Source: an uncultured Amylibacter sp.
GTDB taxonomy: Bacteria; Pseudomonadota; Alphaproteobacteria; Rhodobacterales; Rhodobacteraceae
DNA: 64,000 bases
NCBI GenBank assembly: GCA_959347425.1
Contig: OY365741.1
Coordinates: 1,946,501-2,010,500, forward strand
Direction of reading: 5' to 3'
Position 1 is the stretch's first letter. Each line of letters begins with the position of its first letter. Positions 1-64,000 of the stretch are shown one piece after another. A program made the position numbers and the translations under genes. The notes beneath the pieces are model-generated. The model was not told the origin of the DNA, made no database searches, and saw only the letters and a program-made list of their open reading frames with translations.

Positions 1-3000
1 GATACGACCGAAATCGCGCCAGATGTTTGTGGCGAGTCAAAGGGCGGAAATGCGAATCCTTTCGCCGCGTTTTGTGATGCTGCCGAAAATGATGGACAGG
101 ATGCGACCGAGCTTTTGGCGACCCGTCAGCTTACTTTATCGCATTGTAAGGATACCGTTAATGATAATTCGGGCGATGCTGTTTGTGAGAGGACTAGTGG
201 TGTTATTGCCGATCTTGACTTTGCTTGTGCGAATGGTGCAACCTCTATCACGGCGCAGTGTGCTTATACGCAATATGCAGATACGCAAAGGGCGTTTTGC
301 GCGGATGCGGGTAGCCTTAATATCTTTAATGCGGGTTGCAAAACGGACGGCACGCACGGGGATGTAACCACCGCCCGTAAAAACGAATGCGCCAAGGAGG
401 GAACGTCAATTTTGGATGCGGGGAATGTGTTCTGCCCCACTATTGTCGAGGGTATTTGCCGCGATGACGCGTTTAAACAAAAGGCGGATACAACCTATCT
501 TTGTGGAACGAATGTAGATAATGTAAATTATGTGACCGCGCGGGAGATGGCTTGCACAGTTCGCCCCGCGGATGGCGAACCTAATGAGACTAACTGTCGT
601 ACGTTTTTAGGAAGGCTTTGCTTGAATAATGAATTTGGCATGGCTGGTTCGGAGGACTATAATTGCGCGGGCGATGATACATTTGATGGCGCAAGGGAAA
701 CACGATGTGGCGCGACTGGCAACGGCGATGGGTCTTTGACTACCGAATGTATGGTTACGATAAAACGGATTTGTAAGGGGGCGGCTTCGATTACAACGGC
801 TGCCAATGGCTATGATTGTTTTAACAGTGACATTAGAGACGTGGAAATCGCAAGGCAAGCCCATTGTGCCAATCCTCCTCAGGGCGGCGATACAACGGGT
901 TGTGAAACCGTTATTGCTGGGCTTTGCACGGGTGCGGCTTCGTTTTCAGGTAGTGTGGATACGGGTAATGCCACGGACTTTTATGATTGTGCGGGCAATA
1001 CTGATCAACTCGTGATAAATGAACGCCAAGCCCATTGTGCGATTGGCGACAATGATGATATGGTGGCGGGCTGTCCAGCCGTGCTTGACGCGCTTTGCAC
1101 GAATAAGTTGGTTCAAACTACGGTGCCAACGGGGGTGCAAACGGGTGCTGGGATGAACTATAATTGTTCTACCAGTACAGTTCCAGCCGTGAAAACCGCG
1201 CGTGAAACGCATTGCCGTTTGGCCGCGAGCAATACAGGCGGACTCTGCAACGGTACAATAGCGAGTCTTTGCAGTGATAACCCATTTGAAAAACTGGATG
1301 AGGGTGCGTTCGGCAGTCTTTGCGTGGATGCGGGGGCTAGTACGGCCTATGCCACTGCCCGCAAAGAGGAGTGTCGCGATAATGGGACGGAAGGCGATGG
1401 GCAGACAGGCGGAAAATGTGCAACTCCAACTCTCAAGGGAGCGATTTGTGATGGCAATGATGTGGGCGATAGCCCTTATGCCGCGGTTTGCGGGGCTGGT
1501 ACAGCCAATCTAGCGGGGCAGACGGCGTTCTGTCGGCTTAGCCATCTTACGCCTGTATTGCAGTGTGGTGGTACTATTTCAACCGTTTGTGATGTAACGG
1601 ACGGCAACCCGTTTGATACGCTTTGTGATACGACCTATCACGGCGCCCGTGCGACTCGTTGTCGTCAATCTGAGCTTAAAACGGGTTCTGTTGATTTGCC
1701 CATGGGTGCCGATTGTGCCGATACAATAGCTTTGGCTTGTGCTGGTGGTCAGAATGGTGTCACTCCGATTACCGCGAATCCGTTTGATACCCTTTGTAAT
1801 GAGTTTTATGATGGTGCGCGGGAGATGGCATGTCGTACTGGCGATACTGGTAGCTCTAAATGCGAGGCTACGATAACGAATTATTGTGAGGATGGAGGCG
1901 TTGCGATTACGAAGAATTTGTTTGACACCCTTTGCTTGGAGGGTAATACTTATAATGTCCAACGTGACACTTTTTGCACTAAGGATATGATTTTTAATAC
2001 TAAGTGTGATGGCGATGTCCATGGTGCTACAGAGGATGCGCGTAGGACGAAATGTTTGGAAACTGGCACGGCGATTGGGGATACAGAATCGGTTTGCCCG
2101 GGTTTTGTTGCCACGGCTTGCGAAGACCCATTCACAAAACAAGAAAACGGGACGAGTAAAATTGACCTTTGCACGGGCATGAAGGGCAATACGGGTAAGA
2201 CTTATGAAGAAATCCGCACGACGGCTTGCAGTGGTGAGGCTAGCGCATGGCCAAGTAATGCGGCTCTTTGTAGCACGCCCGAGCTATCGGGTGCGATTTG
2301 TGGCAATGGGCTTGCTGCTGGGGAAGATGGTAGCGTGGTTGGCTCTAATCCCTTTGCCTATATTTGCAGTGAAGCGGATGGGAATTACTATTTTACTGGG
2401 CTTATCGAATCGCAACGAAATGCGTGTCGTGCTAGCAGAATTGCTGATGGCAGTAATTGCATGACTACGATAGAAGGTTTCTGTGGTATGCCCAATGCCC
2501 CCACCGATAGCAATAATCTGTTTGATTCGCTTTGCAATATAGGTTATGACGACGCCCGTGATAACGCGTGTTTGGAGCAACGGGTGACTGCGGGTGCGAA
2601 TAATGGTAATAACGATAATTGTAATAAACGCCAATCCGTGAAAGACACTTGCGAGGCTGACCCATTTACCAAAGCTGGGTGTGCAACTGTTGAAGGGCGG
2701 GCGGGATTCATCATAGCATATTGTACGATGGGCGATGCTGAGGATATTTTTGATGATGATTGCTTGGAAGGGGAACAAAATGTTGCCACCTATGGCGAAG
2801 TGGCAAAAGCACGTGATGACTATTGCGGTACAACTACGACGGTTGATGATGCGAATTGTACTGGTGCTAGGCAAGACAAGATTTGCGGTGTGACAGAGAA
2901 CAGCAACCCTTTCGCCGTTTTGTGTGGGAGTAATAAGGATAACCGCATAACATTTTGCGAATTGGAGACCCAGAGGGGCATGGGTCAATGTGCAGATGAT

Positions 3001-6000
3001 AAGGATGTGCTTTGTGGCGCCGATCCGTTTGGCACTGCTCTTGGTTTAAATGACAATATAAATTGTAGGACGGGCGATGGTGATTATTCTGATACGCGTG
3101 AGAGATTGGCAACGGCGTGTCGGGATAAGCAGATACCCGCGAATGGTGCGAAATGTACGAAAGCAATTGACGATTGCAATGACAATCCGTTTAGCCAAAC
3201 GGCGTTTAATGGCGGAGCATGCGATGCTCTTGCCTTTGCTGGTGCGTTTGTGCCGCATTGTGAAAAACCCGAGAATGCTTGGGAAGATAGATGTAATGCT
3301 TTCGTAGGGCAGGGCGGGGTTATGGCAACGCGGACGATGATTTGTACAACTGCCGCGACCAGTTTTACAAAGGGCTGTGTAGACGGCACGCATGGCGCGA
3401 TGGGCGCGGTTGATGGTGCGCAAGAAGCACTTGCCTTGACCTGTGTTGATACCCCCGATGCCGATGGTTGCACCGATTCTGTAAATGACATGGGGACAAC
3501 CGTTGCCCAGTGTAGCGCGAATCCATTTAGCACCACGCTGGGTTGTTTTGACAATGGTATTTTTGAAAAACAACGGGTCGCGCGGATTAGCCTTTGCACG
3601 GTTGCGGCGACTTCTTTTAACGAGTTGTGTAAGAATTTGGATGTGGCAGGCACGAATGAAACCCGTCTTGGCGATATAGACATCGCGCGGACGAATTTTT
3701 GTAAGGATATTGCTGAATATGGGAATACGGATTGCGAAACTGAGGGTCGTAGAGCCGATATTTGTGATGGTGATGAAACTACCGATAAACCCCACGCGAC
3801 CGTTTGCGGTACGAATAATGGAACGAATCAAAAGGCGTTCTGTCGGCTTGACAATAACGGTAATTCTGATGCGGATGGGTGTGAAGGCACTGTTGCCATT
3901 ATCTGTGATGTGGGTAATGGCAACCCGTTTGATACGATTTGTGGGGAGTCCTCTCACGGCGACCGTGTGACCCTTTGCCGTGACTTTGTAACGAATTCTG
4001 TTGCCTTGCCCGGAGAAAATACCACTTGTGACAGTACGGTAACCGTGGCTTGTGAGGGTAATATACTTAGTGGCGGTATGATTCCCGCAAATCCGTTTGA
4101 CCTCGTCCTTTGTGGTGCTGATTCTTATGATGACGAGCGGGAGGCGGCGTGTCGTCCGGATGGAACGCTTCCTGATGGTGCGGATTGCACCAATACGATA
4201 GGAAAATTCTGTGGGGTTGCGGGTTCCGTGGAAGTTAACAAATTGTTTGACCCTCTTTGCACGGAGGGTGATACTTATAATGGCGATCGTACAACATATT
4301 GCACTATGGGGGATACGATTTTTGACCCTAAGTGTAACAATTTCGATACGAATGGCGAAGTGACGACCGCGCGTAAAGCGGAATGTTTAAAAACAGGGAG
4401 CTCAACCTACCCTAACCAAACCTGCGAGTCTATCATTTACGGTGTGTGCATTACTAATGTGTTTGAACAAAAGACCCAAACGACCCAAGGCCAAACCACC
4501 GATCTCTGCACGGGTATGAACGAGGCAAGCGAAACCTATCATTCTCTGCGTGTGACGGCATGTGAGGGTGAGATTACCAATTTGCCAACGGGTGTTACCG
4601 CGTCTGCTTGTAATGATGAAAATTTATCGGGTGCGATTTGTGGCGATGCAGATACTATCGGGTCAAAACCCTTTGCGAAGATTTGCAGTGATGCGACTGG
4701 GAATTACTATTATGATGTGCTTACCGCCGCGCAACAAAATGCGTGCCGTAATGATGGTAATGCTGATGGTCTTGGTTGCGCGACTACGATAATGTTGACT
4801 TGTGAAGGTGGTATGCGTGGTGGCAAGGATGTTCCCGCAAATCCGTTTGACCTTGCCCTTTGTAATGATTCTTATGATACAACGCGAGAGGCTTTGTGTC
4901 GCCCCAATGGTATGGATAAAGATAATCCGGGTTGCGTCGCTACGATAGCAAAATTCTGCGTATCGCCCGTGAATACGGATGATCTTTTTGACCCGCTTTG
5001 CAGGGATGATGCTGGGGTTTATGAAACCGCACGGCAGGATCATTGTTTGTCGCTGGCTCTTGGTGCAGAACCAGACAATTGTGGGGCAGAGGGCGATGAG
5101 AATACTGTTTTGGGTAAATTCTGTAAAACGGGTCAGAATGCACGCCATTGTCCACTTAGGGAGGTGGAGATTGCCGCGTTTGTGGATACACCCGATTGGG
5201 AAACAGGGGCAAAACAGAATTCCGATGTCACAAATTTGGAGTCGACTTTGGAGGTTTTGACGATTTTGGATTTGGTCGGGACGGACGATGCCAGTGATAC
5301 CAATTATGTGAAGGCTGATGCCAATGGGGTGAAGATTGACGGTGGTGTTGATGTTAGTGGTGACAAAGCGACAACCGGTACTTTGATGTTATCAGAGGCA
5401 GGAACAACCGATGCCCAGGGCAGTGGCGTTGCCTTTGCTCGGATTGAATTTCCAACGGATACCTCGGCGACCAAGCTCAAATACTACGCTGGGATTTTGG
5501 CTGACACCGATTTGGGCGGGCGTCTTGTTGAACCGAGCGCGACGGGCGCTATGAGGTGGGACGCGGTAATTTCCATTGTGATAGGCGATGGGGCTGTTAA
5601 GAAAATAATAGATACTGGGCTATATGTTAATTTTGCGGATAAGAGCTTTAAGAGTGACAGCACGCTGGCTGCAATTGACTTTAACACTGGTGGCTCTCCT
5701 GCTCAAAATTTCTACATAGACGGTAAATTCACCACTGAAGGTATTATATATGGTACAACAAAACTTGGGACAGATGCAAGCACTATCGTCTCTGACGGTA
5801 CGCTAACAGGCTTGATTGGGAGTAAAGGCGCGGTTGCCGTGTTTGTATCCGATGGTTTGGATAATACGGGTGGCGAATACGCGGGCGGGCTTGTCGCCGA
5901 TAACCCTGACCCTAATTTTGATATTGATTGTAGCCTTGCAGGGGGCAATGCGTTTAATACGTCATTGTGCCTTGTCGCCACCCGTGCCGCGCTGTGTCGC

Positions 6001-9000
6001 GACCGTGCGACCAATTCAATAACGGATGCGAATTGCCAAACGGCAGAAATTCGCGGTGTGATTTGTGTTGCCCAAGGCGATTTTGCAAATTTGGCTGATA
6101 GTATTTGTGATGAAGATGTAGGCAATGGCGTTGATTACCAAGCCGCCCGCGAACTGGCGTTTTGTACTGTGAATGGTATCCAAGATAATCCGTTTGATGT
6201 GCTTTGTGGTGAGAATTATGAAGACCAACGTCAAATAAGCTGTAATGGTCAGCCCGTTGACGCGCCAAGCGGTGGCAGAATAATCAGACCCAAATGCGAG
6301 GAAACTATCAGCAAGCTCTGCTTGGCAGAGCCGTTTAATCGGGCCGCGGGGGCGAGTGCTATGAAATTTGATTGTCTTGCTGCGACCTCTGATATCTATG
6401 TTGAGGCGCGGGAGATGGAAATTGGGCTTTGCGTGAATGGGACGCAAACGGATAAACAACGCCCGATTTGCATGGATTCCGAGGTTGAAAAGATTACCAC
6501 CCCTTGTGGGATGGACCCGCTTGCCCCCGAATGCACGCTTTATGAAGAGCAATATATGACGCAACGCGCAACACGGCTAAGCGATTGTCGCGGGGATGCG
6601 ACCATGCGTGGGGCTACCCTTTGCACCAATGCGATACCCACGATTTGCACATCTGGTGATACGCCGTTTTCCGATCTTTGCGATAATCACCTTGATGTAA
6701 GAAAAACTGCGGTAGGTACGTGTCTTGAGGATAGCCTGCCATTGCCCGCCGTTTGTAATACGCTTGTTGCCGTTGGTAAAACGGTGCTTGATTGTATTGC
6801 CACCCCGTTTGCCACAGAATGTTCTGCTGATTTTGCACCAGCAAATTGTGAAGATGGTTCGCTTACAGCAGAGTGTCAGAATCCGTTTTATGCGGCGAGC
6901 GAGCGGATTTGTGAAGATGCAGAAACCAGTTTCACGGCTGGATGTCTTGATTATTCAAACGGTTTTGTTAGACAGCCCACTGATTCGGCAAGTCAAACCG
7001 CCGCCGCCCGTATAACGCTGATTGACCGTTGTACTGATGGTAGTATGGATAATAACACGGGGTGTGATACTATTATTGCGAATGGTGTAACGCTTATGAA
7101 TTGTATTGACAATCCGTTCCTTACGGAGTGTAGAAGCTTAATGACCCTTGCTGAGTGTGCTGATACGACACAGATGATTACGGATAGGGATTGTTCGGGT
7201 GCGGCCATTGCCTTTGCCCTGTCCCAGTCCCGCGAGGCGGTTATCAAACGTACTACGTTTGTTGGGATGTGTGTTCTTAACGAAGACAAAGATTCTGTTT
7301 GTGCTACGATTATTGCTGGTGATAAAACGATTACCGATTGTATTTCCACTCCGTTTGATGCGGATTGTTCTGCTGGCGATGTGGCGACTGCGTTTAATAA
7401 CTATCGTGCGCCAACGTGTCTTGACCCTGCGACCAGCTTTAGGGCTGCGTGTAATGAGGAAACGTATGAAGGCACGGATAACGCACGGGCAGAGCAGGCG
7501 TTAGGCTGTGCCATTGACCCGACGGGTGCTGGGTGTAGTAGTAATGATTTTGTATCGGGCAGTTTGACCGTTAATATGTGTAATGCCGACCCGTTTGCCA
7601 CTGGGTGTGAAAACCCCGCGTTTATCAATGCACGGCTACAAGCGTGTAAAGGCGCGAACCCGAATGACGCGTGTGACATAGAGCACGCGACTGCCCGTAC
7701 CAACTATGTTGCGGGTGAGGTGGCAGGGCTGCGGGATAATAGCGGTGCGGTGGGCGGGAATATAGTAAAACACACGTCAACCCTGAACGAGGCGTTTTAT
7801 CCCAATCAGAAAACTGTGATTATCGACCAAGCCGCATCTGGCTTTGCCCTTGTTTATATCCCTGAAGTTAGAAATGGCGATATAATTACGAGTCAGAGCA
7901 GATATTATGCTGGGTTGCTATCTGGCACGGATGTCGGCGCACCGCCTCACAGTAGTTTTGCCAGAGCCGAGTGGGTTGGCAAGCTGACGCTTATCAATAA
8001 GGGTACATTGGAAATGGCGGATTTCAAGCTTGATGTTGATTTTCACGCAAGGGCTATCGGTGCGCTTGATAGAATTTATAGTGTGGATTACGTCGTTACG
8101 ACATTGGGTAATTTTTACATAAATGGTAAATTCACCACCAAGGGCATTATCTATGGTACAACAAGTCTGATTGATGAGATGGAGGCAAAATCCTCGCGCG
8201 GCACGCTGACGGGTGTGATTGGGGAAAACGGCGCGGTTGGCGCGTTTATCTCTTCTGGTGCGGGGCTGGACGTGAATACACTGGGCGAATATGCTGGTGG
8301 GTTTGTTGCCGCGCCCGAATTCAATTGTAGTACAAATCCGCTTGATATACGGTGTGATTCCACTGATGATAGGATAGCAGGCTTACAGGAAGATGCCTGT
8401 TCGTTTTCATATAGTAAGGATGTTCGCGCCTGCAACCCTGTGTTTGAACGGGTTTGTATTGACCCTGAGAACACTGCTAAATTATTTTTGATAACAAGAG
8501 ATAAGAGCACTAGTGCCAACGTTAATTGTGGGGGGTCCCCCATAACCCTTGCTTTACGCAAGACGGCTTGTCTGATGAATGGTGAGGCTTTTGACTGCTT
8601 AGGCACGATAGACAAGGTTTGTAATGATAATGTTTTTGATGCTCTTTGTGATGGTGATGGGAGGTTTACCAGAACCCGTTCATTTACTTGCTTTAACATC
8701 AGTGGCAGTCTTTTTACGAGTAATAATGGGGATATTAAAAATGCCACAAATTGTGAAACCTTGATAACACGTGATTGCGAAAAAGACCCGTTTAAGGGCA
8801 TTTGCTATACTCCCGGTACTACCCTTAATAGGTACAACCCTGCGCGTGTGGCAAAGTGTGCCGACCATAATTTCGCGGCTAATAATCTGATTTGCGGGAA
8901 TAAAAACGGACTAGGTAGGATAGTACCCGACAATACGTTTGACGGGAAGAGCAGAAATATTATTGCGGATTATTGTGTCGGTATTAGCGGCAACCCTGCT

Positions 9001-12000
9001 ATAGAAGATGAATACGAGGTTTGCAACGATAAGACCGCGGATTATTTGGCGTGGCGGGATGCTGGTACGACTACCAACGATGGTGGTACGTCAGGCGACA
9101 CAACAGATGATTTTGAAGTTGGTATTGTTACGGGTTATCGCTCGGCATCGGCGAATGATGTTGGTCTTATCGCGGGCGATGCGGATGGTTTGAATTTGGG
9201 CGATGGCGCAACCAGTGTTCATAACCCAGAGACCTTGACCCTAGAGCTTGCTACCAATGGTGTTGCCATTGCCAGCGCGACGGTTGGCGGAAAATTGCAA
9301 TCATACGGCGGGTTGCTGTCTGGGGCGAATGTCGGTGCACCTGTTCAACAGGGTGATGCTACCGCCGATTGGTCTGCCCAAATCGCGCTTTTATGGCAGG
9401 ATGGGGCTTCGCCGACTCAGACGACTCTTTTACGGAATACGAAGTTTTCTATTGGACTTAATTTTAGCGCACAAGACATTGCGTTTTCCAGAACCAATGA
9501 TATTCAGCTTGTGAATACGGCTGGCGTGGATAGTGGTACAATTACTCTTGGTATTACTGGCACGACTGGTCAAAAAATGCTTGGCGGGACAGTCACTTTG
9601 AATATTGATTCGGAAACCCATGTTGGAAACTTCCGTGGTTTGATTGGCAATGATGGGCTATTGGGTGCGTTTGCAAGCAGCACAAGAACGGGTGATAATG
9701 CCTTTGCTGGTGGGCTTGTTGCAGAAGATAGTGGTGATTGCACGCCCGATGGCTCTGGGAATCCGTTCAAGACTTCTGCTGGTTGTACTGACGCAGAAAA
9801 GCGGGATGAGGTAACCAGATGTTATAATGATGGGGGGGCTCTCGGGGATTGCACTGAGATTAGTCGTTGTTTTGAAAATAGCGGGTCTGAACTGTTTGGG
9901 GTAAGAAGTTTTATTCCGAATGGTGGACAAGGTACACCTTGCACAAACCCTGTGCTTGACGGCGCACGCGCGATTTATTGCCTTGATGATAATACATCGG
10001 ATGCAAACTGTACGAATCTTCTTGCTGGAATGCCCGTGCCAAGGACTGGTGGAGGTCATTATAGCGCCTGTATTGGTCGTCCCTTCACTGGCACGATTGG
10101 GGAGTGCTTGAACGCGCTGGGGCCTGTTGCCTTTGCCCAATCACGGCTGGATATCGCAGTGGGTTGTATGACGGACGGTAAGGTAACGACGGAGGCTACG
10201 GGTACTTGCCAGCGATTCATCACTTCGGTAGGGTCTAATTGTGCCAATAATCCGTTCGATAGCAGTTGCGCTGACATCTTTACGGAGCAGGTGAGGAGTT
10301 CTGGTTTTGCGGAATTGGCGCAAGCATCGCGTTTGACGCATTGTACCGATACTGGCAACGAGGCAAGTGGTCTATGCACGGGTGCATTAACGTATTGTGC
10401 GCCTGTTTTGCCTGATTCGCCTAATCCAATTTGTGGAACGTTGGTTACCGATTATTGTTTGGGTGCTACGGGGCGTATGGTTACTGGTAGGGACGATGCT
10501 TGTACGGCAGTGTTGGCAGAAACTTGCGATGAAAACCCGTTTGATTCACGTCCGCGGTGTGAGGCTGATTATGAACAGGCACGGTTAGAGTTTTGTAAAG
10601 GGGATGGTACGCTTACCAACACCCCCACTGGCGTTGATTATGTGGGGATAACCCTTGCCGATTGTAAAACCGTTGGGGCGAAGACAGGGCAGGATTTAGC
10701 GATTTGTGGCAATGGGACTTCGGGCAGTGTGGGTGCAAATACAAATCCGTTTGCCCTTGTTTGTCAAAATTCCGATTACAACGATTATCATGGCATGCTT
10801 GATAACGCGAAAGTGGCTTATTGTGGCTCGCGCACCGCCTTATTTTTGAACACCAGCGACGAGTGCGAACCGCTTGTGATGGAGGCTTGTGGCACGGGCG
10901 GGTTTAATTATAGCGCGAACGCCTTTAACAACGCGTTTAATCCGTTGTGTCGCCAAGAGACCTATGACGACGCACGGCTTGCGGCTTGCGATGCAAATCC
11001 TAATGCTGGAGATGTACAAGGTTCCTATTATGCGGGCGGGTGTACAACGTTTCGTCTCACCGAATGCCCTGAGAATGCCGATGGTCTTATCGGGTGCGCG
11101 CAGAATAAAAACAGCACCCCTATTGGTGTTTGGACGGATAATGATGGTAATGCCCTAGGCAAGGACGGCGTGACCGCGTTGGAAATTGTGCCAGAGGGTG
11201 GGATTAGGTACACCCGCACTGATAAGAATACGGGTGCTTTTGCGCAAGCGGGGCCTACGGGTTTAGATTTAAGCGGTCTTGAATCTGTAATCACTAGAGA
11301 TGAGCATGGTAACATTATTCCTAATGATAGTACCATCCAGGCTATTACCAAAGGGAAAATAATAAAATTCGATGAGAGTGATGAGGCAAGAGGTGGCGTG
11401 GATTTTGCTATTTTACTGGATGTAAACGGACATACAAGATACTTTACTGGGCTTTTGCGTGACACGAATGTTGGCGGACCACTGGTAAATCAAGATGCCA
11501 ACGGGGACTGGACAGGCAAGACAAGATTGGCTATCAGTCGTAACCAAGCATTTAATGAAATAACGGGTTTCACCCTAAAAGTTACATTTACTGGCGGTGG
11601 CGGTACTATTACAACCCATACGAGTACAGACGATGATGCTATTGATGGTGATATTAGTGTCACTTCTATTAATACTACTACTCTTCCCAATAGGTGGCTG
11701 AGGATAAATGGTAAATTCAACGCCGAAGGTGTGTTATATGGTACAACAGATTTGTATAGTACAGCCGTAACAAACGTAACCGCAACTTATACGAAATCGC
11801 GTGTCGAGGGTACGCTTACAGGCTTGATTGGTAAAACTGGCGCGATTGGTTCGTTTTTTGCGACAGGTGGCAGGGGTATCATCGGGCAATATCTCGGTGG
11901 GTTTGTTGCCACACCCACCAGCGCAATTGCCACGAAGATTGCTGAGTCAACGACTGATTGCAGTTTTAATGGGGCAAAAGGGATGTTTGATTCAGATTTG

Positions 12001-15000
12001 CTCACAACTTTATTCCACGCCGATTGCGACTACGCAACTCTGCCACGGGCGCAGTTGTGTAGCAGTCGTAACAGCGGGTTTGATAACCGCATACTAAACA
12101 TCTGTAGAGAGGATAAGATTAGAAAATTGGTTTGTATAGGCACTGGACTTTATGCGAATCCGTTCTCGTCATTGATTTGTGGTGGTTATGCAAACCTTGA
12201 AGCCAGCAAGCTCACCTTTGCGAATCAGTGTGACGCGGGGACTGCCACGGGGAATTGTTCAAATCCAATTTTAATGAATTGTCTGGATAATCCGTATAGT
12301 GGGGCTTGCAACGTTGATGATGCTTATACCGATATCCGCACGAATCTGGAAAGCTTTTGTGGGATGGCAGGCAGTGGGGATGACATAGGATGCATGGATG
12401 CAGTTAGAGCCTGTACGGCGGCCAATCAGAAAAATTGCGGGAATATCGTTCAAACATATTGTTTTGCGGAGGCTGGTCGCTTGGTATCTGGTGCTGGGAA
12501 CGAAAAACTTTGCACGAATCATATTAATAGCGTATGCTCCAATGTAAATCCGTTTTCGGACCGTTGCACCGATTCGGTGGCGGATGTGTATGATACTACT
12601 AGGAGGGATTTTTGTAGCAGTCAGTCTCTTGATGAATTGACAACACTGGGTGCGGATCTTACCACTGATTGTCGCCCGCATGCAGTTGCGATTTGTGGTT
12701 TTTATATACCTTACCAAGCGCTGGCGGGTCCAAAGCTGTCTAACGGGAGAGGTGGTTTTACTGCTACTGGTGCAGACATACAAGAAGGTCGTGTGTATGG
12801 GACAAATCCCTATGCTGATATTTGTACCAATTCGGACGCGAACCCTGATGATGTTGACCGAGACATCGGTGAATCGAATAACCTGTATGACCGGGCTAGA
12901 AAAGGTGCAGCAACGCATGCAAAGCAAGTCCTTGCCTATTATGTTCGGGAGTTCTGCCCAGTCATTCCCAGCAATAATGAGCGAATTGACAGTTGCCCAA
13001 AGATTGATGTCGCGGGCGCGGATGGATATGAAGCGTGGCAAGTCGCGGTTGGCGAAAGACTTGTTGCCACTGGCGAAGAACTTATCTCCGCTGGCGATGC
13101 CGCATCCACCACGGAAGCCACGAACTTTATCGCGGGTTATGGGGGCGGATTGTATCTGGGCGTGGGCAATAGAAATGTTAGGAACTCAAAAACCTTTAGG
13201 CTTAACGCGGGGGCGAATGGCTTTGCCTATGCCGCAACTGGCACGGGGACGGATACACAGTTATTCACTGGGTTGCTGTCTGGTACAACCAATTTGGGTG
13301 CGCCGTTAGGGGCGGGTATTGTAGGCGCCAAATGGCGTTCCACGCTGTCCTTTTTAACACTCCAAAATGGTGTTATTACAGCGATAGAGAAAGAGGGCTT
13401 TAGCCTTACTTTTACTTTTGCAGGCGGGAATGGCACGATTGCAGGAACAGAGAATGTCGGTGATGGCATGGTGTTCCAAGTGGCGGGTACTTTTACAGGC
13501 ACAGATAATCTGCTGAGCGGGACTGTTACTTTTGGCGCAACGGAAAGCGGGACGCTTGATAGCGATGCTTTTGCCGCGGGCGGGCTCAGAACCACTGGTA
13601 TCTTGTCGGGTGTTATAGGGGCGGATGGCGCGATTGGCGTGTTCAAATCGGACACGGGCGGTGGCTTTGGCGATTTTGTCGGCGGGTTTATTGCCGCACC
13701 AGCAACAGATGCGACAGACACGGTTTGGGCGCTTAGTTTTGGAGAGGGCGAGGGGAATTATCGCACCGACTCGAGCGCGATTGGTGTGAAACTGCATAGC
13801 TCTGGTGTTAATCTCGCAAATACGAATATTATTGCGGACGGCGCTCGCTCGTTTATCCGATTGAACGCCGGTAATGAAATTTTTGTGAATAATGGGGAAT
13901 TTACCCTATTCAACCCCGGGACTGGACAATATGATTTTGGTTCTGAATCTGCACTGAATGCTCTTGCACATGGAAGAGATGCTAATGGCGACGGACTCGC
14001 GGTGGAATCAGATAAGACTATCAGGCTATCACTTGCCTTCTTTAATAATAGCGGGCTGGAAACCCCCGATAATGGCGCTAGCGGTGTAAGCTTTGGTGAT
14101 TTTAAAAGGGCGGGAGTAGGCAATGTCTGGCTTGCGGGTCTATGGCCAACCACGAATATGGGGCTTCCTTTGAAGGCAGACCCGACTACGGCAATTTGGC
14201 AGGGCAAGATATCCGCGCTTTTTGCTGGTGTATATACTGGTGAAAGGGATGCCCGCTTTGTGATTGACTATACAGGGCCGGGCGGTACGATTAAAACAAT
14301 AACTAAAACACAAGAGGAAAAAGATGCAGGTGACATAATAGAGGGTATCTTTCTTCATAGAACGGGCACCAATTATCACTACCTAAATATAGACGCAAAA
14401 TTTGATCAATTCGGTGCGGTATCTGGTACAACAGGGATTGAAGTGATTCAAATAATCAGGGGGCGCGATGACAGAGACGTTGACGATCCGGGGGCTACTG
14501 GCAGGGTATCTGGGCTGATTGGTGAAAAAGGGCTTATCGGCGCGTTTGTATCCACCGCTTCTGTACCCAAGACCGCTCCTGACTCTGGGCCCACTAACCC
14601 TGGGCTCACCTATCTGGGTGGGTTTTATGCCCTGAACCCCGATGCACCAAGAAGCGAGGAGGCGGGCGCGCCAACCAGCTTTGGTACTTGGGAGAATAGC
14701 ATCCTTATAGGCGGTTCAAGTTATGACGAGGATCAGGCGATTGCGTTTCCGGGGCTTGCGGGGCTTACGGTGAATAATTTTGGCGGGGGCGCAGAAGTTG
14801 GCACGGCAGGATTTGCCCGCCTTGGGATTAGTGACTATATCGCGGCTGATGAGACCGATAATTCGCAAGCCTTGAGCTTCTCGTTTGATGAAAACAGCGG
14901 TGTTGGCTTTGGCAGAGTTGGCACCGAATATTATTCTGGTTTGCTGGCGGGCGCGGATGTTGGGCTATCCTTGACCAAGAATCAAGAGATAACGACCGCC

Positions 15001-18000
15001 GCCACTTGGTCGGGGAAAATCGCGTTGTATGGGTTTGGGACTGGACCTAAGAATGCTACATTTAGACCTAGTGAGGAGGAGATGGATTTCGACTTGGATG
15101 TCACCTTTAATGGCACGACTGGTACGATAGCCGCCAGTTCGGTAATGTTTGAGGGGGTTAAATATCAATTTAGCGGTCCCCAAACCCTCCAATATACGCT
15201 AACGATAAATGGTACATTTAACGCGGCGGGTGTGATAAAGGGTACAACAAGTTTTGATACTAATAGAGCCGGTAGTGTGGCATCTGCTGGTGTGGTGACA
15301 GGTTTGATTGGCACACGCGGTGCGATTGGCTCTTTCATTTCCACGAAGGTTTCGGGTATGCCTAGTAGGGACATATATGCTGGTATTTATGCTGGTGGCT
15401 TTGTTGTGCAGAATCCTAATTATGAACTCACTCCAGAAATACCCGTACTAGAATCTGGGGACTTGGGTGCGGAGGTGAATTTTGCGACTTGGACAGGAAG
15501 TTTTGCTGGGGGGAAACCGAACTCCGACCATGGGCCTTTGCAGGCGACGGGTGGGGTTCTTGCTAGGGATGGGGATGGTGAACTTGGACCGTACTTTATC
15601 CGAGGGGGGACAGGTGGGATTACCACTCTTCAGGGTGGAACGAATCTGCAGTTGTCTGTACGTAAGAAAGATGGGACATTTGACACCTCTACAACCGATG
15701 GGCTCTCCTACGGGCGCGGATACGAAGCTGACTCCTTCGCTGGTTTATGGAGCGGTGTCAATGTCGGCAAGGCGTTTGCATCCCCACCCACCGCTGTCGT
15801 TTGGGAAGGCAAGATAGGTTTTTTAATAAGTACCACCGCAAACGTAGCTGTGCCAAAATTCTATCTTAATGTGACTTTTGAGGGGTCGGGCGGGACGGTT
15901 CGGTCGTCTAATGAAAAGGGTGATGCCGCTGCGGATGTAGTTTTTGACGGTAATAGAACAGTTAGGTTTTCTGGTGATTTTACCGCGGCTGGTGTGATGA
16001 CGGGGACTGTTACGACTAGTGCTAATTTCGGGCGCGGGGGCGACGGCGTATTCACTGGTATCATTGGCGAAAAAGGTGCGCTCGGCGTGTTCAAAAGTGA
16101 TCGTACGGATCTCTATAGGTACGTTGGTGGCTTTACCGCCACGAATCCAGATTATCTCAAGGTTGGCGTAAGCAACGATTACAACCTTTGGCGGGTCAGC
16201 TTTAACAGCAGGGGTGTTAATAGACAGGTCACGCACCCGATTATTACGGATACGAAGCTGGCAAACCCCTTGCACCCTCGGGGGGTCAATGTTAATCAAT
16301 TCCAAACTGGAACAACCCATTTTGTACAGGGAGAGCTAAACGGGCTTAACCTAACGGGTTCAAACGTGGTTACGGGCAGCAGCTTTACCCCCACGTTGTT
16401 AAAGTTGGCGGACGGGGTAAGCGGTTTCGCGCTTTGGCAAGATGATATCAATGTTGCGGGTGCGGCGACCTCCAATATCCAAGGCTATGTCGGGTTGCTC
16501 AACGGCACGGATGTTGGCGCAGACCCGCTTGTTACGGGTCTCACCACCTATACTGGCAAAATAATCGCCTATGTCGGCGACAGGCTATCGGATGAAACCG
16601 ATTTCACTCTTAATATCGACTATGGTAGAAATGAAATTGACGCGGTCGTTGAATTGCTGGAGACACGATTCCAGTTTGATGGCAGATTTAACGTTCTGGG
16701 CGTTATCTCTGGCGATGTTTTGATAGGGGCGGATGGTGTTCCGGGCTCTTTCAACGGGTTGCTTGGGACAGAATCCGCAATCGGCGTGTTTAAAAATACC
16801 GTGGGTAGTACCGTGGGTAATACGAGCAAGACGTTTATCGGCGGCTTTGTGGTCAGCGATAAATTTGCCAATTCCCCAGATTGGGCGAAAAGCTTTGCCA
16901 GCGGTGGGGCGAACGCGGGGCAAGCTCTTTTGGAAGAGAATGGGCATTTGCGCAGTACTGTGGCGGGTGCAGGGACGCACTTTATCAGGGCAACCGCTTC
17001 TAATATCAGGGGTGCTAGCAGTGGTTCGGTAAATCTGTTGCATTTGCATTTAGCTGGCAGCAATTCGGACGGCGGTGTGGCGTTCGTGCAAGAGCTTTCT
17101 AATGGGCATCAAGTCGGCTATGCAGGGTTGCTGAGCACCACGAATGTCGGGTTGCCGTTGGAATTGCCAACGGGAGATGAGGAGATATCGGCGACTTGGA
17201 ATGGTGCTATTCAGGCCTATGTGGGCGAGACGCTGGCTAAATCCACGTTTAATCTTATGGTTAATTTTATGGACAGGGACGTTGACGGGGCTGTTACTCT
17301 AGGCGGTAAGAAATTCACGTTTGATGGTGATTTTACCGATAAAGGCATTATGTCTGGCGTGGTTTCGGTTGCGGATGTGAGTGATCAAGGCTCTTTCAAC
17401 GGGTTAATTGGGGTGCGCGGTGCGGCTGGCGTGTTTAAGAATAACGATACTAATTCGCAGGGTCAGTTTGTCGGCGGGTTCGTTGTCACGCCCGTGCTTG
17501 CTACCGATGCTAGGGTGATTTTTGATGCTTGGGCACCAACTGTGACTGGTTTGCAGGCTGAGGGATATGCGAACACGCGAAGAGAAAATCGTATATCGTA
17601 TTTTATCAGGGGTTCTGCCTCTGGTATTGCAGGAACTACTGAAAGTGATATTCTGACATTGCAAAGCGACCTTGCCAGTGGCGGTGTAGCCTTTGGCAAA
17701 AGAGAAGATCCAAATTTCGTCCATAATAGCTATTTTACTGGTTTGTTAAAGGGTACGAATGTCGGACGGCATATTGAAAATGAAAATCTTAACGGGGTTT
17801 GGAAGGGGACAATCCGCACCTATATAGATCAAAATTTGCAAGGCGCGGCTACTTTTAATCTTAATGTTGATTTTGGCGGGACGAGGACGGGCGGTGCTGC
17901 TGACAGTGTCGGGACGCTTATCGGGGCGATTACAGGTTTTCAGTTTAACGGCGATTTTAACAGGGCTGGTGTGATATCGGGAGGTGTGGTCTACACGCCG

Positions 18001-18150
18001 AGTGACAGTGGTCGTACTGCCACGAATGGCACTTTCAATGGTCTAATCGGCACACTTGGCGCGGTCGGCGCATTCAAAGACGATGGTAGGGGCAGTTCGA
18101 CTTTCGCTGGCGGGTTTGTCGCGAATCCTCCCACCGAGGAAACGCAGTGA
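1..18150 (+). CDS. Giant modular protein (Cys-rich modules plus 11 beta domains), 5' end missing
   Basis: The reading frame is open from base 1, so the 5' end lies outside the window; 6049 residues are visible. A TTG at 115 is not the start, because the frame upstream of it already encodes the same kind of Cys module (NPFAAFC). Residues 1 to about 1720 are consecutive four-Cys modules of roughly 45-60 residues, pattern C-x3-I-x(2-3)-C...NPFD-x-LC...Y-x3-R-x3-C. A Cys-free beta domain follows, then shorter Cys blocks and beta domains alternate. From about residue 4334 to the stop there are seven beta domains in tandem with no cysteine at all. Each beta domain (about 210-310 residues) carries Y-x-GLL-x-GT-(D/N)-VG, then W-x-GKI, G-x-F-x-x-x-G-(V/I)-I-x-G, GLIG-x-x-GA-(I/V)-G-x-F and finally Y-x-GGFVA. 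I see no autotransporter, RTX or sortase signal. A cell-surface or secreted adhesin- or binding-type protein is inferred. A resemblance to TbpB-like lipoprotein barrels is only suggestive. Confidence 0.9.
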   Translation, partial: DTTEIAPDVCGESKGGNANPFAAFCDAAENDGQDATELLATRQLTLSHCKDTVNDNSGDAVCERTSGVIADLDFACANGATSITAQCAYTQYADTQRAFCADAGSLNIFNAGCKTDGTHGDVTTARKNECAKEGTSILDAGNVFCPTIVEGICRDDAFKQKADTTYLCGTNVDNVNYVTAREMACTVRPADGEPNETNCRTFLGRLCLNNEFGMAGSEDYNCAGDDTFDGARETRCGATGNGDGSLTTECMVTIKRICKGAASITTAANGYDCFNSDIRDVEIARQAHCANPPQGGDTTGCETVIAGLCTGAASFSGSVDTGNATDFYDCAGNTDQLVINERQAHCAIGDNDDMVAGCPAVLDALCTNKLVQTTVPTGVQTGAGMNYNCSTSTVPAVKTARETHCRLAASNTGGLCNGTIASLCSDNPFEKLDEGAFGSLCVDAGASTAYATARKEECRDNGTEGDGQTGGKCATPTLKGAICDGNDVGDSPYAAVCGAGTANLAGQTAFCRLSHLTPVLQCGGTISTVCDVTDGNPFDTLCDTTYHGARATRCRQSELKTGSVDLPMGADCADTIALACAGGQNGVTPITANPFDTLCNEFYDGAREMACRTGDTGSSKCEATITNYCEDGGVAITKNLFDTLCLEGNTYNVQRDTFCTKDMIFNTKCDGDVHGATEDARRTKCLETGTAIGDTESVCPGFVATACEDPFTKQENGTSKIDLCTGMKGNTGKTYEEIRTTACSGEASAWPSNAALCSTPELSGAICGNGLAAGEDGSVVGSNPFAYICSEADGNYYFTGLIESQRNACRASRIADGSNCMTTIEGFCGMPNAPTDSNNLFDSLCNIGYDDARDNACLEQRVTAGANNGNNDNCNKRQSVKDTCEADPFTKAGCATVEGRAGFIIAYCTMGDAEDIFDDDCLEGEQNVATYGEVAKARDDYCGTTTTVDDANCTGARQDKICGVTENSNPFAVLCGSNKDNRITFCELETQRGMGQCADDKDVLCGADPFGTALGLNDNINCRTGDGDYSDTRERLATACRDKQIPANGAKCTKAIDDCNDNPFSQTAFNGGACDALAFAGAFVPHCEKPENAWEDRCNAFVGQGGVMATRTMICTTAATSFTKGCVDGTHGAMGAVDGAQEALALTCVDTPDADGCTDSVNDMGTTVAQCSANPFSTTLGCFDNGIFEKQRVARISLCTVAATSFNELCKNLDVAGTNETRLGDIDIARTNFCKDIAEYGNTDCETEGRRADICDGDETTDKPHATVCGTNNGTNQKAFCRLDNNGNSDADGCEGTVAIICDVGNGNPFDTICGESSHGDRVTLCRDFVTNSVALPGENTTCDSTVTVACEGNILSGGMIPANPFDLVLCGADSYDDEREAACRPDGTLPDGADCTNTIGKFCGVAGSVEVNKLFDPLCTEGDTYNGDRTTYCTMGDTIFDPKCNNFDTNGEVTTARKAECLKTGSSTYPNQTCESIIYGVCITNVFEQKTQTTQGQTTDLCTGMNEASETYHSLRVTACEGEITNLPTGVTASACNDENLSGAICGDADTIGSKPFAKICSDATGNYYYDVLTAAQQNACRNDGNADGLGCATTIMLTCEGGMRGGKDVPANPFDLALCNDSYDTTREALCRPNGMDKDNPGCVATIAKFCVSPVNTDDLFDPLCRDDAGVYETARQDHCLSLALGAEPDNCGAEGDENTVLGKFCKTGQNARHCPLREVEIAAFVDTPDWETGAKQNSDVTNLESTLEVLTILDLVGTDDASDTNYVKADANGVKIDGGVDVSGDKATTGTLMLSEAGTTDAQGSGVAFARIEFPTDTSATKLKYYAGILADTDLGGRLVEPSATGAMRWDAVISIVIGDGAVKKIIDTGLYVNFADKSFKSDSTLAAIDFNTGGSPAQNFYIDGKFTTEGIIYGTTKLGTDASTIVSDGTLTGLIGSKGAVAVFVSDGLDNTGGEYAGGLVADNPDPNFDIDCSLAGGNAFNTSLCLVATRAALCRDRATNSITDANCQTAEIRGVICVAQGDFANLADSICDEDVGNGVDYQAARELAFCTVNGIQDNPFDVLCGENYEDQRQISCNGQPVDAPSGGRIIRPKCEETISKLCLAEPFNRAAGASAMKFDCLAATSDIYVEAREMEIGLCVNGTQTDKQRPICMDSEVEKITTPCGMDPLAPECTLYEEQYMTQRATRLSDCRGDATMRGATLCTNAIPTICTSGDTPFSDLCDNHLDVRKTAVGTCLEDSLPLPAVCNTLVAVGKTVLDCIATPFATECSADFAPANCEDGSLTAECQNPFYAASERICEDAETSFTAGCLDYSNGFVRQPTDSASQTAAARITLIDRCTDGSMDNNTGCDTIIANGVTLMNCIDNPFLTECRSLMTLAECADTTQMITDRDCSGAAIAFALSQSREAVIKRTTFVGMCVLNEDKDSVCATIIAGDKTITDCISTPFDADCSAGDVATAFNNYRAPTCLDPATSFRAACNEETYEGTDNARAEQALGCAIDPTGAGCSSNDFVSGSLTVNMCNADPFATGCENPAFINARLQACKGANPNDACDIEHATARTNYVAGEVAGLRDNSGAVGGNIVKHTSTLNEAFYPNQKTVIIDQAASGFALVYIPEVRNGDIITSQSRYYAGLLSGTDVGAPPHSSFARAEWVGKLTLINKGTLEMADFKLDVDFHARAIGALDRIYSVDYVVTTLGNFYINGKFTTKGIIYGTTSLIDEMEAKSSRGTLTGVIGENGAVGAFISSGAGLDVNTLGEYAGGFVAAPEFNCSTNPLDIRCDSTDDRIAGLQEDACSFSYSKDVRACNPVFERVCIDPENTAKLFLITRDKSTSANVNCGGSPITLALRKTACLMNGEAFDCLGTIDKVCNDNVFDALCDGDGRFTRTRSFTCFNISGSLFTSNNGDIKNATNCETLITRDCEKDPFKGICYTPGTTLNRYNPARVAKCADHNFAANNLICGNKNGLGRIVPDNTFDGKSRNIIADYCVGISGNPAIEDEYEVCNDKTADYLAWRDAGTTTNDGGTSGDTTDDFEVGIVTGYRSASANDVGLIAGDADGLNLGDGATSVHNPETLTLELATNGVAIASATVGGKLQSYGGLLSGANVGAPVQQGDATADWSAQIALLWQDGASPTQTTLLRNTKFSIGLNFSAQDIAFSRTNDIQLVNTAGVDSGTITLGITGTTGQKMLGGTVTLNIDSETHVGNFRGLIGNDGLLGAFASSTRTGDNAFAGGLVAEDSGDCTPDGSGNPFKTSAGCTDAEKRDEVTRCYNDGGALGDCTEISRCFENSGSELFGVRSFIPNGGQGTPCTNPVLDGARAIYCLDDNTSDANCTNLLAGMPVPRTGGGHYSACIGRPFTGTIGECLNALGPVAFAQSRLDIAVGCMTDGKVTTEATGTCQRFITSVGSNCANNPFDSSCADIFTEQVRSSGFAELAQASRLTHCTDTGNEASGLCTGALTYCAPVLPDSPNPICGTLVTDYCLGATGRMVTGRDDACTAVLAETCDENPFDSRPRCEADYEQARLEFCKGDGTLTNTPTGVDYVGITLADCKTVGAKTGQDLAICGNGTSGSVGANTNPFALVCQNSDYNDYHGMLDNAKVAYCGSRTALFLNTSDECEPLVMEACGTGGFNYSANAFNNAFNPLCRQETYDDARLAACDANPNAGDVQGSYYAGGCTTFRLTECPENADGLIGCAQNKNSTPIGVWTDNDGNALGKDGVTALEIVPEGGIRYTRTDKNTGAFAQAGPTGLDLSGLESVITRDEHGNIIPNDSTIQAITKGKIIKFDESDEARGGVDFAILLDVNGHTRYFTGLLRDTNVGGPLVNQDANGDWTGKTRLAISRNQAFNEITGFTLKVTFTGGGGTITTHTSTDDDAIDGDISVTSINTTTLPNRWLRINGKFNAEGVLYGTTDLYSTAVTNVTATYTKSRVEGTLTGLIGKTGAIGSFFATGGRGIIGQYLGGFVATPTSAIATKIAESTTDCSFNGAKGMFDSDLLTTLFHADCDYATLPRAQLCSSRNSGFDNRILNICREDKIRKLVCIGTGLYANPFSSLICGGYANLEASKLTFANQCDAGTATGNCSNPILMNCLDNPYSGACNVDDAYTDIRTNLESFCGMAGSGDDIGCMDAVRACTAANQKNCGNIVQTYCFAEAGRLVSGAGNEKLCTNHINSVCSNVNPFSDRCTDSVADVYDTTRRDFCSSQSLDELTTLGADLTTDCRPHAVAICGFYIPYQALAGPKLSNGRGGFTATGADIQEGRVYGTNPYADICTNSDANPDDVDRDIGESNNLYDRARKGAATHAKQVLAYYVREFCPVIPSNNERIDSCPKIDVAGADGYEAWQVAVGERLVATGEELISAGDAASTTEATNFIAGYGGGLYLGVGNRNVRNSKTFRLNAGANGFAYAATGTGTDTQLFTGLLSGTTNLGAPLGAGIVGAKWRSTLSFLTLQNGVITAIEKEGFSLTFTFAGGNGTIAGTENVGDGMVFQVAGTFTGTDNLLSGTVTFGATESGTLDSDAFAAGGLRTTGILSGVIGADGAIGVFKSDTGGGFGDFVGGFIAAPATDATDTVWALSFGEGEGNYRTDSSAIGVKLHSSGVNLANTNIIADGARSFIRLNAGNEIFVNNGEFTLFNPGTGQYDFGSESALNALAHGRDANGDGLAVESDKTIRLSLAFFNNSGLETPDNGASGVSFGDFKRAGVGNVWLAGLWPTTNMGLPLKADPTTAIWQGKISALFAGVYTGERDARFVIDYTGPGGTIKTITKTQEEKDAGDIIEGIFLHRTGTNYHYLNIDAKFDQFGAVSGTTGIEVIQIIRGRDDRDVDDPGATGRVSGLIGEKGLIGAFVSTASVPKTAPDSGPTNPGLTYLGGFYALNPDAPRSEEAGAPTSFGTWENSILIGGSSYDEDQAIAFPGLAGLTVNNFGGGAEVGTAGFARLGISDYIAADETDNSQALSFSFDENSGVGFGRVGTEYYSGLLAGADVGLSLTKNQEITTAATWSGKIALYGFGTGPKNATFRPSEEEMDFDLDVTFNGTTGTIAASSVMFEGVKYQFSGPQTLQYTLTINGTFNAAGVIKGTTSFDTNRAGSVASAGVVTGLIGTRGAIGSFISTKVSGMPSRDIYAGIYAGGFVVQNPNYELTPEIPVLESGDLGAEVNFATWTGSFAGGKPNSDHGPLQATGGVLARDGDGELGPYFIRGGTGGITTLQGGTNLQLSVRKKDGTFDTSTTDGLSYGRGYEADSFAGLWSGVNVGKAFASPPTAVVWEGKIGFLISTTANVAVPKFYLNVTFEGSGGTVRSSNEKGDAAADVVFDGNRTVRFSGDFTAAGVMTGTVTTSANFGRGGDGVFTGIIGEKGALGVFKSDRTDLYRYVGGFTATNPDYLKVGVSNDYNLWRVSFNSRGVNRQVTHPIITDTKLANPLHPRGVNVNQFQTGTTHFVQGELNGLNLTGSNVVTGSSFTPTLLKLADGVSGFALWQDDINVAGAATSNIQGYVGLLNGTDVGADPLVTGLTTYTGKIIAYVGDRLSDETDFTLNIDYGRNEIDAVVELLETRFQFDGRFNVLGVISGDVLIGADGVPGSFNGLLGTESAIGVFKNTVGSTVGNTSKTFIGGFVVSDKFANSPDWAKSFASGGANAGQALLEENGHLRSTVAGAGTHFIRATASNIRGASSGSVNLLHLHLAGSNSDGGVAFVQELSNGHQVGYAGLLSTTNVGLPLELPTGDEEISATWNGAIQAYVGETLAKSTFNLMVNFMDRDVDGAVTLGGKKFTFDGDFTDKGIMSGVVSVADVSDQGSFNGLIGVRGAAGVFKNNDTNSQGQFVGGFVVTPVLATDARVIFDAWAPTVTGLQAEGYANTRRENRISYFIRGSASGIAGTTESDILTLQSDLASGGVAFGKREDPNFVHNSYFTGLLKGTNVGRHIENENLNGVWKGTIRTYIDQNLQGAATFNLNVDFGGTRTGGAADSVGTLIGAITGFQFNGDFNRAGVISGGVVYTPSDSGRTATNGTFNGLIGTLGAVGAFKDDGRGSSTFAGGFVANPPTEETQ

Positions 18151-18224
18151 AAATAGGGGGTTGCTCTTATTGCCAAACTTCGCTATAAGGCGGGGAATGA
18201 TACAAACCCTTTGGAGTCTATAAC

Positions 18225-18926
18225 ATGAGCAATACCGAATCCTTTATTAATGAGGTCAGCGAATCCCTGCGCAAAGACCGCCTATACGCTATTTACCGCC
18301 GTTGGGCGTGGGTCGGCGTGCTGATTATCGTGCTTATCGTGGTCGGCGCGATTGGGGTGGAATGGGTGCGGGCGCGAACTGCCTCTGCTCAAGAGGCGGC
18401 TGGGGACGCGATATTTACCGCGTTGCGGGCGGATGCGCCGTCCGAATCAGCGCGTCTGTTGGGTGAGATTGATTTGGATAATGCAGAGGCGCGGGCGATG
18501 GTCGCGTTAAAACGCGCGGCGTTATTATTGGATAGTGGCGAGCGGGCGCAGGCGGTTGCCGTACTGGAAACCGTGCGGGGTGAAAACGATTATTCCGATA
18601 CGTTCCGCGATTTGGCAGATTTGAAATCGTTGTTAATACAAGGCGCGGATTTGCCCGCCGATGACCGCAGGGCGCGGTTTGATGCCTTGGCTCGGAATGG
18701 TGGGGCGTTCCGCCTGTTGGCTATGGAGCAATTGGCGTTGTTATCCGCAGAATCTGGCGATACGGGTGCGGCTTTGGCTGGAATGGTGAATTTGCTGGCG
18801 CAGGATGGAATATCAGAGGCTATGGGCAATCGGTTGCGCCAAACCATAGTTTCAATGGGCGGGGATGCGCCCGTGGTTGATACGGGTGCTGGTGCTGGTG
18901 TGGACGCGGGTGCGGGCGTGCAATAA
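18225..18926 (+). CDS. YfgM-like membrane-anchored TPR protein
   Basis: This 233-residue protein has a short cytoplasmic N-terminus with basic residues, one membrane segment at about residues 29-47 (VGVLIIVLIVVGAIGVEWV), and an Ala/Leu-rich helical region after it. That matches the alphaproteobacterial TPR_21 (YfgM-type) family, which is associated with SecYEG and chaperones at the periplasmic face. The start is supported by GGAG eight bases upstream. The gene lies 46 bp before the BamB gene and ahead of der, the order seen in many proteobacteria, where YfgM, BamB and Der are neighbours. The C-terminus ends in a Gly/Ala/Val low-complexity tail. Family placement is by architecture and context and is fairly secure; the exact role is inferred. 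Confidence 0.8.
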   Translation: MSNTESFINEVSESLRKDRLYAIYRRWAWVGVLIIVLIVVGAIGVEWVRARTASAQEAAGDAIFTALRADAPSESARLLGEIDLDNAEARAMVALKRAALLLDSGERAQAVAVLETVRGENDYSDTFRDLADLKSLLIQGADLPADDRRARFDALARNGGAFRLLAMEQLALLSAESGDTGAALAGMVNLLAQDGISEAMGNRLRQTIVSMGGDAPVVDTGAGAGVDAGAGVQ

Positions 18927-18972
18927 TGCACTTTGCGTGCGTAATTTTTAATTTGTTAGAAGGGTCTGGCGT

Positions 18973-20448
18973 GTGACGGGCTTTATCGTAAAAGGCAGGG
19001 GGCGCGTGTCCTTGTTATGCTTGCTTGGCTGTATGGCGGTGGCGGGGCTGACCGCGTGCCAACCGAAACAAGAAATCCTAACGGGGACGCGGATAGATGT
19101 CCGTAGTGTTTTGGAAACAGAGGAAGTAGATGGTACGATTGAACCCAACGATGGCTCGGGCGTTGTTGATACTATCGCCACAGATAGCGAGGGTGAAACG
19201 CCCGCGGTGGTTCAGGCAGATCAAGCGGTTCAGACTCTTGATGACACGATAGCACAGCTTGAACCGCTTGAGCCCGAAATAATCGTCCCCATAACCCTGC
19301 CCGAACAGACGCAAAACCTTAACTGGACGCAACGCGGGGGCAATGCCGCACACTTCACCGCCCACGCCGCGCTGGGTGATATGCCTGCGCTGGTCTGGTC
19401 TGAACCGATAGGGCTCGGCTCTACCAATCGTTTGCGTCTTTCTGCCGACCCGATTGTCACCGAAACCGCGATTTTCACGCTGGATTCCATCGCGGTGCTC
19501 CGCGCCTTTGATTTGAACGGCGGGGCGTTATGGCGGCAGAGCCTCCTGCCACGGGACAATAGCGATAGCTTGGATAGGATTTCTGGCGGTGGGATAGCCT
19601 ATGACAACGGACGGCTGGTGGTCACCACTGGCTATGGCGAGGTCATTGCCCTAACCGCCGATAGCGGGGATATTATGTGGCGGCATAAACTATCCGCGCC
19701 CGCATCCCTCCCCGCCGTGCAGGGCGATTTTGCCGTGGTTATAGCGGGCAACCGTCAGGCGGTCGCATTGGATATGGCACAAGGGCGAGTCGTTTGGCAA
19801 CAAGAAACCGCACTGGAAACCAGTGGGCTGGTCGGCACTGGCACCCCCGCGATATTCGGCGATTTTGTCGTGTTGCCTTATGGCACGGGGACGGTCAGTT
19901 TGGCGTTGCTGGATAGCGGTATTTTGCTTTGGACACAGGCGTTAAGCGGGGTTCGGCTGGGCTCTGCCCGTGCGTTCATTACGGCGGTTTCGGGCGATCC
20001 CGTGGTTGCTCGCGATGTTATTTATACGGGGACGCAGTCTGGCACGGCTTCCGCGCTGGCATTAAAAACGGGGGAGCGGCTGTGGGTCATCAATGACGGC
20101 GCGATTTCCCCGATTTTGCCCGTGGATAATTCGGTCTTTATGCTCAGCGATGAAAACAAACTGGTGCGTAGGATGCGCGATAGCGGGGATTTGGTGTGGC
20201 AACGGCAATTGCCTCTTTACGCTGATACATTGAAAAAACGCGGTAATTACGCACATTTTGGCCCCGTGCTGGCGGGCGGGCGGATTTATGTCGCGGGCAG
20301 TGATGGGCAATTGCGTGGGTTTGACCCTTTAACGGGGGAGCTGGCGGTGTCTATCCATATTCCTATGGGGGCAGGGTCGTTTCCCGTAGTCGCGGGCGGG
20401 GTGTTATATCTTGTGGCACAGGATGGGGTTTTGCTGGCTTTTCAATAG
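18973..20448 (+). CDS. bamB: Outer-membrane assembly lipoprotein BamB (PQQ-like beta-propeller)
   Basis: The 491-residue protein starts at a GTG and carries a lipoprotein signal with lipobox GLTAC, which puts the mature lipid-anchored Cys near residue 29. An acidic, Thr/Glu-rich linker of about 100 residues comes first. The rest has repeated blades with the PQQ-repeat signature, for example GGALWRQSL, SGDIMWRHKL, QGRVVWQQE, TGERLWVIND and SGDLVWQRQL. BamB is the propeller subunit of the Bam complex that inserts outer-membrane beta-barrels. The position between the YfgM-like gene and der is the conserved one. The long acidic linker is longer than in E. coli BamB but is common in alphaproteobacterial versions. 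Confidence 0.88.
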   Translation: MTGFIVKGRGRVSLLCLLGCMAVAGLTACQPKQEILTGTRIDVRSVLETEEVDGTIEPNDGSGVVDTIATDSEGETPAVVQADQAVQTLDDTIAQLEPLEPEIIVPITLPEQTQNLNWTQRGGNAAHFTAHAALGDMPALVWSEPIGLGSTNRLRLSADPIVTETAIFTLDSIAVLRAFDLNGGALWRQSLLPRDNSDSLDRISGGGIAYDNGRLVVTTGYGEVIALTADSGDIMWRHKLSAPASLPAVQGDFAVVIAGNRQAVALDMAQGRVVWQQETALETSGLVGTGTPAIFGDFVVLPYGTGTVSLALLDSGILLWTQALSGVRLGSARAFITAVSGDPVVARDVIYTGTQSGTASALALKTGERLWVINDGAISPILPVDNSVFMLSDENKLVRRMRDSGDLVWQRQLPLYADTLKKRGNYAHFGPVLAGGRIYVAGSDGQLRGFDPLTGELAVSIHIPMGAGSFPVVAGGVLYLVAQDGVLLAFQ

Positions 20449-20476
20449 CTCGCACCCATAATAAAAAGGACAAATA

Positions 20477-21991
20477 ATGTCGTTCAGCGTGGCCTTAATT
20501 GGCCGCCCCAATGTGGGCAAATCCACTCTTTTCAATCGCTTGGTCGGTCGTCATTTGGCTCTGGTTGATGACCAACCAGGGGTTACGCGAGACCTGCGGG
20601 AGGGCGAAGCCCGCCTTATGGGGCTGTCGTTTCGCGTGATTGATACGGCTGGGCTGGAACGCGCCAAACCCGAGAGCATGGCGGGGCGGATGCGCGCCTT
20701 TAGCCAACGGGCGATAGAATCCGCCGATGTCTGCTTGTTTATGGTTGATGGACGCGCAGGGCTGCTGCCCGATGATTATCTGTTTGCCGATATGCTGCGC
20801 AAATCCGCCGCGCGGGTGATTTTGGTGGTGAATAAGTGTGAGAGCAGGGCGGCGCAGGACGGTTTATATGATGCGTATTCGTTGGGTATGGGCGAGCCTG
20901 TTGCCCTGTCCGCCGAACACGCCCAAGGGCTGACCGATTTGTTTGATAGGCTGGTTGAGGTCGGCAAAGCCGTTGGCGAAGATATGACCATAGGCGCGGA
21001 GGATGACCTGCGGGCGGAGGGTTTTGAATACGAACCTCTGGTCGATTTGGATATTGAAGAGGGCGATGAAGACACCCCGCTGGCGGAGGTGATAGCCGCC
21101 GACACTCGCCCCCGTCAAATCGCGATTATGGGTCGCCCGAACGCTGGCAAATCCACTCTGTTAAACAAAATCCTTGGCGAGGATAGGGTGCTGACCGGCC
21201 CAGAAGCAGGGCTAACCCGTGATGCGATTTCCGTGCAGTGCGATTGGAACGGGCAAGCGTTTCGGATTTGGGATACGGCGGGTTTGCGCAAACGGGCTAA
21301 GGTGAATGAAAAGCTGGAACGTTTGGCGAATGCCGACGGCTTGCGGGCGGTAAAGTTTTCAGAGACGGTGATATTGTTATTGGACGCGGAGCGTGGGTTT
21401 GAACAGCAGGATATTCGGCTGGCGGCCTTGGCAGAACGCGAAGGGCGGGGCATCGTTATTGCTGTTAATAAATGGGATTTGCAGAAGGATAAGGCGGCGC
21501 AGTTGCGCTATTTACAAGAGGAATGCACGCGGTTATTACCGCAAATTCGCGGCGTGCCAGTGGTTGCGATTTCCGCGAAAACGGGTAAGGGGTTGGATGC
21601 GTTGCATAAGGCTGTGGCGCGGGTTTATGAGATATGGAATAAGCGGATATCAACGGCTCGGCTGAATAACTGGCTGGGGGTGGTTTTGCAAAATCATCCG
21701 CCGCCCGCGCCCCAAGGTAAGCGGATTCGCCTGCGGTATATGACGCAGGTGAAGACTCGCCCGCCCGGGTTTGTGGTGATGTGCTCGCATCCTGATGCTC
21801 TGGCGACGGATTATCGGCGGTATTTGGTGAATGGATTGCGGCGCGATATGGGGATGGAATGCGTGCCTGTGCGGTTGTTTGTGCGGAGTCAATCGGATAA
21901 GAATCCCTATAAGAATAAGAAGGTTCGCCATGGGACTAAACTGGATAAACATCAGGATAAACGGATAAAGGCAAGACGGAGGGGGGATTAG
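20477..21991 (+). CDS. der: Ribosome-assembly GTPase Der (EngA)
   Basis: The 504-residue protein has two tandem GTPase domains. The first P-loop is GRPNVGKST at residues 9-17 with DTAGLE as its G3 motif and NKCE as a G4-like motif. The second P-loop is GRPNAGKST at about residues 218-226 with DTAGLRKR and NKWD. The two domains are joined by an acidic linker, and the C-terminal KH-like domain ends in a basic tail (KARRRGD). Two G domains are diagnostic of Der, which acts in maturation of the 50S ribosomal subunit. The ATG follows AAAAAGGAC. The first G4 reads NKCE rather than NKxD, a common Der variation. Confidence 0.97.
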   Translation: MSFSVALIGRPNVGKSTLFNRLVGRHLALVDDQPGVTRDLREGEARLMGLSFRVIDTAGLERAKPESMAGRMRAFSQRAIESADVCLFMVDGRAGLLPDDYLFADMLRKSAARVILVVNKCESRAAQDGLYDAYSLGMGEPVALSAEHAQGLTDLFDRLVEVGKAVGEDMTIGAEDDLRAEGFEYEPLVDLDIEEGDEDTPLAEVIAADTRPRQIAIMGRPNAGKSTLLNKILGEDRVLTGPEAGLTRDAISVQCDWNGQAFRIWDTAGLRKRAKVNEKLERLANADGLRAVKFSETVILLLDAERGFEQQDIRLAALAEREGRGIVIAVNKWDLQKDKAAQLRYLQEECTRLLPQIRGVPVVAISAKTGKGLDALHKAVARVYEIWNKRISTARLNNWLGVVLQNHPPPAPQGKRIRLRYMTQVKTRPPGFVVMCSHPDALATDYRRYLVNGLRRDMGMECVPVRLFVRSQSDKNPYKNKKVRHGTKLDKHQDKRIKARRRGD

Positions 21992-22042
21992 TGATTAAAT
22001 TTTTTATTAAAATCTTTAATAAATTTTAACCAATAGGCGTTT

Positions 22043-23845
22043 ATGCTTAAAACTATAACCGCATTTCACAAAGGGGGAACCACAGTGAAACCGACAGTGA
22101 AACCAACCAGCGACCGCATCAGCGTGTTGCCCTACCTCGTCTTTGGCGGGTTTATCGCGGCGTTGCTATCCACCGCTATCTTCCTACCCGCGCCACTGAA
22201 TTGGGCGTTGCCCCTAATCGCAATCACCTGTTTTTGCGCGGTTCTGGCGGGGATGTTGGGGCTGATTCGGAAGACCTCCACCGCCATCAAAACCCTTTTC
22301 AAACGCACACTATATCATGAGCGACCGTCCGCCAACGCTTTCACCCCCGCCTTATCGGATGTGGATTGTCTGCCCATCGCCCTGCTGTTTTTATCCAAAA
22401 ACGGGTGCATTTTGCAGAGCAATACCGCCGCCAAACACCTGCTGGCTATAGAAAATGACGATCCCATCCGCCTCAGCGATCTTGCCGATGATCCGGGGCG
22501 TTCCATCGCGCAATGGCTGGATGCCGCGTTTCACAGCAAAGAGCCCACGAAACCCGAAATCGTTCGCGCCAAACGCCCTGATAAAGACCGTTTTGTCCAA
22601 ATCGCCCTGCTGAAATCCAACATGCGGGGAGAGGCGGAATTGGTCGCCGTCCTAACCGATGCAACCCAGTTAAAAACACTGGAGGCGCAATTCGTGCAAA
22701 GCCAAAAAATGCAAGCGATAGGGCATCTGGCGGGCGGAATTGCCCACGATTTCAATAACTTACTGACGGCCATCATCGGCTATTGCGATTTGTTAAAGGA
22801 ACGTTATCAAAAGAAAGACGTTGAATATGGCGATTTGATGCAAATATCGCAAAATGCGAACCGCGCGGCGACCTTGGTGCGCCAGTTGCTGGCGTTCTCG
22901 CGCAAGCAGAATCTTGAGCCCAAACCCGTGACTGTTAATGAGGTTTTGTCAAACCATATCCATCTGCTCCATCGTCTGGTTGGCGAGACGATAGAGATAC
23001 GGCTGGATTATTCCAAAACCCTGCCCGATGCTTTCGTGGATGCTCAGCAGTTGGAACAAGTGATAATGAATCTGGTTGTGAATGCCCGCGATGCGATGCC
23101 AAACGGTGGCCATATCTGGATGAAAACCCGTTGCGTGACCTATGAAAATAACACCAAACGCGATGATGTGGATATATTATCGGGGCAGTATGTGGCGATA
23201 GAATTGACCGACGAAGGCACGGGTATGCCCAAACATGTCTGCGATAAAATCTTTGAACCCTTTTATACGACGAAAAAAACGGGCGAAGGCACGGGGCTGG
23301 GGCTGTCCACCGCTTATGGCATTATCAAACAGACGGGTGGCTATATTTTCGTGGATAGCACGGTTGATCAAGGCACGACTTTTACCCTGCTTCTGCCCGT
23401 TGTGCAGGAAACCGCGATTGTCGATCCCGAACCGCCACCGCCCAAACCGCCTATGATATCGGCCTTGGCGCATAAATGCGTGCTGGTGGTAGAGGATGAG
23501 GATTCCGTGCGTGGGTTTGCCCTGCGCGCTTTGCGTAAGGAAGGGGTCAATATTCTGGAGGCTTCTAGCGGCGAATTGGCGGTTGAAATCGTGGAATCTG
23601 GACAGCATAAAATTGATATTATCCTGTCCGATATTATTATGCCGGGGATGAATGGCCCCGAATGGATACAAAAAGCGCGTGCCGCCTGTGGCAACGCGCA
23701 TATTGTGTTCATTTCGGGCTATATCGGTGATATGTCCCAGAACGGCGCGGATCAGATAGAAAATGCGACCTTTATCCAAAAACCGTTTCACATGGATGTT
23801 TTGGTTGAAAAACTAAATGATGTGTTAAAGGGGGAATCGGAGTGA
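22043..23845 (+). CDS. cckA: Hybrid sensor histidine kinase CckA
   Basis: The 600-residue protein has two membrane helices near residues 30-75, a PAS-like region at about 110-210, and a HisKA domain with phospho-acceptor His near residue 235 ([11 protein letters not shown]). The HATPase domain shows [16 protein letters not shown] and GEGTGLGLS. The C-terminal receiver has its acceptor Asp near residue 530 ([13 protein letters not shown]). This architecture and the location directly upstream of recA-alaS match CckA, the essential alphaproteobacterial kinase/phosphatase that controls CtrA through ChpT. The start is assigned at the first ATG; an in-frame GTG at 22085, just after AAAGGGGGAACC, is an alternative. 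An AT-rich stretch lies before the gene. Confidence 0.92.
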
Positions 23846-23951
23846 TTTTCGGTTTTTTACAGTTTTTTGCGTTTTTTCGCAATTTTTATTCAAAAAATTT
23901 ACTTTTTGTAAAGAAATTGGGCGCAAAGATACAAAATAGTCTGGTTTTTGG

Positions 23952-23980
23952 CTTGCAATGTTCGCATTTTGTTCTTATAA
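23952..23980 (+). promoter_or_regulatory. recA promoter with embedded LexA (SOS) box
   Basis: A -35 hexamer CTTGCA (23952-23957) and a -10 TTATAA (23975-23980) are separated by exactly 17 bases. The spacer contains GTTC at 23960-23963, seven bases, then GTTC at 23971-23974. This is the direct-repeat GTTC-N7-GTTC recognised by alphaproteobacterial LexA. LexA bound here would block RNA polymerase, so DNA-damage induction of recA is predicted. The site lies about 100 bases upstream of the recA start. Confidence 0.88.
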
Positions 23981-24078
23981 GAGGGAACAGTGTCAGAAAG
24001 ACGAAAAAATAACCGAAGGTCGCGGGGCAAAGAAATCCTTTTTTGCCTTGCTATTTTCAAACCAAAAGGGGAAAAGCG

Positions 24079-25275
24079 ATGGGTGTAGTATTACTAGATA
24101 GAAACGACAAACAAAACATGGACAAGAAAAAAGCATTGGAATCGGCGTTAAGCCAGATTGAACGGCAGTTCGGCAAGGGTTCTATCATGAAAATGGGGCA
24201 GGAGGGCGCGAACTTGGATATAGAGGCGACGTCAACTGGCTCTATCGGGCTGGATGTTGCCTTGGGCATCGGCGGTCTGCCAAAGGGACGGGTGATTGAG
24301 ATTTATGGACCAGAGAGTTCAGGGAAAACCACTCTGACCCTGCATGCTATCGCCGAAGAGCAGAAAAAAGGTGGGATTTGCGCGTTTGTCGATGCGGAAC
24401 ACGCGTTGGATCCGCTTTACGCCAGCAAACTGGGGGTGAATGTCGATGAATTGCTGATTTCGCAACCAGACGCGGGCGAACAGGCGTTGGAAATCACCGA
24501 TACTCTGGTGCGCTCTGGTGCCGTGTCTATTGTTGTGGTGGATAGTGTCGCCGCGCTGACCCCTCGGGCAGAGATGGAAGGCGATATGGGCGATCATCAG
24601 GTCGGTGCGCAGGCGCGATTGATGTCGCAAGCGATGCGCAAACTGGCTGGGTCTATTTCAAAATCAGGCTGTATGGTGATTTTTATCAACCAGATTCGGA
24701 TGAAAATTGGCGTTATGTTTGGCTCGCCAGAGACAACGTCTGGTGGCAACGCGTTAAAATTCTATGCTTCCGTGCGTTTGGATATCCGCCGTATTGGCGC
24801 GATAAAGGAACGCGAGGAAGTTGTTGGTAATGCTACACGGGTGAAAGTCGTTAAAAATAAGGTGGCTCCGCCGTTCAAACAGGTGGAATTTGACATTATG
24901 TATGGGCATGGGATTTCCAAAAATGGCGAATTGATTGACCTTGGCAATAAAATCGGCATTATTGAAAAGGCTGGTGCGTGGTATTCTTATGGTGATTTGC
25001 GTATAGGGCAGGGGCGTGAAAACGCCAAGCAATATATGGCGGATAATCCCGATATCGCGTGGGAGGTAGAGGATAAAATCCGTGCGTCCTATGGTCTGGA
25101 ATTCCAAGCGCCAAAGCCCGATATGGCGAAAATTGCCGCCGATAAAGTAAAGGCAGAGGCGAGTGCGGCAACAGGAACCGATGGGGTTGTTGTTGAAGTG
25201 GCGGGTGCGGGTGCGGGTGCGAGTGCGCCAAAGGCGGAGTCGGATGCAAAATCTGATAAGACGACAGAAAGTTAA
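24079..25275 (+). CDS. recA: Recombinase RecA
   Basis: The 398-residue protein has Walker [10 protein letters not shown] at residues 77-85, Walker [11 protein letters not shown], the L2-region [19 protein letters not shown] and a C-terminal tail rich in Ala, Gly and acidic residues. RecA forms filaments on single-stranded DNA for recombination and triggers LexA self-cleavage. I chose the ATG at 24079 over an in-frame TTG at 24043 because AAAAGGGG sits seven bases before it; an ATG at 24118 ([11 protein letters not shown]) is also conceivable. The gene is preceded by a LexA-controlled promoter and followed by a strong terminator, so it is its own transcription unit. Confidence 0.98.
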
Positions 25276-25358
25276 GAGTTGGCTTAAGGGTTGGCTTAAT
25301 CGGAGTCTTAAAGCCGTTTTAATCGGAGTCTTGAACACCTGATTTTTTAAAAATAATG

Positions 25359-25388
25359 AAAGAGCCCGCGCAAGTGGGCTCTTTTTTT
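25359..25388 (+). terminator. Rho-independent terminator of recA
   Basis: The stem AAAGAGCCC (25359-25367) pairs with GGGCTCTTT (25376-25384) across an eight-base loop, and the run of T residues continues to 25388. It separates recA from alaS. Confidence 0.93.
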
Positions 25389-25471
25389 ATAGCCTAATGG
25401 GGAAAGTTTTGCTATAAGACCATAAATAAAACTATAAAACAGCCATAAAACAGGCAAAACGCGGGACAGAC

Positions 25472-28147
25472 ATGACCACCAGTTTGAACGATATTCGCAG
25501 TCATTTTTTGGAGTATTTCAAAAAACTTGACCACGAAGTGGTGCCCTCCGCCCCGCTCATTCCCCATAACGACCCGACCTTGATGTTCGTAAATTCGGGC
25601 ATGGTGCCATTCAAAAATCTGTTTTTGGGGCAGGAAAAACGCGACTACAAACGCGCCGTCACCGCCCAAAAATGCGTCCGCGCTGGCGGCAAACATAACG
25701 ATTTGGATAATGTCGGCTACACCGCACGGCATCATACTTTCTTTGAAATGCTGGGAAATTTTTCATTCGGCGACTATTTCAAAGACCGCGCGATAGCCTA
25801 CGCTTGGGATTTGATTACCAAAGAATTCAAAATCCCCAAGGACAAACTTTATGTCACCGTTTATCACACGGATGAGGAGGCTATAAAAATATGGAAATCC
25901 TACGCGGGTTTGCCTGACGCGCGAATTATCCGAATAAAAACAAACGATAATTTCTGGATGATGGGGGCGACCGGCCCCTGCGGTCCGTGTTCGGAAATTT
26001 TTTACGACCACGGCGAGCATATTCCGGGCGGTCTGCCAGGCACCCCCGATGAAGACGGTGACCGTTTCATTGAAATCTGGAACATTGTTTTTATGCAAAA
26101 CGAGCAGTTTGACGATGGCAAAATGCAACCGCTCAAAATGCAATCCATCGACACGGGCATGGGGTTGGAGCGGATAGCCGCACTTTTGCAAGGCAGCCAT
26201 GATAATTACGATACCGACCTGATGCGCGATTTGATTGAAACTTCGGCGAACCTAACAAACGCCGATCCTTATGGAAAAATGAATGTCAGCCACCGCGTTT
26301 TGGCGGATCATCTGCGCTCATCTGCGTTTTTAATTGCCGATGGCGTGATGCCGCAAAACGAAGGGCGCGGTTATGTTTTGCGCCGAATTATGCGCCGCGC
26401 GATGCGCCACGCTTATTTGCTGGGTGCGAAAGACCCGGTGATGCACAAAATGGTGCCCGCGTTGGTGAAACAAATGGGGCAGGCCTACCCCGAATTGCAC
26501 TATGGGCAACGGATGATTGAAGAAACTTTGCATCTGGAAGAAAAGCGGTTTATAGCCACGCTGGAACGCGGGATGAAACTGCTGGATAAGGAAATCGCGG
26601 GGCTTGGCACGGGCAAAATTTTGTCGGGGCAAACCGCGTTTAATCTGTATGATACCTACGGTTTTCCTCTGGATTTAACCCAAGATGTCCTGCGTGAAAA
26701 GGGCTTGCGAGTTGATGACGCGGGCTTTGATACCGCGATGGCAGAGCAAAAAACCCGCGCCCGTGCGGCGTGGTCTGGTTCGGGCGATGTCGGCGAGGAA
26801 ACCATTTGGTTTGATATAGCCAGCGACCATGGGCAGACCGAATTTCTGGGCTATAAGTTGGAAACAAGCGAGGCGCAGATTCTTGCAATGGTGAAAAACG
26901 GCAAGCCGTGTAAGTCCGCACAGAAAGGCGATGCCATAGATATTGTCGTTAATCAAACGCCTTTTTACGCGGAATCTGGCGGGCAAGTTGGCGATACCGG
27001 GCAGATTAAAACCGAAAACGGCTCGGCGGAAATCACCGATACGGTGAAACGGGCGGGGCTGATTATCCATCGAGCAAAGATGAAAACGGGTGAGTTCGCG
27101 ATAAATGACAGCGCGACTTTAACCGTGGATAATGCTCGGCGGACAGCGATTCGCGCCAATCACTCGGCGACGCATTTGTTGCATGAGGCGTTGCGCCAAT
27201 GTTTGGGCGACCATGTTGCGCAACGCGGTTCGCTGAATGATGCCACGCGGTTGCGGTTTGATTTTTCCCATACGGGGGCCTTGGACGCGGAGCAAATGAT
27301 GCGGGTTGAGACCGAAGTCAATGACTACATTCGCCAAAATACCCCTGTGGATACGCGGATTATGGCGGTGGACGATGCGCGAGCCTTGGGGGCGCAGGCT
27401 CTGTTTGGCGAAAAATACGGCGAAGAAGTTCGGGTTGTGGCGATGGGTCGGCAGGATAATTCGGGCAAAGGGATGGATAAAAAAACCTATTCGTTGGAGC
27501 TGTGTGGCGGTACGCATGTCGCCCGAACGGGGGATATTGGGTTGTTTATTTTGACGGGGCAATCCGCGTCCTCGGCTGGGGTGCGCCGAATTGAAGGGCT
27601 GACGGGACGCGCCGCGTTGGATTATATTAGGGCGCAAACTGATAGTTTGGCTGGTGTGGCAAAAGTTTTTGGAGTCCCAATAATGGATGATTTACCCTTG
27701 CGGGCTTTTTCCAAGATGGAGGAAATAAGAGCTTTGCATGCAGCAGTGTCACATTACGAATCAAAAGCTATAATGAGCGGGGCAGACCACGCCCCCGCAG
27801 AACATATCAATGGTGTAGAACTTGTTACGCAGTTTATAAAAGGAGTCAGTGGCAAAGATTTACGCGGGTTGATTGATAAACAAAAAGCCACTAGAATTTT
27901 TAGTATTATCGTATTTATTTCGGATATAGACGGAAAAGCGGCGATAGCTGTTGGCGTTACCGATAAACTAAAAGAACGGATAAGTGCCGTGGATATTGTA
28001 AAGATAGTATCGGAAGCATTGGATGGAAAAGGTGGCGGTGGTCGTCCCGATTTTGCACAGGCTGGCGGTGGGGATGCTTCAAAACATAAAAAGGCATTTA
28101 GCGCAATTCGTGATTATTTAATTCCGCAATCAAACTTAACAAAATAA
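25472..28147 (+). CDS. alaS: Alanyl-tRNA synthetase
   Basis: The 891-residue protein charges tRNA-Ala. Class II catalytic motifs are at the N-terminus ([29 protein letters not shown]). The editing domain has HxxxH (HSATH, near residue 564) and the zinc-ligand Cys near residue 678 in CGGTHV, followed by the DHHA1/C-Ala region with the Gly-rich [13 protein letters not shown]. The location downstream of recA is standard for the group. From about base 27660 the codon use becomes AT-rich (ATA, AGA and TTA codons) until close to the stop, unlike the first 2.2 kb, which suggests the last 160 or so residues come from recombination or a different substitution regime. All key residues are present. Confidence 0.97.
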
Positions 28148-28175
28148 CCCCCCCAGACCTGAAAGGAAAATCAAA

Positions 28176-28466
28176 ATGTCTGCCTACTGCATCGTGCAAA
28201 TCAACGTCCATAACGCCGAGGAATATGCTAAATACGCCGAGTTATCCGCCCCAGCCGTGAAAAAATTCGGCGGGGAATTTCTTGTCCGTGCGGGCGATTA
28301 CGTCACAAAAGAAGGACCAGAATTCAAACGCAATGTCATCGTGCGTTTCCCCGATATGGCTCGCGCGGAAGAATTTTATCACAGCCCAGATTACCAAGCC
28401 GCGTTAAAATTCGCCACTGCGCCGAATGTCTCAACCCGTCATTATACGATTGTGGAGGGTGTATAA
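28176..28466 (+). CDS. DUF1330 family protein
   Basis: This 96-residue protein matches the DUF1330 family, small dimeric ferredoxin-like-fold proteins. It opens with YCIVQINVHNAEEYAKYAEL, has a central GGEFLVRAGDY, and a later FPDMARAEEFYHSPDYQ segment. Function is unknown; a ligand-binding or enzyme role has been suggested for relatives. The start follows GAAAGGAAAA. It lies 28 bp downstream of alaS and is convergent with the SMR gene, with one base between the two stop codons. Confidence 0.85.
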   Translation: MSAYCIVQINVHNAEEYAKYAELSAPAVKKFGGEFLVRAGDYVTKEGPEFKRNVIVRFPDMARAEEFYHSPDYQAALKFATAPNVSTRHYTIVEGV

Positions 28467-28467
28467 T

Positions 28468-28800
28468 TCATGCCTGTGTTTTTGAAAAAACGTGAATGAC
28501 AATCACGCCCGCGATGATTAAACCCATCCCAATATAGCTCGCCAAATCCAAGACTTGCTTGAATAAAACCATACTAATAACGGTTATCAGCACGATTCCC
28601 AAGCCCGACCAAATCGCATAAACGATGCCGACGGGCAGAACCCGCAACGCTAAAGTTAGAAAATAAAACGAACAGCCAAAGAAAAACACAACCCCCAAAG
28701 CTGGCCATAGTTTGGTGAAACTATCGCTGCCTTTCAGACAGGCTGTGCCGACGACTTCGAATAAAATTGCCAAAAGCAACCAGATATAATGGGTGGGCAT
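28468..28800 (-). CDS. Small multidrug resistance (SMR) family transporter
   Basis: The 110-residue protein has four predicted membrane helices and the family's conserved membrane-embedded glutamate in helix 1 (LLLAILFEVVGTACLK, Glu at about residue 15), plus the PVGIVYAIWSGLGIVLI segment of helix 3. SMR proteins are dual-topology, proton-coupled exporters of quaternary cations or guanidinium. The sequence looks closer to the EmrE/QacE side because of the W-S-G-L-G motif, but the substrate cannot be read from sequence alone. It lies 21 bp downstream of icd on the same strand and may be co-transcribed with it. Confidence 0.9.
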   Translation of the reverse strand: MPTHYIWLLLAILFEVVGTACLKGSDSFTKLWPALGVVFFFGCSFYFLTLALRVLPVGIVYAIWSGLGIVLITVISMVLFKQVLDLASYIGMGLIIAGVIVIHVFSKTQA

Positions 28801-28821
28801 GATAAAATCCTTACATTATCC

Positions 28822-30030
28822 TTACATTGCTTTTTGCATATTTTCATCTATTTTGGATAGAAAATCTTGGGTCGTCAGCCATTTTTGCTGTTCGCCCACC
28901 AGCAGAGCCAAATCCTTGGTCATAAACCCGTTTTCCACGGTCTTCACCACCGTTTTTTCCAGCGTTTCCACAAACCCAGCCAAGGCCGCGTTGTCATCCA
29001 ATTTCGCCCGATGCGCCAAACCGCCCGTCCATGCAAAAATGGACGCGATGGAATTTGTAGAAGTCTCCCGCCCTTTTTGATGCTCGCGATAATGGCGGGT
29101 GACGGTGCCGTGCGCCGCCTCTGCTTCGACAATTTTGCCGTCCGGAGTCAGCAGTTTTGACGTCATCAAACCCAACGAGCCATAGCCCTGCGCCACGGTA
29201 TCGGACTGCACATCGCCGTCATAATTCTTGCACGCCCAAACATATCCGCCCGACCATTTCAACGAAGACGCGACCATATCGTCAATCAAACGGTGCTCAT
29301 AATGAATGCCCGCAGCCTTGAATGCGTCCAGAAATTCGGTTTCATACACCTCTTGAAAAATGTCTTTGAACCGCCCGTCATAGACTTTTAAAATCGTGTT
29401 TTTAGTGGAAAGATACACAGGCCAGCCGAGCGAAAGCCCATAGTTCATTGACGCTCTCGCAAAATCATAAATGGACGCATCCAAATTATACATCGCCATG
29501 GTGATGCCGCTGGAGGGCGCGTTAAAAACCTCTTTCTCAATCACCTTGCCGTCCGTGCCTTCAAATTTCAGGGTCAATTTGCCCGCGCCTGGAAACATAA
29601 AATCCGTGGCTTTATACTGATCGCCAAAGGCATGACGGCCAACAACAATTGGCTTTGTCCAGCCCGGAACCAGCCGTGGAACATTGCGACAAATAATCGG
29701 CTGACGGAAAATAACCCCGCCCAGAATGTTGCGAATCGTGCCGTTGGGCGAGCGATACATGCGTTTCAAATTAAACTCTTCCAGACGGTCTTCGTCGGGC
29801 GTGATGGTCGCGCATTTCACGCCAACCCCGTGTTTTTTAATGGCTTCGGCCGCGTCAACCGTGATTTGATCGTCCGTATCATCACGCGATTCAATGCCGA
29901 GGTCGTAATAATGCAGGTCAATATTCAGATAGGGCAGGATGAGTTTGTCCTTTATGAACTTCCAAATGATGCGGGTCATTTCATCGCCGTCTAGCTCTAC
30001 GACTGGGTTTTCAACTTTTATTTTTGCCAT
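28822..30030 (-). CDS. icd: NADP-dependent isocitrate dehydrogenase
   Basis: The 402-residue protein oxidises isocitrate to 2-oxoglutarate in the TCA cycle. It is the eukaryote-like homodimeric type: it begins with [18 protein letters not shown] and has the substrate loop [13 protein letters not shown] followed by FRQPI. Metal- and substrate-binding residues are in the [22 protein letters not shown] region, and the cofactor segment includes [11 protein letters not shown]. Length is as expected. An icd gene close to alaS is a recurrent alphaproteobacterial arrangement. Confidence 0.97.
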
Positions 30031-30192
30031 TGGGGTTTCCTTTTTTCATCCTTTTTATATCGGTTTTGGGGAAAAGAAAAGCCCAAAGGCGCGGGTGTGT
30101 TCCACACTTTTATTTGATAGGCACGGGGGCTTGATATTCCCGCCGATTTGGGTTAATAGCAGGGCAAATCGCCCTAACTTGCAAAGCCCAAA

Positions 30193-30948
30193 ATGCCCAA
30201 ATATCCCCTTATTATTATCGGTTTTATCGCCGTTTTATTAACCGCATGTAGCGGTGATAAGGAGGATAAAAACCCCGCCGACCGAGGCTTTCAGGATTAT
30301 GTGATAACCGATGGCAAGCTGACGAACGAGCAGTTTTACCGCCTTGTCACCTGCGGTAAAAAGCCGTCTGGAACGTGCCGTTGGCCTACCCGCAAATGGC
30401 GCGCGGATAAGGCCGCGGATTTGACCGTGGCGATTTGGCACATGGACGCGAGCTACCCGCCGATTGACAAGGTTTATGCCCGCCGTGCGTTAAAATCTGC
30501 GGTTAAGGAAATTAATTTAATCGGCTCTGCCTTGCGCTTGCGGATAGTTGATCCCGCGAAGGAAGAGCCAGATATTCGCATATATATCAAGGACTTAAAA
30601 CCCTTTACCCGTATTACGGACGTTGATTTTATGGGGATGAATGGGTCGTTATTGCAGGGGGCGGTGTTTAAAATGGCACCGATTGTTGGGTCGATAAAAC
30701 GCGCCGTGATTGTGATGAGCAATGTGTCGGTCAGCTATAAAACCGGCAAAATTATCGGGCTGCGGACGCGCAATCGGTTCCTGCATTCTGCGATGTTGGA
30801 AGAGCTGATACAGACCTTGGGTTTCCCTTGGGATATTCGCAATCAGGCCTATCGCGGGCGGTCTATTTTTGACCAAGATAGCAGTAATGTGACCACCCTT
30901 TGGGGGCAGGATAGCTGGGTTTTGCATCGGCATTATCCGTTGCGGTAG
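30193..30948 (+). CDS. DUF2927-like lipoprotein
   Basis: The 251-residue protein has a lipoprotein signal with lipobox LLTAC, placing the lipidated Cys at about residue 19. The mature part contains LTVAIWHMDASYPPIDKVYA, a strand-rich middle, then SAMLEELIQTLGFPWDIRN and SIFDQDSSNVTTLWGQDSWVLHRHYP. That last block resembles the signature of DUF2927 proteins (EE-x-x-Q-x-LG followed by SIF...D), which look like degenerate zinc peptidases. The HExxH-like position here reads LEELIQ, so protease activity is not expected. The gene stands alone between icd (divergent) and cysS (convergent, four bases between the stops). Confidence 0.7.
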   Translation: MPKYPLIIIGFIAVLLTACSGDKEDKNPADRGFQDYVITDGKLTNEQFYRLVTCGKKPSGTCRWPTRKWRADKAADLTVAIWHMDASYPPIDKVYARRALKSAVKEINLIGSALRLRIVDPAKEEPDIRIYIKDLKPFTRITDVDFMGMNGSLLQGAVFKMAPIVGSIKRAVIVMSNVSVSYKTGKIIGLRTRNRFLHSAMLEELIQTLGFPWDIRNQAYRGRSIFDQDSSNVTTLWGQDSWVLHRHYPLR

Positions 30949-30952
30949 AGGG

Positions 30953-32389
30953 TTATTTTGGCGGGTATTTCGCGTGGTAAGCCGCGATAAATTCGCCTAG
31001 CGTCATCTCCGTGCAATTCGGCGATACAACGCAATCACTGGTTGCCATGCCGTCTTCAAACGACAATCCCAGCAGTTTTAATTCATCGCGAATCCAGTCC
31101 GCTTTTTCAAAATCTTTGGACGCACGGGCGGCTTGGCGTAGGGTGGTGATGGTGGTTATGTGATCTTGCACGGCATCGGCTATGTCGGCTTTGCTATAGT
31201 GGTCAAGCCCCAAAATCGCTAGGCTTGGCAAAATCATCGCCCGTGCACCTGCGTCTTTTTGCGCCAACCGCGCCAGCTCGTCCATCGCGGACAGAGCCAA
31301 AGGCGTGTTCAAATCATCAGCCAAAGCATCCAAAACGGGGGGGTAAATGTGGCTGGTCGCACAATCCGCCAATTCCAGCCATTTTTGCAATTTCGCCTCG
31401 GCTTCCTCTGCCTTTGCATCGCTCCAATCCATCGGTTTGCGATAGTGCGTCATAAGATAAACATAGCGAATAACCGCGCCGTGATAGCCCCGTTCCAGCA
31501 GGTCGCGCACGGTGAAAAAATTGCCCAGCGATTTGGACATTTTGCGCCCTTCCACTTGCAACATTTCGTTGTGCATCCAAACATTAGCCATCTTGGCTTC
31601 GCCAGAACAGGCGCAGCTCTGCGCGATTTCGTTTTCATGGTGGGGGAATTGCAAATCCAAACCACCGCCGTGGATATCAAACACCGCGCCGAACAAAGCC
31701 CGCGCCATTGCCGAACATTCAATATGCCAGCCCGGACGACCACGCCCAGGGCTTTTCCCCCAGGGGCTGTCCCAGCCTGGTTCGGTCGGGGCGGACGGTT
31801 TCCACAAAACAAAATCGGCGGGATCGTCTTTATAGGATGCGATTTCAACCCGCTCCCCCGCGCGGATTGTTTCCAAAGATTGCCCCGATAAAACACCATA
31901 ATTATTATGTTTATCGTATTTTTGAACTCTAAACAAAACATGCCCTTCGCCTTCGCTCACAGCGGGGTAGGCGAAACCGCGAGTAATTAGCTCCGCAATC
32001 ATGTCCTGCATTTGTTGGATATAATCGGTCGCACGGGGTTTTTCGTTGGGCTGTAAAGCGCCAATCGCCTCCATATCTTCCTCATACCAGCGAATAGTTT
32101 TGCTGGTAATATCCGCAATCGGCTCGTTTTTATCCTGCGCGGCGGTGATGATTTTATCATCCACATCGGTGTAGTTACGGGCGTAAATCACTGATTTTTC
32201 ACCATAAACTTCGCAGAGCAACCGATACAGCATATCAAACACAACCACGGTTCTGGCGTTGCCAATATGGGCGCGGTCATAGACCGTGGGGCCGCAAACA
32301 TACATCCGCACCTTGCCCGAATCTATCGGGGTGAAGGGTTCTTTTTTGCGGTTAAGGTTGTTATACAAGCGTATTTTATGGTCGGTCAT
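30953..32389 (-). CDS. cysS: Cysteinyl-tRNA synthetase
   Basis: The 478-residue class I synthetase has the HIGH motif (YDRAHIGNART) near residue 40 and KMSKS near residue 280. Zinc ligands include the Cys in MYVCGPTVYD, the Cys in GWHIECSAM, and the His/Glu of PHHENEIAQS. Length is close to the family norm. The C-terminal anticodon-binding region is present (ASKDFEKADWIRDEL), and a short C-terminal extension follows. The gene is monocistronic as far as can be seen. Confidence 0.97.
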   Translation of the reverse strand: MTDHKIRLYNNLNRKKEPFTPIDSGKVRMYVCGPTVYDRAHIGNARTVVVFDMLYRLLCEVYGEKSVIYARNYTDVDDKIITAAQDKNEPIADITSKTIRWYEEDMEAIGALQPNEKPRATDYIQQMQDMIAELITRGFAYPAVSEGEGHVLFRVQKYDKHNNYGVLSGQSLETIRAGERVEIASYKDDPADFVLWKPSAPTEPGWDSPWGKSPGRGRPGWHIECSAMARALFGAVFDIHGGGLDLQFPHHENEIAQSCACSGEAKMANVWMHNEMLQVEGRKMSKSLGNFFTVRDLLERGYHGAVIRYVYLMTHYRKPMDWSDAKAEEAEAKLQKWLELADCATSHIYPPVLDALADDLNTPLALSAMDELARLAQKDAGARAMILPSLAILGLDHYSKADIADAVQDHITTITTLRQAARASKDFEKADWIRDELKLLGLSFEDGMATSDCVVSPNCTEMTLGEFIAAYHAKYPPK

Positions 32390-32443
32390 GGCGGGGATTT
32401 AGCCGAAAATGGGGGGAAAGGCAAGAGGTTTTTAGGCGGTCTT

Positions 32444-33106
32444 TTATCCGTCCTTTAACCCTAAATTTTCACGAATAAACGCGATGGCAAGAGCCAGAGA
32501 CTCTGGCGCGATACTATGCCCCGCACCCGCGCTCGTGTGTGTTTGAACGGTGAAACCAGCCCCGATTAACGCGTTTTTCGCCAGCTCCATTTCCGCGTAA
32601 TCCACCACTTCGTCCTTATCACCATGCGCCAAAAACACGGGCGGACGGGCGCGGGTTTTCGCCGATAATTCGTCCGCAAACAGCAACCGTCCAGAAAATC
32701 CAACGACCCCAGCAACGGGCTCTGCACGGCGGGGTGCGATATGCAACGCCATCATGCACCCTTGAGAAAAGCCAAACAAAACAATACGTTCAGCAGGGAT
32801 ATTAAAGTCCCGCGAAGCCTTATCCAGCCAATTATGCAACGCATCAATGGACACCCGCATTTGGGATTCGGCGAACGAAATCTCACTGCCATCAAACGCG
32901 GGTATAGCAAACCACGCCCGCCCCAATGGGTTGATTAAACACGGATGGGGCGCGTCTGGCGCGGCAAAAATAGTATCTGGCAAATCGTCCCCCATGACTT
33001 GCCCCAAGCCCAGCAAATCCTGTCCATCCGCGCCGTAGCCGTGCAGAAACACGACCATAAACCGCGCGGATTCCGCGTCGCCCAAAATTTTCACATCCAA
33101 GGTCAT
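32444..33106 (-). CDS. Carboxylesterase/phospholipase-like alpha/beta hydrolase
   Basis: The protein has about 220 residues. FLHGYGADGQDL forms the oxyanion region, GFSQGC carries the nucleophilic Ser, the acid Asp is likely in HGDKDEVVD, and the catalytic His in GAGHSIAPE. This is the phospholipase/carboxylesterase (acyl-protein thioesterase-like) family; the natural substrate is unknown. I take the ATG at 33106 as the start. Its ATGA overlaps the stop codon of the upstream glycosylase gene, so translation is probably coupled. A longer frame beginning at 33184 would lie inside that gene and is not needed. Confidence 0.88.
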   Translation of the reverse strand: MTLDVKILGDAESARFMVVFLHGYGADGQDLLGLGQVMGDDLPDTIFAAPDAPHPCLINPLGRAWFAIPAFDGSEISFAESQMRVSIDALHNWLDKASRDFNIPAERIVLFGFSQGCMMALHIAPRRAEPVAGVVGFSGRLLFADELSAKTRARPPVFLAHGDKDEVVDYAEMELAKNALIGAGFTVQTHTSAGAGHSIAPESLALAIAFIRENLGLKDG

Positions 33107-33726
33107 CGTATCCCCTCCCGTTCTTTTGCCACGCGATAATACGCCCATAGGATTTGGGCGGCAACACTGCGCCAAGGTTGCCATTTTTCCGCCATAGCAA
33201 CCAGTTGTTTTTCGGAAGGGCGGTCAGCCAGTTTAAATAACATTCGAGCGGATTCTTGCAGTGCCAAATCACCGGCGGGCAGAATGTCGCTGTACCCAAG
33301 GGAAAACATCACGTAAATTTCGGCACTCCACCGCCCGATACCTGTAATAGCCTGTAATTGCGCCATAATATCGGCAACGGGCAGGGCGTGCAAGGCGGGG
33401 TAATCCAACCGCGCCTCTGCCAAAGCCTTGGCATAGCGGATTTTCGGGCGGGACAGCCCGCAGGCACGCAACGACTCCTCGCTCGCTTTGAGAATACTAT
33501 CAGGGTTTGTCATCCCCGCGGTTTCCAGCCGTCCCCATATCGCATTCGCCGAGGCAACCGATAATTGTTGCGAGCAAATCGTATCCAGCAAGGCAGGAAA
33601 CCCATCCGTGCGAGTGCGCAGGGGCAGGGGGGTTATGTCGGGCAGAATCGCGGCAAAGGCGGGCTCTATATTAGCCAGAGCGTCCGCGCCGTTTTGCAGG
33701 TCTTTTGTGGTTTTTATTTTGTGCAT
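33103..33726 (-). CDS. DNA-3-methyladenine glycosylase II (AlkA-like HhH-GPD)
   Basis: The 207-residue protein belongs to the HhH-GPD superfamily. The helix-hairpin-helix reads AITGIGRWSAEIYVMFSLG, followed by PAGDLAL with the catalytic Asp. There is no Lys at the beta-lyase position and no C-terminal iron-sulfur Cys cluster, so a monofunctional alkylbase glycosylase is expected. An early block (TICSQQLSVASANAIWGRL) is also typical. It is shorter than E. coli AlkA and lacks that protein's N-terminal domain, like other short alphaproteobacterial versions. It is coupled by a four-base overlap to the downstream esterase. Confidence 0.92.
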   Translation of the reverse strand: MHKIKTTKDLQNGADALANIEPAFAAILPDITPLPLRTRTDGFPALLDTICSQQLSVASANAIWGRLETAGMTNPDSILKASEESLRACGLSRPKIRYAKALAEARLDYPALHALPVADIMAQLQAITGIGRWSAEIYVMFSLGYSDILPAGDLALQESARMLFKLADRPSEKQLVAMAEKWQPWRSVAAQILWAYYRVAKEREGIR

Positions 33727-33911
33727 GGGGGATTATTTGGATTATTTTTGTGGGAAAGTCAAATGGGGGTGAAAAATAGAGGTTTGCCCCAAAGATTAAA
33801 AGAATGTGAAAAACGCCCCGAAAAACACGAAAAAACGCTTGCAATAGTGGCGGAATTTTATAGTATCACTTTATATACTTTTGAAAAATGTAAATAACCA
33901 GTTAGAAAATT

Positions 33912-34670
33912 ATGTCTGATAAAAGCACAATAGAATGGACGGACGCAACATGGAATCCAATAACAGGTTGCACAAAAATTAGTTTGGGTTGCGATAATTG
34001 CTATGCAGAACGGTTCTCTGAACGTTTTAGGGGGGTTGCTGGGCATCCTTTTGAGCCTGGATTTGATTTAACTCTACGTCCTGAACGGCTTTTACAACCG
34101 CTTGCATGGAAAAAACCGCGCATGATTTTTGTCAATTCCATGAGTGATTTATTCCATAAAGAAATTCCACAAGACTATATCTCAAAAGTCTTTGAAACGA
34201 TGGAAAATGCAAATTGGCATGTTTATCAAATTCTTACAAAACGTAGTTCCTTGATGCAAAAATTTATCAATAAAAGATATACGGAACGCCCGTCTCCCGC
34301 TCATATGTGGTTTGGTGTTTCTATTGAAAACAGTGGAACTAAATCTCGTATAAAGCATTTGCAAAAAACCAATGCAAGTGTAAGATTTCTTTCTGTAGAG
34401 CCTTTAATTGGTCCCGTTGGAAAATTAGAACTAGACGGTATTAGTTGGACTATTGTCGGTGGTGAAAGCGGACCAGGTTCGCGCCCTATGGAGCCAGAAT
34501 GGGCTTTAGATGTGCGCAATCAATGCGTGAAAGCAAAAGTTGCTTTTTTCTTTAAGCAATGGGGGGGCAGAACGCCAAAAACAGGTGGCAGGTTATTGGA
34601 AGGTAAAGAGTGGAATGAATTTCCCCGTCAATTACATGTACATAAAAAAGAGATGGGACTTGCGGTATGA
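33912..34670 (+). CDS. DUF5131 (phage Gp37/Gp68-like) three-Cys-motif protein
   Basis: The 252-residue protein starts STIEWTDATWNPITGC and has Cys20-x6-Cys27-x2-Cys30 followed by YAE, then PRMIFVNSMSDLFH, WHVYQILTKR, WFGVSIEN, RFLSVEPLIGP and WTIVGGESG. This matches the Gp37/Gp68 (DUF5131) family, whose three-Cys motif and fold resemble radical-SAM enzymes; the chemistry is unknown. The 3' end overlaps the partner gene by ATGA. Base composition is far more AT-rich than that of the flanking alkA-like and cobK genes, which points to horizontal acquisition. It is not part of a visible prophage. Confidence 0.9.
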   Translation: MSDKSTIEWTDATWNPITGCTKISLGCDNCYAERFSERFRGVAGHPFEPGFDLTLRPERLLQPLAWKKPRMIFVNSMSDLFHKEIPQDYISKVFETMENANWHVYQILTKRSSLMQKFINKRYTERPSPAHMWFGVSIENSGTKSRIKHLQKTNASVRFLSVEPLIGPVGKLELDGISWTIVGGESGPGSRPMEPEWALDVRNQCVKAKVAFFFKQWGGRTPKTGGRLLEGKEWNEFPRQLHVHKKEMGLAV

Positions 34671-35563
34671 GTAAAGAACCACTTACACCAGAAGTTGGTC
34701 CGTGGGCAAAAGAAAAGCTGGAAAGGCTTCGGCAGTATCTTGATGCCTATACAAAAATATTACGTAGCTTCAAATATATTACGGGTTATGTTTATATTGA
34801 TGCCTTTGCAGGCACTACGATGGCAAAAATTAGAACAAAAAAGCAAACGGAACAAGAAAAAGACACCTTGCTTCTTTTTGAATTGCCAGAATATGCCGAA
34901 TATATCAAGGGTTCTCCTAGAGTTGCATTAGATCTCGATCATCCATTTACACAATATGTTTTTGTTGAACTTGATAAAAGAAGAGTGAAGGAATTAGAAA
35001 AACTCAACGAAGAGTATCCTAAAAGAAATATTAAGATTCGTGAACAAGATTGCAATGAATACTTGCAAGATCTATTAAAAAAGAAAGTGCAGTGGAATAA
35101 GTGGCGCGGGTTTGTTTTTTTAGACCCATATGGCGCAGATGTGCCGTGGGAAACAGTTGCCGCATTGGGGGCTGCTAAGTCGTTTGAGGTGCTTATTAAT
35201 TTTCCATGGATGGCAATTACACGCATGGCAAACAATAATAGTCATATACTTGAACAGAATAAAGAGCGTCTTGATCTTTATTTTGGAACAACGGAATGGT
35301 TTGATGTTATGTATGAAAAGAAAACAGACTGGATATCTGATAAAGTACATAAAAGACCAGAGGCAGTAGAATTAGTGCTTGATTGGTATACAAAGCGACT
35401 TAAAGAAACGTTTGGTCTTGTTTCAACACCGCGCCCAATTAGAGATACAAAAGGTAGGCTGCTTTACTACCTGATATGGGCAGGTAGGCATCCTAAGGGA
35501 CATGAGGTTGCAGAGTATATTTTAGGTCGCGATAACTATAAACCACAAAAAAAATTACTTTAA
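34667..35563 (+). CDS. tcmP: Three-Cys-motif partner protein TcmP
   Basis: The 298-residue protein is the usual genomic partner of DUF5131 proteins. It starts at an ATG overlapping the DUF5131 stop, so the pair is translationally coupled. Motifs resemble a Rossmann methyltransferase: YIDAFAGTT at about residues 43-51 (motif I-like), FVELD near 99-103, DCNEYLQDLL near 128-137 and GFVFLDPYG near 148-156 (motif IV-like). A later block reads VLINFPWMAITRMANN. A methyltransferase fold is inferred; no activity is established to my knowledge. Like its partner it is AT-rich, and it ends shortly before the convergent cobK. Confidence 0.88.
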   Translation: MSKEPLTPEVGPWAKEKLERLRQYLDAYTKILRSFKYITGYVYIDAFAGTTMAKIRTKKQTEQEKDTLLLFELPEYAEYIKGSPRVALDLDHPFTQYVFVELDKRRVKELEKLNEEYPKRNIKIREQDCNEYLQDLLKKKVQWNKWRGFVFLDPYGADVPWETVAALGAAKSFEVLINFPWMAITRMANNNSHILEQNKERLDLYFGTTEWFDVMYEKKTDWISDKVHKRPEAVELVLDWYTKRLKETFGLVSTPRPIRDTKGRLLYYLIWAGRHPKGHEVAEYILGRDNYKPQKKLL

Positions 35564-35621
35564 TAATTAACCTATAAAACAAGAATACCCCCCATGTCCA
35601 ACAGCCAATAACTAACGCGGG

Positions 35622-36350
35622 CTAATCCCCATTAACGTGGGACATTAACGGGGCTATCGCCTCAAATATAACCACGTTTTTGGGACGCACGGGCGGGTTT
35701 ATCATGGCAATGGGCAACCCCAATTCGCGGGCGGCGTGGATTTTTGCCACTCCCCCCGCGCCCCCTGCGTTCTTTATCAATAGCCAATCAATGTTTAACC
35801 TTTTGAACAACGCCGACTCCGCCGTGGGGGTAAAAGGCGGACGTGCCACTATAAATTCCCCGTTTTCATAGGGAAAGGGCGCATCGGGTTCCTCTATCAA
35901 TCGCAAAACAATATGGCGACTTGCGGATAAATCCGCCAGAGCAGGCAGGCTACCCCGCCCAGTTGCCGCAAAAATCCGCACTCCATCGGGGATAATCTGG
36001 GGAAGACCCGCATAGCTATCGGTTCTATGCCAATCATCCCCCGCCTGCGCAACCCAAGGCGGGCGGGTCAACATCGCGTATTTTATGCCAGCCTCACGGC
36101 ACACATTCACCGCCGTATTGGTGATGATTTCGGCAAAGGGATGGGTCGCATCAATGACCATATCAATCCGCTCCTGCCTGATATAATCCGCCAAACCCTG
36201 CGCCCCGCCAAACCCGCCAATACGGGTTGGCACGCCCAAATCCGCGGGCGAGCGTACCGCCCCCGCCAAGGAAGCAATGATATCATGGGTGTGAAGGTGC
36301 GCAATAACCTCCCGTGCTTGCGTCGTGCCTGCCAGCACCAAAATACGCAT
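35622..36350 (-). CDS. cobK: Precorrin-6A reductase CobK/CbiJ
   Basis: The roughly 242-residue protein reduces precorrin-6A (or its cobalt form) in cobalamin synthesis. It begins ILVLAGTTQAREVIAHL, a nucleotide-binding start typical of the family, and carries DATHPFAEIITNTA and the C-terminal LLIKNAGGAGGVAKIHAARELGLPI-type region. The ATG at 36350 shares one base with the cbiD stop (TGATG); a GTG at 36353 is an alternative start. The gene is coupled downstream of cbiD. No other corrin-ring genes lie in the window, so the remainder of the pathway must be elsewhere or missing. Confidence 0.92.
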   Translation of the reverse strand: MRILVLAGTTQAREVIAHLHTHDIIASLAGAVRSPADLGVPTRIGGFGGAQGLADYIRQERIDMVIDATHPFAEIITNTAVNVCREAGIKYAMLTRPPWVAQAGDDWHRTDSYAGLPQIIPDGVRIFAATGRGSLPALADLSASRHIVLRLIEEPDAPFPYENGEFIVARPPFTPTAESALFKRLNIDWLLIKNAGGAGGVAKIHAARELGLPIAMINPPVRPKNVVIFEAIAPLMSHVNGD

Positions 36351-37414
36351 CACGCACGCCCCATGATTGTGCCGTCTCTGTTAATGACCACAACGTCTAT
36401 CTGTTTGATTTTATCGCGGGATTGCCGTGTGGCTTGGGTTTTCACCTGCCCGGCGATTGCGTTTGCCAGTGGCGCACCCGTGCGTTCCAATGCTTCCAGT
36501 GCGGTATTCGCATCGGACACATCCGCCAATCCCAACGAGACCGACAACCGCCCCAGTGCGGCAAAATCCACCTGCGAGCGGCCCGAGTGCAAATCCACCG
36601 CCCCCTGCGCCATTTTCACCATTTTACCGATACCCCCGCCAATCGTCAAACGAGGCACGGGGTGTTTGGCGAGGTATTTCAGCAACCCGCCAGAAAAATC
36701 ACCCATATCCAGCATGGCGTAATCGGGCAGGGTGAACAGGTCTTGTACCGTGCGTTCCGAAGTCGCCCCCGTGCAGGCTCCGACATGGGTTAATCCTTCG
36801 GCGCGGGCGACATCCACGCCTCGGTGGATTGACGCAATCCAAGCCGAACAGGAGAACGGGCGGACTATGCCCGTTGTGCCAAGCACGGACAGCCCGCCGA
36901 TAATGCCTAGCCGTGGGTTCCACGTTTTTAGCGCGATGGTTTCGCCGTTTGGAATGGAAATAGTAATGGCGACATGCGGGGGTTTTCCGTAGATTTCCGC
37001 CATTTCGGTGACGATTTCCCGCATGAATTCGCGCGGTTTGGGGTTTATGGCGGGTTCATTGACGGCTATCGGCAGACCTGCTTTGGTGACCGTGCCAACG
37101 CCTTTTCCTGCGTGGAAAGTGATGGTGGGTTGGGTGTGGGGCTGGACTTTCGCAATGATGAGCGCACCGTGGGTTACATCAGGGTCATCGCCCGCGTCCT
37201 TTATGATACCCGCGGCGCAGTAGTTTTTGCCCGACTCCCAGTGCGTTATGGCAAAGGTCGGCTGTTCGCCCTTTGGCAGAGTTATTGAGACCTCGCGTGG
37301 CCGCCCATCGCCCCATAGCCCAATCAGCGCGGCCTTCACCGCCGCCGTCGCGCACGCACCAGTTGTCCAACCGCGTTTGAGGGTGCGGGTTTTGTCGTTT
37401 CGAATCGTGTCCAT
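36350..37414 (-). CDS. cbiD: Cobalt-precorrin-5B C1-methyltransferase CbiD
   Basis: The 354-residue protein is recognised by LKRGWTTGACATAAVKAAL near the N-terminus and by the conserved segments GVGTVTKAGLPI, EPAINPKPREF, GGLSVLGTTGIV and GACTGATSERT. CbiD methylates C1 during ring contraction in the anaerobic route, but alphaproteobacteria can also carry CbiD with otherwise aerobic-type genes. Length is normal. It is transcribed away from the repeat element that starts about 20 bp upstream of its start codon. I see no cobalamin riboswitch in the short upstream region. Confidence 0.95.
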   Translation of the reverse strand: MDTIRNDKTRTLKRGWTTGACATAAVKAALIGLWGDGRPREVSITLPKGEQPTFAITHWESGKNYCAAGIIKDAGDDPDVTHGALIIAKVQPHTQPTITFHAGKGVGTVTKAGLPIAVNEPAINPKPREFMREIVTEMAEIYGKPPHVAITISIPNGETIALKTWNPRLGIIGGLSVLGTTGIVRPFSCSAWIASIHRGVDVARAEGLTHVGACTGATSERTVQDLFTLPDYAMLDMGDFSGGLLKYLAKHPVPRLTIGGGIGKMVKMAQGAVDLHSGRSQVDFAALGRLSVSLGLADVSDANTALEALERTGAPLANAIAGQVKTQATRQSRDKIKQIDVVVINRDGTIMGRA

Positions 37415-37435
37415 AAGCGGGAGTATAACATTTTT

Positions 37436-37975
37436 ATCAGGAATGGTGAATTGTGAATGGTGAATTATGAATTATGAATTATGAATGGTGAATTATGCCC
37501 TTGCGGGTCTTCGTCATCGCTTACGCGAATGCCGACCAGCATGGTCTTTTGTGCGTAGCCCTCACACAAGGGCAGTTGAACCTGCCCGATAAGACAAAGA
37601 TTCGTGAGGGCATGCCAAAAGCCCTTGGGTTTCAAGACGATAGGGATTCTATAAATTTACTATCTGGAATAACAAGACGGTAAATTGGATTATTTGCAAA
37701 GAATACTTGGGAATTGGTGATGGGTTTGCTCTAAATTTATTTAGGCTTTGCCTAGATGCTAGAACAGGCTTTAGCCATAAAAACCCGTCCGCCCAAGCCT
37801 CGCAGAGGGGTGGGCGGGCGGGAAGCCCGAACGAAGGGGCTTGCCCCGAAGTGAGGGCGCAACAAAAAACCTCTATCCCCAACTCCTAATAACAAACCTC
37901 CAATCCCTAATAACCAATCATTCACCATTCACAATTCACAATTACTTAATCATTAATCACTAATCACTATTGAAC
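37436..37975 (+). repeat. Interspersed element, copy A (forward)
   Basis: About 540 bp without a gene, between cbiD and radA. It opens with an array of GTGAAT/ATGAAT-type units and closes with the inverted counterpart (ATTCACCATTCAC, then AATCACTAATCAC). The core contains several blocks shared with copies B-E: GGTCTTCGTCATCGC, ATGCCAAAAGCCCTT, GGAATAACAAGA, TTTGCAAAGAATACTTGGG, CTCTAAATTTATTTAGGC and GGTGGGCGGGCGGGAAGCCC. Copy A also carries GGGCAGTTGAACCTGCCC, found in inverted orientation and at a different place in copies C and D. Several GC-rich hairpins are visible. No transposase is encoded. Confidence 0.88.
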
Positions 37976-38004
37976 TCCCCCGCGTTTCACGCTACACCCG
38001 CATT

Positions 38005-39441
38005 ATGGCTCGTATAACCGCAACCTTTGTCTGTTCCGCTTGCGGAGCGTCCTATAAAAAATGGGTCGGGCAGTGCGATAAATGCCACCAATGGGACTGT
38101 ATAAATGAGGAAAAACCCCTCGCCACAGGCCCACGCGGTAAAACATTGGGTGCGCAAAAGGGGCAAAAGGTCATCCTAACCGATTTAACCGCGTCAGACA
38201 TCGCCCACACCCGCCTGCTATGCGGCATTGATGAGATGGATCGCGCCTTGGGCGGGGGGTTGGTAGAGGCCTCTGCCGTTCTGCTGGGCGGCGATCCGGG
38301 TATCGGCAAATCCACATTATTACTGCAAATGGGCGCGGCCTTGGCGAATCTTGGGCGCAAAGTCGTTTATATTTCAGGGGAAGAAGCCGCCAGCCAAATA
38401 AAACTCCGCGCCGCGCGATTGGGGTTAAGCGACGCACCGCTATCATTGGCAACCGAAACCAACTTGCGCGATATTCTCACCACCCTAGAGGCCGAAGCCC
38501 CCGATGTCGCCATTTTGGATTCCATCCAAACCCTGTGGGCCGACCATGTGGATTCCGCCCCTGGCTCTGTCACCCAAGTGCGCACGGTCACGCATGAGCT
38601 GGCGAATTTCGCCAAACGCAAGGGGATTTGCGTCATTCTGGTCGGGCATGTCACCAAAGACGGGCAGATTGCTGGACCGCGAGTCGTGGAACATATCGTT
38701 GACACCGTGCTATATTTTGAAGGCGAACGGGGGCATCAATTCCGCATCCTCCGCGCTGTGAAGAATCGCTATGGACCCGCCGATGAAATTGGCGTGTTTG
38801 AAATGACGGGCAAGGGGCTGCAACAGGTGCATAACCCGTCCGAATTGTTTCTGGGTGAGCGCAACAGCCCCAACGCTGGCTCGGTCATTTTCGCGGGGAT
38901 TGAGGGTTCTCGCCCCCTGCTGGTGGAAATTCAGGCGTTGGTCGCGCAATCGCATTTTGCCACACCCCGCCGTGCCGTGGTTGGCTGGGATTCGGCGCGG
39001 TTGGCGATGATTTTGGCAGTTTTGGACGCACGATGTCAGATAAGTTTCGCTGGATTGGATGTTTATTTGAATATCGCGGGCGGTTTGCGGATTTCTGAAA
39101 CGGGTGCGGATTTGGCGGTGGCGGCGGCTCTGGTCTCTGCCCGTGAGAATATCCCCATGCCGAAAGATTCGGTGGTTTTCGGGGAAATAAGCCTGTCAGG
39201 AGGGCTCCGTGCTGTTGGGCAGAACGAAAATCGGTTAAAAGAAGCAAAAAAATTAGGTTTTTCGCAAGCTTTTACCTCTTCGCAGGTGAAAACCTCTGGC
39301 GAATCTGGTATGAGCGTGCATAAGAATGATACAATCGCCGGGTTTGTTGATGGGTGTTTTGAGGATATAAACGCACCCAAAGACCAACAAGGCGGGCAAA
39401 ATAACACTCGACAAAATAACACTGGACAAAGGGACAGATAG
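38005..39441 (+). CDS. radA: DNA repair protein RadA
   Basis: The 478-residue protein has an N-terminal zinc finger (Cys10-x2-Cys13-x10-Cys24-x2-Cys27), a RecA-like ATPase with Walker A GGDPGIGKST, the RadA signature KNRYG (usually KNRFG), and a C-terminal Lon-protease-like domain (DVYLNIAGGLRISETGADLAVAAAL). RadA processes recombination intermediates by promoting branch migration. The Gln/Asn/Thr-rich last 20 residues look like low-complexity growth. It begins the radA-cvpA-purF-SDR cluster common in alphaproteobacteria, two bases ahead of cvpA. No clear Shine-Dalgarno precedes the ATG. Confidence 0.97.
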   Translation: MARITATFVCSACGASYKKWVGQCDKCHQWDCINEEKPLATGPRGKTLGAQKGQKVILTDLTASDIAHTRLLCGIDEMDRALGGGLVEASAVLLGGDPGIGKSTLLLQMGAALANLGRKVVYISGEEAASQIKLRAARLGLSDAPLSLATETNLRDILTTLEAEAPDVAILDSIQTLWADHVDSAPGSVTQVRTVTHELANFAKRKGICVILVGHVTKDGQIAGPRVVEHIVDTVLYFEGERGHQFRILRAVKNRYGPADEIGVFEMTGKGLQQVHNPSELFLGERNSPNAGSVIFAGIEGSRPLLVEIQALVAQSHFATPRRAVVGWDSARLAMILAVLDARCQISFAGLDVYLNIAGGLRISETGADLAVAAALVSARENIPMPKDSVVFGEISLSGGLRAVGQNENRLKEAKKLGFSQAFTSSQVKTSGESGMSVHKNDTIAGFVDGCFEDINAPKDQQGGQNNTRQNNTGQRDR

Positions 39442-39443
39442 GT

Positions 39444-40169
39444 ATGGATGGATTTACTTGGGTTGACGGCATTGCCGTGCTGATTTTATTGGTATCGGTG
39501 GGTTTGGCGTATTCGCGGGGGTTAGCGCGCGAATCACTGTCCATCGGCGGGTGGATATTGGCGGCGGTTGTGTCCTACCAATTCGCGCCGACGGCAACGC
39601 CTTTGGTCAAAGAAATTCCGTTACTATCGGATTTAATCGGGCAATCGTGCGAATTATCCACGATGGCGGGGTTTGCCCTCGTTTTCACCGTCATGCTGAT
39701 AGTGTTTGCGTTTTTCGTGCCGTGGATTTCCACCTTTGTGCAGAAATTATCGTTAAACAAAGTCGATCAGACCTTGGGGTTGCTATTCGGCGTGGTACGC
39801 GGGTTTTTGCTGATTTTGGTGGTTTTGGTGTTGTTTGATAGGGTGACTTCGGCGCAACAGGCGGGTGCGAACGATTGGACTTCGGCCGTGCATGAAAGCA
39901 AAACAAAGGGGTTTTTGGCGGATACTCAGGCGCGGATGGAGTCTATGATTCCCGATGATACATCGGTGTGGTTGCTGGGGCATTATCAGCATTTGATGCG
40001 CGATTGTCCGCAGAATGAGGCGATTCCGTCAGAGATTACGCCAGCGATCGTGCCGACTTTGGTGCCAGATGCTACGGATGCCACGCCCGAATCGCCCGAA
40101 CCGACAGACGCTATACCCGAATCCACAGACGCAATAACCGAAACCCCTCTTCCCACACAAGAAAACTAG
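39444..40169 (+). CDS. cvpA: CvpA family membrane protein
   Basis: The 241-residue protein has four predicted membrane helices in its first 140 residues, including IAVLILLVSVGLAYSRGLARE and GVVRGFLLILVVLVLFD, as in the CvpA family (colicin V production protein). The C-terminal tail is periplasmic or cytoplasmic, acidic and made of repeated ATPESPEP/DAIPES-like units. The molecular function is not settled; homologues are linked to envelope integrity. It sits between radA and purF, its usual position, with 11 bp to purF. Confidence 0.9.
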   Translation: MDGFTWVDGIAVLILLVSVGLAYSRGLARESLSIGGWILAAVVSYQFAPTATPLVKEIPLLSDLIGQSCELSTMAGFALVFTVMLIVFAFFVPWISTFVQKLSLNKVDQTLGLLFGVVRGFLLILVVLVLFDRVTSAQQAGANDWTSAVHESKTKGFLADTQARMESMIPDDTSVWLLGHYQHLMRDCPQNEAIPSEITPAIVPTLVPDATDATPESPEPTDAIPESTDAITETPLPTQEN

Positions 40170-40180
40170 GCACACAAACC

Positions 40181-41674
40181 ATGACCGAAAATCCCCCCGC
40201 CCCCAAGGATTTGAACAGCGTCCCCCGTTTTGTATCCCACCCTTTCGCCGATTTGAAACGAAAAGAAGAATGCGGAGTTTTCGGGGTTATTGGCTTGGCA
40301 GAGGCGGCCAGCTTCGTTGCCCTTGGACTCCACGCCTTGCAACACCGCGGGCAAGAAGCGGGCGGTATAGTCTCTTATGACCAAGACGTCGGCTTCCGTT
40401 CGGCGCGGAAATTCGGCTATGTCCGCGACCAATTCACTAAACAAGCGTTGATGGAAACCCTGCCCGGCAATCTGTCCATCGGGCATGTGCGCTATTCCAC
40501 GGCGGGCAGTAAGGGCAGGGCGGGCGTGCATGATATTCAGCCGTTTTTCGGTGAATTTTCACGCGGGGGGTGCGCCATTTCCCACAACGGCAATTTAACG
40601 AATGCAGAGGCTTTGCGCGTTAATCTTATCAAACGCGGGTCTATATTTCAGAGCACATCGGACAGCGAATGTATCATCCATTTGATGGCGCGGGCGCGTG
40701 AAAAAACCCATGTGGAATGCCTGCAATCCGCGTTAAAAAAGGTTGAAGGCGCGTTTTCTATTGTCGCCATGACTCGCAGTAAATTAATCGGTGTGCGGGA
40801 TCCGCGTGGGATTCGTCCGCTGGTTTTGGGGCAGTTGGGGGCGGGCTGGGTTATCAGCTCTGAAACCTGTGCGCTGGATATTATTGGGGCGCAATATGTC
40901 CGTGAAATTGAACCTGGGGAAATGGTTGTGATTGATGAAAATGGGGTGAATAGCTATTTTCCCTTCAAACGAGTCCCCGCCCGCCCGTGTATTTTTGAGC
41001 ATGTGTATTTCTCTCGTCCCGACAGTATTTTGGCGGGCAAATCCGTCTATGAAACCCGCCGTCAAATCGGGATAGAGCTGGCGCGGGAGGCTCCTGTGGA
41101 AGCCGATTTGGTCTGCCCCGTGCCTGATAGTGGCACGCCCGCCGCGATTGGCTATAGTTTTGAATCGGGCATTCCTTACGGTATGGGGATTATCCGTAAT
41201 TCCTATATGGGGCGGACGTTTATTGAACCCAGCGAGCATATTCGCAACATGGGTGTGCGGTTAAAACTGAACGTTAATCGGGCGTTAATCAAAGGCAAAC
41301 GGGTGATTTTGGTGGATGATAGCGTGGTGCGTGGGACGACCAGCCGTAAGATAAAAGAGATGGTGCTGGACGCGGGCGCGGCAGAGGTGCATTTCAGGAT
41401 AGCTTCGCCGCCAACGGCTTGGCCGTGTTTTTTCGGGGTGGATACTCCGCAACGGGAGAAACTGCTGGCAGCAACGATGAGCGAGGCAGAAATGTGCCGT
41501 CATTTGGATGTGCAGAGCTTGCGGTTTATTACTCTGGCGGGGTTGTATCGCGCCTGTGGTGTTGCGATGCGGGATGTGAAGTCGCCCCAGTATTGCGATG
41601 CGTGTTTTTCTGGTGAGTACCCAATGAAGTTGCGCGATAAGACGGATAAAGATGCGTTGTTGTTGGCGGTTTAG
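40181..41674 (+). CDS. purF: Amidophosphoribosyltransferase PurF
   Basis: The 497-residue enzyme catalyses the first committed step of purine synthesis, PRPP plus glutamine to phosphoribosylamine. The N-terminal nucleophile Cys31 follows a propeptide (KRKEECGVFGVIG), so maturation by cleavage, as in Bacillus-type enzymes, is expected. GATase residues include GHVRYSTAG and HNGNLTNA. The PRPP loop is VILVDDSVVRGTT near residue 370. Cys residues in the C-terminal part (CFFGVDTP, PQYCDACFSGEYP) fit the [4Fe-4S]-containing type. It is immediately followed by the SDR gene. Confidence 0.97.
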   Translation: MTENPPAPKDLNSVPRFVSHPFADLKRKEECGVFGVIGLAEAASFVALGLHALQHRGQEAGGIVSYDQDVGFRSARKFGYVRDQFTKQALMETLPGNLSIGHVRYSTAGSKGRAGVHDIQPFFGEFSRGGCAISHNGNLTNAEALRVNLIKRGSIFQSTSDSECIIHLMARAREKTHVECLQSALKKVEGAFSIVAMTRSKLIGVRDPRGIRPLVLGQLGAGWVISSETCALDIIGAQYVREIEPGEMVVIDENGVNSYFPFKRVPARPCIFEHVYFSRPDSILAGKSVYETRRQIGIELAREAPVEADLVCPVPDSGTPAAIGYSFESGIPYGMGIIRNSYMGRTFIEPSEHIRNMGVRLKLNVNRALIKGKRVILVDDSVVRGTTSRKIKEMVLDAGAAEVHFRIASPPTAWPCFFGVDTPQREKLLAATMSEAEMCRHLDVQSLRFITLAGLYRACGVAMRDVKSPQYCDACFSGEYPMKLRDKTDKDALLLAV

Positions 41675-41683
41675 GGTGGTGAT

Positions 41684-42385
41684 ATGGATTTAGCACGGGA
41701 TTTTTCTGGTCGTGTGGTTTTAATAACGGGTGCGTCACGCGGATTGGGGGCGGCCTGTGCGCTGGCTTTTGCGGCACGGGGTGCGCAGGTGTTGGCTTTG
41801 GCACGGACTGTTGGCGCGTTGGAAGAGCTTGATAATAAGGCACGCGGCACGGGTGGGCGGAGGCGTGTTGGAGGTGTCAGCACGGATGTTGAGGACTCTG
41901 GGATGACCTTAATTCCGCTCGATATTTGCGATTCCCAAGGTGTGCAAAACTTAGGGCAATCCATTTTTGACCGTTGGGGCGGGTTGGATATTTGGGTGCA
42001 TTGTGCGGTTTATGCCGCGCCTTTGTCGCCTGTGAATTGCTTGGATAGTGCGGATTTGGCGCGATCTATGGCGGTGAATGTGACGGCAACGGCGCAGTTA
42101 ATCGGGTGCATTGACCCTCTGTTACGGGCGAAATCTGGGGTGGCGGTTTGTGTCGAGGACACGCAGGCTGGGGGCAAGTTTTTTGGCGCGTATGGGGCGA
42201 GTAAGGCGGCGCAATCGGCGTTATTTGCCAGTTGGCGGGCGGAAAATAGCGTGCGGGTGTGTAGTTTTCAGCCTCGGCCGATGCGAACGGCGGTTCGGGC
42301 GCGGTTTTTCCCAGGGCAGGATGGTGCGGGATTGGCGGATATTGGGGAAGAGGCGGAGCGACTTCTTTTAGTGATTAGTGATTAG
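41684..42385 (+). CDS. Short-chain dehydrogenase/reductase (SDR)
   Basis: The 233-residue protein has the Rossmann motif TGASRGLGA near residue 16 and the catalytic Tyr-x3-Lys in AYGASKAAQSALF. The NAG-like motif in helix 4 is replaced by VHCAVYAAP. Substrate is unknown. An SDR directly after purF is common in alphaproteobacteria. The last five residues (LVISD) and the TAG stop are encoded by the TTAGTGA-type repeat array that begins here, so the original C-terminus has probably been altered by the repeat. Confidence 0.88.
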   Translation: MDLARDFSGRVVLITGASRGLGAACALAFAARGAQVLALARTVGALEELDNKARGTGGRRRVGGVSTDVEDSGMTLIPLDICDSQGVQNLGQSIFDRWGGLDIWVHCAVYAAPLSPVNCLDSADLARSMAVNVTATAQLIGCIDPLLRAKSGVAVCVEDTQAGGKFFGAYGASKAAQSALFASWRAENSVRVCSFQPRPMRTAVRARFFPGQDGAGLADIGEEAERLLLVISD

Positions 42386-42813
42386 TGATTAGTGATTAAC
42401 TGGAATTAACTGCGGTTAGTTAAAAATAACTGAATTAACTGAAATTAACTGCCGTTAGTTAAAAATAACTGGAATTAACTGAAATTAACTGCCGTTAGTT
42501 AAAAATAACTCAAAATAACTCACTTGAGTTAATCCAGTTAAAAATAACTCACATTAACTCAAAATAACTCACTTGAGTTAATCTAGTTAAAAATAACTCA
42601 GATTAACTCAAAATAACTCACTTGAGTTAATCCAGTTAAAAATAACTCACATTAACTCAAAATAACTCACGGTGGTTATTTTAGTTATTTAATAACCACA
42701 ATAACCAATCATTCATCGTTAATCATTAATCGTTCATCGTTCAAATGGCTCTTGATAAAGTTTGTGATAAATGATAAATGACTCATCGCTAATAACTAAC
42801 AACTAAAGACCCC
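42364..42813. repeat. Iteron-like tandem repeat block between SDR and znuA
   Basis: The block opens with TTAGTGATTAGTGA units. Two to three copies of a roughly 40 bp unit follow (GAATTAACTG...GTTAGTTAAAAATAACT), then three near-perfect 49 bp units from about 42513 to 42659, each with an inverted repeat AACTCA-CT-TGAGTT and a TTAAAAATAACTCA segment, then a partial fourth. The far end has TTCATCGTTAAT and CTAATAACTAACAACTAA units, inverted relative to the start. It is extremely AT-rich, with no gene. The termini resemble those of the interspersed elements, but the core differs. Confidence 0.9.
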
Positions 42814-43752
42814 ATGCGTGTTTTCACCATATTTCTAACAACCCTGTTCGCCCTGTGCACCGCCCTATCGGCGCAGGCGCAACCAGAGCCCCGCGTTCTG
42901 GCAACGATAAAACCTCTGCATTCCCTTGTTCAATCGGTGCTTGGCGATACCGCCCGCGCCCAGCTTTTGCTGGACAACACGGCCTCGCCCCACGATTTCC
43001 AAATGAAGCCGAGCCAAATCCGCGCCCTTCACCAAGCCGATATCGTGTTTTATATTGACGCGGATTTTGAACAATTTCTGCAACGGGTACTGCCCGATTT
43101 GCCCGAAGCTACAACCCAAATCCCTATCGCGCAACGCGCTGAAATCGCCCTTGTCCCCCTGCGTGGCGGTGATGATGACGATGATGACAAAGACGACCAC
43201 GATGACGACCACGGGCATGGGCATGACCATGCCGCGCAGGATTATCACGTCTGGCTTGACCCGAATAACGCGGTGAAAATGGTGCAAACGATTGCCACCA
43301 GTTTGGCACAAATTTATCCGCATAATGCCGCGATTTATCAGGCGAATGCGGCTGCTACGATAGCCGCGCTGAACGCGTTGCATAGCGATGTGGAAACCCG
43401 CCTTGCCCCCGTGAAAGACCAGTCTTTTATAGTGTTTCACGATGCTTATGGGTATTTTGAACGGGCGTATGGGTTGCCCACCCCCGCCGTGATTGCCCTA
43501 GACCCGACCATCCCGCCAAGCCCCAAACGTATCGTGCAAATCCGTGAAAATCTGGCACAAACCGGGGCGCGATGTTTGTTTAGCGAACCGCAATTTTCCG
43601 ACAAAGTGCTGGATGTTATTCGCGCGGATTCAAACGCACGGATTGCTGTGCTGGATCCTCTGGGTGCGGAATTGCCCGCTGGTGCGGGGCTGTATGCCGC
43701 GCTTTTGCAGGGTTTGGCGGGGGCTTTGGCGGACTGTTTGGGCGGGTCTTAA
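42814..43752 (+). CDS. znuA: Zinc ABC transporter substrate-binding protein ZnuA
   Basis: The 312-residue protein has a signal peptide (about 22 residues, ending ALSAQA). Zinc ligands of the cluster A-I fold are seen as the His in NTASPHDFQMKPS, the His in QDYHVWLDP and the His in FHDAYGYF. Between the first two is an Asp/His-rich loop at about residues 113-137, typical of zinc rather than manganese binders. ZnuA delivers periplasmic Zn2+ to ZnuBC. No znuBC or zur is adjacent, which is unusual. It is isolated behind the iteron-like block, and a short hairpin overlaps its stop codon. Confidence 0.93.
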   Translation: MRVFTIFLTTLFALCTALSAQAQPEPRVLATIKPLHSLVQSVLGDTARAQLLLDNTASPHDFQMKPSQIRALHQADIVFYIDADFEQFLQRVLPDLPEATTQIPIAQRAEIALVPLRGGDDDDDDKDDHDDDHGHGHDHAAQDYHVWLDPNNAVKMVQTIATSLAQIYPHNAAIYQANAAATIAALNALHSDVETRLAPVKDQSFIVFHDAYGYFERAYGLPTPAVIALDPTIPPSPKRIVQIRENLAQTGARCLFSEPQFSDKVLDVIRADSNARIAVLDPLGAELPAGAGLYAALLQGLAGALADCLGGS

Positions 43753-43759
43753 CCCGCGA

Positions 43760-44461
43760 TTAAAGCAACACTTCATCCTTGCGCAACGGTGGCACTCCCG
43801 CCGCGTATAATTCCGCCCGCCCGCGTATCATCTTTTGATAAAACCTTGGAAAAGCGTGAGAAACTGCGCCGTCCGTGCGTGTATCCACCCGCCAATCGCG
43901 CTGATTCTCACGCCCAGAATTTAGGACTTTGTTCAGGACTTTCGCACGGGGAATCGTCAATTCCAAATGCTGCATGATTTCATCGGTGATAGCCAATGGG
44001 CGATGTTCCACCAAATCCGCGTCATAAATCGGCAGGCAATTCGGGCGGTAGAGCCATTCCGTCAAAGTCGCTATCTGACGGCGCATCACTGCCACGGGCA
44101 AATCGGTTTTATGCGGGTCATAGTAGGTCGCCTGCACGATCGCCGCACCCTCATTCACCAGGGCAATCATCACGCGGGTTGGATGCGCGGTTGTGTGCAG
44201 AACGACGGGGTGGTCAATGCCCCGCAGTTCGGTGAAAAGCGGGCGCAGGTTGGCGAGAGTCAGCGCACCGCAGGTGTTTTGCCCAGGTGGATTTTGCGGG
44301 TTTTCGGTATCCATCCCCAAGGCCTGCGCCGACAGATTTGGCTGGGCAAATCCCGCCATTTCCAAGCCCGCCCGCGCAACTTGATAGGCGAAATCCTGCC
44401 GCGCAGTCATGCTGTATGAAAAGACAATCAGCGCGTCTAGGGTTGGAAAATCGGTAATCAC
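43760..44461 (-). CDS. Conserved-looking hypothetical protein
   Basis: I do not recognise this 233-residue protein. It starts with a GTG and contains LIVFSYSMTARQDFAYQVARAGLE, a CGALTLANLRPLF segment, PVVLHTTAHPTRVMIALVNE, VQATYYDPHKTDLPV and a basic C-terminal half with HAFPRFYQKMIRGRAELYAA. No signal peptide or membrane segment is evident. Codon use matches the GC-rich core genes, so it is probably a real, old gene. It lies eight bases from the convergent znuA stop and downstream of ilvB, separated from it by 168 bp of AT-rich sequence in which I see no gene. Confidence 0.6.
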   Translation of the reverse strand: MITDFPTLDALIVFSYSMTARQDFAYQVARAGLEMAGFAQPNLSAQALGMDTENPQNPPGQNTCGALTLANLRPLFTELRGIDHPVVLHTTAHPTRVMIALVNEGAAIVQATYYDPHKTDLPVAVMRRQIATLTEWLYRPNCLPIYDADLVEHRPLAITDEIMQHLELTIPRAKVLNKVLNSGRENQRDWRVDTRTDGAVSHAFPRFYQKMIRGRAELYAAGVPPLRKDEVLL

Positions 44462-44629
44462 GCGGGGTTCACTTTTGTTATCATATCGGATGCGCCAAGT
44501 GGCAAAATCCGTAAAATAACAGGAAAGTGTAAGATTTGGTTAAACAGCGAAGAAAATAATGAAAATAAAATTCACAATTTTTATAAATTTTTTTATCTAA
44601 ATTTTTATACTTGGATTAACCACTAACCC

Positions 44630-46474
44630 CTAAACCAAAACCGCCCCACCCCCGACAATCGCGCCGTCAGTAGAGCCATCCGCCAGCAACATATGATTAT
44701 GCGGCTTGCCCGACGGTATCATGGGATAGCAATTCTCGTGCTTCTCCACCAAACAATCAAAAATCACCGCGCCATCATACGCCAACATCTCCATAATCGC
44801 GTCATCCAAATCGGCTGGGTCTTTGCATAAAATCCCCTTCGCGCCAAACGCCTGCGCCAATAAAACAAAATCTGGCAGAGACTCCGACCACGAATTAGAA
44901 TACCGCTCGCCGTGCAACAATTCCTGCCATTGGCGCACCATCCCCAGCCGTTCATTATTCAAAATAAACTGCTTGACGGGCAGATTATACTGCATCGCTG
45001 TCCCCATTTCCTGCATATTCATCAGCCAAGAAGCCTCGCCCGCGACATTGATAACCAACGCCTCTGGATGGGCGATTTGCACCCCGACAGAGGCAGGCAG
45101 ACCATAGCCCATCGTCCCCAAACCGCCCGAAGTCATCCAGCGATTCGGCGCGTTAAACCCCAAATATTGTGCCGCCCACATCTGATGCTGGCCGACCTCC
45201 GTGCAAATATAACGGTCATGGGATTTCGTCAATTCCTCCAACCTCTGCAAGGCATATTGCGGTTTTATCGTCTTCTTTGACGGGGCAAAATCCAGACATT
45301 TTATCGCCCGCCATTCATCAATCTGCCGCCACCATTGCGACACATTATTCACCTTACTGCCGCGTTTTTTCCACAAATCCAGCACATCACGCAGAACGCT
45401 GGCGATATCGCCGATAACCGGCGCATCCACGCGAATCACCTTGTTTATAGAGGATGGGTCAATATCCACATGCGCTTTTCGCGAGTTCGGGCTAAATTCG
45501 GAAACCAGCCCGGTGATACGGTCGTCAAACCGCGCCCCTATGCAAAACATCGCGTCGCAATCGTGCATCGTGTGGTTCGCTTCATAGGTCCCGTGCATGC
45601 CCAGCATGCCTATCCAATGCTCGTCATTCGCGGGGAACGCGCCCAACCCCATCAGGGTGGAGGTAATGGGGAAATTCGTTGCCGCGACCAGTTCGCGCAG
45701 TAAATCGCAAGCCTCCGTGCCAGAGTTAATCACCCCCCCGCCAGAATAAATCACGGGTTTCACGCTGGTTTCAATCATCTCCACAAGGGCTGCGACTTGC
45801 GCAGGGTCGGCTTTGGTGCGGGGTTGATAGGTGCTGGTTTTCACCTCATCCCGCGGCACATAATCGCCTTCGGCAAACTGCACATCCTTTGGAATATCAA
45901 TTAAAACCGGGCCAGGGCGGCCTGTTGTGGCGATATGAAACGCTTCGTGTATCGTTTTTGCCAAGGTCGCGGTTTCCTTAATCAGCCAGTTATGTTTCGT
46001 GCAGGGGCGGGTTATGCCGACTGTATCTGCCTCTTGAAACGCGTCCGCGCCAATCATAAAAGTCGGCACCTGCCCGCTGATAACAACCAGAGGAATCGAA
46101 TCCATCAGGGCATCGGTCAGGCCGGTTACCGCGTTTGTCGCGCCTGGGCCGGAGGTCACGAGGACTACCCCGGGTTTGCCCGTGGAACGCGCGTATCCCT
46201 CGGCCGCATGCACCGCGCCCTGTTCGTGGCGGACGAGAACATGGCGGATGTCGTTTTGCTGGAAAATCACGTCATAGATGGGTAGGACGGCGCCGCCTGG
46301 GTAGCCAAAGACGACCTCTACCCCCTGTTCTTTCAGGGCTTTGATGAGGATATGCGCGCCTGTCATGGTGGTTTTAGGCGTGGTTTTAGGGGCGGTTTTT
46401 GGGTTTGTATCAGTCATTGTATTGGTCTTTGTGGTGGTTTTATTGGTGGTTTTGGTGGTGGTTTTGGTGGTCAT
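44630..46474 (-). CDS. ilvB: Acetolactate synthase large subunit IlvB
   Basis: The 614-residue ThDP enzyme makes acetolactate/acetohydroxybutyrate for Val, Leu and Ile synthesis. The catalytic Glu lies in VRHEQGAVHAAEGYAR, the FAD/ThDP core includes TSGPGATNAVTGLTDALMD, and the ThDP-Mg motif is VAGEASWLMNMQEMGT...NNE, the alphaproteobacterial variant. The N-terminus has an odd Thr/Lys-rich extension of about 37 residues before MTGAHILIKALKEQGVE; AAAAGGAC nine bases before the ATG at 46474 supports the long start, but a start at about residue 20 (MTDTN) is possible. The regulatory subunit gene ilvN, normally next, is absent here. Upstream lies an apparent attenuator. Confidence 0.95.
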   Translation of the reverse strand: MTTKTTTKTTNKTTTKTNTMTDTNPKTAPKTTPKTTMTGAHILIKALKEQGVEVVFGYPGGAVLPIYDVIFQQNDIRHVLVRHEQGAVHAAEGYARSTGKPGVVLVTSGPGATNAVTGLTDALMDSIPLVVISGQVPTFMIGADAFQEADTVGITRPCTKHNWLIKETATLAKTIHEAFHIATTGRPGPVLIDIPKDVQFAEGDYVPRDEVKTSTYQPRTKADPAQVAALVEMIETSVKPVIYSGGGVINSGTEACDLLRELVAATNFPITSTLMGLGAFPANDEHWIGMLGMHGTYEANHTMHDCDAMFCIGARFDDRITGLVSEFSPNSRKAHVDIDPSSINKVIRVDAPVIGDIASVLRDVLDLWKKRGSKVNNVSQWWRQIDEWRAIKCLDFAPSKKTIKPQYALQRLEELTKSHDRYICTEVGQHQMWAAQYLGFNAPNRWMTSGGLGTMGYGLPASVGVQIAHPEALVINVAGEASWLMNMQEMGTAMQYNLPVKQFILNNERLGMVRQWQELLHGERYSNSWSESLPDFVLLAQAFGAKGILCKDPADLDDAIMEMLAYDGAVIFDCLVEKHENCYPMIPSGKPHNHMLLADGSTDGAIVGGGAVLV

Positions 46475-46523
46475 GGGTGAGTGTCCTTTTGGTCTATTAT
46501 CTTATTTCCCTGCGTTTTGCCAT

Positions 46524-46547
46524 AAAAAAACCCCCAAACAGGGGGTT
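46524..46547 (-). terminator. Attenuator terminator upstream of ilvB
   Basis: On the minus strand the stem AACCCCC (46547-46541) pairs with GGGGGTT (46535-46529) across a five-base loop and is followed by a U-tract (46530-46524). It lies 50 bp before the ilvB start and just after a short leader ORF, which fits transcription attenuation rather than ending an upstream gene. Confidence 0.82.
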
Positions 46548-46583
46548 ATGCGCCGATAAGGAAGATTTCCTATCAACGCATAA
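46546..46583 (-). promoter_or_regulatory. Candidate antiterminator/pause hairpin in the ilvB leader
   Basis: On the minus strand TTATGCG (46583-46577) pairs with CGCATAA (46552-46546). Inside it, GATAGGAA pairs with TTCC-T-TATC with one bulged base, joined by two U-G wobbles, giving a long continuous stem. Its 3' arm shares two bases with the terminator stem, and its 5' arm overlaps the last codons of the leader ORF. Confidence 0.6.
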
Positions 46584-46644
46584 GGCACAGCACAACGAGG
46601 GTTCTTGCGGTTCTGGGCTTCGGTGGGTTCAATTGGTTTAACAT
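46573..46644 (-). CDS. Putative ilvB leader peptide (23 residues)
   Basis: ATG at 46644 to TGA at 46573. The C-terminal half carries a run of branched-chain codons, LVVLCL (residues 16-21), immediately before the hairpin and terminator. Branched-chain-rich leaders control ilv operons by attenuation in other proteobacteria. No Shine-Dalgarno is seen; if the proposed promoter is right, the ATG would sit at or within a few bases of the RNA 5' end, which would make it a leaderless message. The call rests on position and codon content and needs comparison with relatives. Confidence 0.55.
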   Translation of the reverse strand: MLNQLNPPKPRTARTLVVLCLMR

Positions 46645-46651
46645 AAGGTGT

Positions 46652-46680
46652 AGGTTATTGATAATTTGCTGGTCGTCAAG
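46652..46680 (-). promoter_or_regulatory. Candidate ilvB promoter
   Basis: On the minus strand CTTGAC (46680-46675), the alphaproteobacterial -35 consensus, stands 17 bases before TAACCT (46657-46652), a weak -10. Transcription would start at about 46645, right before the leader ORF. Confidence 0.5.
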
Positions 46681-46741
46681 GGTGTTTTAGGGGAAATTTG
46701 GGAAAAAATGTAAAAAAGATGGTTTTTTTGGGTTTTAATTG

Positions 46742-46790
46742 CCAAAATCACTAATCACTAATCACTAATCACTAATCACTAATCCTTAAT
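46742..46790. repeat. AATCACT short tandem array at the bpt 3' end
   Basis: Five or so copies of a seven-base unit (CACTAAT on the plus strand) followed by diverged units. On the minus strand it encodes the last residues of bpt (RISD) and its TAG stop. It is the same unit family as in the element termini, here as a single array with no element core beside it. Confidence 0.8.
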
Positions 46791-47614
46791 CCCTCAGGCA
46801 ACCGCAACTGTGCCACTTGCTCTGGCAAAGTTTCTTCCGCCGACCTTGCCAAACCCGCATCCCCCACCAATTCATCCAACCGCACCGCGTTCGGGTCGCC
46901 CAAATCGCGCCATGCATTATCGCGATACACCTCTAACGGCGCGAACCCCGACTTATAGTGCATTTTGGCGCTTTGCGGCACCCAATAGCCCAAATAAACA
47001 TAATCCAACCCGCGCTCTATCGCCATATTTATATGGTCTAAAATCATATAAATGCCCATCGAACGCCCCGCCACGCTTGGCTCAAAAAACGAATAAATCA
47101 TTGACAACCCGTCATCCAGAGCATCGCTTAAACACGCGGCAATCGGCGCGGCCGCGCTGTGCGGGCGGTAATCCACGACTCGGGTTGCCAGCGCGGTATC
47201 CTCTACCATCGTTAAAAAATCCATAAAACCCATAGCCGTCATCCCCCCGCCAGAATGCCGCCCATCCAAATAATCCTTAAAAATATGATAGTGCGCGGGC
47301 TGCGCCTTTGGCGGAGATATCGTCCGTTGTAAATCCGCGTTTTTGCGCAAAATACGGCGGTGCGAAGCGCGGGGCGTGAAATCAGCCACACGAACACGCA
47401 CGGACAAACAGGCACGACACCCTTGGCAAGACGGGCGGTATAGCACCGATTGCGACCGCCTAAACCCCTGTTTTGTAAGGGTATTATTCAGGGCGACCGC
47501 ACTGGCTCTGTCCAAATTTGTGAACATTTTGCGTTCAATCCTGCCCGCCAAATACGGGCAAGGCTGGGGCTGGGTGATGTAAAACTGCGTGGCGTTCGGG
47601 AAATGATGCTTCAT
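46772..47614 (-). CDS. bpt: Aspartate/glutamate leucyltransferase (Bpt)
   Basis: The 280-residue protein has the family blocks PCPYLAGRIERKMFTNL near the N-terminus, VLYRPSCQGCRACLSVRV, and FFEPSVAGRSMGIYMILDHI with YLGYWVPQSAKMHYKSGFAPLE in the GNAT-like C-terminal half. Bpt transfers Leu from tRNA to proteins with N-terminal Asp or Glu, marking them for the N-end rule (ClpS/ClpAP). Length exceeds the common 235-260 residues through a C-terminal extension that ends inside a short-repeat array. It lies downstream of doxX on the same strand. Confidence 0.93.
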   Translation of the reverse strand: MKHHFPNATQFYITQPQPCPYLAGRIERKMFTNLDRASAVALNNTLTKQGFRRSQSVLYRPSCQGCRACLSVRVRVADFTPRASHRRILRKNADLQRTISPPKAQPAHYHIFKDYLDGRHSGGGMTAMGFMDFLTMVEDTALATRVVDYRPHSAAAPIAACLSDALDDGLSMIYSFFEPSVAGRSMGIYMILDHINMAIERGLDYVYLGYWVPQSAKMHYKSGFAPLEVYRDNAWRDLGDPNAVRLDELVGDAGLARSAEETLPEQVAQLRLPEGLRISD

Positions 47615-47633
47615 AAATCGCCCCTAATTCGCC

Positions 47634-48164
47634 TTAATGTCGCCCTAATAAACGGTCTAGGCTTATCGGTCCTGCGCCCTTTGATACTATGATTAAAAGG
47701 ATGAAAATCCATAATGTTCGCTCATCAATCAGACCATTTTGGAAGCGGTCAAACCATCCGCCCAATTCCGCGCCGTGTCCCGTGATATCAACCAGTGTTT
47801 GGACGAGAATAAAGCCAATCATGCCCAGTGCCGCCAATCGCGAGAATAACCCGATTAAAATCAATACAGGCAGGACGAATTCCGCCCAAGTTCCCGCATA
47901 TCCTATAAGTTTAAGGATAATGTTTAGGCTTGCTGAGTCATATAGCACTGCCTCCATTTGTTTGGGAAACATTTGGGCGTATCCGTTGACGGTGACCGTT
48001 AGAAATCCGAAAAAACCGTCGCCTATTTTGGTTAAGGCAGAGTTCCAATAATAATGGAATAGCACTGCTACAAAGGCGAATCGCGCCAGAGTCGTGATGA
48101 ACCAGTCGCCCAAGGCGGAGGATATTTGCGTGAAAATTCGGTCGTAAAGTGAGAATAATTGCAT
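47634..48164 (-). CDS. DoxX family membrane protein of the bufferin operon
   Basis: The 176-residue protein has four predicted membrane helices and DoxX-family features (LARFAFVAVLFHYYWNSALTKI near the N-terminus, WAEFVLPVLILIGLFSRLAALGM in the middle). DoxX-like proteins are frequent last genes of bufferin-type copper RiPP operons, where a role in redox or membrane handling is suspected. It lies 48 bp downstream of bufC on the same strand, supporting co-transcription. An IlvB-type metabolic role is unlikely from context. Confidence 0.88.
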   Translation of the reverse strand: MQLFSLYDRIFTQISSALGDWFITTLARFAFVAVLFHYYWNSALTKIGDGFFGFLTVTVNGYAQMFPKQMEAVLYDSASLNIILKLIGYAGTWAEFVLPVLILIGLFSRLAALGMIGFILVQTLVDITGHGAELGGWFDRFQNGLIDERTLWIFILLIIVSKGAGPISLDRLLGRH

Positions 48165-48212
48165 GGGGTTTCGTCTTTCTGTTTTGGTCTTTCTAGGTTG
48201 ATTTTTATCAAG

Positions 48213-48986
48213 TTAGTTGTTTCTTATACCACAAACAACACGGGTTTCCAAGAGCAAACGAATCGCCCCCGTCAAGTCAAAATCTGTGGCATCGGATTTT
48301 ACCGCCTCTTTTGTCGCTATTTCCGCCGCGTTTTCCGCCGAAGTTTCCAACGTTTCACCTTTACGCAGGGCATCAATAAAATGATAATCCGCCGCCGATA
48401 TTTCACGAAACATCACATCCAATTCGGGGCGGAACACCAGCAAATAAACGCCCGAAACGCCTATATCCACGGCCTCATCCATATTCGCCCGCCATATATT
48501 CGCCACGGGATAGGGGGATTGCAAAACCATCGCACTCGGCGCGAAATCAAACCGAACCGCGCCCAAATCCTCCGCAGGCACCGCCTGCAAATCCGCCCCA
48601 GTTATCGCCACAGCATCACCCGCGTGATACGCCAGCCTCCGCGCCAATTCCAACCGCGCGACATCCGCCAAATAGGGCAGGTGGGCAACTGCCTCAAACC
48701 CCTCCAAAAACGCGGGAAAATCCGCACCATAAAACAGAATAACCGGCGTTTTCGGCGGGTGTTTTTTGATATAAACACGGGTTATTTCGGTGAAAGAAGG
48801 CTCGCCCAATAACCGCGCAATCACGGGGAAAGCGACACGCAAAGCCTCAATCAAACTGAACATAACGTTGTTACGATAGACATCAAATCGCTTGCCCGCG
48901 CCGCGCCCCGATGGGTCTATTACCCCTTGTGGCACTGGGGCTTTTGGGTCTAACAACGCCTCGGTAAAGTCGGATTGTTGGGTCAT
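48213..48986 (-). CDS. bufC: DUF2063 protein BufC (MNIO partner)
   Basis: The 257-residue protein has the DUF2063 N-terminal block (FTEALLDPKAPVPQGVIDP, RFDVYRNNVMFSLIEALRVAFPV) and a C-terminal domain. DUF2063 proteins partner the MNIO enzyme (DUF692) and help recruit the precursor peptide, as in the methanobactin MbnB-MbnC pair. The ATG at 48986 overlaps the bufB stop as ATGA, so the two are translationally coupled and probably form a complex. Codon use is like that of the core genes. Confidence 0.9.
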   Translation of the reverse strand: MTQQSDFTEALLDPKAPVPQGVIDPSGRGAGKRFDVYRNNVMFSLIEALRVAFPVIARLLGEPSFTEITRVYIKKHPPKTPVILFYGADFPAFLEGFEAVAHLPYLADVARLELARRLAYHAGDAVAITGADLQAVPAEDLGAVRFDFAPSAMVLQSPYPVANIWRANMDEAVDIGVSGVYLLVFRPELDVMFREISAADYHFIDALRKGETLETSAENAAEIATKEAVKSDATDFDLTGAIRLLLETRVVCGIRNN

Positions 48987-49864
48987 GCCGCGCCCCTTTG
49001 CGCACCCGTGGTCTTATTCAAAATAGCCTCCGCCGCCGCAACATCACGCCGCAAAGTCGGCCACGGGGGAATATCGTTGTCCCATTCTATCAGCGTAGGC
49101 CGCGCCCCACCTTGCGTTAAAACATAATCATACAGGTCAAAAACAGGGTCAATCACCGCGCGACTATGCGAATCAATCAGCAGAGTTTGCCCGTGGTCAT
49201 CCGTGTCTTCCTCATGCCCGCCAAGGTGGATTTCGCCCACATGCGCTAGGGGAAACGCGTCAATATAGCCCCGCGTGTCGTAATTTTGATTGGTGGCAGA
49301 GACGAAAACATTATTCACATCCAGCAAAAGCCCGCACCCCGTGCGTGTGGCGATTTGGGCGAGGAAATCGGTCTCTGCCATCGTGGATTCGCTGAACGCG
49401 ACATAGGTGGATGGGTTTTCCAGCAGCATTTGCAGTCCCAGCGTGTCTTGGACTTGGTCAATATGGTCGCACACGCGGGTCAATGCGGTGGCGGTATAAG
49501 GCACGGGCAGGAGGTCGTTTAAAAACGCGCCCTCGTGCGTAGACCACGCCAGATGTTCGGAAAATTGCGCGGGTTTTAGCCAGTTTATCAGGTGCTTCAG
49601 TCGCGCCAGATGGTCGGTATCCAGCGCGTCTTCGCCGCCTATGGACAGACCGACTCCGTGGCAGGACACGGGGTAAATATCGCGCATGTGGCGCAGTTGA
49701 GTGATGGGGGTGCCGCCGTCGCCCATGTAATTCTCGGCATGGATTTCAATCCAACCGATGTCGGTGGGATTTGCCAGAATATCGTTTATATGTTGGGGTT
49801 TAAAGCCTACACCCGCCCGTAGTGGCAGGTTTATTGGGCGGTTATGTGTTTGGTGTGTGGGCAT
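48983..49864 (-). CDS. bufB: MNIO-family RiPP-modifying enzyme BufB (DUF692)
   Basis: The protein has about 293 residues and the TIM-barrel DUF692 fold. Likely iron ligands lie in IEIHAENYM, SCHGVGLSIGG, SEHLAWS, LLENPSTYV, LLLDVNNVFV, EIHLGGHEED, DSHSRAV and LIEWDNDIP. MNIO enzymes use two or three iron ions and O2 to modify Cys residues of precursor peptides; in Caulobacter bufferins they make thiooxazoles that bind copper. I chose the ATG at 49864 because AAGGGG lies six bases before it; a longer frame from 49900 would begin inside a hairpin. Confidence 0.93.
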   Translation of the reverse strand: MPTHQTHNRPINLPLRAGVGFKPQHINDILANPTDIGWIEIHAENYMGDGGTPITQLRHMRDIYPVSCHGVGLSIGGEDALDTDHLARLKHLINWLKPAQFSEHLAWSTHEGAFLNDLLPVPYTATALTRVCDHIDQVQDTLGLQMLLENPSTYVAFSESTMAETDFLAQIATRTGCGLLLDVNNVFVSATNQNYDTRGYIDAFPLAHVGEIHLGGHEEDTDDHGQTLLIDSHSRAVIDPVFDLYDYVLTQGGARPTLIEWDNDIPPWPTLRRDVAAAEAILNKTTGAQRGAA

Positions 49865-49886
49865 TTTCATCCCCTTTTTTATGATA

Positions 49887-49920
49887 AAACCCTTGAGCAA
49901 CGATTGCCACCCAAGGGTTT
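49887..49920 (-). terminator. Hairpin between bufA and bufB (partial terminator or RNA stabiliser)
   Basis: AAACCCTTG (49887-49895) pairs with CAAGGGTTT (49912-49920), and an inner GCAA/TTGC stem lies in the loop. On the minus strand only four U residues follow before the sequence changes, so read-through is expected. The placement fits high expression of the small precursor and lower expression of the enzymes. Confidence 0.65.
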
Positions 49921-49976
49921 TTGTCGACAGAGGTCTGGTAGCCTTTACTCCAAAATATCCTCCCTAATGTGGTACA

Positions 49977-50276
49977 TTAGGACGGTAAATCGCGATTAAG
50001 AGCCTCCAGTGAACCCTTACGAGGCGAGCCGTCAGCGGCGTTTGGCAGGTCTATTTCCGCACAAGTGCCGGATTCAACCAGAGTCCAAGCGTTGCCTTGG
50101 TAATCGACTTTTGATGTGCCAGCGCAGGTAGTTCCTGGACCAGCAGCACAGCCGTTTTGACCTGCTTTTGAAACGCCGAAGCACTTCTCATTTGCGGCGA
50201 AGGCACCAGTGCCCAGCGCAGAAACAGCCGTAGTTACGGCCGCTGCAATCGCCAAAGATTTTGTAAAATTAGCCAT
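49977..50276 (-). CDS. bufA: Bufferin precursor peptide BufA1 (DUF2282)
   Basis: The 99-residue precursor has a cleavable signal peptide (likely cut after AFA, residue 27) and four Cys in the mature part: Cys32, Cys43, Cys51 and Cys72. The core reads [17 protein letters not shown], then a Thr-Cys-Ala-Gly segment and [12 protein letters not shown], matching DUF2282. Homologues in Caulobacter are bufferins: periplasmic RiPPs whose modified cysteines chelate copper. The start is preceded by AAGGAG. It is the first gene of bufA-bufB-bufC-doxX. The four-Cys spacing is canonical, so it should be functional. Confidence 0.93.
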
Positions 50277-50397
50277 GTTATAGCTCCTTTATGTTATGGT
50301 TTTATGCTTGGGTTATTCCAAGCGATGGATATGTCTTTAATGGTATTTTCTGGGAATTGCCAATGAAAAAGCCGTGATACACAGTTATTTGATTAGG

Positions 50398-50875
50398 TGT
50401 TAGGTGTGAATGATGAATTGTGAATGATGAATTGTGAATGATGCCCTTCGGGTCTTCGTCATCGCTTACGCGAATGCCGACCAGCCCCAAGCGAGGGCGT
50501 GGTCTTTTGTGCGTAGCCCCCGCTTCGCGGGAGCATGCCAAAAGCCCTTTGGTTTCAAGACGATAGTGATTCTATAAATTTACTATCTGGAATAACAAGA
50601 TTATAGAGTGGGTTATTTGCAAAGAATACTTGGGAATTGGCGATAGGTTTGCTCTAAATTTATTTAGGCTTTGCCTAGATGCTTGGATAGGCTTTAGTCA
50701 TAAAACCCCGCTCGCCCAAGCCTCGCAGAGGGGTGGGCGGGCGGGAAGCCCGAACGCAGGGGCTTGTCCCCAAGTGAGGGCGAAACAAAAAACCTCTATC
50801 CTTAACTCCTAATAACAAACCCCTAATCCAGAATAACCAGTAATTCACCATTCACCATTCACCATTCATCATTAC
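50398..50875 (+). repeat. Interspersed element, copy B (forward)
   Basis: About 480 bp between the bufA promoter region and the fpr stop. It starts with GTGAATGATGAATT units and ends with inverted ATTCACC units, which include the fpr stop codon. Core blocks are shared in the same order with copy A, with an extra CCCCAAGCGAGGGCG insertion and a CCCGCTTCGCGGG hairpin. Between it and bufA (50277-50397) lies the presumed bufA promoter, in which I see no clear consensus. Confidence 0.88.
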
Positions 50876-51678
50876 CCAACGAACGCCTTCTCAATCACAA
50901 AATGCGCGGGTTGGCTGTTCGCGCCCTCGATCATCCCTGCCGCCTGACAAATCTCTTTCACCTCGGTATTTAACGCCATAGACCCGCAGACCATCAGCCT
51001 ATCTTCGCTAGCATCCAAAGCGGGCAATCCCAAATCCCGTGCCATCGAGCCGTCTTTGATTAACGTGGTAATCCGCCCCATCCGCGCGCTCGCCTCCTGG
51101 GTAGTCGTTGGGTAATACCGCAATGCACCCTTAATATACTCACCAATCAGCGGGTCATCAGGCAATCTTGCCACCAAATCCGCGCCGTATTTCAAATCGG
51201 CAACTTCGCGGCAAGTATGGCATAAAATCACCTGTTCATACCTCTCGTACAAATCAGGATCGCGCAAAAGCGAGGCAAAAGGGGCAATCCCCGTGCCAGT
51301 CGCTATCATATAAATCCGTTTGGCGGGTAGCAGAGCATCCAGCACCAACGTCCCCACAGGTTTGGGTCGCACGATGACTTGATCACCCGCCTGAATTCCC
51401 TGCAAACGAGAGGTGAGTGGGCCGTCCAGTACCTTGATAGAATAAAATTCGAGCGTATCATCCCAACTGGGGGATGCGATGGAATATGCCCTCAGCAACG
51501 GCTTGCCATTATCGCCAAGCAACCCGATCATGACGAACTCCCCACTGCGAAACCGTAGCGAAGGGGGGCGCGTTAGGGTAAAGGAAAACAGGCGGTCGGT
51601 GTAGTGTTTCACCGAAACAACCGTCTGTGCGTCGGGCAGAATCGGGGTTGCGGGGGTTTTTTGTAGGGTTTGGGTCAT
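50872..51678 (-). CDS. fpr: Ferredoxin-NADP+ reductase
   Basis: The 268-residue flavoenzyme has the FAD-binding RSGEFVMIGL and RAYSIASP motifs, the NADP-binding MIATGTGIAPFASLLRDP, CGS-type LMVCGSMALNTE, and the C-terminal HFVIEKAFVG typical of bacterial/alphaproteobacterial FPRs. It passes electrons between NADPH and ferredoxin, here most likely to feed the sulfite reductase encoded in the same operon. The start overlaps the DUF4145 stop (ATGA). The stop codon is the first unit of the adjacent repeat array. Confidence 0.95.
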   Translation of the reverse strand: MTQTLQKTPATPILPDAQTVVSVKHYTDRLFSFTLTRPPSLRFRSGEFVMIGLLGDNGKPLLRAYSIASPSWDDTLEFYSIKVLDGPLTSRLQGIQAGDQVIVRPKPVGTLVLDALLPAKRIYMIATGTGIAPFASLLRDPDLYERYEQVILCHTCREVADLKYGADLVARLPDDPLIGEYIKGALRYYPTTTQEASARMGRITTLIKDGSMARDLGLPALDASEDRLMVCGSMALNTEVKEICQAAGMIEGANSQPAHFVIEKAFVG

Positions 51679-52340
51679 TGGGTTTCCTTTGGTTTGGCTC
51701 TGTTTTTAACGCCTTCGCGTTTGACTTCTGGTAGCTTGCCGTATATTTGGTCAAGTCTGGCATTGTCACCTATTGTTTTTTCAACAATATAATTAATTGC
51801 AAAGAATAAACCGCTTACAGTACTCGCGCCCTCCGCACCTGTTAAGTCCATTAGTCCATCATGCGCCCCACCCTCATTGGCAGTAATTCGCAAAATATGA
51901 AGACTTTGTATAATTCTTGCATCTAATCGTTCTTTCGTTGCTAATGTTTCAATCCGTGTATTTAGTTTGCCCTTGGTCTCGCCCAAATGAACCGTTAGCC
52001 TTTCAGTAGCAACACGTAGCAAGGTAGCCGCAGCTCTTGGGGAATAAATACTTACCAAACGTGCTTCTTCGTATATTTCTTTTACATCATCAGGCATGTT
52101 ATCGTTTGGTTGGTGTGCAGAAGAAATAATTGGGTCAATCATTTGCCCCCTGTACCAAACCGCAATTTTTGTACAGTCAAAGCATGTTGTACTCCAAAGT
52201 TCTGTAGCTGGGGAAGTGCCATGCCCATTTAGTTGAAATTGCTTTATTCTTTCCCATTTTTGATGGGTAAAAACATCGCAGTAGGGGCAATGAAATTTTG
52301 CCCTCTTAAATGCAGGTTTTCTTTCTTCTTCAGTAGTCAT
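51675..52340 (-). CDS. DUF4145 domain protein inserted in the sulfite-reduction operon
   Basis: The 221-residue protein has a zinc-ribbon-like Cys pair (FHCPYCD) and another (CFDC), then the DUF4145 core (SPRAAATLLRVATERL, HILRITANEGGAHDG). DUF4145 occurs in proteins near restriction, toxin and defence genes; molecular function is unknown. The gene is clearly AT-richer than its neighbours and is linked to both by ATGA overlaps, with AGGAAA just upstream of its start. In related operons DUF934 and fpr or cysH are not interrupted by it, so I infer an acquired gene fitted into the operon. Confidence 0.85.
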   Translation of the reverse strand: MTTEEERKPAFKRAKFHCPYCDVFTHQKWERIKQFQLNGHGTSPATELWSTTCFDCTKIAVWYRGQMIDPIISSAHQPNDNMPDDVKEIYEEARLVSIYSPRAAATLLRVATERLTVHLGETKGKLNTRIETLATKERLDARIIQSLHILRITANEGGAHDGLMDLTGAEGASTVSGLFFAINYIVEKTIGDNARLDQIYGKLPEVKREGVKNRAKPKETQ

Positions 52341-52813
52341 TCCATTTCCTTTCTATTATGGTTTGTGCCACCGCTCTTATCACTTTGCGCCGCCCCCCGC
52401 AACCTATCAGCATAGCTATTGCTGCGCCAATCGCCACGGAACAGCCACTGCTCCTCGCCCATCCGCACCGCCAAATCATCGCTTATTTCCACCTCATCAA
52501 ACCCGCATCGCCGCGCCATAGCATACTGGTCTGCCAGCACATGCCCCACCGCCCGCAACCGCCCGCCATAGCCCAACATCCGCAAATGCCGTGCCAAGGA
52601 AAACCCGCGCCCATCGTGGAACGAGGGGAAGGCGATTCGCATCATCGCACACGCCTCAAAAAACGGTTGCACAGCCGCCGCGTCCGCCGTATTCGGCAGG
52701 TCTATCGCGTAGCCCGCAGGATGGTCTCGGTCGGTTAAAATAGTATCATCCCACGCCAAAACGCGCCCTGTCCAGTCGTCCGTGCTAAACCCTTTATCGG
52801 TAATAATCGGCAT
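52337..52813 (-). CDS. DUF934 protein (sulfite-reduction accessory)
   Basis: The 158-residue protein belongs to DUF934, with FPSFHDGRGFSLARHLR, LRAVGHVLADQ and MARRCGFDEVEI. DUF934 genes almost always accompany assimilatory sulfite reductase (cysI) in proteobacteria; the exact role is not established. It starts two bases after the cysI stop. The last 20 or so residues (from about GAAQSDKSGG) look unlike the conserved family C-terminus and coincide with the junction to the AT-rich DUF4145 gene, so they may have changed on insertion. Confidence 0.9.
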   Translation of the reverse strand: MPIITDKGFSTDDWTGRVLAWDDTILTDRDHPAGYAIDLPNTADAAAVQPFFEACAMMRIAFPSFHDGRGFSLARHLRMLGYGGRLRAVGHVLADQYAMARRCGFDEVEISDDLAVRMGEEQWLFRGDWRSNSYADRLRGAAQSDKSGGTNHNRKEME

Positions 52814-52815
52814 AG

Positions 52816-54474
52816 CTAATGCACCGTTTCTGGATACAAAGCCGCCTTAAACGGGGCAATCCCAACGCGCCGATAAAACGCGATAAACACCTCATCCGCG
52901 TCCAATCGCCCGTCCATATAAACCCCGATAATCCGTGAAACTGCGTTCAAAATCTCATCCGCGCCGAAACCTGGGCCGACCCGCTCGCCTATCGCCGCGG
53001 TCTCCGAGCCATCCCCGCCCAGCGTGATTTGATAGCTTTCCACCCCCGCACGATCTAGCCCCAAAATACCGATATGCCCGACATGATGATGCCCGCAAGC
53101 ATTGATACAGCCCGATATTTTGATTTTTAACGCACCGATATCGTGCTCTTGTTTTAATGCGTCAAAATGCGTGGCGATTTCTTGGGCAATGGGAATGGAA
53201 CGCGCGGTCGCTAAAGAGCAATAATCCATACCCGGACAGGCTATTATATCCGAAATAAGCCCGATGTTTGCGGTCGCCAAATCCACGGCTCGCAACGCCT
53301 GATAAACCGCCAATAAATGCGATTTATGAATATGGGGCAGGATAACATTCTGCTCGTGGCTAATCCGCAATTCATCATGCCCATATTTTTCCGCCAAATC
53401 CGCCATTACCCGCATTTGCTCGGCAGTCGCGTCCCCTGGGGTCGCCCCGTGTTTTTTAATGGAAACCGTTAATATCGCGTAATCGGGGTTTTTATGTGCG
53501 CTGGTATTCGTATCCACAAACGCCCGAAACGCGGGGTTCGCCACCATAGCATCACTATGCCCCGCGATAGACGCGGTGATATACGCGGGCGGAGCAAACG
53601 CCGCTTCAATCTGGGCAAACAGGTCTTGGTCATAGCCGCCAAAGGAGAGGCGTTGTATCACAAATCGTTCCTCAATCAATTCGCGTAATTCGTCAATCCC
53701 CCGCTCATGCACAAGGATTTTTATCCGAGATTTGTATTTATTATCGCGCCGTCCGTCCCTGTTGTAAATCTGCAAAATGCTTTCTACATAAGGCAATAAA
53801 TCCGCCCGAGGCAGGAAATCGCGCAGAACTTTGCCAATCATCGGGGTGCGCCCCAGCCCGCCACCTATACAGACTTCATAGCCCGCGTTGCCTTGCGCAT
53901 CCCGCACCATACGCAGACCAATATCGTGGGCTTTGGTCACGGCACGGTCGTTTGGTGCGCCCGTGATGGCTATTTTAAACTTCCGCCCCAGAAAGGCGAA
54001 TTCGGGATGGTCGGTCGACCATTGGCGCAGCAATTCTGCGGTAGGGCGGGGGTCTTCAATCTCATCCTCCGCCGCGCCCGCGAAATGGTCGGCGGTGACA
54101 TTGCGCACGCAATTGCCAGAGGTTTGCACGGCATGCATATCCACCTCAGCCAAAGCATCCAGAATATCAGGCACATCGGTGAGTTTTGGCCAGTTATACT
54201 GGATATTTTGGCGGGTGGTGAAATGACCGTAGCCTTTGTCAAATTTCTCGGCAATAAACGCCAATTGGCGCATTTTTGCGGAATCCAGCGTGCCGTAAGG
54301 AATCGCCACCCGTAACATATAAGCATGCAGTTGCAGGTACAGCCCGTTCATCAAACGCAGGGGTTTGAATTCGTCTTCGCTGAGCGAGCCGTCAATCCTG
54401 CGTCCGACTTGCTGACGGAATTGGGCGTTGCGCTGGGTGATGAAATCTTTGTCAAATTGGCTGTAGGTGTACAT
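52816..54474 (-). CDS. cysI: Assimilatory sulfite reductase hemoprotein CysI
   Basis: The 552-residue enzyme of the nitrite/sulfite reductase family has siroheme/[4Fe-4S] ligands in CPGMDYCSLATARS and SGCINACGHHHVGHIGILG. The ferredoxin-like repeats include HFTTRQNIQYNWPKL. Six-electron reduction of sulfite to sulfide is inferred from the operon, which contains siroheme synthase, DUF2849, DUF934 and FPR; nitrite reduction is the alternative. The start shares one base with the DUF2849 stop (TAATG). A cysH gene, often in this operon, is not present. Confidence 0.94.
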   Translation of the reverse strand: MYTYSQFDKDFITQRNAQFRQQVGRRIDGSLSEDEFKPLRLMNGLYLQLHAYMLRVAIPYGTLDSAKMRQLAFIAEKFDKGYGHFTTRQNIQYNWPKLTDVPDILDALAEVDMHAVQTSGNCVRNVTADHFAGAAEDEIEDPRPTAELLRQWSTDHPEFAFLGRKFKIAITGAPNDRAVTKAHDIGLRMVRDAQGNAGYEVCIGGGLGRTPMIGKVLRDFLPRADLLPYVESILQIYNRDGRRDNKYKSRIKILVHERGIDELRELIEERFVIQRLSFGGYDQDLFAQIEAAFAPPAYITASIAGHSDAMVANPAFRAFVDTNTSAHKNPDYAILTVSIKKHGATPGDATAEQMRVMADLAEKYGHDELRISHEQNVILPHIHKSHLLAVYQALRAVDLATANIGLISDIIACPGMDYCSLATARSIPIAQEIATHFDALKQEHDIGALKIKISGCINACGHHHVGHIGILGLDRAGVESYQITLGGDGSETAAIGERVGPGFGADEILNAVSRIIGVYMDGRLDADEVFIAFYRRVGIAPFKAALYPETVH

Positions 54475-54791
54475 TATTTTGTGCTTTCGGTTTGTTTATC
54501 GGTTTGTTTTCCGTGGGGGTAGTTTGATGGACCTTTGGCGCGAAAGGCTTCGCGGAAATGGGCGGGGGCAGGGATGCCATCGGTGAGTATCATGTCCGCC
54601 AAATACGCCCCAGCGACTATGTTTTTCTGGGCTTGGGCGGTGGCGAGCATCGCGTTGGCTTGCGTTTCATCGGTGATATAGAGTGCGTCTTGCAAATCCG
54701 TAACCCAGTCGTGGCTGGGGTTTAGATAGACGACATCGCCCTCTATCAGGCGGTTTGCGGTTACGACCTTTGGGTGAAACGGACGCGCCAT
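54474..54791 (-). CDS. DUF2849 protein
   Basis: The 105-residue protein matches DUF2849: KVVTANRLIEGDVVYL near the N-terminus, DWVTDLQDALYITDE and a PAHFREAFRAKGPSNYP end. DUF2849 genes lie between cysG and cysI in alphaproteobacterial sulfite operons. No function is known. It is linked on both sides by one-base TAATG overlaps with cysG and cysI, indicating tight coupling. A Gln/Lys/Thr-rich tail follows the conserved part. Confidence 0.9.
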   Translation of the reverse strand: MARPFHPKVVTANRLIEGDVVYLNPSHDWVTDLQDALYITDETQANAMLATAQAQKNIVAGAYLADMILTDGIPAPAHFREAFRAKGPSNYPHGKQTDKQTESTK

Positions 54792-55936
54792 TAGTGAGCC
54801 TTTGCATTTGTATGATGGGTGTGGGTGGGTGCGTTAAAACGCGGGATGGTCGGACTCGGGGGCGTGTGGCTAGGATTAGAGCCATTGGTGTTATTATTAG
54901 CGTTATTATTATCGTTATTCGCCCCATTCACCGCGACATTCGGCACGATTTCCATCATAACCCCCGCGTTTTGCACCGCAATCGTATCCAACGCCAACCC
55001 CGCCTCTCGCGTGGCTTCAAACCCCGCGACATCGCCCGAAATCAACCGCACGACATGCATGCCTTCCTGCGCCGATTTTATCGCCGTTTGCGTTATTTCC
55101 AACGGGCTGTCCACGCCCAGCCGACCCGTGGGGATGACCACAGCCTCCCGCCTTGCCAGTTCCAAAAACTCCGAGCCCACCAAGGCATCGTAAATCACAA
55201 CATCCGCGTCATGTAATATAGTGTGGGCTTTCAACGTCAGCATCTCTGCCGTGTTATTGCCCGTTCCCATAATCCAAATCGCCCCTTGCGTGGCGGGCGT
55301 ATCCGCCATAGTTTGCTGGTATAAACGGCGCAATTCCGCCAAAACCGCCCGCGCCCCGCCCGCGCGATAGGCCGCAACCCCCGCGCCCGAATAAAACTGC
55401 GACCAGAAGGCGCGGCGTTTGCGTCCATGGGGCAGGTTTGCCGCGGTTTTGCGGAAATTTTGGGCTATCCGCGTGATGGGTCCTAATTCGGTGGGCAATG
55501 CGTCTTCCAGTTGTTTTTTTATCTGCCGAGCCAGCACGGGGGCTGCGCCTTCCGTGCCTATGGCTATGGTCAGGGGCGCGCGATCAACCATCGCGGGGGT
55601 GATGAAATCGCTGTTTTGCAGGTCATCGACTACGTTCGTTAAAACCCCGATTTTATGGGCGAGGGCAAGGGCGCGGAGGTCTTCCGTTTCATCATCATTG
55701 GCGCAATAAAACAGTTTGGCGGGTTTTATATCGGTTTGGCGGATTTGCCGTTCAATCAGGGATAATTTGCCCGCCCGCGCCCAGCTTTGGATTAATTTAT
55801 CGGGGTTCGTGCCATAGACAAAAATCCGCGCATCGGTTTTCAGCAGTAGGCGGAGTTTCGCCACGGCGGTTTCCCCCGCGCCCGAAATTACGACGGTTTG
55901 GCTATCCAAATCCAGATAAATGGGAAAGTGGCGCAT
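54791..55936 (-). CDS. cysG: Siroheme synthase CysG with a truncated methyltransferase half
   Basis: The 381-residue fusion has an intact-looking N-terminal Met8-type domain (YLDLDSQTVVISGAGETAVAKLRLLL, YCANDDE, FITPAMVDRAPLTIAIGTEGAAPVLAR) that oxidises precorrin-2 and inserts iron. The second domain aligns only with the first half of SUMT (GTGNNTAEMLTLKAHTILHD, VVIYDALVG, MHVVRLISGDVAGFEATREA, then VVP-like). The glycine-rich GAGPGDP and GGDPFVFGRG motifs are altered, and the C-terminal half is missing, replaced by an Asn/Pro/His low-complexity tail of about 45 residues. Uroporphyrinogen methylation is therefore unlikely, and a separate SUMT is expected elsewhere. First gene of the sulfite operon. 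Confidence 0.9.
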   Translation of the reverse strand: MRHFPIYLDLDSQTVVISGAGETAVAKLRLLLKTDARIFVYGTNPDKLIQSWARAGKLSLIERQIRQTDIKPAKLFYCANDDETEDLRALALAHKIGVLTNVVDDLQNSDFITPAMVDRAPLTIAIGTEGAAPVLARQIKKQLEDALPTELGPITRIAQNFRKTAANLPHGRKRRAFWSQFYSGAGVAAYRAGGARAVLAELRRLYQQTMADTPATQGAIWIMGTGNNTAEMLTLKAHTILHDADVVIYDALVGSEFLELARREAVVIPTGRLGVDSPLEITQTAIKSAQEGMHVVRLISGDVAGFEATREAGLALDTIAVQNAGVMMEIVPNVAVNGANNDNNNANNNTNGSNPSHTPPSPTIPRFNAPTHTHHTNAKAH

Positions 55937-56110
55937 TTTGGAGTGTCCTTTTGGGGGGCTTTTGGTGGTTTTTACAAATCTTATCCCTCTATTTACACAT
56001 ATTTGGATAATTTTCCACCCTAGCCCTTGTGTTTTTGGTAAAAAGGGGAATATATTCTAATAAATCGGTTTAACCCGTGTTTTTGTCTTAATAATGGAAA
56101 GGATTCAAAA

Positions 56111-56572
56111 ATGGCAGTCGCTTTGGATGCGTTGGATAGGAAAATTCTTGCTCAGTTGCAAAAAGACGCGAGCGTATCGTTGGAAACGGTCGCCGTGGCG
56201 GTGGGTTCGTCCAAAACCCCCGTGTGGAATCGGATTAAAAAACTGCGCAAACGCGGGGTGATAAAGCAGAATACGGTGATTTTGGATCCAGAAAAGCTGG
56301 GGTTAGATGCGTGTTTTTTCGTGTTAATTCGCACGTCTGAGCATGAAAAAGACTGGCAGGATAGGTTTTTGCGGACATTGCAGGTGCGACCAGAAGTGTT
56401 AGAGGCGCATCGTTTGGCGGGTGAAATTGATTATATTTTAAAGCTGCGGGTGGCGAATGCCAAGGCGTACGATGTGTTTTATCAGGCGTTAATACAGGAT
56501 GTACGGATTTTTAATGTGACCGCGTTGTTGTCTATGGAAGAGATTAAATCAACGAGTTTGTTGCCCGTTTGA
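56111..56572 (+). CDS. Lrp/AsnC family transcriptional regulator
   Basis: The 153-residue protein has the Lrp-type HTH at residues 5-60 (LDALDRKILAQLQKDASVSL, SSKTPVWNRIKKLRKRGVI) and a RAM-type effector domain. It is divergent from cysG with 174 bp between the starts, a layout that makes it a plausible regulator of the sulfite/siroheme operon; that link is inferred. The gene is preceded by GGAAAGG about seven bases before the ATG. The stop is followed almost at once by element copy C. Confidence 0.93.
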   Translation: MAVALDALDRKILAQLQKDASVSLETVAVAVGSSKTPVWNRIKKLRKRGVIKQNTVILDPEKLGLDACFFVLIRTSEHEKDWQDRFLRTLQVRPEVLEAHRLAGEIDYILKLRVANAKAYDVFYQALIQDVRIFNVTALLSMEEIKSTSLLPV

Positions 56573-56574
56573 GT

Positions 56575-56958
56575 GAATTGTGAATGGTGAATTATGAATT
56601 GTGAATGATTGGTTATTAGGGATTGGGGGTTGGTTATGAGAGGTTAAGAGCAGAGGTTTTTTGTTGCGCCCTCACTTCGTTCGGTTGCCCGCCCGCCCAC
56701 CCCTCCTGCGGAGAGCTGGACGGGTTTTTTTGGCTGGGGCTTGGCTCAGCGTCTTGTATATAGTCTAAATAAATTTATGATATATCTATCGTCTTGAAAC
56801 CAAAGGGCTTTTGGCATGCTCCCGCGAAGCGGGGGCTACGCACAAAAGACCATGCTGGTCGGCATTCATTGTTTTAATTTGCGGGCAGGTTCAACTGCCC
56901 TATGTCGCGATGACGAAGACCCGAAGGGCTAAACCACTAATTACTAACAACTAATCGC
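56575..56958 (-). repeat. Interspersed element, copy C (reverse)
   Basis: About 385 bp in reverse orientation between the lrp-like gene and the DNA methyltransferase. Shared blocks read as reverse complements of copy A: GGGCTTTTGGCATGC, GCCCTCACTTCG and GGTCGGCATTC. It lacks the block with TTTGCAAAGAATACTTGGG, so it is internally deleted. It carries GGGCAGGTTCAACTGCCC near the far end. The final array (TTACTAACAACTAAT) overlaps the methyltransferase 3' end and supplies its stop codon. Confidence 0.87.
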
Positions 56959-57845
56959 TCAAACGAATTCCCGCCCAACCGCTCTGCCAATAAATCCACC
57001 GCACGGGGTTCTATATCCATACCAACCCACCGCCGTCCTAACCGTTCTGCCATTACACAAGCCGTCCCACCCCCGCAAAACGGGTCTAAAACAACCCCAC
57101 CCTCAACGCAAGACGCGGTTATAATCCGCTCTAACAACGCCAGCGGTTTTTGCGTGGGATAGCCCGTTCGCTCCTTTGACATATTGATAAGGGGTTTTAT
57201 ATCTTCCCAGACATCGCGGATATAAACATCGGCATAGTATTTACCCGTCGCCTCATCAACCTTATCAGTGAAAAATTTATTATCGTAGAGAATTCGCTCT
57301 TGTATTGGATTGTGCTTATATTTGGGCTTTGTATAAAATAGGATAACATCGTGTTTTCGTGGCCAATGTTTTTTTGACACACCGCCTGTGCGATAGCCCC
57401 AAATGATTTCATTTTTAAAACCATCTTTGCCAAAAACCGTATCCAATACTATCTTTAAATAATGACTAGCCGTCGGGTCGCAATGCAAATACAAACTGCC
57501 CGTTGGCTTTAATACGCGGTGCATTTGGATGAGCCTCTGCGTCATATAGACGCAATATGCCTTCATACCCTTGCTGTGACTCCGCCCGATTATATCAAAA
57601 TAGGCGAGCAAATCGGGGTGTATTCCGTCCAGATGGTTGCTATCCACGTCATCCCAGCTCCACACATCCTTGAATCGCGCACCAGATGCGGCACTGCCTT
57701 TTGTACCAGAATAGAGCCGTTTGGAATTAAACGGCGGGTCTAGGTAAATCAAATCCACGGATGCAGAGTCCATCGCGTTCAAAATATACAGATTATCGCC
57801 CGTATAAAATTTGTTCGCGTGGGGTTTAGCATGGGTTATAGCCAT
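56937..57845 (-). CDS. Site-specific DNA methyltransferase (beta-class, probably N6-adenine)
   Basis: The 302-residue protein has catalytic motif IV DPPFNS near residue 36 and the SAM-binding DPFCGGGTACVMAERLGRRWVGMDI near residues 255-280; the order IV then I is that of beta-class amino-methyltransferases. The middle section (about 57190-57450) is AT-rich, the ends GC-rich. No restriction gene is adjacent, so it is an orphan or a remnant. The C-terminal residues RLVVSN and the TAG stop are encoded by the short repeat array of copy C; relatives often extend further (some carry an HNH domain), so the gene may be truncated by the element. Target sequence unknown. Confidence 0.9.
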   Translation of the reverse strand: MAITHAKPHANKFYTGDNLYILNAMDSASVDLIYLDPPFNSKRLYSGTKGSAASGARFKDVWSWDDVDSNHLDGIHPDLLAYFDIIGRSHSKGMKAYCVYMTQRLIQMHRVLKPTGSLYLHCDPTASHYLKIVLDTVFGKDGFKNEIIWGYRTGGVSKKHWPRKHDVILFYTKPKYKHNPIQERILYDNKFFTDKVDEATGKYYADVYIRDVWEDIKPLINMSKERTGYPTQKPLALLERIITASCVEGGVVLDPFCGGGTACVMAERLGRRWVGMDIEPRAVDLLAERLGGNSFERLVVSN

Positions 57846-57854
57846 CGCCAGAGC

Positions 57855-59114
<1,260 letters not shown>

Positions 59115-59255
59115 TTATGTGGGGGTTTTGGCTGGGAATTTAGATAGGGGCTGGTCTTTCGGGTTGGGTTTTTGTAAAATGATTTTGCCTAAATTACAAG
59201 ACAAAAATGGCAAAAATTTACCGCCAAATCCACACACCCGAAAAGACCCCTAAAA

Positions 59256-59519
59256 ATGACATCACCAGAGACCCATGAAACCCGTATCAAACGTCTATCC
59301 ATCCAATCCAAACGGCGCGGGTTGCAAGAGATGGATTTACTGCTGGGACGCTTTGCTGACTTGGCTTTGCGGGGGTTGGACGCGCCCGAATTAACCCAAT
59401 TTGAGGCCTTAATTAACGAACCAGACACGGATATTTTCAATTGGATAAAAGCCCCGCAGACGACCCCGCCCCGTCACTCCGTCATGGTTGTGAAAATCCG
59501 TGAAACCTTACACTTATAG
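59256..59519 (+). CDS. sdhE: Succinate dehydrogenase assembly factor SdhE
   Basis: The 87-residue protein has the SdhE (Sdh5/DUF339) signature RRGLQEMDLLLGRFADLAL with the conserved RGxxE, followed by ELTQFEALINEPDTDIFNWI. SdhE promotes covalent attachment of FAD to SdhA. The length is typical. It is divergent from the aminotransferase gene, with 147 bp between the starts that presumably hold both promoters. Confidence 0.93.
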   Translation: MTSPETHETRIKRLSIQSKRRGLQEMDLLLGRFADLALRGLDAPELTQFEALINEPDTDIFNWIKAPQTTPPRHSVMVVKIRETLHL

Positions 59520-59674
59520 GATAATTTATCACAGGCTTTCACGCAAGAATAATATGATTTTGCACGATAAAACGCCAAAATAGCCGATAATTCGCAAGAA
59601 AAAATAACTCTGTTAATGACTTGTTATGAATTTGCCGTGCATAAACGACCCATTCTTAACAGGAAGGGAACAGA

Positions 59675-60247
59675 ATGACTATCGAGCAATCAGCGCAATC
59701 AATAGCGCACGATACAAACACACCGCAGGCAATAGGCATGCACAATAACGAGATGCCGCAAGCGGCGAATGGGGCGACTGCTCCGCAAGGGTTTCTGGGT
59801 GATTATCTGGAAACGCTGGTAATGGTGGAGCGTTTGCACCGCCTATTACTGGATGTCGTCAAGGACGAATTTGAACGGTTAAAGATTTTGGATATTAACT
59901 CTGTCCAAGCTTTGCTGCTGTTTAATATCGGCGAGAACGAAGTGACTGCCGGCGAATTAAAGGCGCGGGGGTATTATCAAGGCTCTAACGTGTCGTATAA
60001 TTTGAAGAAACTGGTGGAGACGGGGTATATGCATCATAAAAAATGCGATGTAGACCGTCGGGCTGTGCGGGTGAAACTGACCGATAAAGGGCAGGAATTG
60101 CGCGCGTTGGTGTCCCAGTTGTTTGAGCGGCATGCCGATGGGATGCGCGAATCGGAGGTTTTGAATGAGACTATTCTATCCAATATGATAGGGGTGTTGC
60201 GCAGGTTAGAGCGGTATTGGACGGATCAAATTCGGTATATTTATTGA
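59675..60247 (+). CDS. MarR-family regulator (LdtR-like)
   Basis: The 190-residue protein has a winged-helix domain (LDINSVQALLLFNIGENEVTAGEL, GSNVSYNLKKLVETGYMHH, CDVDRRAVRVKLTDKG) and a C-terminal dimer helix ending RLERYWTDQIRYIY, characteristic of the alphaproteobacterial LdtR group, which controls an L,D-transpeptidase and stress tolerance in Rhizobiales. The first 35 residues are Gln/Asn/Ala-rich and unconserved. AGGAAGGGAAC precedes the ATG. The 155 bp upstream is AT-rich and must hold its promoter. A strong terminator follows. Confidence 0.88.
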   Translation: MTIEQSAQSIAHDTNTPQAIGMHNNEMPQAANGATAPQGFLGDYLETLVMVERLHRLLLDVVKDEFERLKILDINSVQALLLFNIGENEVTAGELKARGYYQGSNVSYNLKKLVETGYMHHKKCDVDRRAVRVKLTDKGQELRALVSQLFERHADGMRESEVLNETILSNMIGVLRRLERYWTDQIRYIY

Positions 60248-60294
60248 TTTTTGAGGCTTATTGAATAATTGCGAAAAACCACAGAGAAAATGTG

Positions 60295-60329
60295 AAAAGG
60301 GGGGTTGCTGAGGCGGTCCCCCTTTTTTT
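60295..60329 (+). terminator. Rho-independent terminator after the ldtR-like gene
   Basis: AAAAGGGGG at 60295-60303 pairs with CCCCCTTTT at 60318-60326 across a 14-base loop, and T residues continue to 60329. Element copy D begins immediately afterwards. Confidence 0.9.
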
Positions 60330-60330
60330 A

Positions 60331-60826
60331 GTTGTTAGTGATTAGTGATTAGTGATTAGTGATTAGTGATTGGTTATTAGGGATTGTGGGTTAGGTATTG
60401 GAAGTTAAGGGCAGAGGTTTTTTGTTTCGCCCTCACTTCGTGGCAAGCCACTTCGTTCGGTCGCCCACCCGCCCACCCCTCCTGCGGAGAGCTGGACGGG
60501 GTTTTATTGGCTAAAGCCTGTCTTTATATCTAGGCATAGCCTAAATAAATTTAGAGCAAACCCATCACCAATTCCCAAGTATTCTTTGCAAATAATCCAA
60601 TCTAACGTCTTGTTATTCCAGATAGTAAATTTATGACAATCCCTATCATCTTGTAGCCCAAGGGCTTTTGGCATGCTCCCGCGAAGCGGGGGCTACGCAC
60701 AAAAGACCCCGCTGGTCGGCATTCATTGTTTTAATTTGCGGGCAGGTTCAACTGCCCTATGTCGCGATGACGAAGACCCGAAGGGCATCACTAATCACTA
60801 ATCACTAATAACTAATAACTAAACTT
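60331..60826 (-). repeat. Interspersed element, copy D (reverse)
   Basis: About 495 bp between the ldtR terminator and hemA, in reverse orientation, opening with four to five TTAGTGA units and closing with AATCACT/AATAACT units. It contains all shared blocks, including CCTAAATAAATTTAGAG, CCCAAGTATTCTTTGCAA and GGGCTTTTGGCATGC, plus GGGCAGGTTCAACTGCCC in the same place as in copy C. The short remaining stretch to hemA (60827-60890) holds no recognisable promoter. Confidence 0.88.
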
Positions 60827-60890
60827 TACAATTCCCCCAACCTCGTGCTAACACCCCCCTAAAATAAATCCAACCCACACGAGCGCGCCG

Positions 60891-62123
60891 ATGCAAAAGA
60901 CCGATTACACCACGCAAATTGAACAAGCACTGGATAAAGTGCGCGATGAAGGGCGGTACCGCACCTTTCACGATGTTTGCCGAATCAGCACCGATTTCCC
61001 CCACGCTTGGTGGCAGGATGCGAACGGACAACGCAAGCAAATCACGATATGGTGCAGCAACGATTATCTGGGCATGGGGCAGCATCCTGCGGTGCTGGAC
61101 GCTATGCATACCGCGTTGGATACGGCGGGTGCTGGCTCTGGCGGAACGCGTAATATCGGCGGTTCCACGATTTATCACAAGGAATTGGAGGTGGAGTTGG
61201 CGGATTTGCATAACAAACCTGCTGCGTTGCTTTTTACCTCGGCTTTTAATGCGAACGAGGCGGCTTTGTCCGCTTTATCGCGTTTATTGCCCGGATTGAT
61301 AGTGTTCTCGGACGCTTTGAACCACGCGTCTATGATTGCTGGCATAGCCCACGGCAAGGCCGAAAAGCACATATTCGCCCATAATGATATCGCCGATTTG
61401 CGCAGGTTGCTAGAAACCGCACCGAAAGACGCGCCCAAATTAATCGCCTTTGAATCGCTGTATTCCATGGACGGGGATTTCGCCCCGATTGCCGAGATTT
61501 GCGATTTGGCGGATGAGTTTAACGCGATGACTTATGTTGATGAAGTCCATGCCGTCGGCATGTATGGCGCGACTGGGGCAGGGGTTTTGGAGCATTTAGG
61601 CCTGGCGCATCGCGTGGATATTATCAATGGGACTCTGGCGAAAGCCTTCGGTGTTATGGGCGGATATATCGCGGGGGACGCGGGACTGGTGGATGCTGTG
61701 CGTTCCTTCGCGCCTGCGTTTATTTTCACAACCTCCCTACCGCCAGCCGTGGCGAGCGGAGCTTGCGCTTCGGTTCGTTGGGTGAAGGCGCACCCCGAAT
61801 TGCGGGCGGCGCATCGCGATGTCGCGGCCGCGTTAAAGGCGCGGTTTCGCGCGTTGGATTTGCCGTTTCAGGATTATGGCAGTCATATTGTGCCTGTTCA
61901 TATCGGCAATCCCGTCAAGTGCAAAATGCTGTCGGACGCGTTGTTAAATGATTTTGGGATTTACGTGCAGGCTATTAATTTTCCCACCGTGCCAAGGGGG
62001 GAAGAGCGGTTGCGATTTACTCCGTCCCCCGTGCATACGCAAGAGATGATTAACGATTTGGTCAGCGCGATGGATTCGCTGTGGTCGCAGTGTGAGTTAA
62101 ATCGGGTGAAAATGGTCGGCTAG
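60891..62123 (+). CDS. hemA: 5-aminolevulinate synthase HemA (Shemin pathway)
   Basis: The 410-residue PLP enzyme condenses glycine and succinyl-CoA, the alphaproteobacterial route to tetrapyrroles. Motifs: [36 protein letters not shown], the Asp/His pair [12 protein letters not shown], and the PLP-Lys in [16 protein letters not shown]. Length is normal. The C-terminus ends RVKMVG, and the TAG stop is the first triplet of the adjoining repeat array. The product feeds both heme and, through siroheme and cobalamin steps encoded elsewhere in the window, sulfite reduction and corrin synthesis. Confidence 0.97.
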
Positions 62124-62535
62124 TTGTTAGTTATTAGTTATTAGTTATTAGTTGTTTTAGCCCTGCGGGTCTTCGTCATCGCTTACGCGAGTGCCGACCA
62201 GCGTGGTCTTTTGTGCGTAGCCCTCACGGTGTGAGGGCATGCCAAAAGCCCTTTGGTTTCAAGACTATAGATTCTCTATAAATTTACTATCTGGAATAAC
62301 AAGACGATAAATTGGATTATTTGCAAAGAATACTTGGGACTTGGTGATGGGTTTGCTCTAAATTTATTTAGGCTGTGCCTAGATGCTCGGATAGGCTTTA
62401 GCCATAAAACCCCGCACGCCCGCTCTCCGCAGGAGGGGTGGGCGGGCGGGAAGCCCGAACGAGAGGGCTTGCCCCGAAGTGAGGGCGAAAGAAAAGAATC
62501 ACTAATAACTAACAACTAATAACTAACAACTAAAA
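62123..62535 (+). repeat. Interspersed element, copy E (forward)
   Basis: About 410 bp after hemA, in forward orientation. It begins with GTTAGTTATTAGTTATTAG units and ends with ACTAATAACTAACAACTAA. Shared blocks follow the order of copies A and B; the GC-rich segment is of the C/D type (CTCTCCGCAGGAGGGGTGGGCGGGCGG), so copy E is a mosaic of both subtypes. Positions 62536-62749 hold AT-rich sequence and the presumed rodZ promoter. Confidence 0.88.
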
Positions 62536-62749
62536 AGAGTCCACAATTAAAACACGATTCGCCAAATTACGCCCAATAACGCCCCATTTCCCCTAAAAAA
62601 CCCACTTTTTAATCAAATTTACCTACATTTTTCCCTTTTCCTTTTATTTACTTTACCCTAACTATTTGCTTTATTGATGAATCCGTGTTAATAGTGCGGT
62701 TGTAAATTTTAATATTGGGGAACTACCCCGATGGTAAGGCTATGTGGAT

Positions 62750-64000
62750 ATGACAGATTCTGTCCAGTCTGAACAAGATATAAACCCGCTGGACATTTGC
62801 GGTTTTGACGATTTTCCCTTGCTTCTGGGCGATATTATGCGGGGGGAACGGGCGACTCTGGGCAAAAGTTTGGAACAGGCGGCGGCAGAGATTAGAATCC
62901 GCGAACCCCTGCTACAAGCGATTGAAAGCTGCGATACAACCGCCTTTGCCAGCCCTAGTTTTATTTCGGGGAATGTGCGTTCTTACGCAACCTATCTTGG
63001 GCTTGATCCAGAGGCTTGCTTTGATAAATTCTGCCAAGAGAGCGGATTTGTCGGTGTTCATGCCGGGCTGGAAGGCAAGAAAAAGAAAAAACCCGCCACG
63101 CCCGCCACGGATAAAACCACCGGAATTTACCTGCATCCCACCGATGATATAGAGCCTCCGATTGCTCAGCAAAAGGGCGCGAATGCCCCCGCCAAAGGCG
63201 CGAATAGCAAGGCCGATGATGCTATGAACGGTATAATGAGCAGTGCAACCGCGACCCCCGACACCGCAACCACCACCACCGTGCATACCATCCCCACCAA
63301 TGTCCCGCCAGCGCGTAGTATATCCCAGCAAACCCTTGTTTTCCAATCCAAAAGCGTTGATAACGGTCGTCTAGCCGTCTTTAACAATCAGATTTCGCCC
63401 TCTGGCGTTGCCTCCATTTTTGTCCTGCTGACATTGATAATCGCGCTTGGCTATGGCGGATGGGTTGTTCTGCAAGAAGTGCAAAGGGTGCAATTCACAC
63501 CCCCCGAAGAAAACCCAACTGAAAACCCCACCGCACTGGCGCAAAGACAAGACACCATCAATTCCGCCGCCCCCACGGCTGGTCCAATCCACGCACCCGA
63601 TACTAGCCTATCTAGCCTTATCACTCCGCAGGATTTGGACAGAATTTACCGCCCGAAAGCCTTGGAAATCCCAAAACTGGTTGCTCGCGATGGTCCTATT
63701 TCCCTGATAAACCCGAATAATAACGGTATTTTTGCGACGGAACGCCAAGCCCTCACCACTTTTGAAACCCCGCCTCAACCGCAAGTCATCATACCGCCCC
63801 CGCCTTTGCTGGATGTCGTGGCGTTGTACCCCGCGTGGATACGGGTTACCCAAGCAACGGGCGAAGTCCTGTTTGAACGGCTATTAAAAGCGGGCGAACG
63901 TTACCGTGTGCCGATTGATGCGGTTGCACCGACCTTGCATGCGGGTAATGCGGGTGCGGTTTATTTGATGCTTGGCGATCAAGTCTTTGGCCCCATTGGC
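62750..64000 (+). CDS. rodZ: Cytoskeleton protein RodZ, 3' end missing
   Basis: The frame is open from 62750 to the window end (417 codons). Residues 25-95 form a RodZ-type HTH_25 domain (LGDIMRGERATLGKSLEQAA...IRIREPLLQAIE, FISGNVRSYATYLGLD). A basic Lys-rich stretch and a Thr/Ala linker follow, then a membrane helix at about residues 221-243 and a periplasmic part ending in the DUF4115 region (WIRVTQATGEVLFERLLKAGERYRVP, LHAGNAGAVYLMLGDQVFGPIG). RodZ links MreB to the elongation machinery. A GTG at 62744, closer to AAGG, is an alternative start. Confidence 0.9.
   Translation, partial: MTDSVQSEQDINPLDICGFDDFPLLLGDIMRGERATLGKSLEQAAAEIRIREPLLQAIESCDTTAFASPSFISGNVRSYATYLGLDPEACFDKFCQESGFVGVHAGLEGKKKKKPATPATDKTTGIYLHPTDDIEPPIAQQKGANAPAKGANSKADDAMNGIMSSATATPDTATTTTVHTIPTNVPPARSISQQTLVFQSKSVDNGRLAVFNNQISPSGVASIFVLLTLIIALGYGGWVVLQEVQRVQFTPPEENPTENPTALAQRQDTINSAAPTAGPIHAPDTSLSSLITPQDLDRIYRPKALEIPKLVARDGPISLINPNNNGIFATERQALTTFETPPQPQVIIPPPPLLDVVALYPAWIRVTQATGEVLFERLLKAGERYRVPIDAVAPTLHAGNAGAVYLMLGDQVFGPIG

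Follow-up and report, generated by a model that had tools for sequence, protein, structure and literature searches.

The window analyzed here is a stretch of 64,000 nucleotides from an uncultured Amylibacter sp. (contig OY365741.1). Its bases 1 to 18150 on the plus strand form a single open reading frame (ORF) in frame +1, uninterrupted for 6,049 codons up to a stop ending at 18150 and open at the left end. An initial annotation had described an incomplete giant gene with more than 6000 visible residues and had proposed extending it leftward. Indeed, a 7,270-aa protein from a protein collection (P0002) matches the window protein with its residues 1222 to 7270 (6,049 of 6,049 residues identical). 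Window residue 1 is P0002 residue 1222, and the window part, preceded by 1,221 residues, makes up the last five-sixths of the protein; the start and the signal were thereby found at the protein level, not at the DNA level. Downstream on the same strand lies yfgM-bamB-der, comprising genes for a YfgM-like protein of 233 aa (18225 to 18926; named by position and by eye, with no Pfam match), BamB (PQQ_2 in Pfam; 18973 to 20448) and the GTPase Der/EngA (Pfam; 20477 to 21991). Their products are 39%, 45% and 59 to 61% identical, respectively, to the counterparts at locus L039 of genome G792. Third-position G+C is 0.448 in the giant gene (window 1 to 18147) and 0.52 to 0.61 in four neighboring genes.

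P0002 has a mass of ~760 kDa, a pI of 4.4, 4.7% Cys and 0.9% His. The initial annotation saw no export or anchoring signal at the C terminus and left the secretion route open. The N terminus of P0002, however, (MNTLLNTILAQITYTRGALIALFAGLFILTACGGGG) carries, at motif level, a hydrophobic segment with the lipobox L-T-A-C, and the signal peptidase II cleavage motif (...LFAGLFILTAC↓GGGG) lies outside the window. A lipoprotein signal motif was found in 17 of 22 homologous proteins (E ≤ 0.001 among 925 candidates scored), P0002 included; the remaining five start within Cys modules. RTX repeats, a TPS domain and a C-terminal autotransporter barrel were absent (Pfam at E ≤ 0.1 for the window part; precomputed Pfam annotation and inspection by eye for the N terminus), and a giant adhesin of the type 1 (RTX), two-partner or autotransporter kind was rejected, its defining domains not being found in P0002.

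Searched in three pieces, the window protein gave no match in Pfam (E ≤ 0.1) or NCBIfam, and in the N-terminal 1,221 residues of P0002 the precomputed Pfam annotation was empty and nothing was recognized by eye. Megablast of bases 1 to 8000 against plasmids gave no match; 26 candidate stretches in viral contigs and 10 in GTDB contigs searched with the N terminus yielded none that was confirmed. In the literature covered, mostly outside subscription journals, no title or abstract opening describes a comparable protein.

Since the longest exact direct repeat within bases 1 to 18150 measures 22 bases and 21 further homologues of 3.5 to 8 kaa were retrieved, an assembly collapse, which the initial annotation had named as a refuting outcome, is unlikely. 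Six intragenic DNA duplications were detected, and because they are only 76 to 81% identical, the longest spanning 141 bases, the repeats are not recent copies. An assembly artefact, a collapsed repeat or a decaying gene would suit a repeat-rich giant gene of low third-position G+C, some homologues of which look broken at contig edges (apparent frame errors occur in some public contigs, e.g., at the C terminus of P0006). Yet the full copy is open over 7,270 codons, and the homologues P0004 to P0011, at 38 to 65% identity, are collinear in lobe order where compared, which points to long-term selection. This explanation is largely refuted and, in our view, extremely improbable.

The eleven beta-type domains counted in the initial annotation were recovered exactly. 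A lobe profile built from this protein found 11 copies in P0002, all within the window part, and after retraining on 12 homologues it still found 11 there; at the same cut-off, it had no match in 100 residue shuffles and two in the reversed protein. The lobes are located at 5299 to 5898 (D1), 7699 to 8313 (D2), 9169 to 9723 (D3), 11314 to 11913 (D4), 13120 to 13698 (D5), 14047 to 14631 (D6; a profile match, the whole segment probably starting near 13699), 14752 to 15408 (D7), 15592 to 16143 (D8), 16315 to 16854 (D9), 16852 to 17505 (D10 with its N-terminal handle) and 17596 to 18126 (D11). The match of D11, the C-terminal lobe, ends 7 residues before the stop, so that the protein ends in a barrel. 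One lobe, D10, was modelled, and the other ten, which are 26 to 36% identical to it, were assigned by profile. The AlphaFold2 model of D10 (pLDDT 79, pTM 0.81) comprises a "handle" and an 8-stranded barrel, and its best matches in the PDB were TbpB, hemophilin (HphA), HpuA, NHBA and fHbp, a fold known from cargo of type 11 secretion (Slam/T11SS).

As predicted from this model, the lobes have the TbpB/hemophilin handle-barrel fold, and a one-lobe relative encoded at the corresponding locus links them by sequence to Pfam family PF01298. We call the giant TbpB-like and not a PF01298 member because none of the 11 window lobes matches PF01298 directly over the curated cut-off and only the one-lobe relative in G792 does. 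The annotation's view that the protein belongs to no named family therefore stands for Pfam and NCBIfam searches of the window part, but not for the fold of its beta domain. Two sequence searches of the PDB returned one match each at chance level (E 0.57 and 1.5), and PHROGs gave nothing for the two C-terminal lobes or for the 233-aa neighbor.

The second building block is a four-Cys module with the consensus Y..AR..xC - x8-18 - C..TI..xC - x2-20 - [N/D]PF..LC. The window part contains 250 Cys and, in line with the dozens of modules noted initially, 42 modules when the giant itself was among the training sequences of the profile (a lenient setting, with domain E-values as high as ~1) and 40 when the profile was rebuilt from just 12 homologues (single-sequence E < 0.01). 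At the lenient cut-off, P0002 has 55 modules and the other 21 homologues 19 to 59; if all of them sat in modules, the 341 Cys of P0002 would account for ~85. The Cys profile gave a mean of 0.08 matches (maximum 1) in 100 residue shuffles and one in the reversed protein. Compared with 200 shuffles, the motifs R-x3-C (45 observed, 9.9 expected, maximum 18) and [NDS]PF (25 observed, 1.7 expected, maximum 5) were strongly enriched and C-x6-7-C more weakly (35 observed, 19.9 expected, maximum 32).

Both components of the proposed two-module design were thus found by profiles, in an uneven arrangement and not in regular interleaving. In P0002, the lipid anchor is followed first by four-Cys modules over ~2,900 aa, then by five lobes amid Cys modules and finally by six Cys-free lobes. 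Residues 32 to 2980 hold 219 Cys and no lobe, residues 2988 to 5594 hold 122 Cys and lobes D1 to D4, and residues 5595 to 7270 hold D5 to D11 and no Cys. In window coordinates, bases 1 to 5298 encode solely Cys modules, and each of D1 to D5 has Cys modules before it (D2 to D5 thus being separated by them from the preceding lobe). The last Cys is window residue 4332 (base 12996); from 12997 to the end, across D5 to D11, there is none.

The four-Cys module matches nothing known, as judged from Pfam and a PDB profile search. In Pfam, 10 Cys-module stretches gave chance-level matches only (best E 0.19), and the module profile had no match in the PDB. The initial annotation had advised predicting the structure of each module separately. 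The beta domain gave the D10 model, and the Cys module reached a pLDDT of 39; its model consists of nearly all helices, was too poor for a fold search and matched nothing in the PDB, and from it the module is probably helical. Of 1,233 candidates for small Cys-module proteins, two matched, and these seem to be pieces of proteins from the giant's own family. With profile A7, no Cys module was found in three genomes including G792, a weak result in a set that had no positive genome.

The fold of D10 raises the question of nutrient capture, in which the lobes would be true hemophilin/TbpB-like receptors that pass heme, metal carriers or host nutrients to a TonB receptor, with copies for avidity. 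HphA, TbpB and HpuA are the nearest solved structures, and the window contains genes for ZnuA-type zinc uptake and for siroheme synthase, though ~24 kb and ~36 kb away. However, Pfam scans of the 30 further ORFs in the window turned up no TonB-dependent receptor, nothing points to a binding partner for the lobes, and the Cys modules would be left without explanation. Furthermore, because of the low identity of the ten lobes to D10 and the scarcity of His, a single ligand site common to all lobes is unlikely. We consider nutrient capture unlikely.

Comparison of the 22 homologues revealed 5 to 22 lobes per protein. Lobes D1 to D9 follow the same order in P0002 as in P0004 and P0007 to P0011, with per-lobe identities from 33% to 89%; D10 and D11 had no consistently separate partners. 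Close pairs differ in blocks with sharp boundaries. P0004 and P0005 are 97.9% identical outside a single block (P0004 residues 5087 to 5577) and 50.2% identical within it. The block corresponds in position to D4, and its P0004 version is 93% identical to P0006, its P0005 version 87% to P0002. In the pair P0018/P0021, 11 blocks totalling 1,411 aa show 61.4% identity, compared with 96.0% elsewhere, and several of them match P0020 in one partner and P0019 in the other. Eight blocks (945 aa, 60.4%) set P0002 apart from P0003, the remainder being 95.2% identical; four of these blocks are in Cys regions and one wholly encloses D8; no near-identical donor (>84%) for these blocks was among the proteins retrieved.

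As far as protein sequences tell, the patterns in P0004/P0005 and P0018/P0021 are most simply read as recombination, and single blocks may also stem from chimeric assembly, given the frame errors in some public contigs. The idea that diverged blocks are lobe-specific was rejected: all 11 blocks of P0018/P0021 lie after residue 1890, and since 62.4% of their residues fall in lobes and the lobe content there is 63.6%, they show no preference for lobes. Pairs of proteins on contigs of equal size (P0005/P0019, 83,424 bases; P0013/P0023, 2,370,456 bases; P0011/P0016, 48,003 bases; P0002/P0028, 2,381,456 bases) suggest that there are several lobe genes per genome. P0028, a lipoprotein of 491 aa, lacks Cys modules and is, with its two lobe matches, bilobed like TbpB.

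The genomic position of the giant gene is shared with a much smaller gene. In G792, the order is panB, a one-lobe lipoprotein gene, yfgM, bamB and der (panB and yfgM named by eye). The one-lobe lipoprotein (L039 4026 to 4670; 214 aa; lipobox LSGC) was found by the lobe profile and passes the Pfam cut-off for TbpB_B_D (PF01298). We compared 27 of the 33 G792-group genomes besides G792, scoring ORFs of at least 90 aa; one stretch of 145 bases was dropped, leaving 26 loci. In none of these did an ORF between the panB side and yfgM-bamB-der match the lobe profile at E < 0.01; panB lay within ~110 bases of yfgM in 17 of the 26 loci and was not recognized within 6 kb in the other 9. A lobe lipoprotein in this slot is rare and common to G792 and the window organism. 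Mainly because the slot is rare and shared, we regard the two genes as most likely orthologous, the giant being a hugely enlarged counterpart of the one-lobe lipoprotein, even though the G792 lobe is only ~27 to 34% identical to the giant lobes matched at E < 0.01 and the panB side lies outside the window. Two related candidates were rejected. D11 is the best P0002 match of the G792 lobe, yet other lobes win in most other homologues, so that D11 was not retained as the ancestral lobe. G792 was not retained as the closest relative, since its Der is 59 to 61% identical to that of the window, compared with 64% in G451 and others; its AlaS is a fragment.

AlaS comparisons placed G395 (70%) and G529 (69%) nearest to the window, together with a fragment from G800 (also 70%); in the class sample, G161, G259, G029 and G338 showed 64 to 66% and the others ≤60% among the matches listed. 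Three of the 22 giant proteins are labelled Candidatus Halichondribacter symbioticus, a sponge symbiont assigned by NCBI to Rhodobacterales. The carrier of the giant is probably an alphaproteobacterium near Rhodobacterales from a sponge-symbiont lineage, and the window organism itself may likewise be sponge dwelling. A firm placement in Rhodobacterales was not retained, since the order of G161 follows from AlaS identity, from the closeness of thymidylate-synthase-type and SlipAM genes in L027 and L029, and from the NCBI lineage of Candidatus Halichondribacter. At E ≤ 0.001, lobes were detected in none of a set of seven, none of 385 class genomes, 3 of 390 order genomes (sampled genomes, some of them perhaps incomplete) and 1 of 121 relatives of G395, the latter being the same genome as the one positive among the 33 of the G792 group. 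The order sample contained four weak lobe matches in small ORFs of three genomes (L020 1099 to 1692, L021 ~1501 to 1737, L022 1489 to 2100 and L023 1204 to 1947), none of which matches Pfam (the fourth scored as a longer frame). These ORFs are mostly ~200 to 250 aa long with lipoprotein-like starts, and those of L020 and L021 adjoin sdhB-like genes (by eye).

The annotation had suggested a search for a dedicated secretion system, Slam-like among others. According to the portions of the source texts available, known T11SS cargo proteins share an eight-stranded C-terminal barrel (PMC8406197, PMC12282271), and a Rhodobacteraceae T11SS locus includes thymidylate synthase, lactoylglutathione lyase and DUF1194 genes (PMC12282271). 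For marine cluster 3 T11SS proteins, the Rhodobacteraceae kind, the same paper describes the barrel domain as a rare companion, at 0.21 predicted cargo for each protein, yet 10 of 11 closely examined loci have barrel cargo (PMC12282271). In our searches, SlipAM exceeded its cut-off in two of seven relatives and, within the G792 group, in 11 of 33 genomes (G792 among them); 14 control genomes yielded nothing. G792 has two SlipAM stretches, one in a 453-aa ORF and the other next to a DUF1194 gene where a contig ends; in L027 and L029, a thymidylate-synthase-type gene (by eye) lies near the SlipAM gene. Two lipoproteins directly before SlipAM genes were checked, and that of L029 had a subthreshold TbpB_B_D match and that of L027 none; for G737 the outcome was no PF01298 match. 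In the window itself, the Pfam scan of the 30 further ORFs showed no SlipAM. Slam-like export is thus the best-supported route at present, with SlipAM seen in relatives only.

The lack of a SlipAM in the window would also suit a structural lipoprotein on the inner leaflet of the outer membrane, facing the periplasm or filling vesicles, in which the Cys modules serve as envelope spacer or thiol store. A lipobox alone is no proof of surface exposure, and the gene precedes the envelope genes yfgM-bamB (yfgM by name only). Nevertheless, the solved structures nearest to the lobe belong to proteins that are secreted or surface located, block differences and variation from 5 to 22 lobes would be unusual for a periplasmic structural part, and the order yfgM-bamB-der occurs without a lobe match at the 26 other loci. 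We regard a periplasmic role as quite unlikely.

We judge the interpretation in the initial annotation partly supported, its expectation of a surface protein being probably right. The continuous gene, its N-terminal lipoprotein motif, the 11 TbpB/hemophilin lobes, the dozens of Cys modules, the shared locus and the block differences are all computed, and a surface tether with exchangeable binding lobes is our best reading of them. More specifically, the protein is rather likely to be a giant outer-membrane surface lipoprotein exported by T11SS, with a Cys stalk and variable lobes for binding or masking. It would be exported by Sec, lipidated at Cys32 and carried to the outer membrane by Lol, where a T11SS (Slam/SlipAM) protein may recognize the barrels and mediate passage to the outside. 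Once oxidized, the Cys modules would build an extended helical stalk stapled by disulfides. At its far end, the Cys-free lobes would serve as a multivalent, host-facing tip for binding or masking, diversified by block recombination. Against this surface reading stand the failure of all 11 lobes to match PF01298, the low identity of the G792 lobe, the lack of a SlipAM among the window ORFs scanned, the rarity of lobes in relatives, the infrequent pairing of cluster 3 T11SS with barrel cargo (PMC12282271), the G737 lipoprotein that does not match PF01298, the mere two to three handle-barrel pairs of the largest multilobe cargo in the text available and the absence of any indicated binding partner. 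A further-reaching scenario is conceivable, although we consider it less likely than not: a sponge-symbiont lineage would have turned a one-lobe TbpB-type lipoprotein into the largest known T11SS cargo family, in which a stalk stapled by disulfides bears as many as 22 lobes, and would swap lobe-sized cassettes between alleles by recombination, giving modular surface variation toward an animal host without adaptive immunity.

Among known systems, the TbpB/LbpB surface lipoproteins (PF01298, Slam dependent) resemble the giant in lipoprotein signal, lobes of handle plus 8-stranded barrel and C-terminal barrel, but they have 2 lobes instead of 11 (5 to 22 in homologues) and lack its dozens of Cys modules. 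HphA and HpuA, the best Foldseek matches for D10, are single proteins of ordinary size, and their heme/hemoglobin binding is not indicated for the giant. The G792 lipoprotein shares the slot before yfgM-bamB-der, the lipobox and a lobe, but has 214 instead of 7,270 aa and no Cys-module match; the two thus provide, at one locus, a before-and-after pair for the origin of a giant gene. Apilactobacillus kunkeei is a Gram-positive bacterium. Its Giant1-5 are also giant surface proteins (3,000 to 8,000 aa) of a host-associated organism and are likened here by their description in the available part of PMC12863079. Multilobe T11SS cargo of Sphingomonas and Psychrobacter likewise repeats handle-barrel pairs in one chain, but, as far as the available text of PMC12282271 shows, with two to three copies and Pro-Thr-type repeats, compared with 11 to 22 copies and Cys modules in the giant family. 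The lobe count per protein is thereby extended from one to three in these partly accessible published cases to 11 to 22, and an unassigned four-Cys module is added to the TbpB-type architecture. If T11SS exports the giant, it would set a new size limit for this pathway. The block differences between near-identical genes offer a testable case of surface variation in sponge symbiosis.

Elsewhere in the window, a minus-strand row of genes at 48213 to 50276 encodes a DUF2282 peptide (99 aa), an MbnB/TglH/ChrH-type enzyme and a DUF2063 protein, which we take to resemble a bufferin-type RiPP cluster. An N6/N4 DNA methylase is encoded at 56937 to 57845, also on the minus strand.
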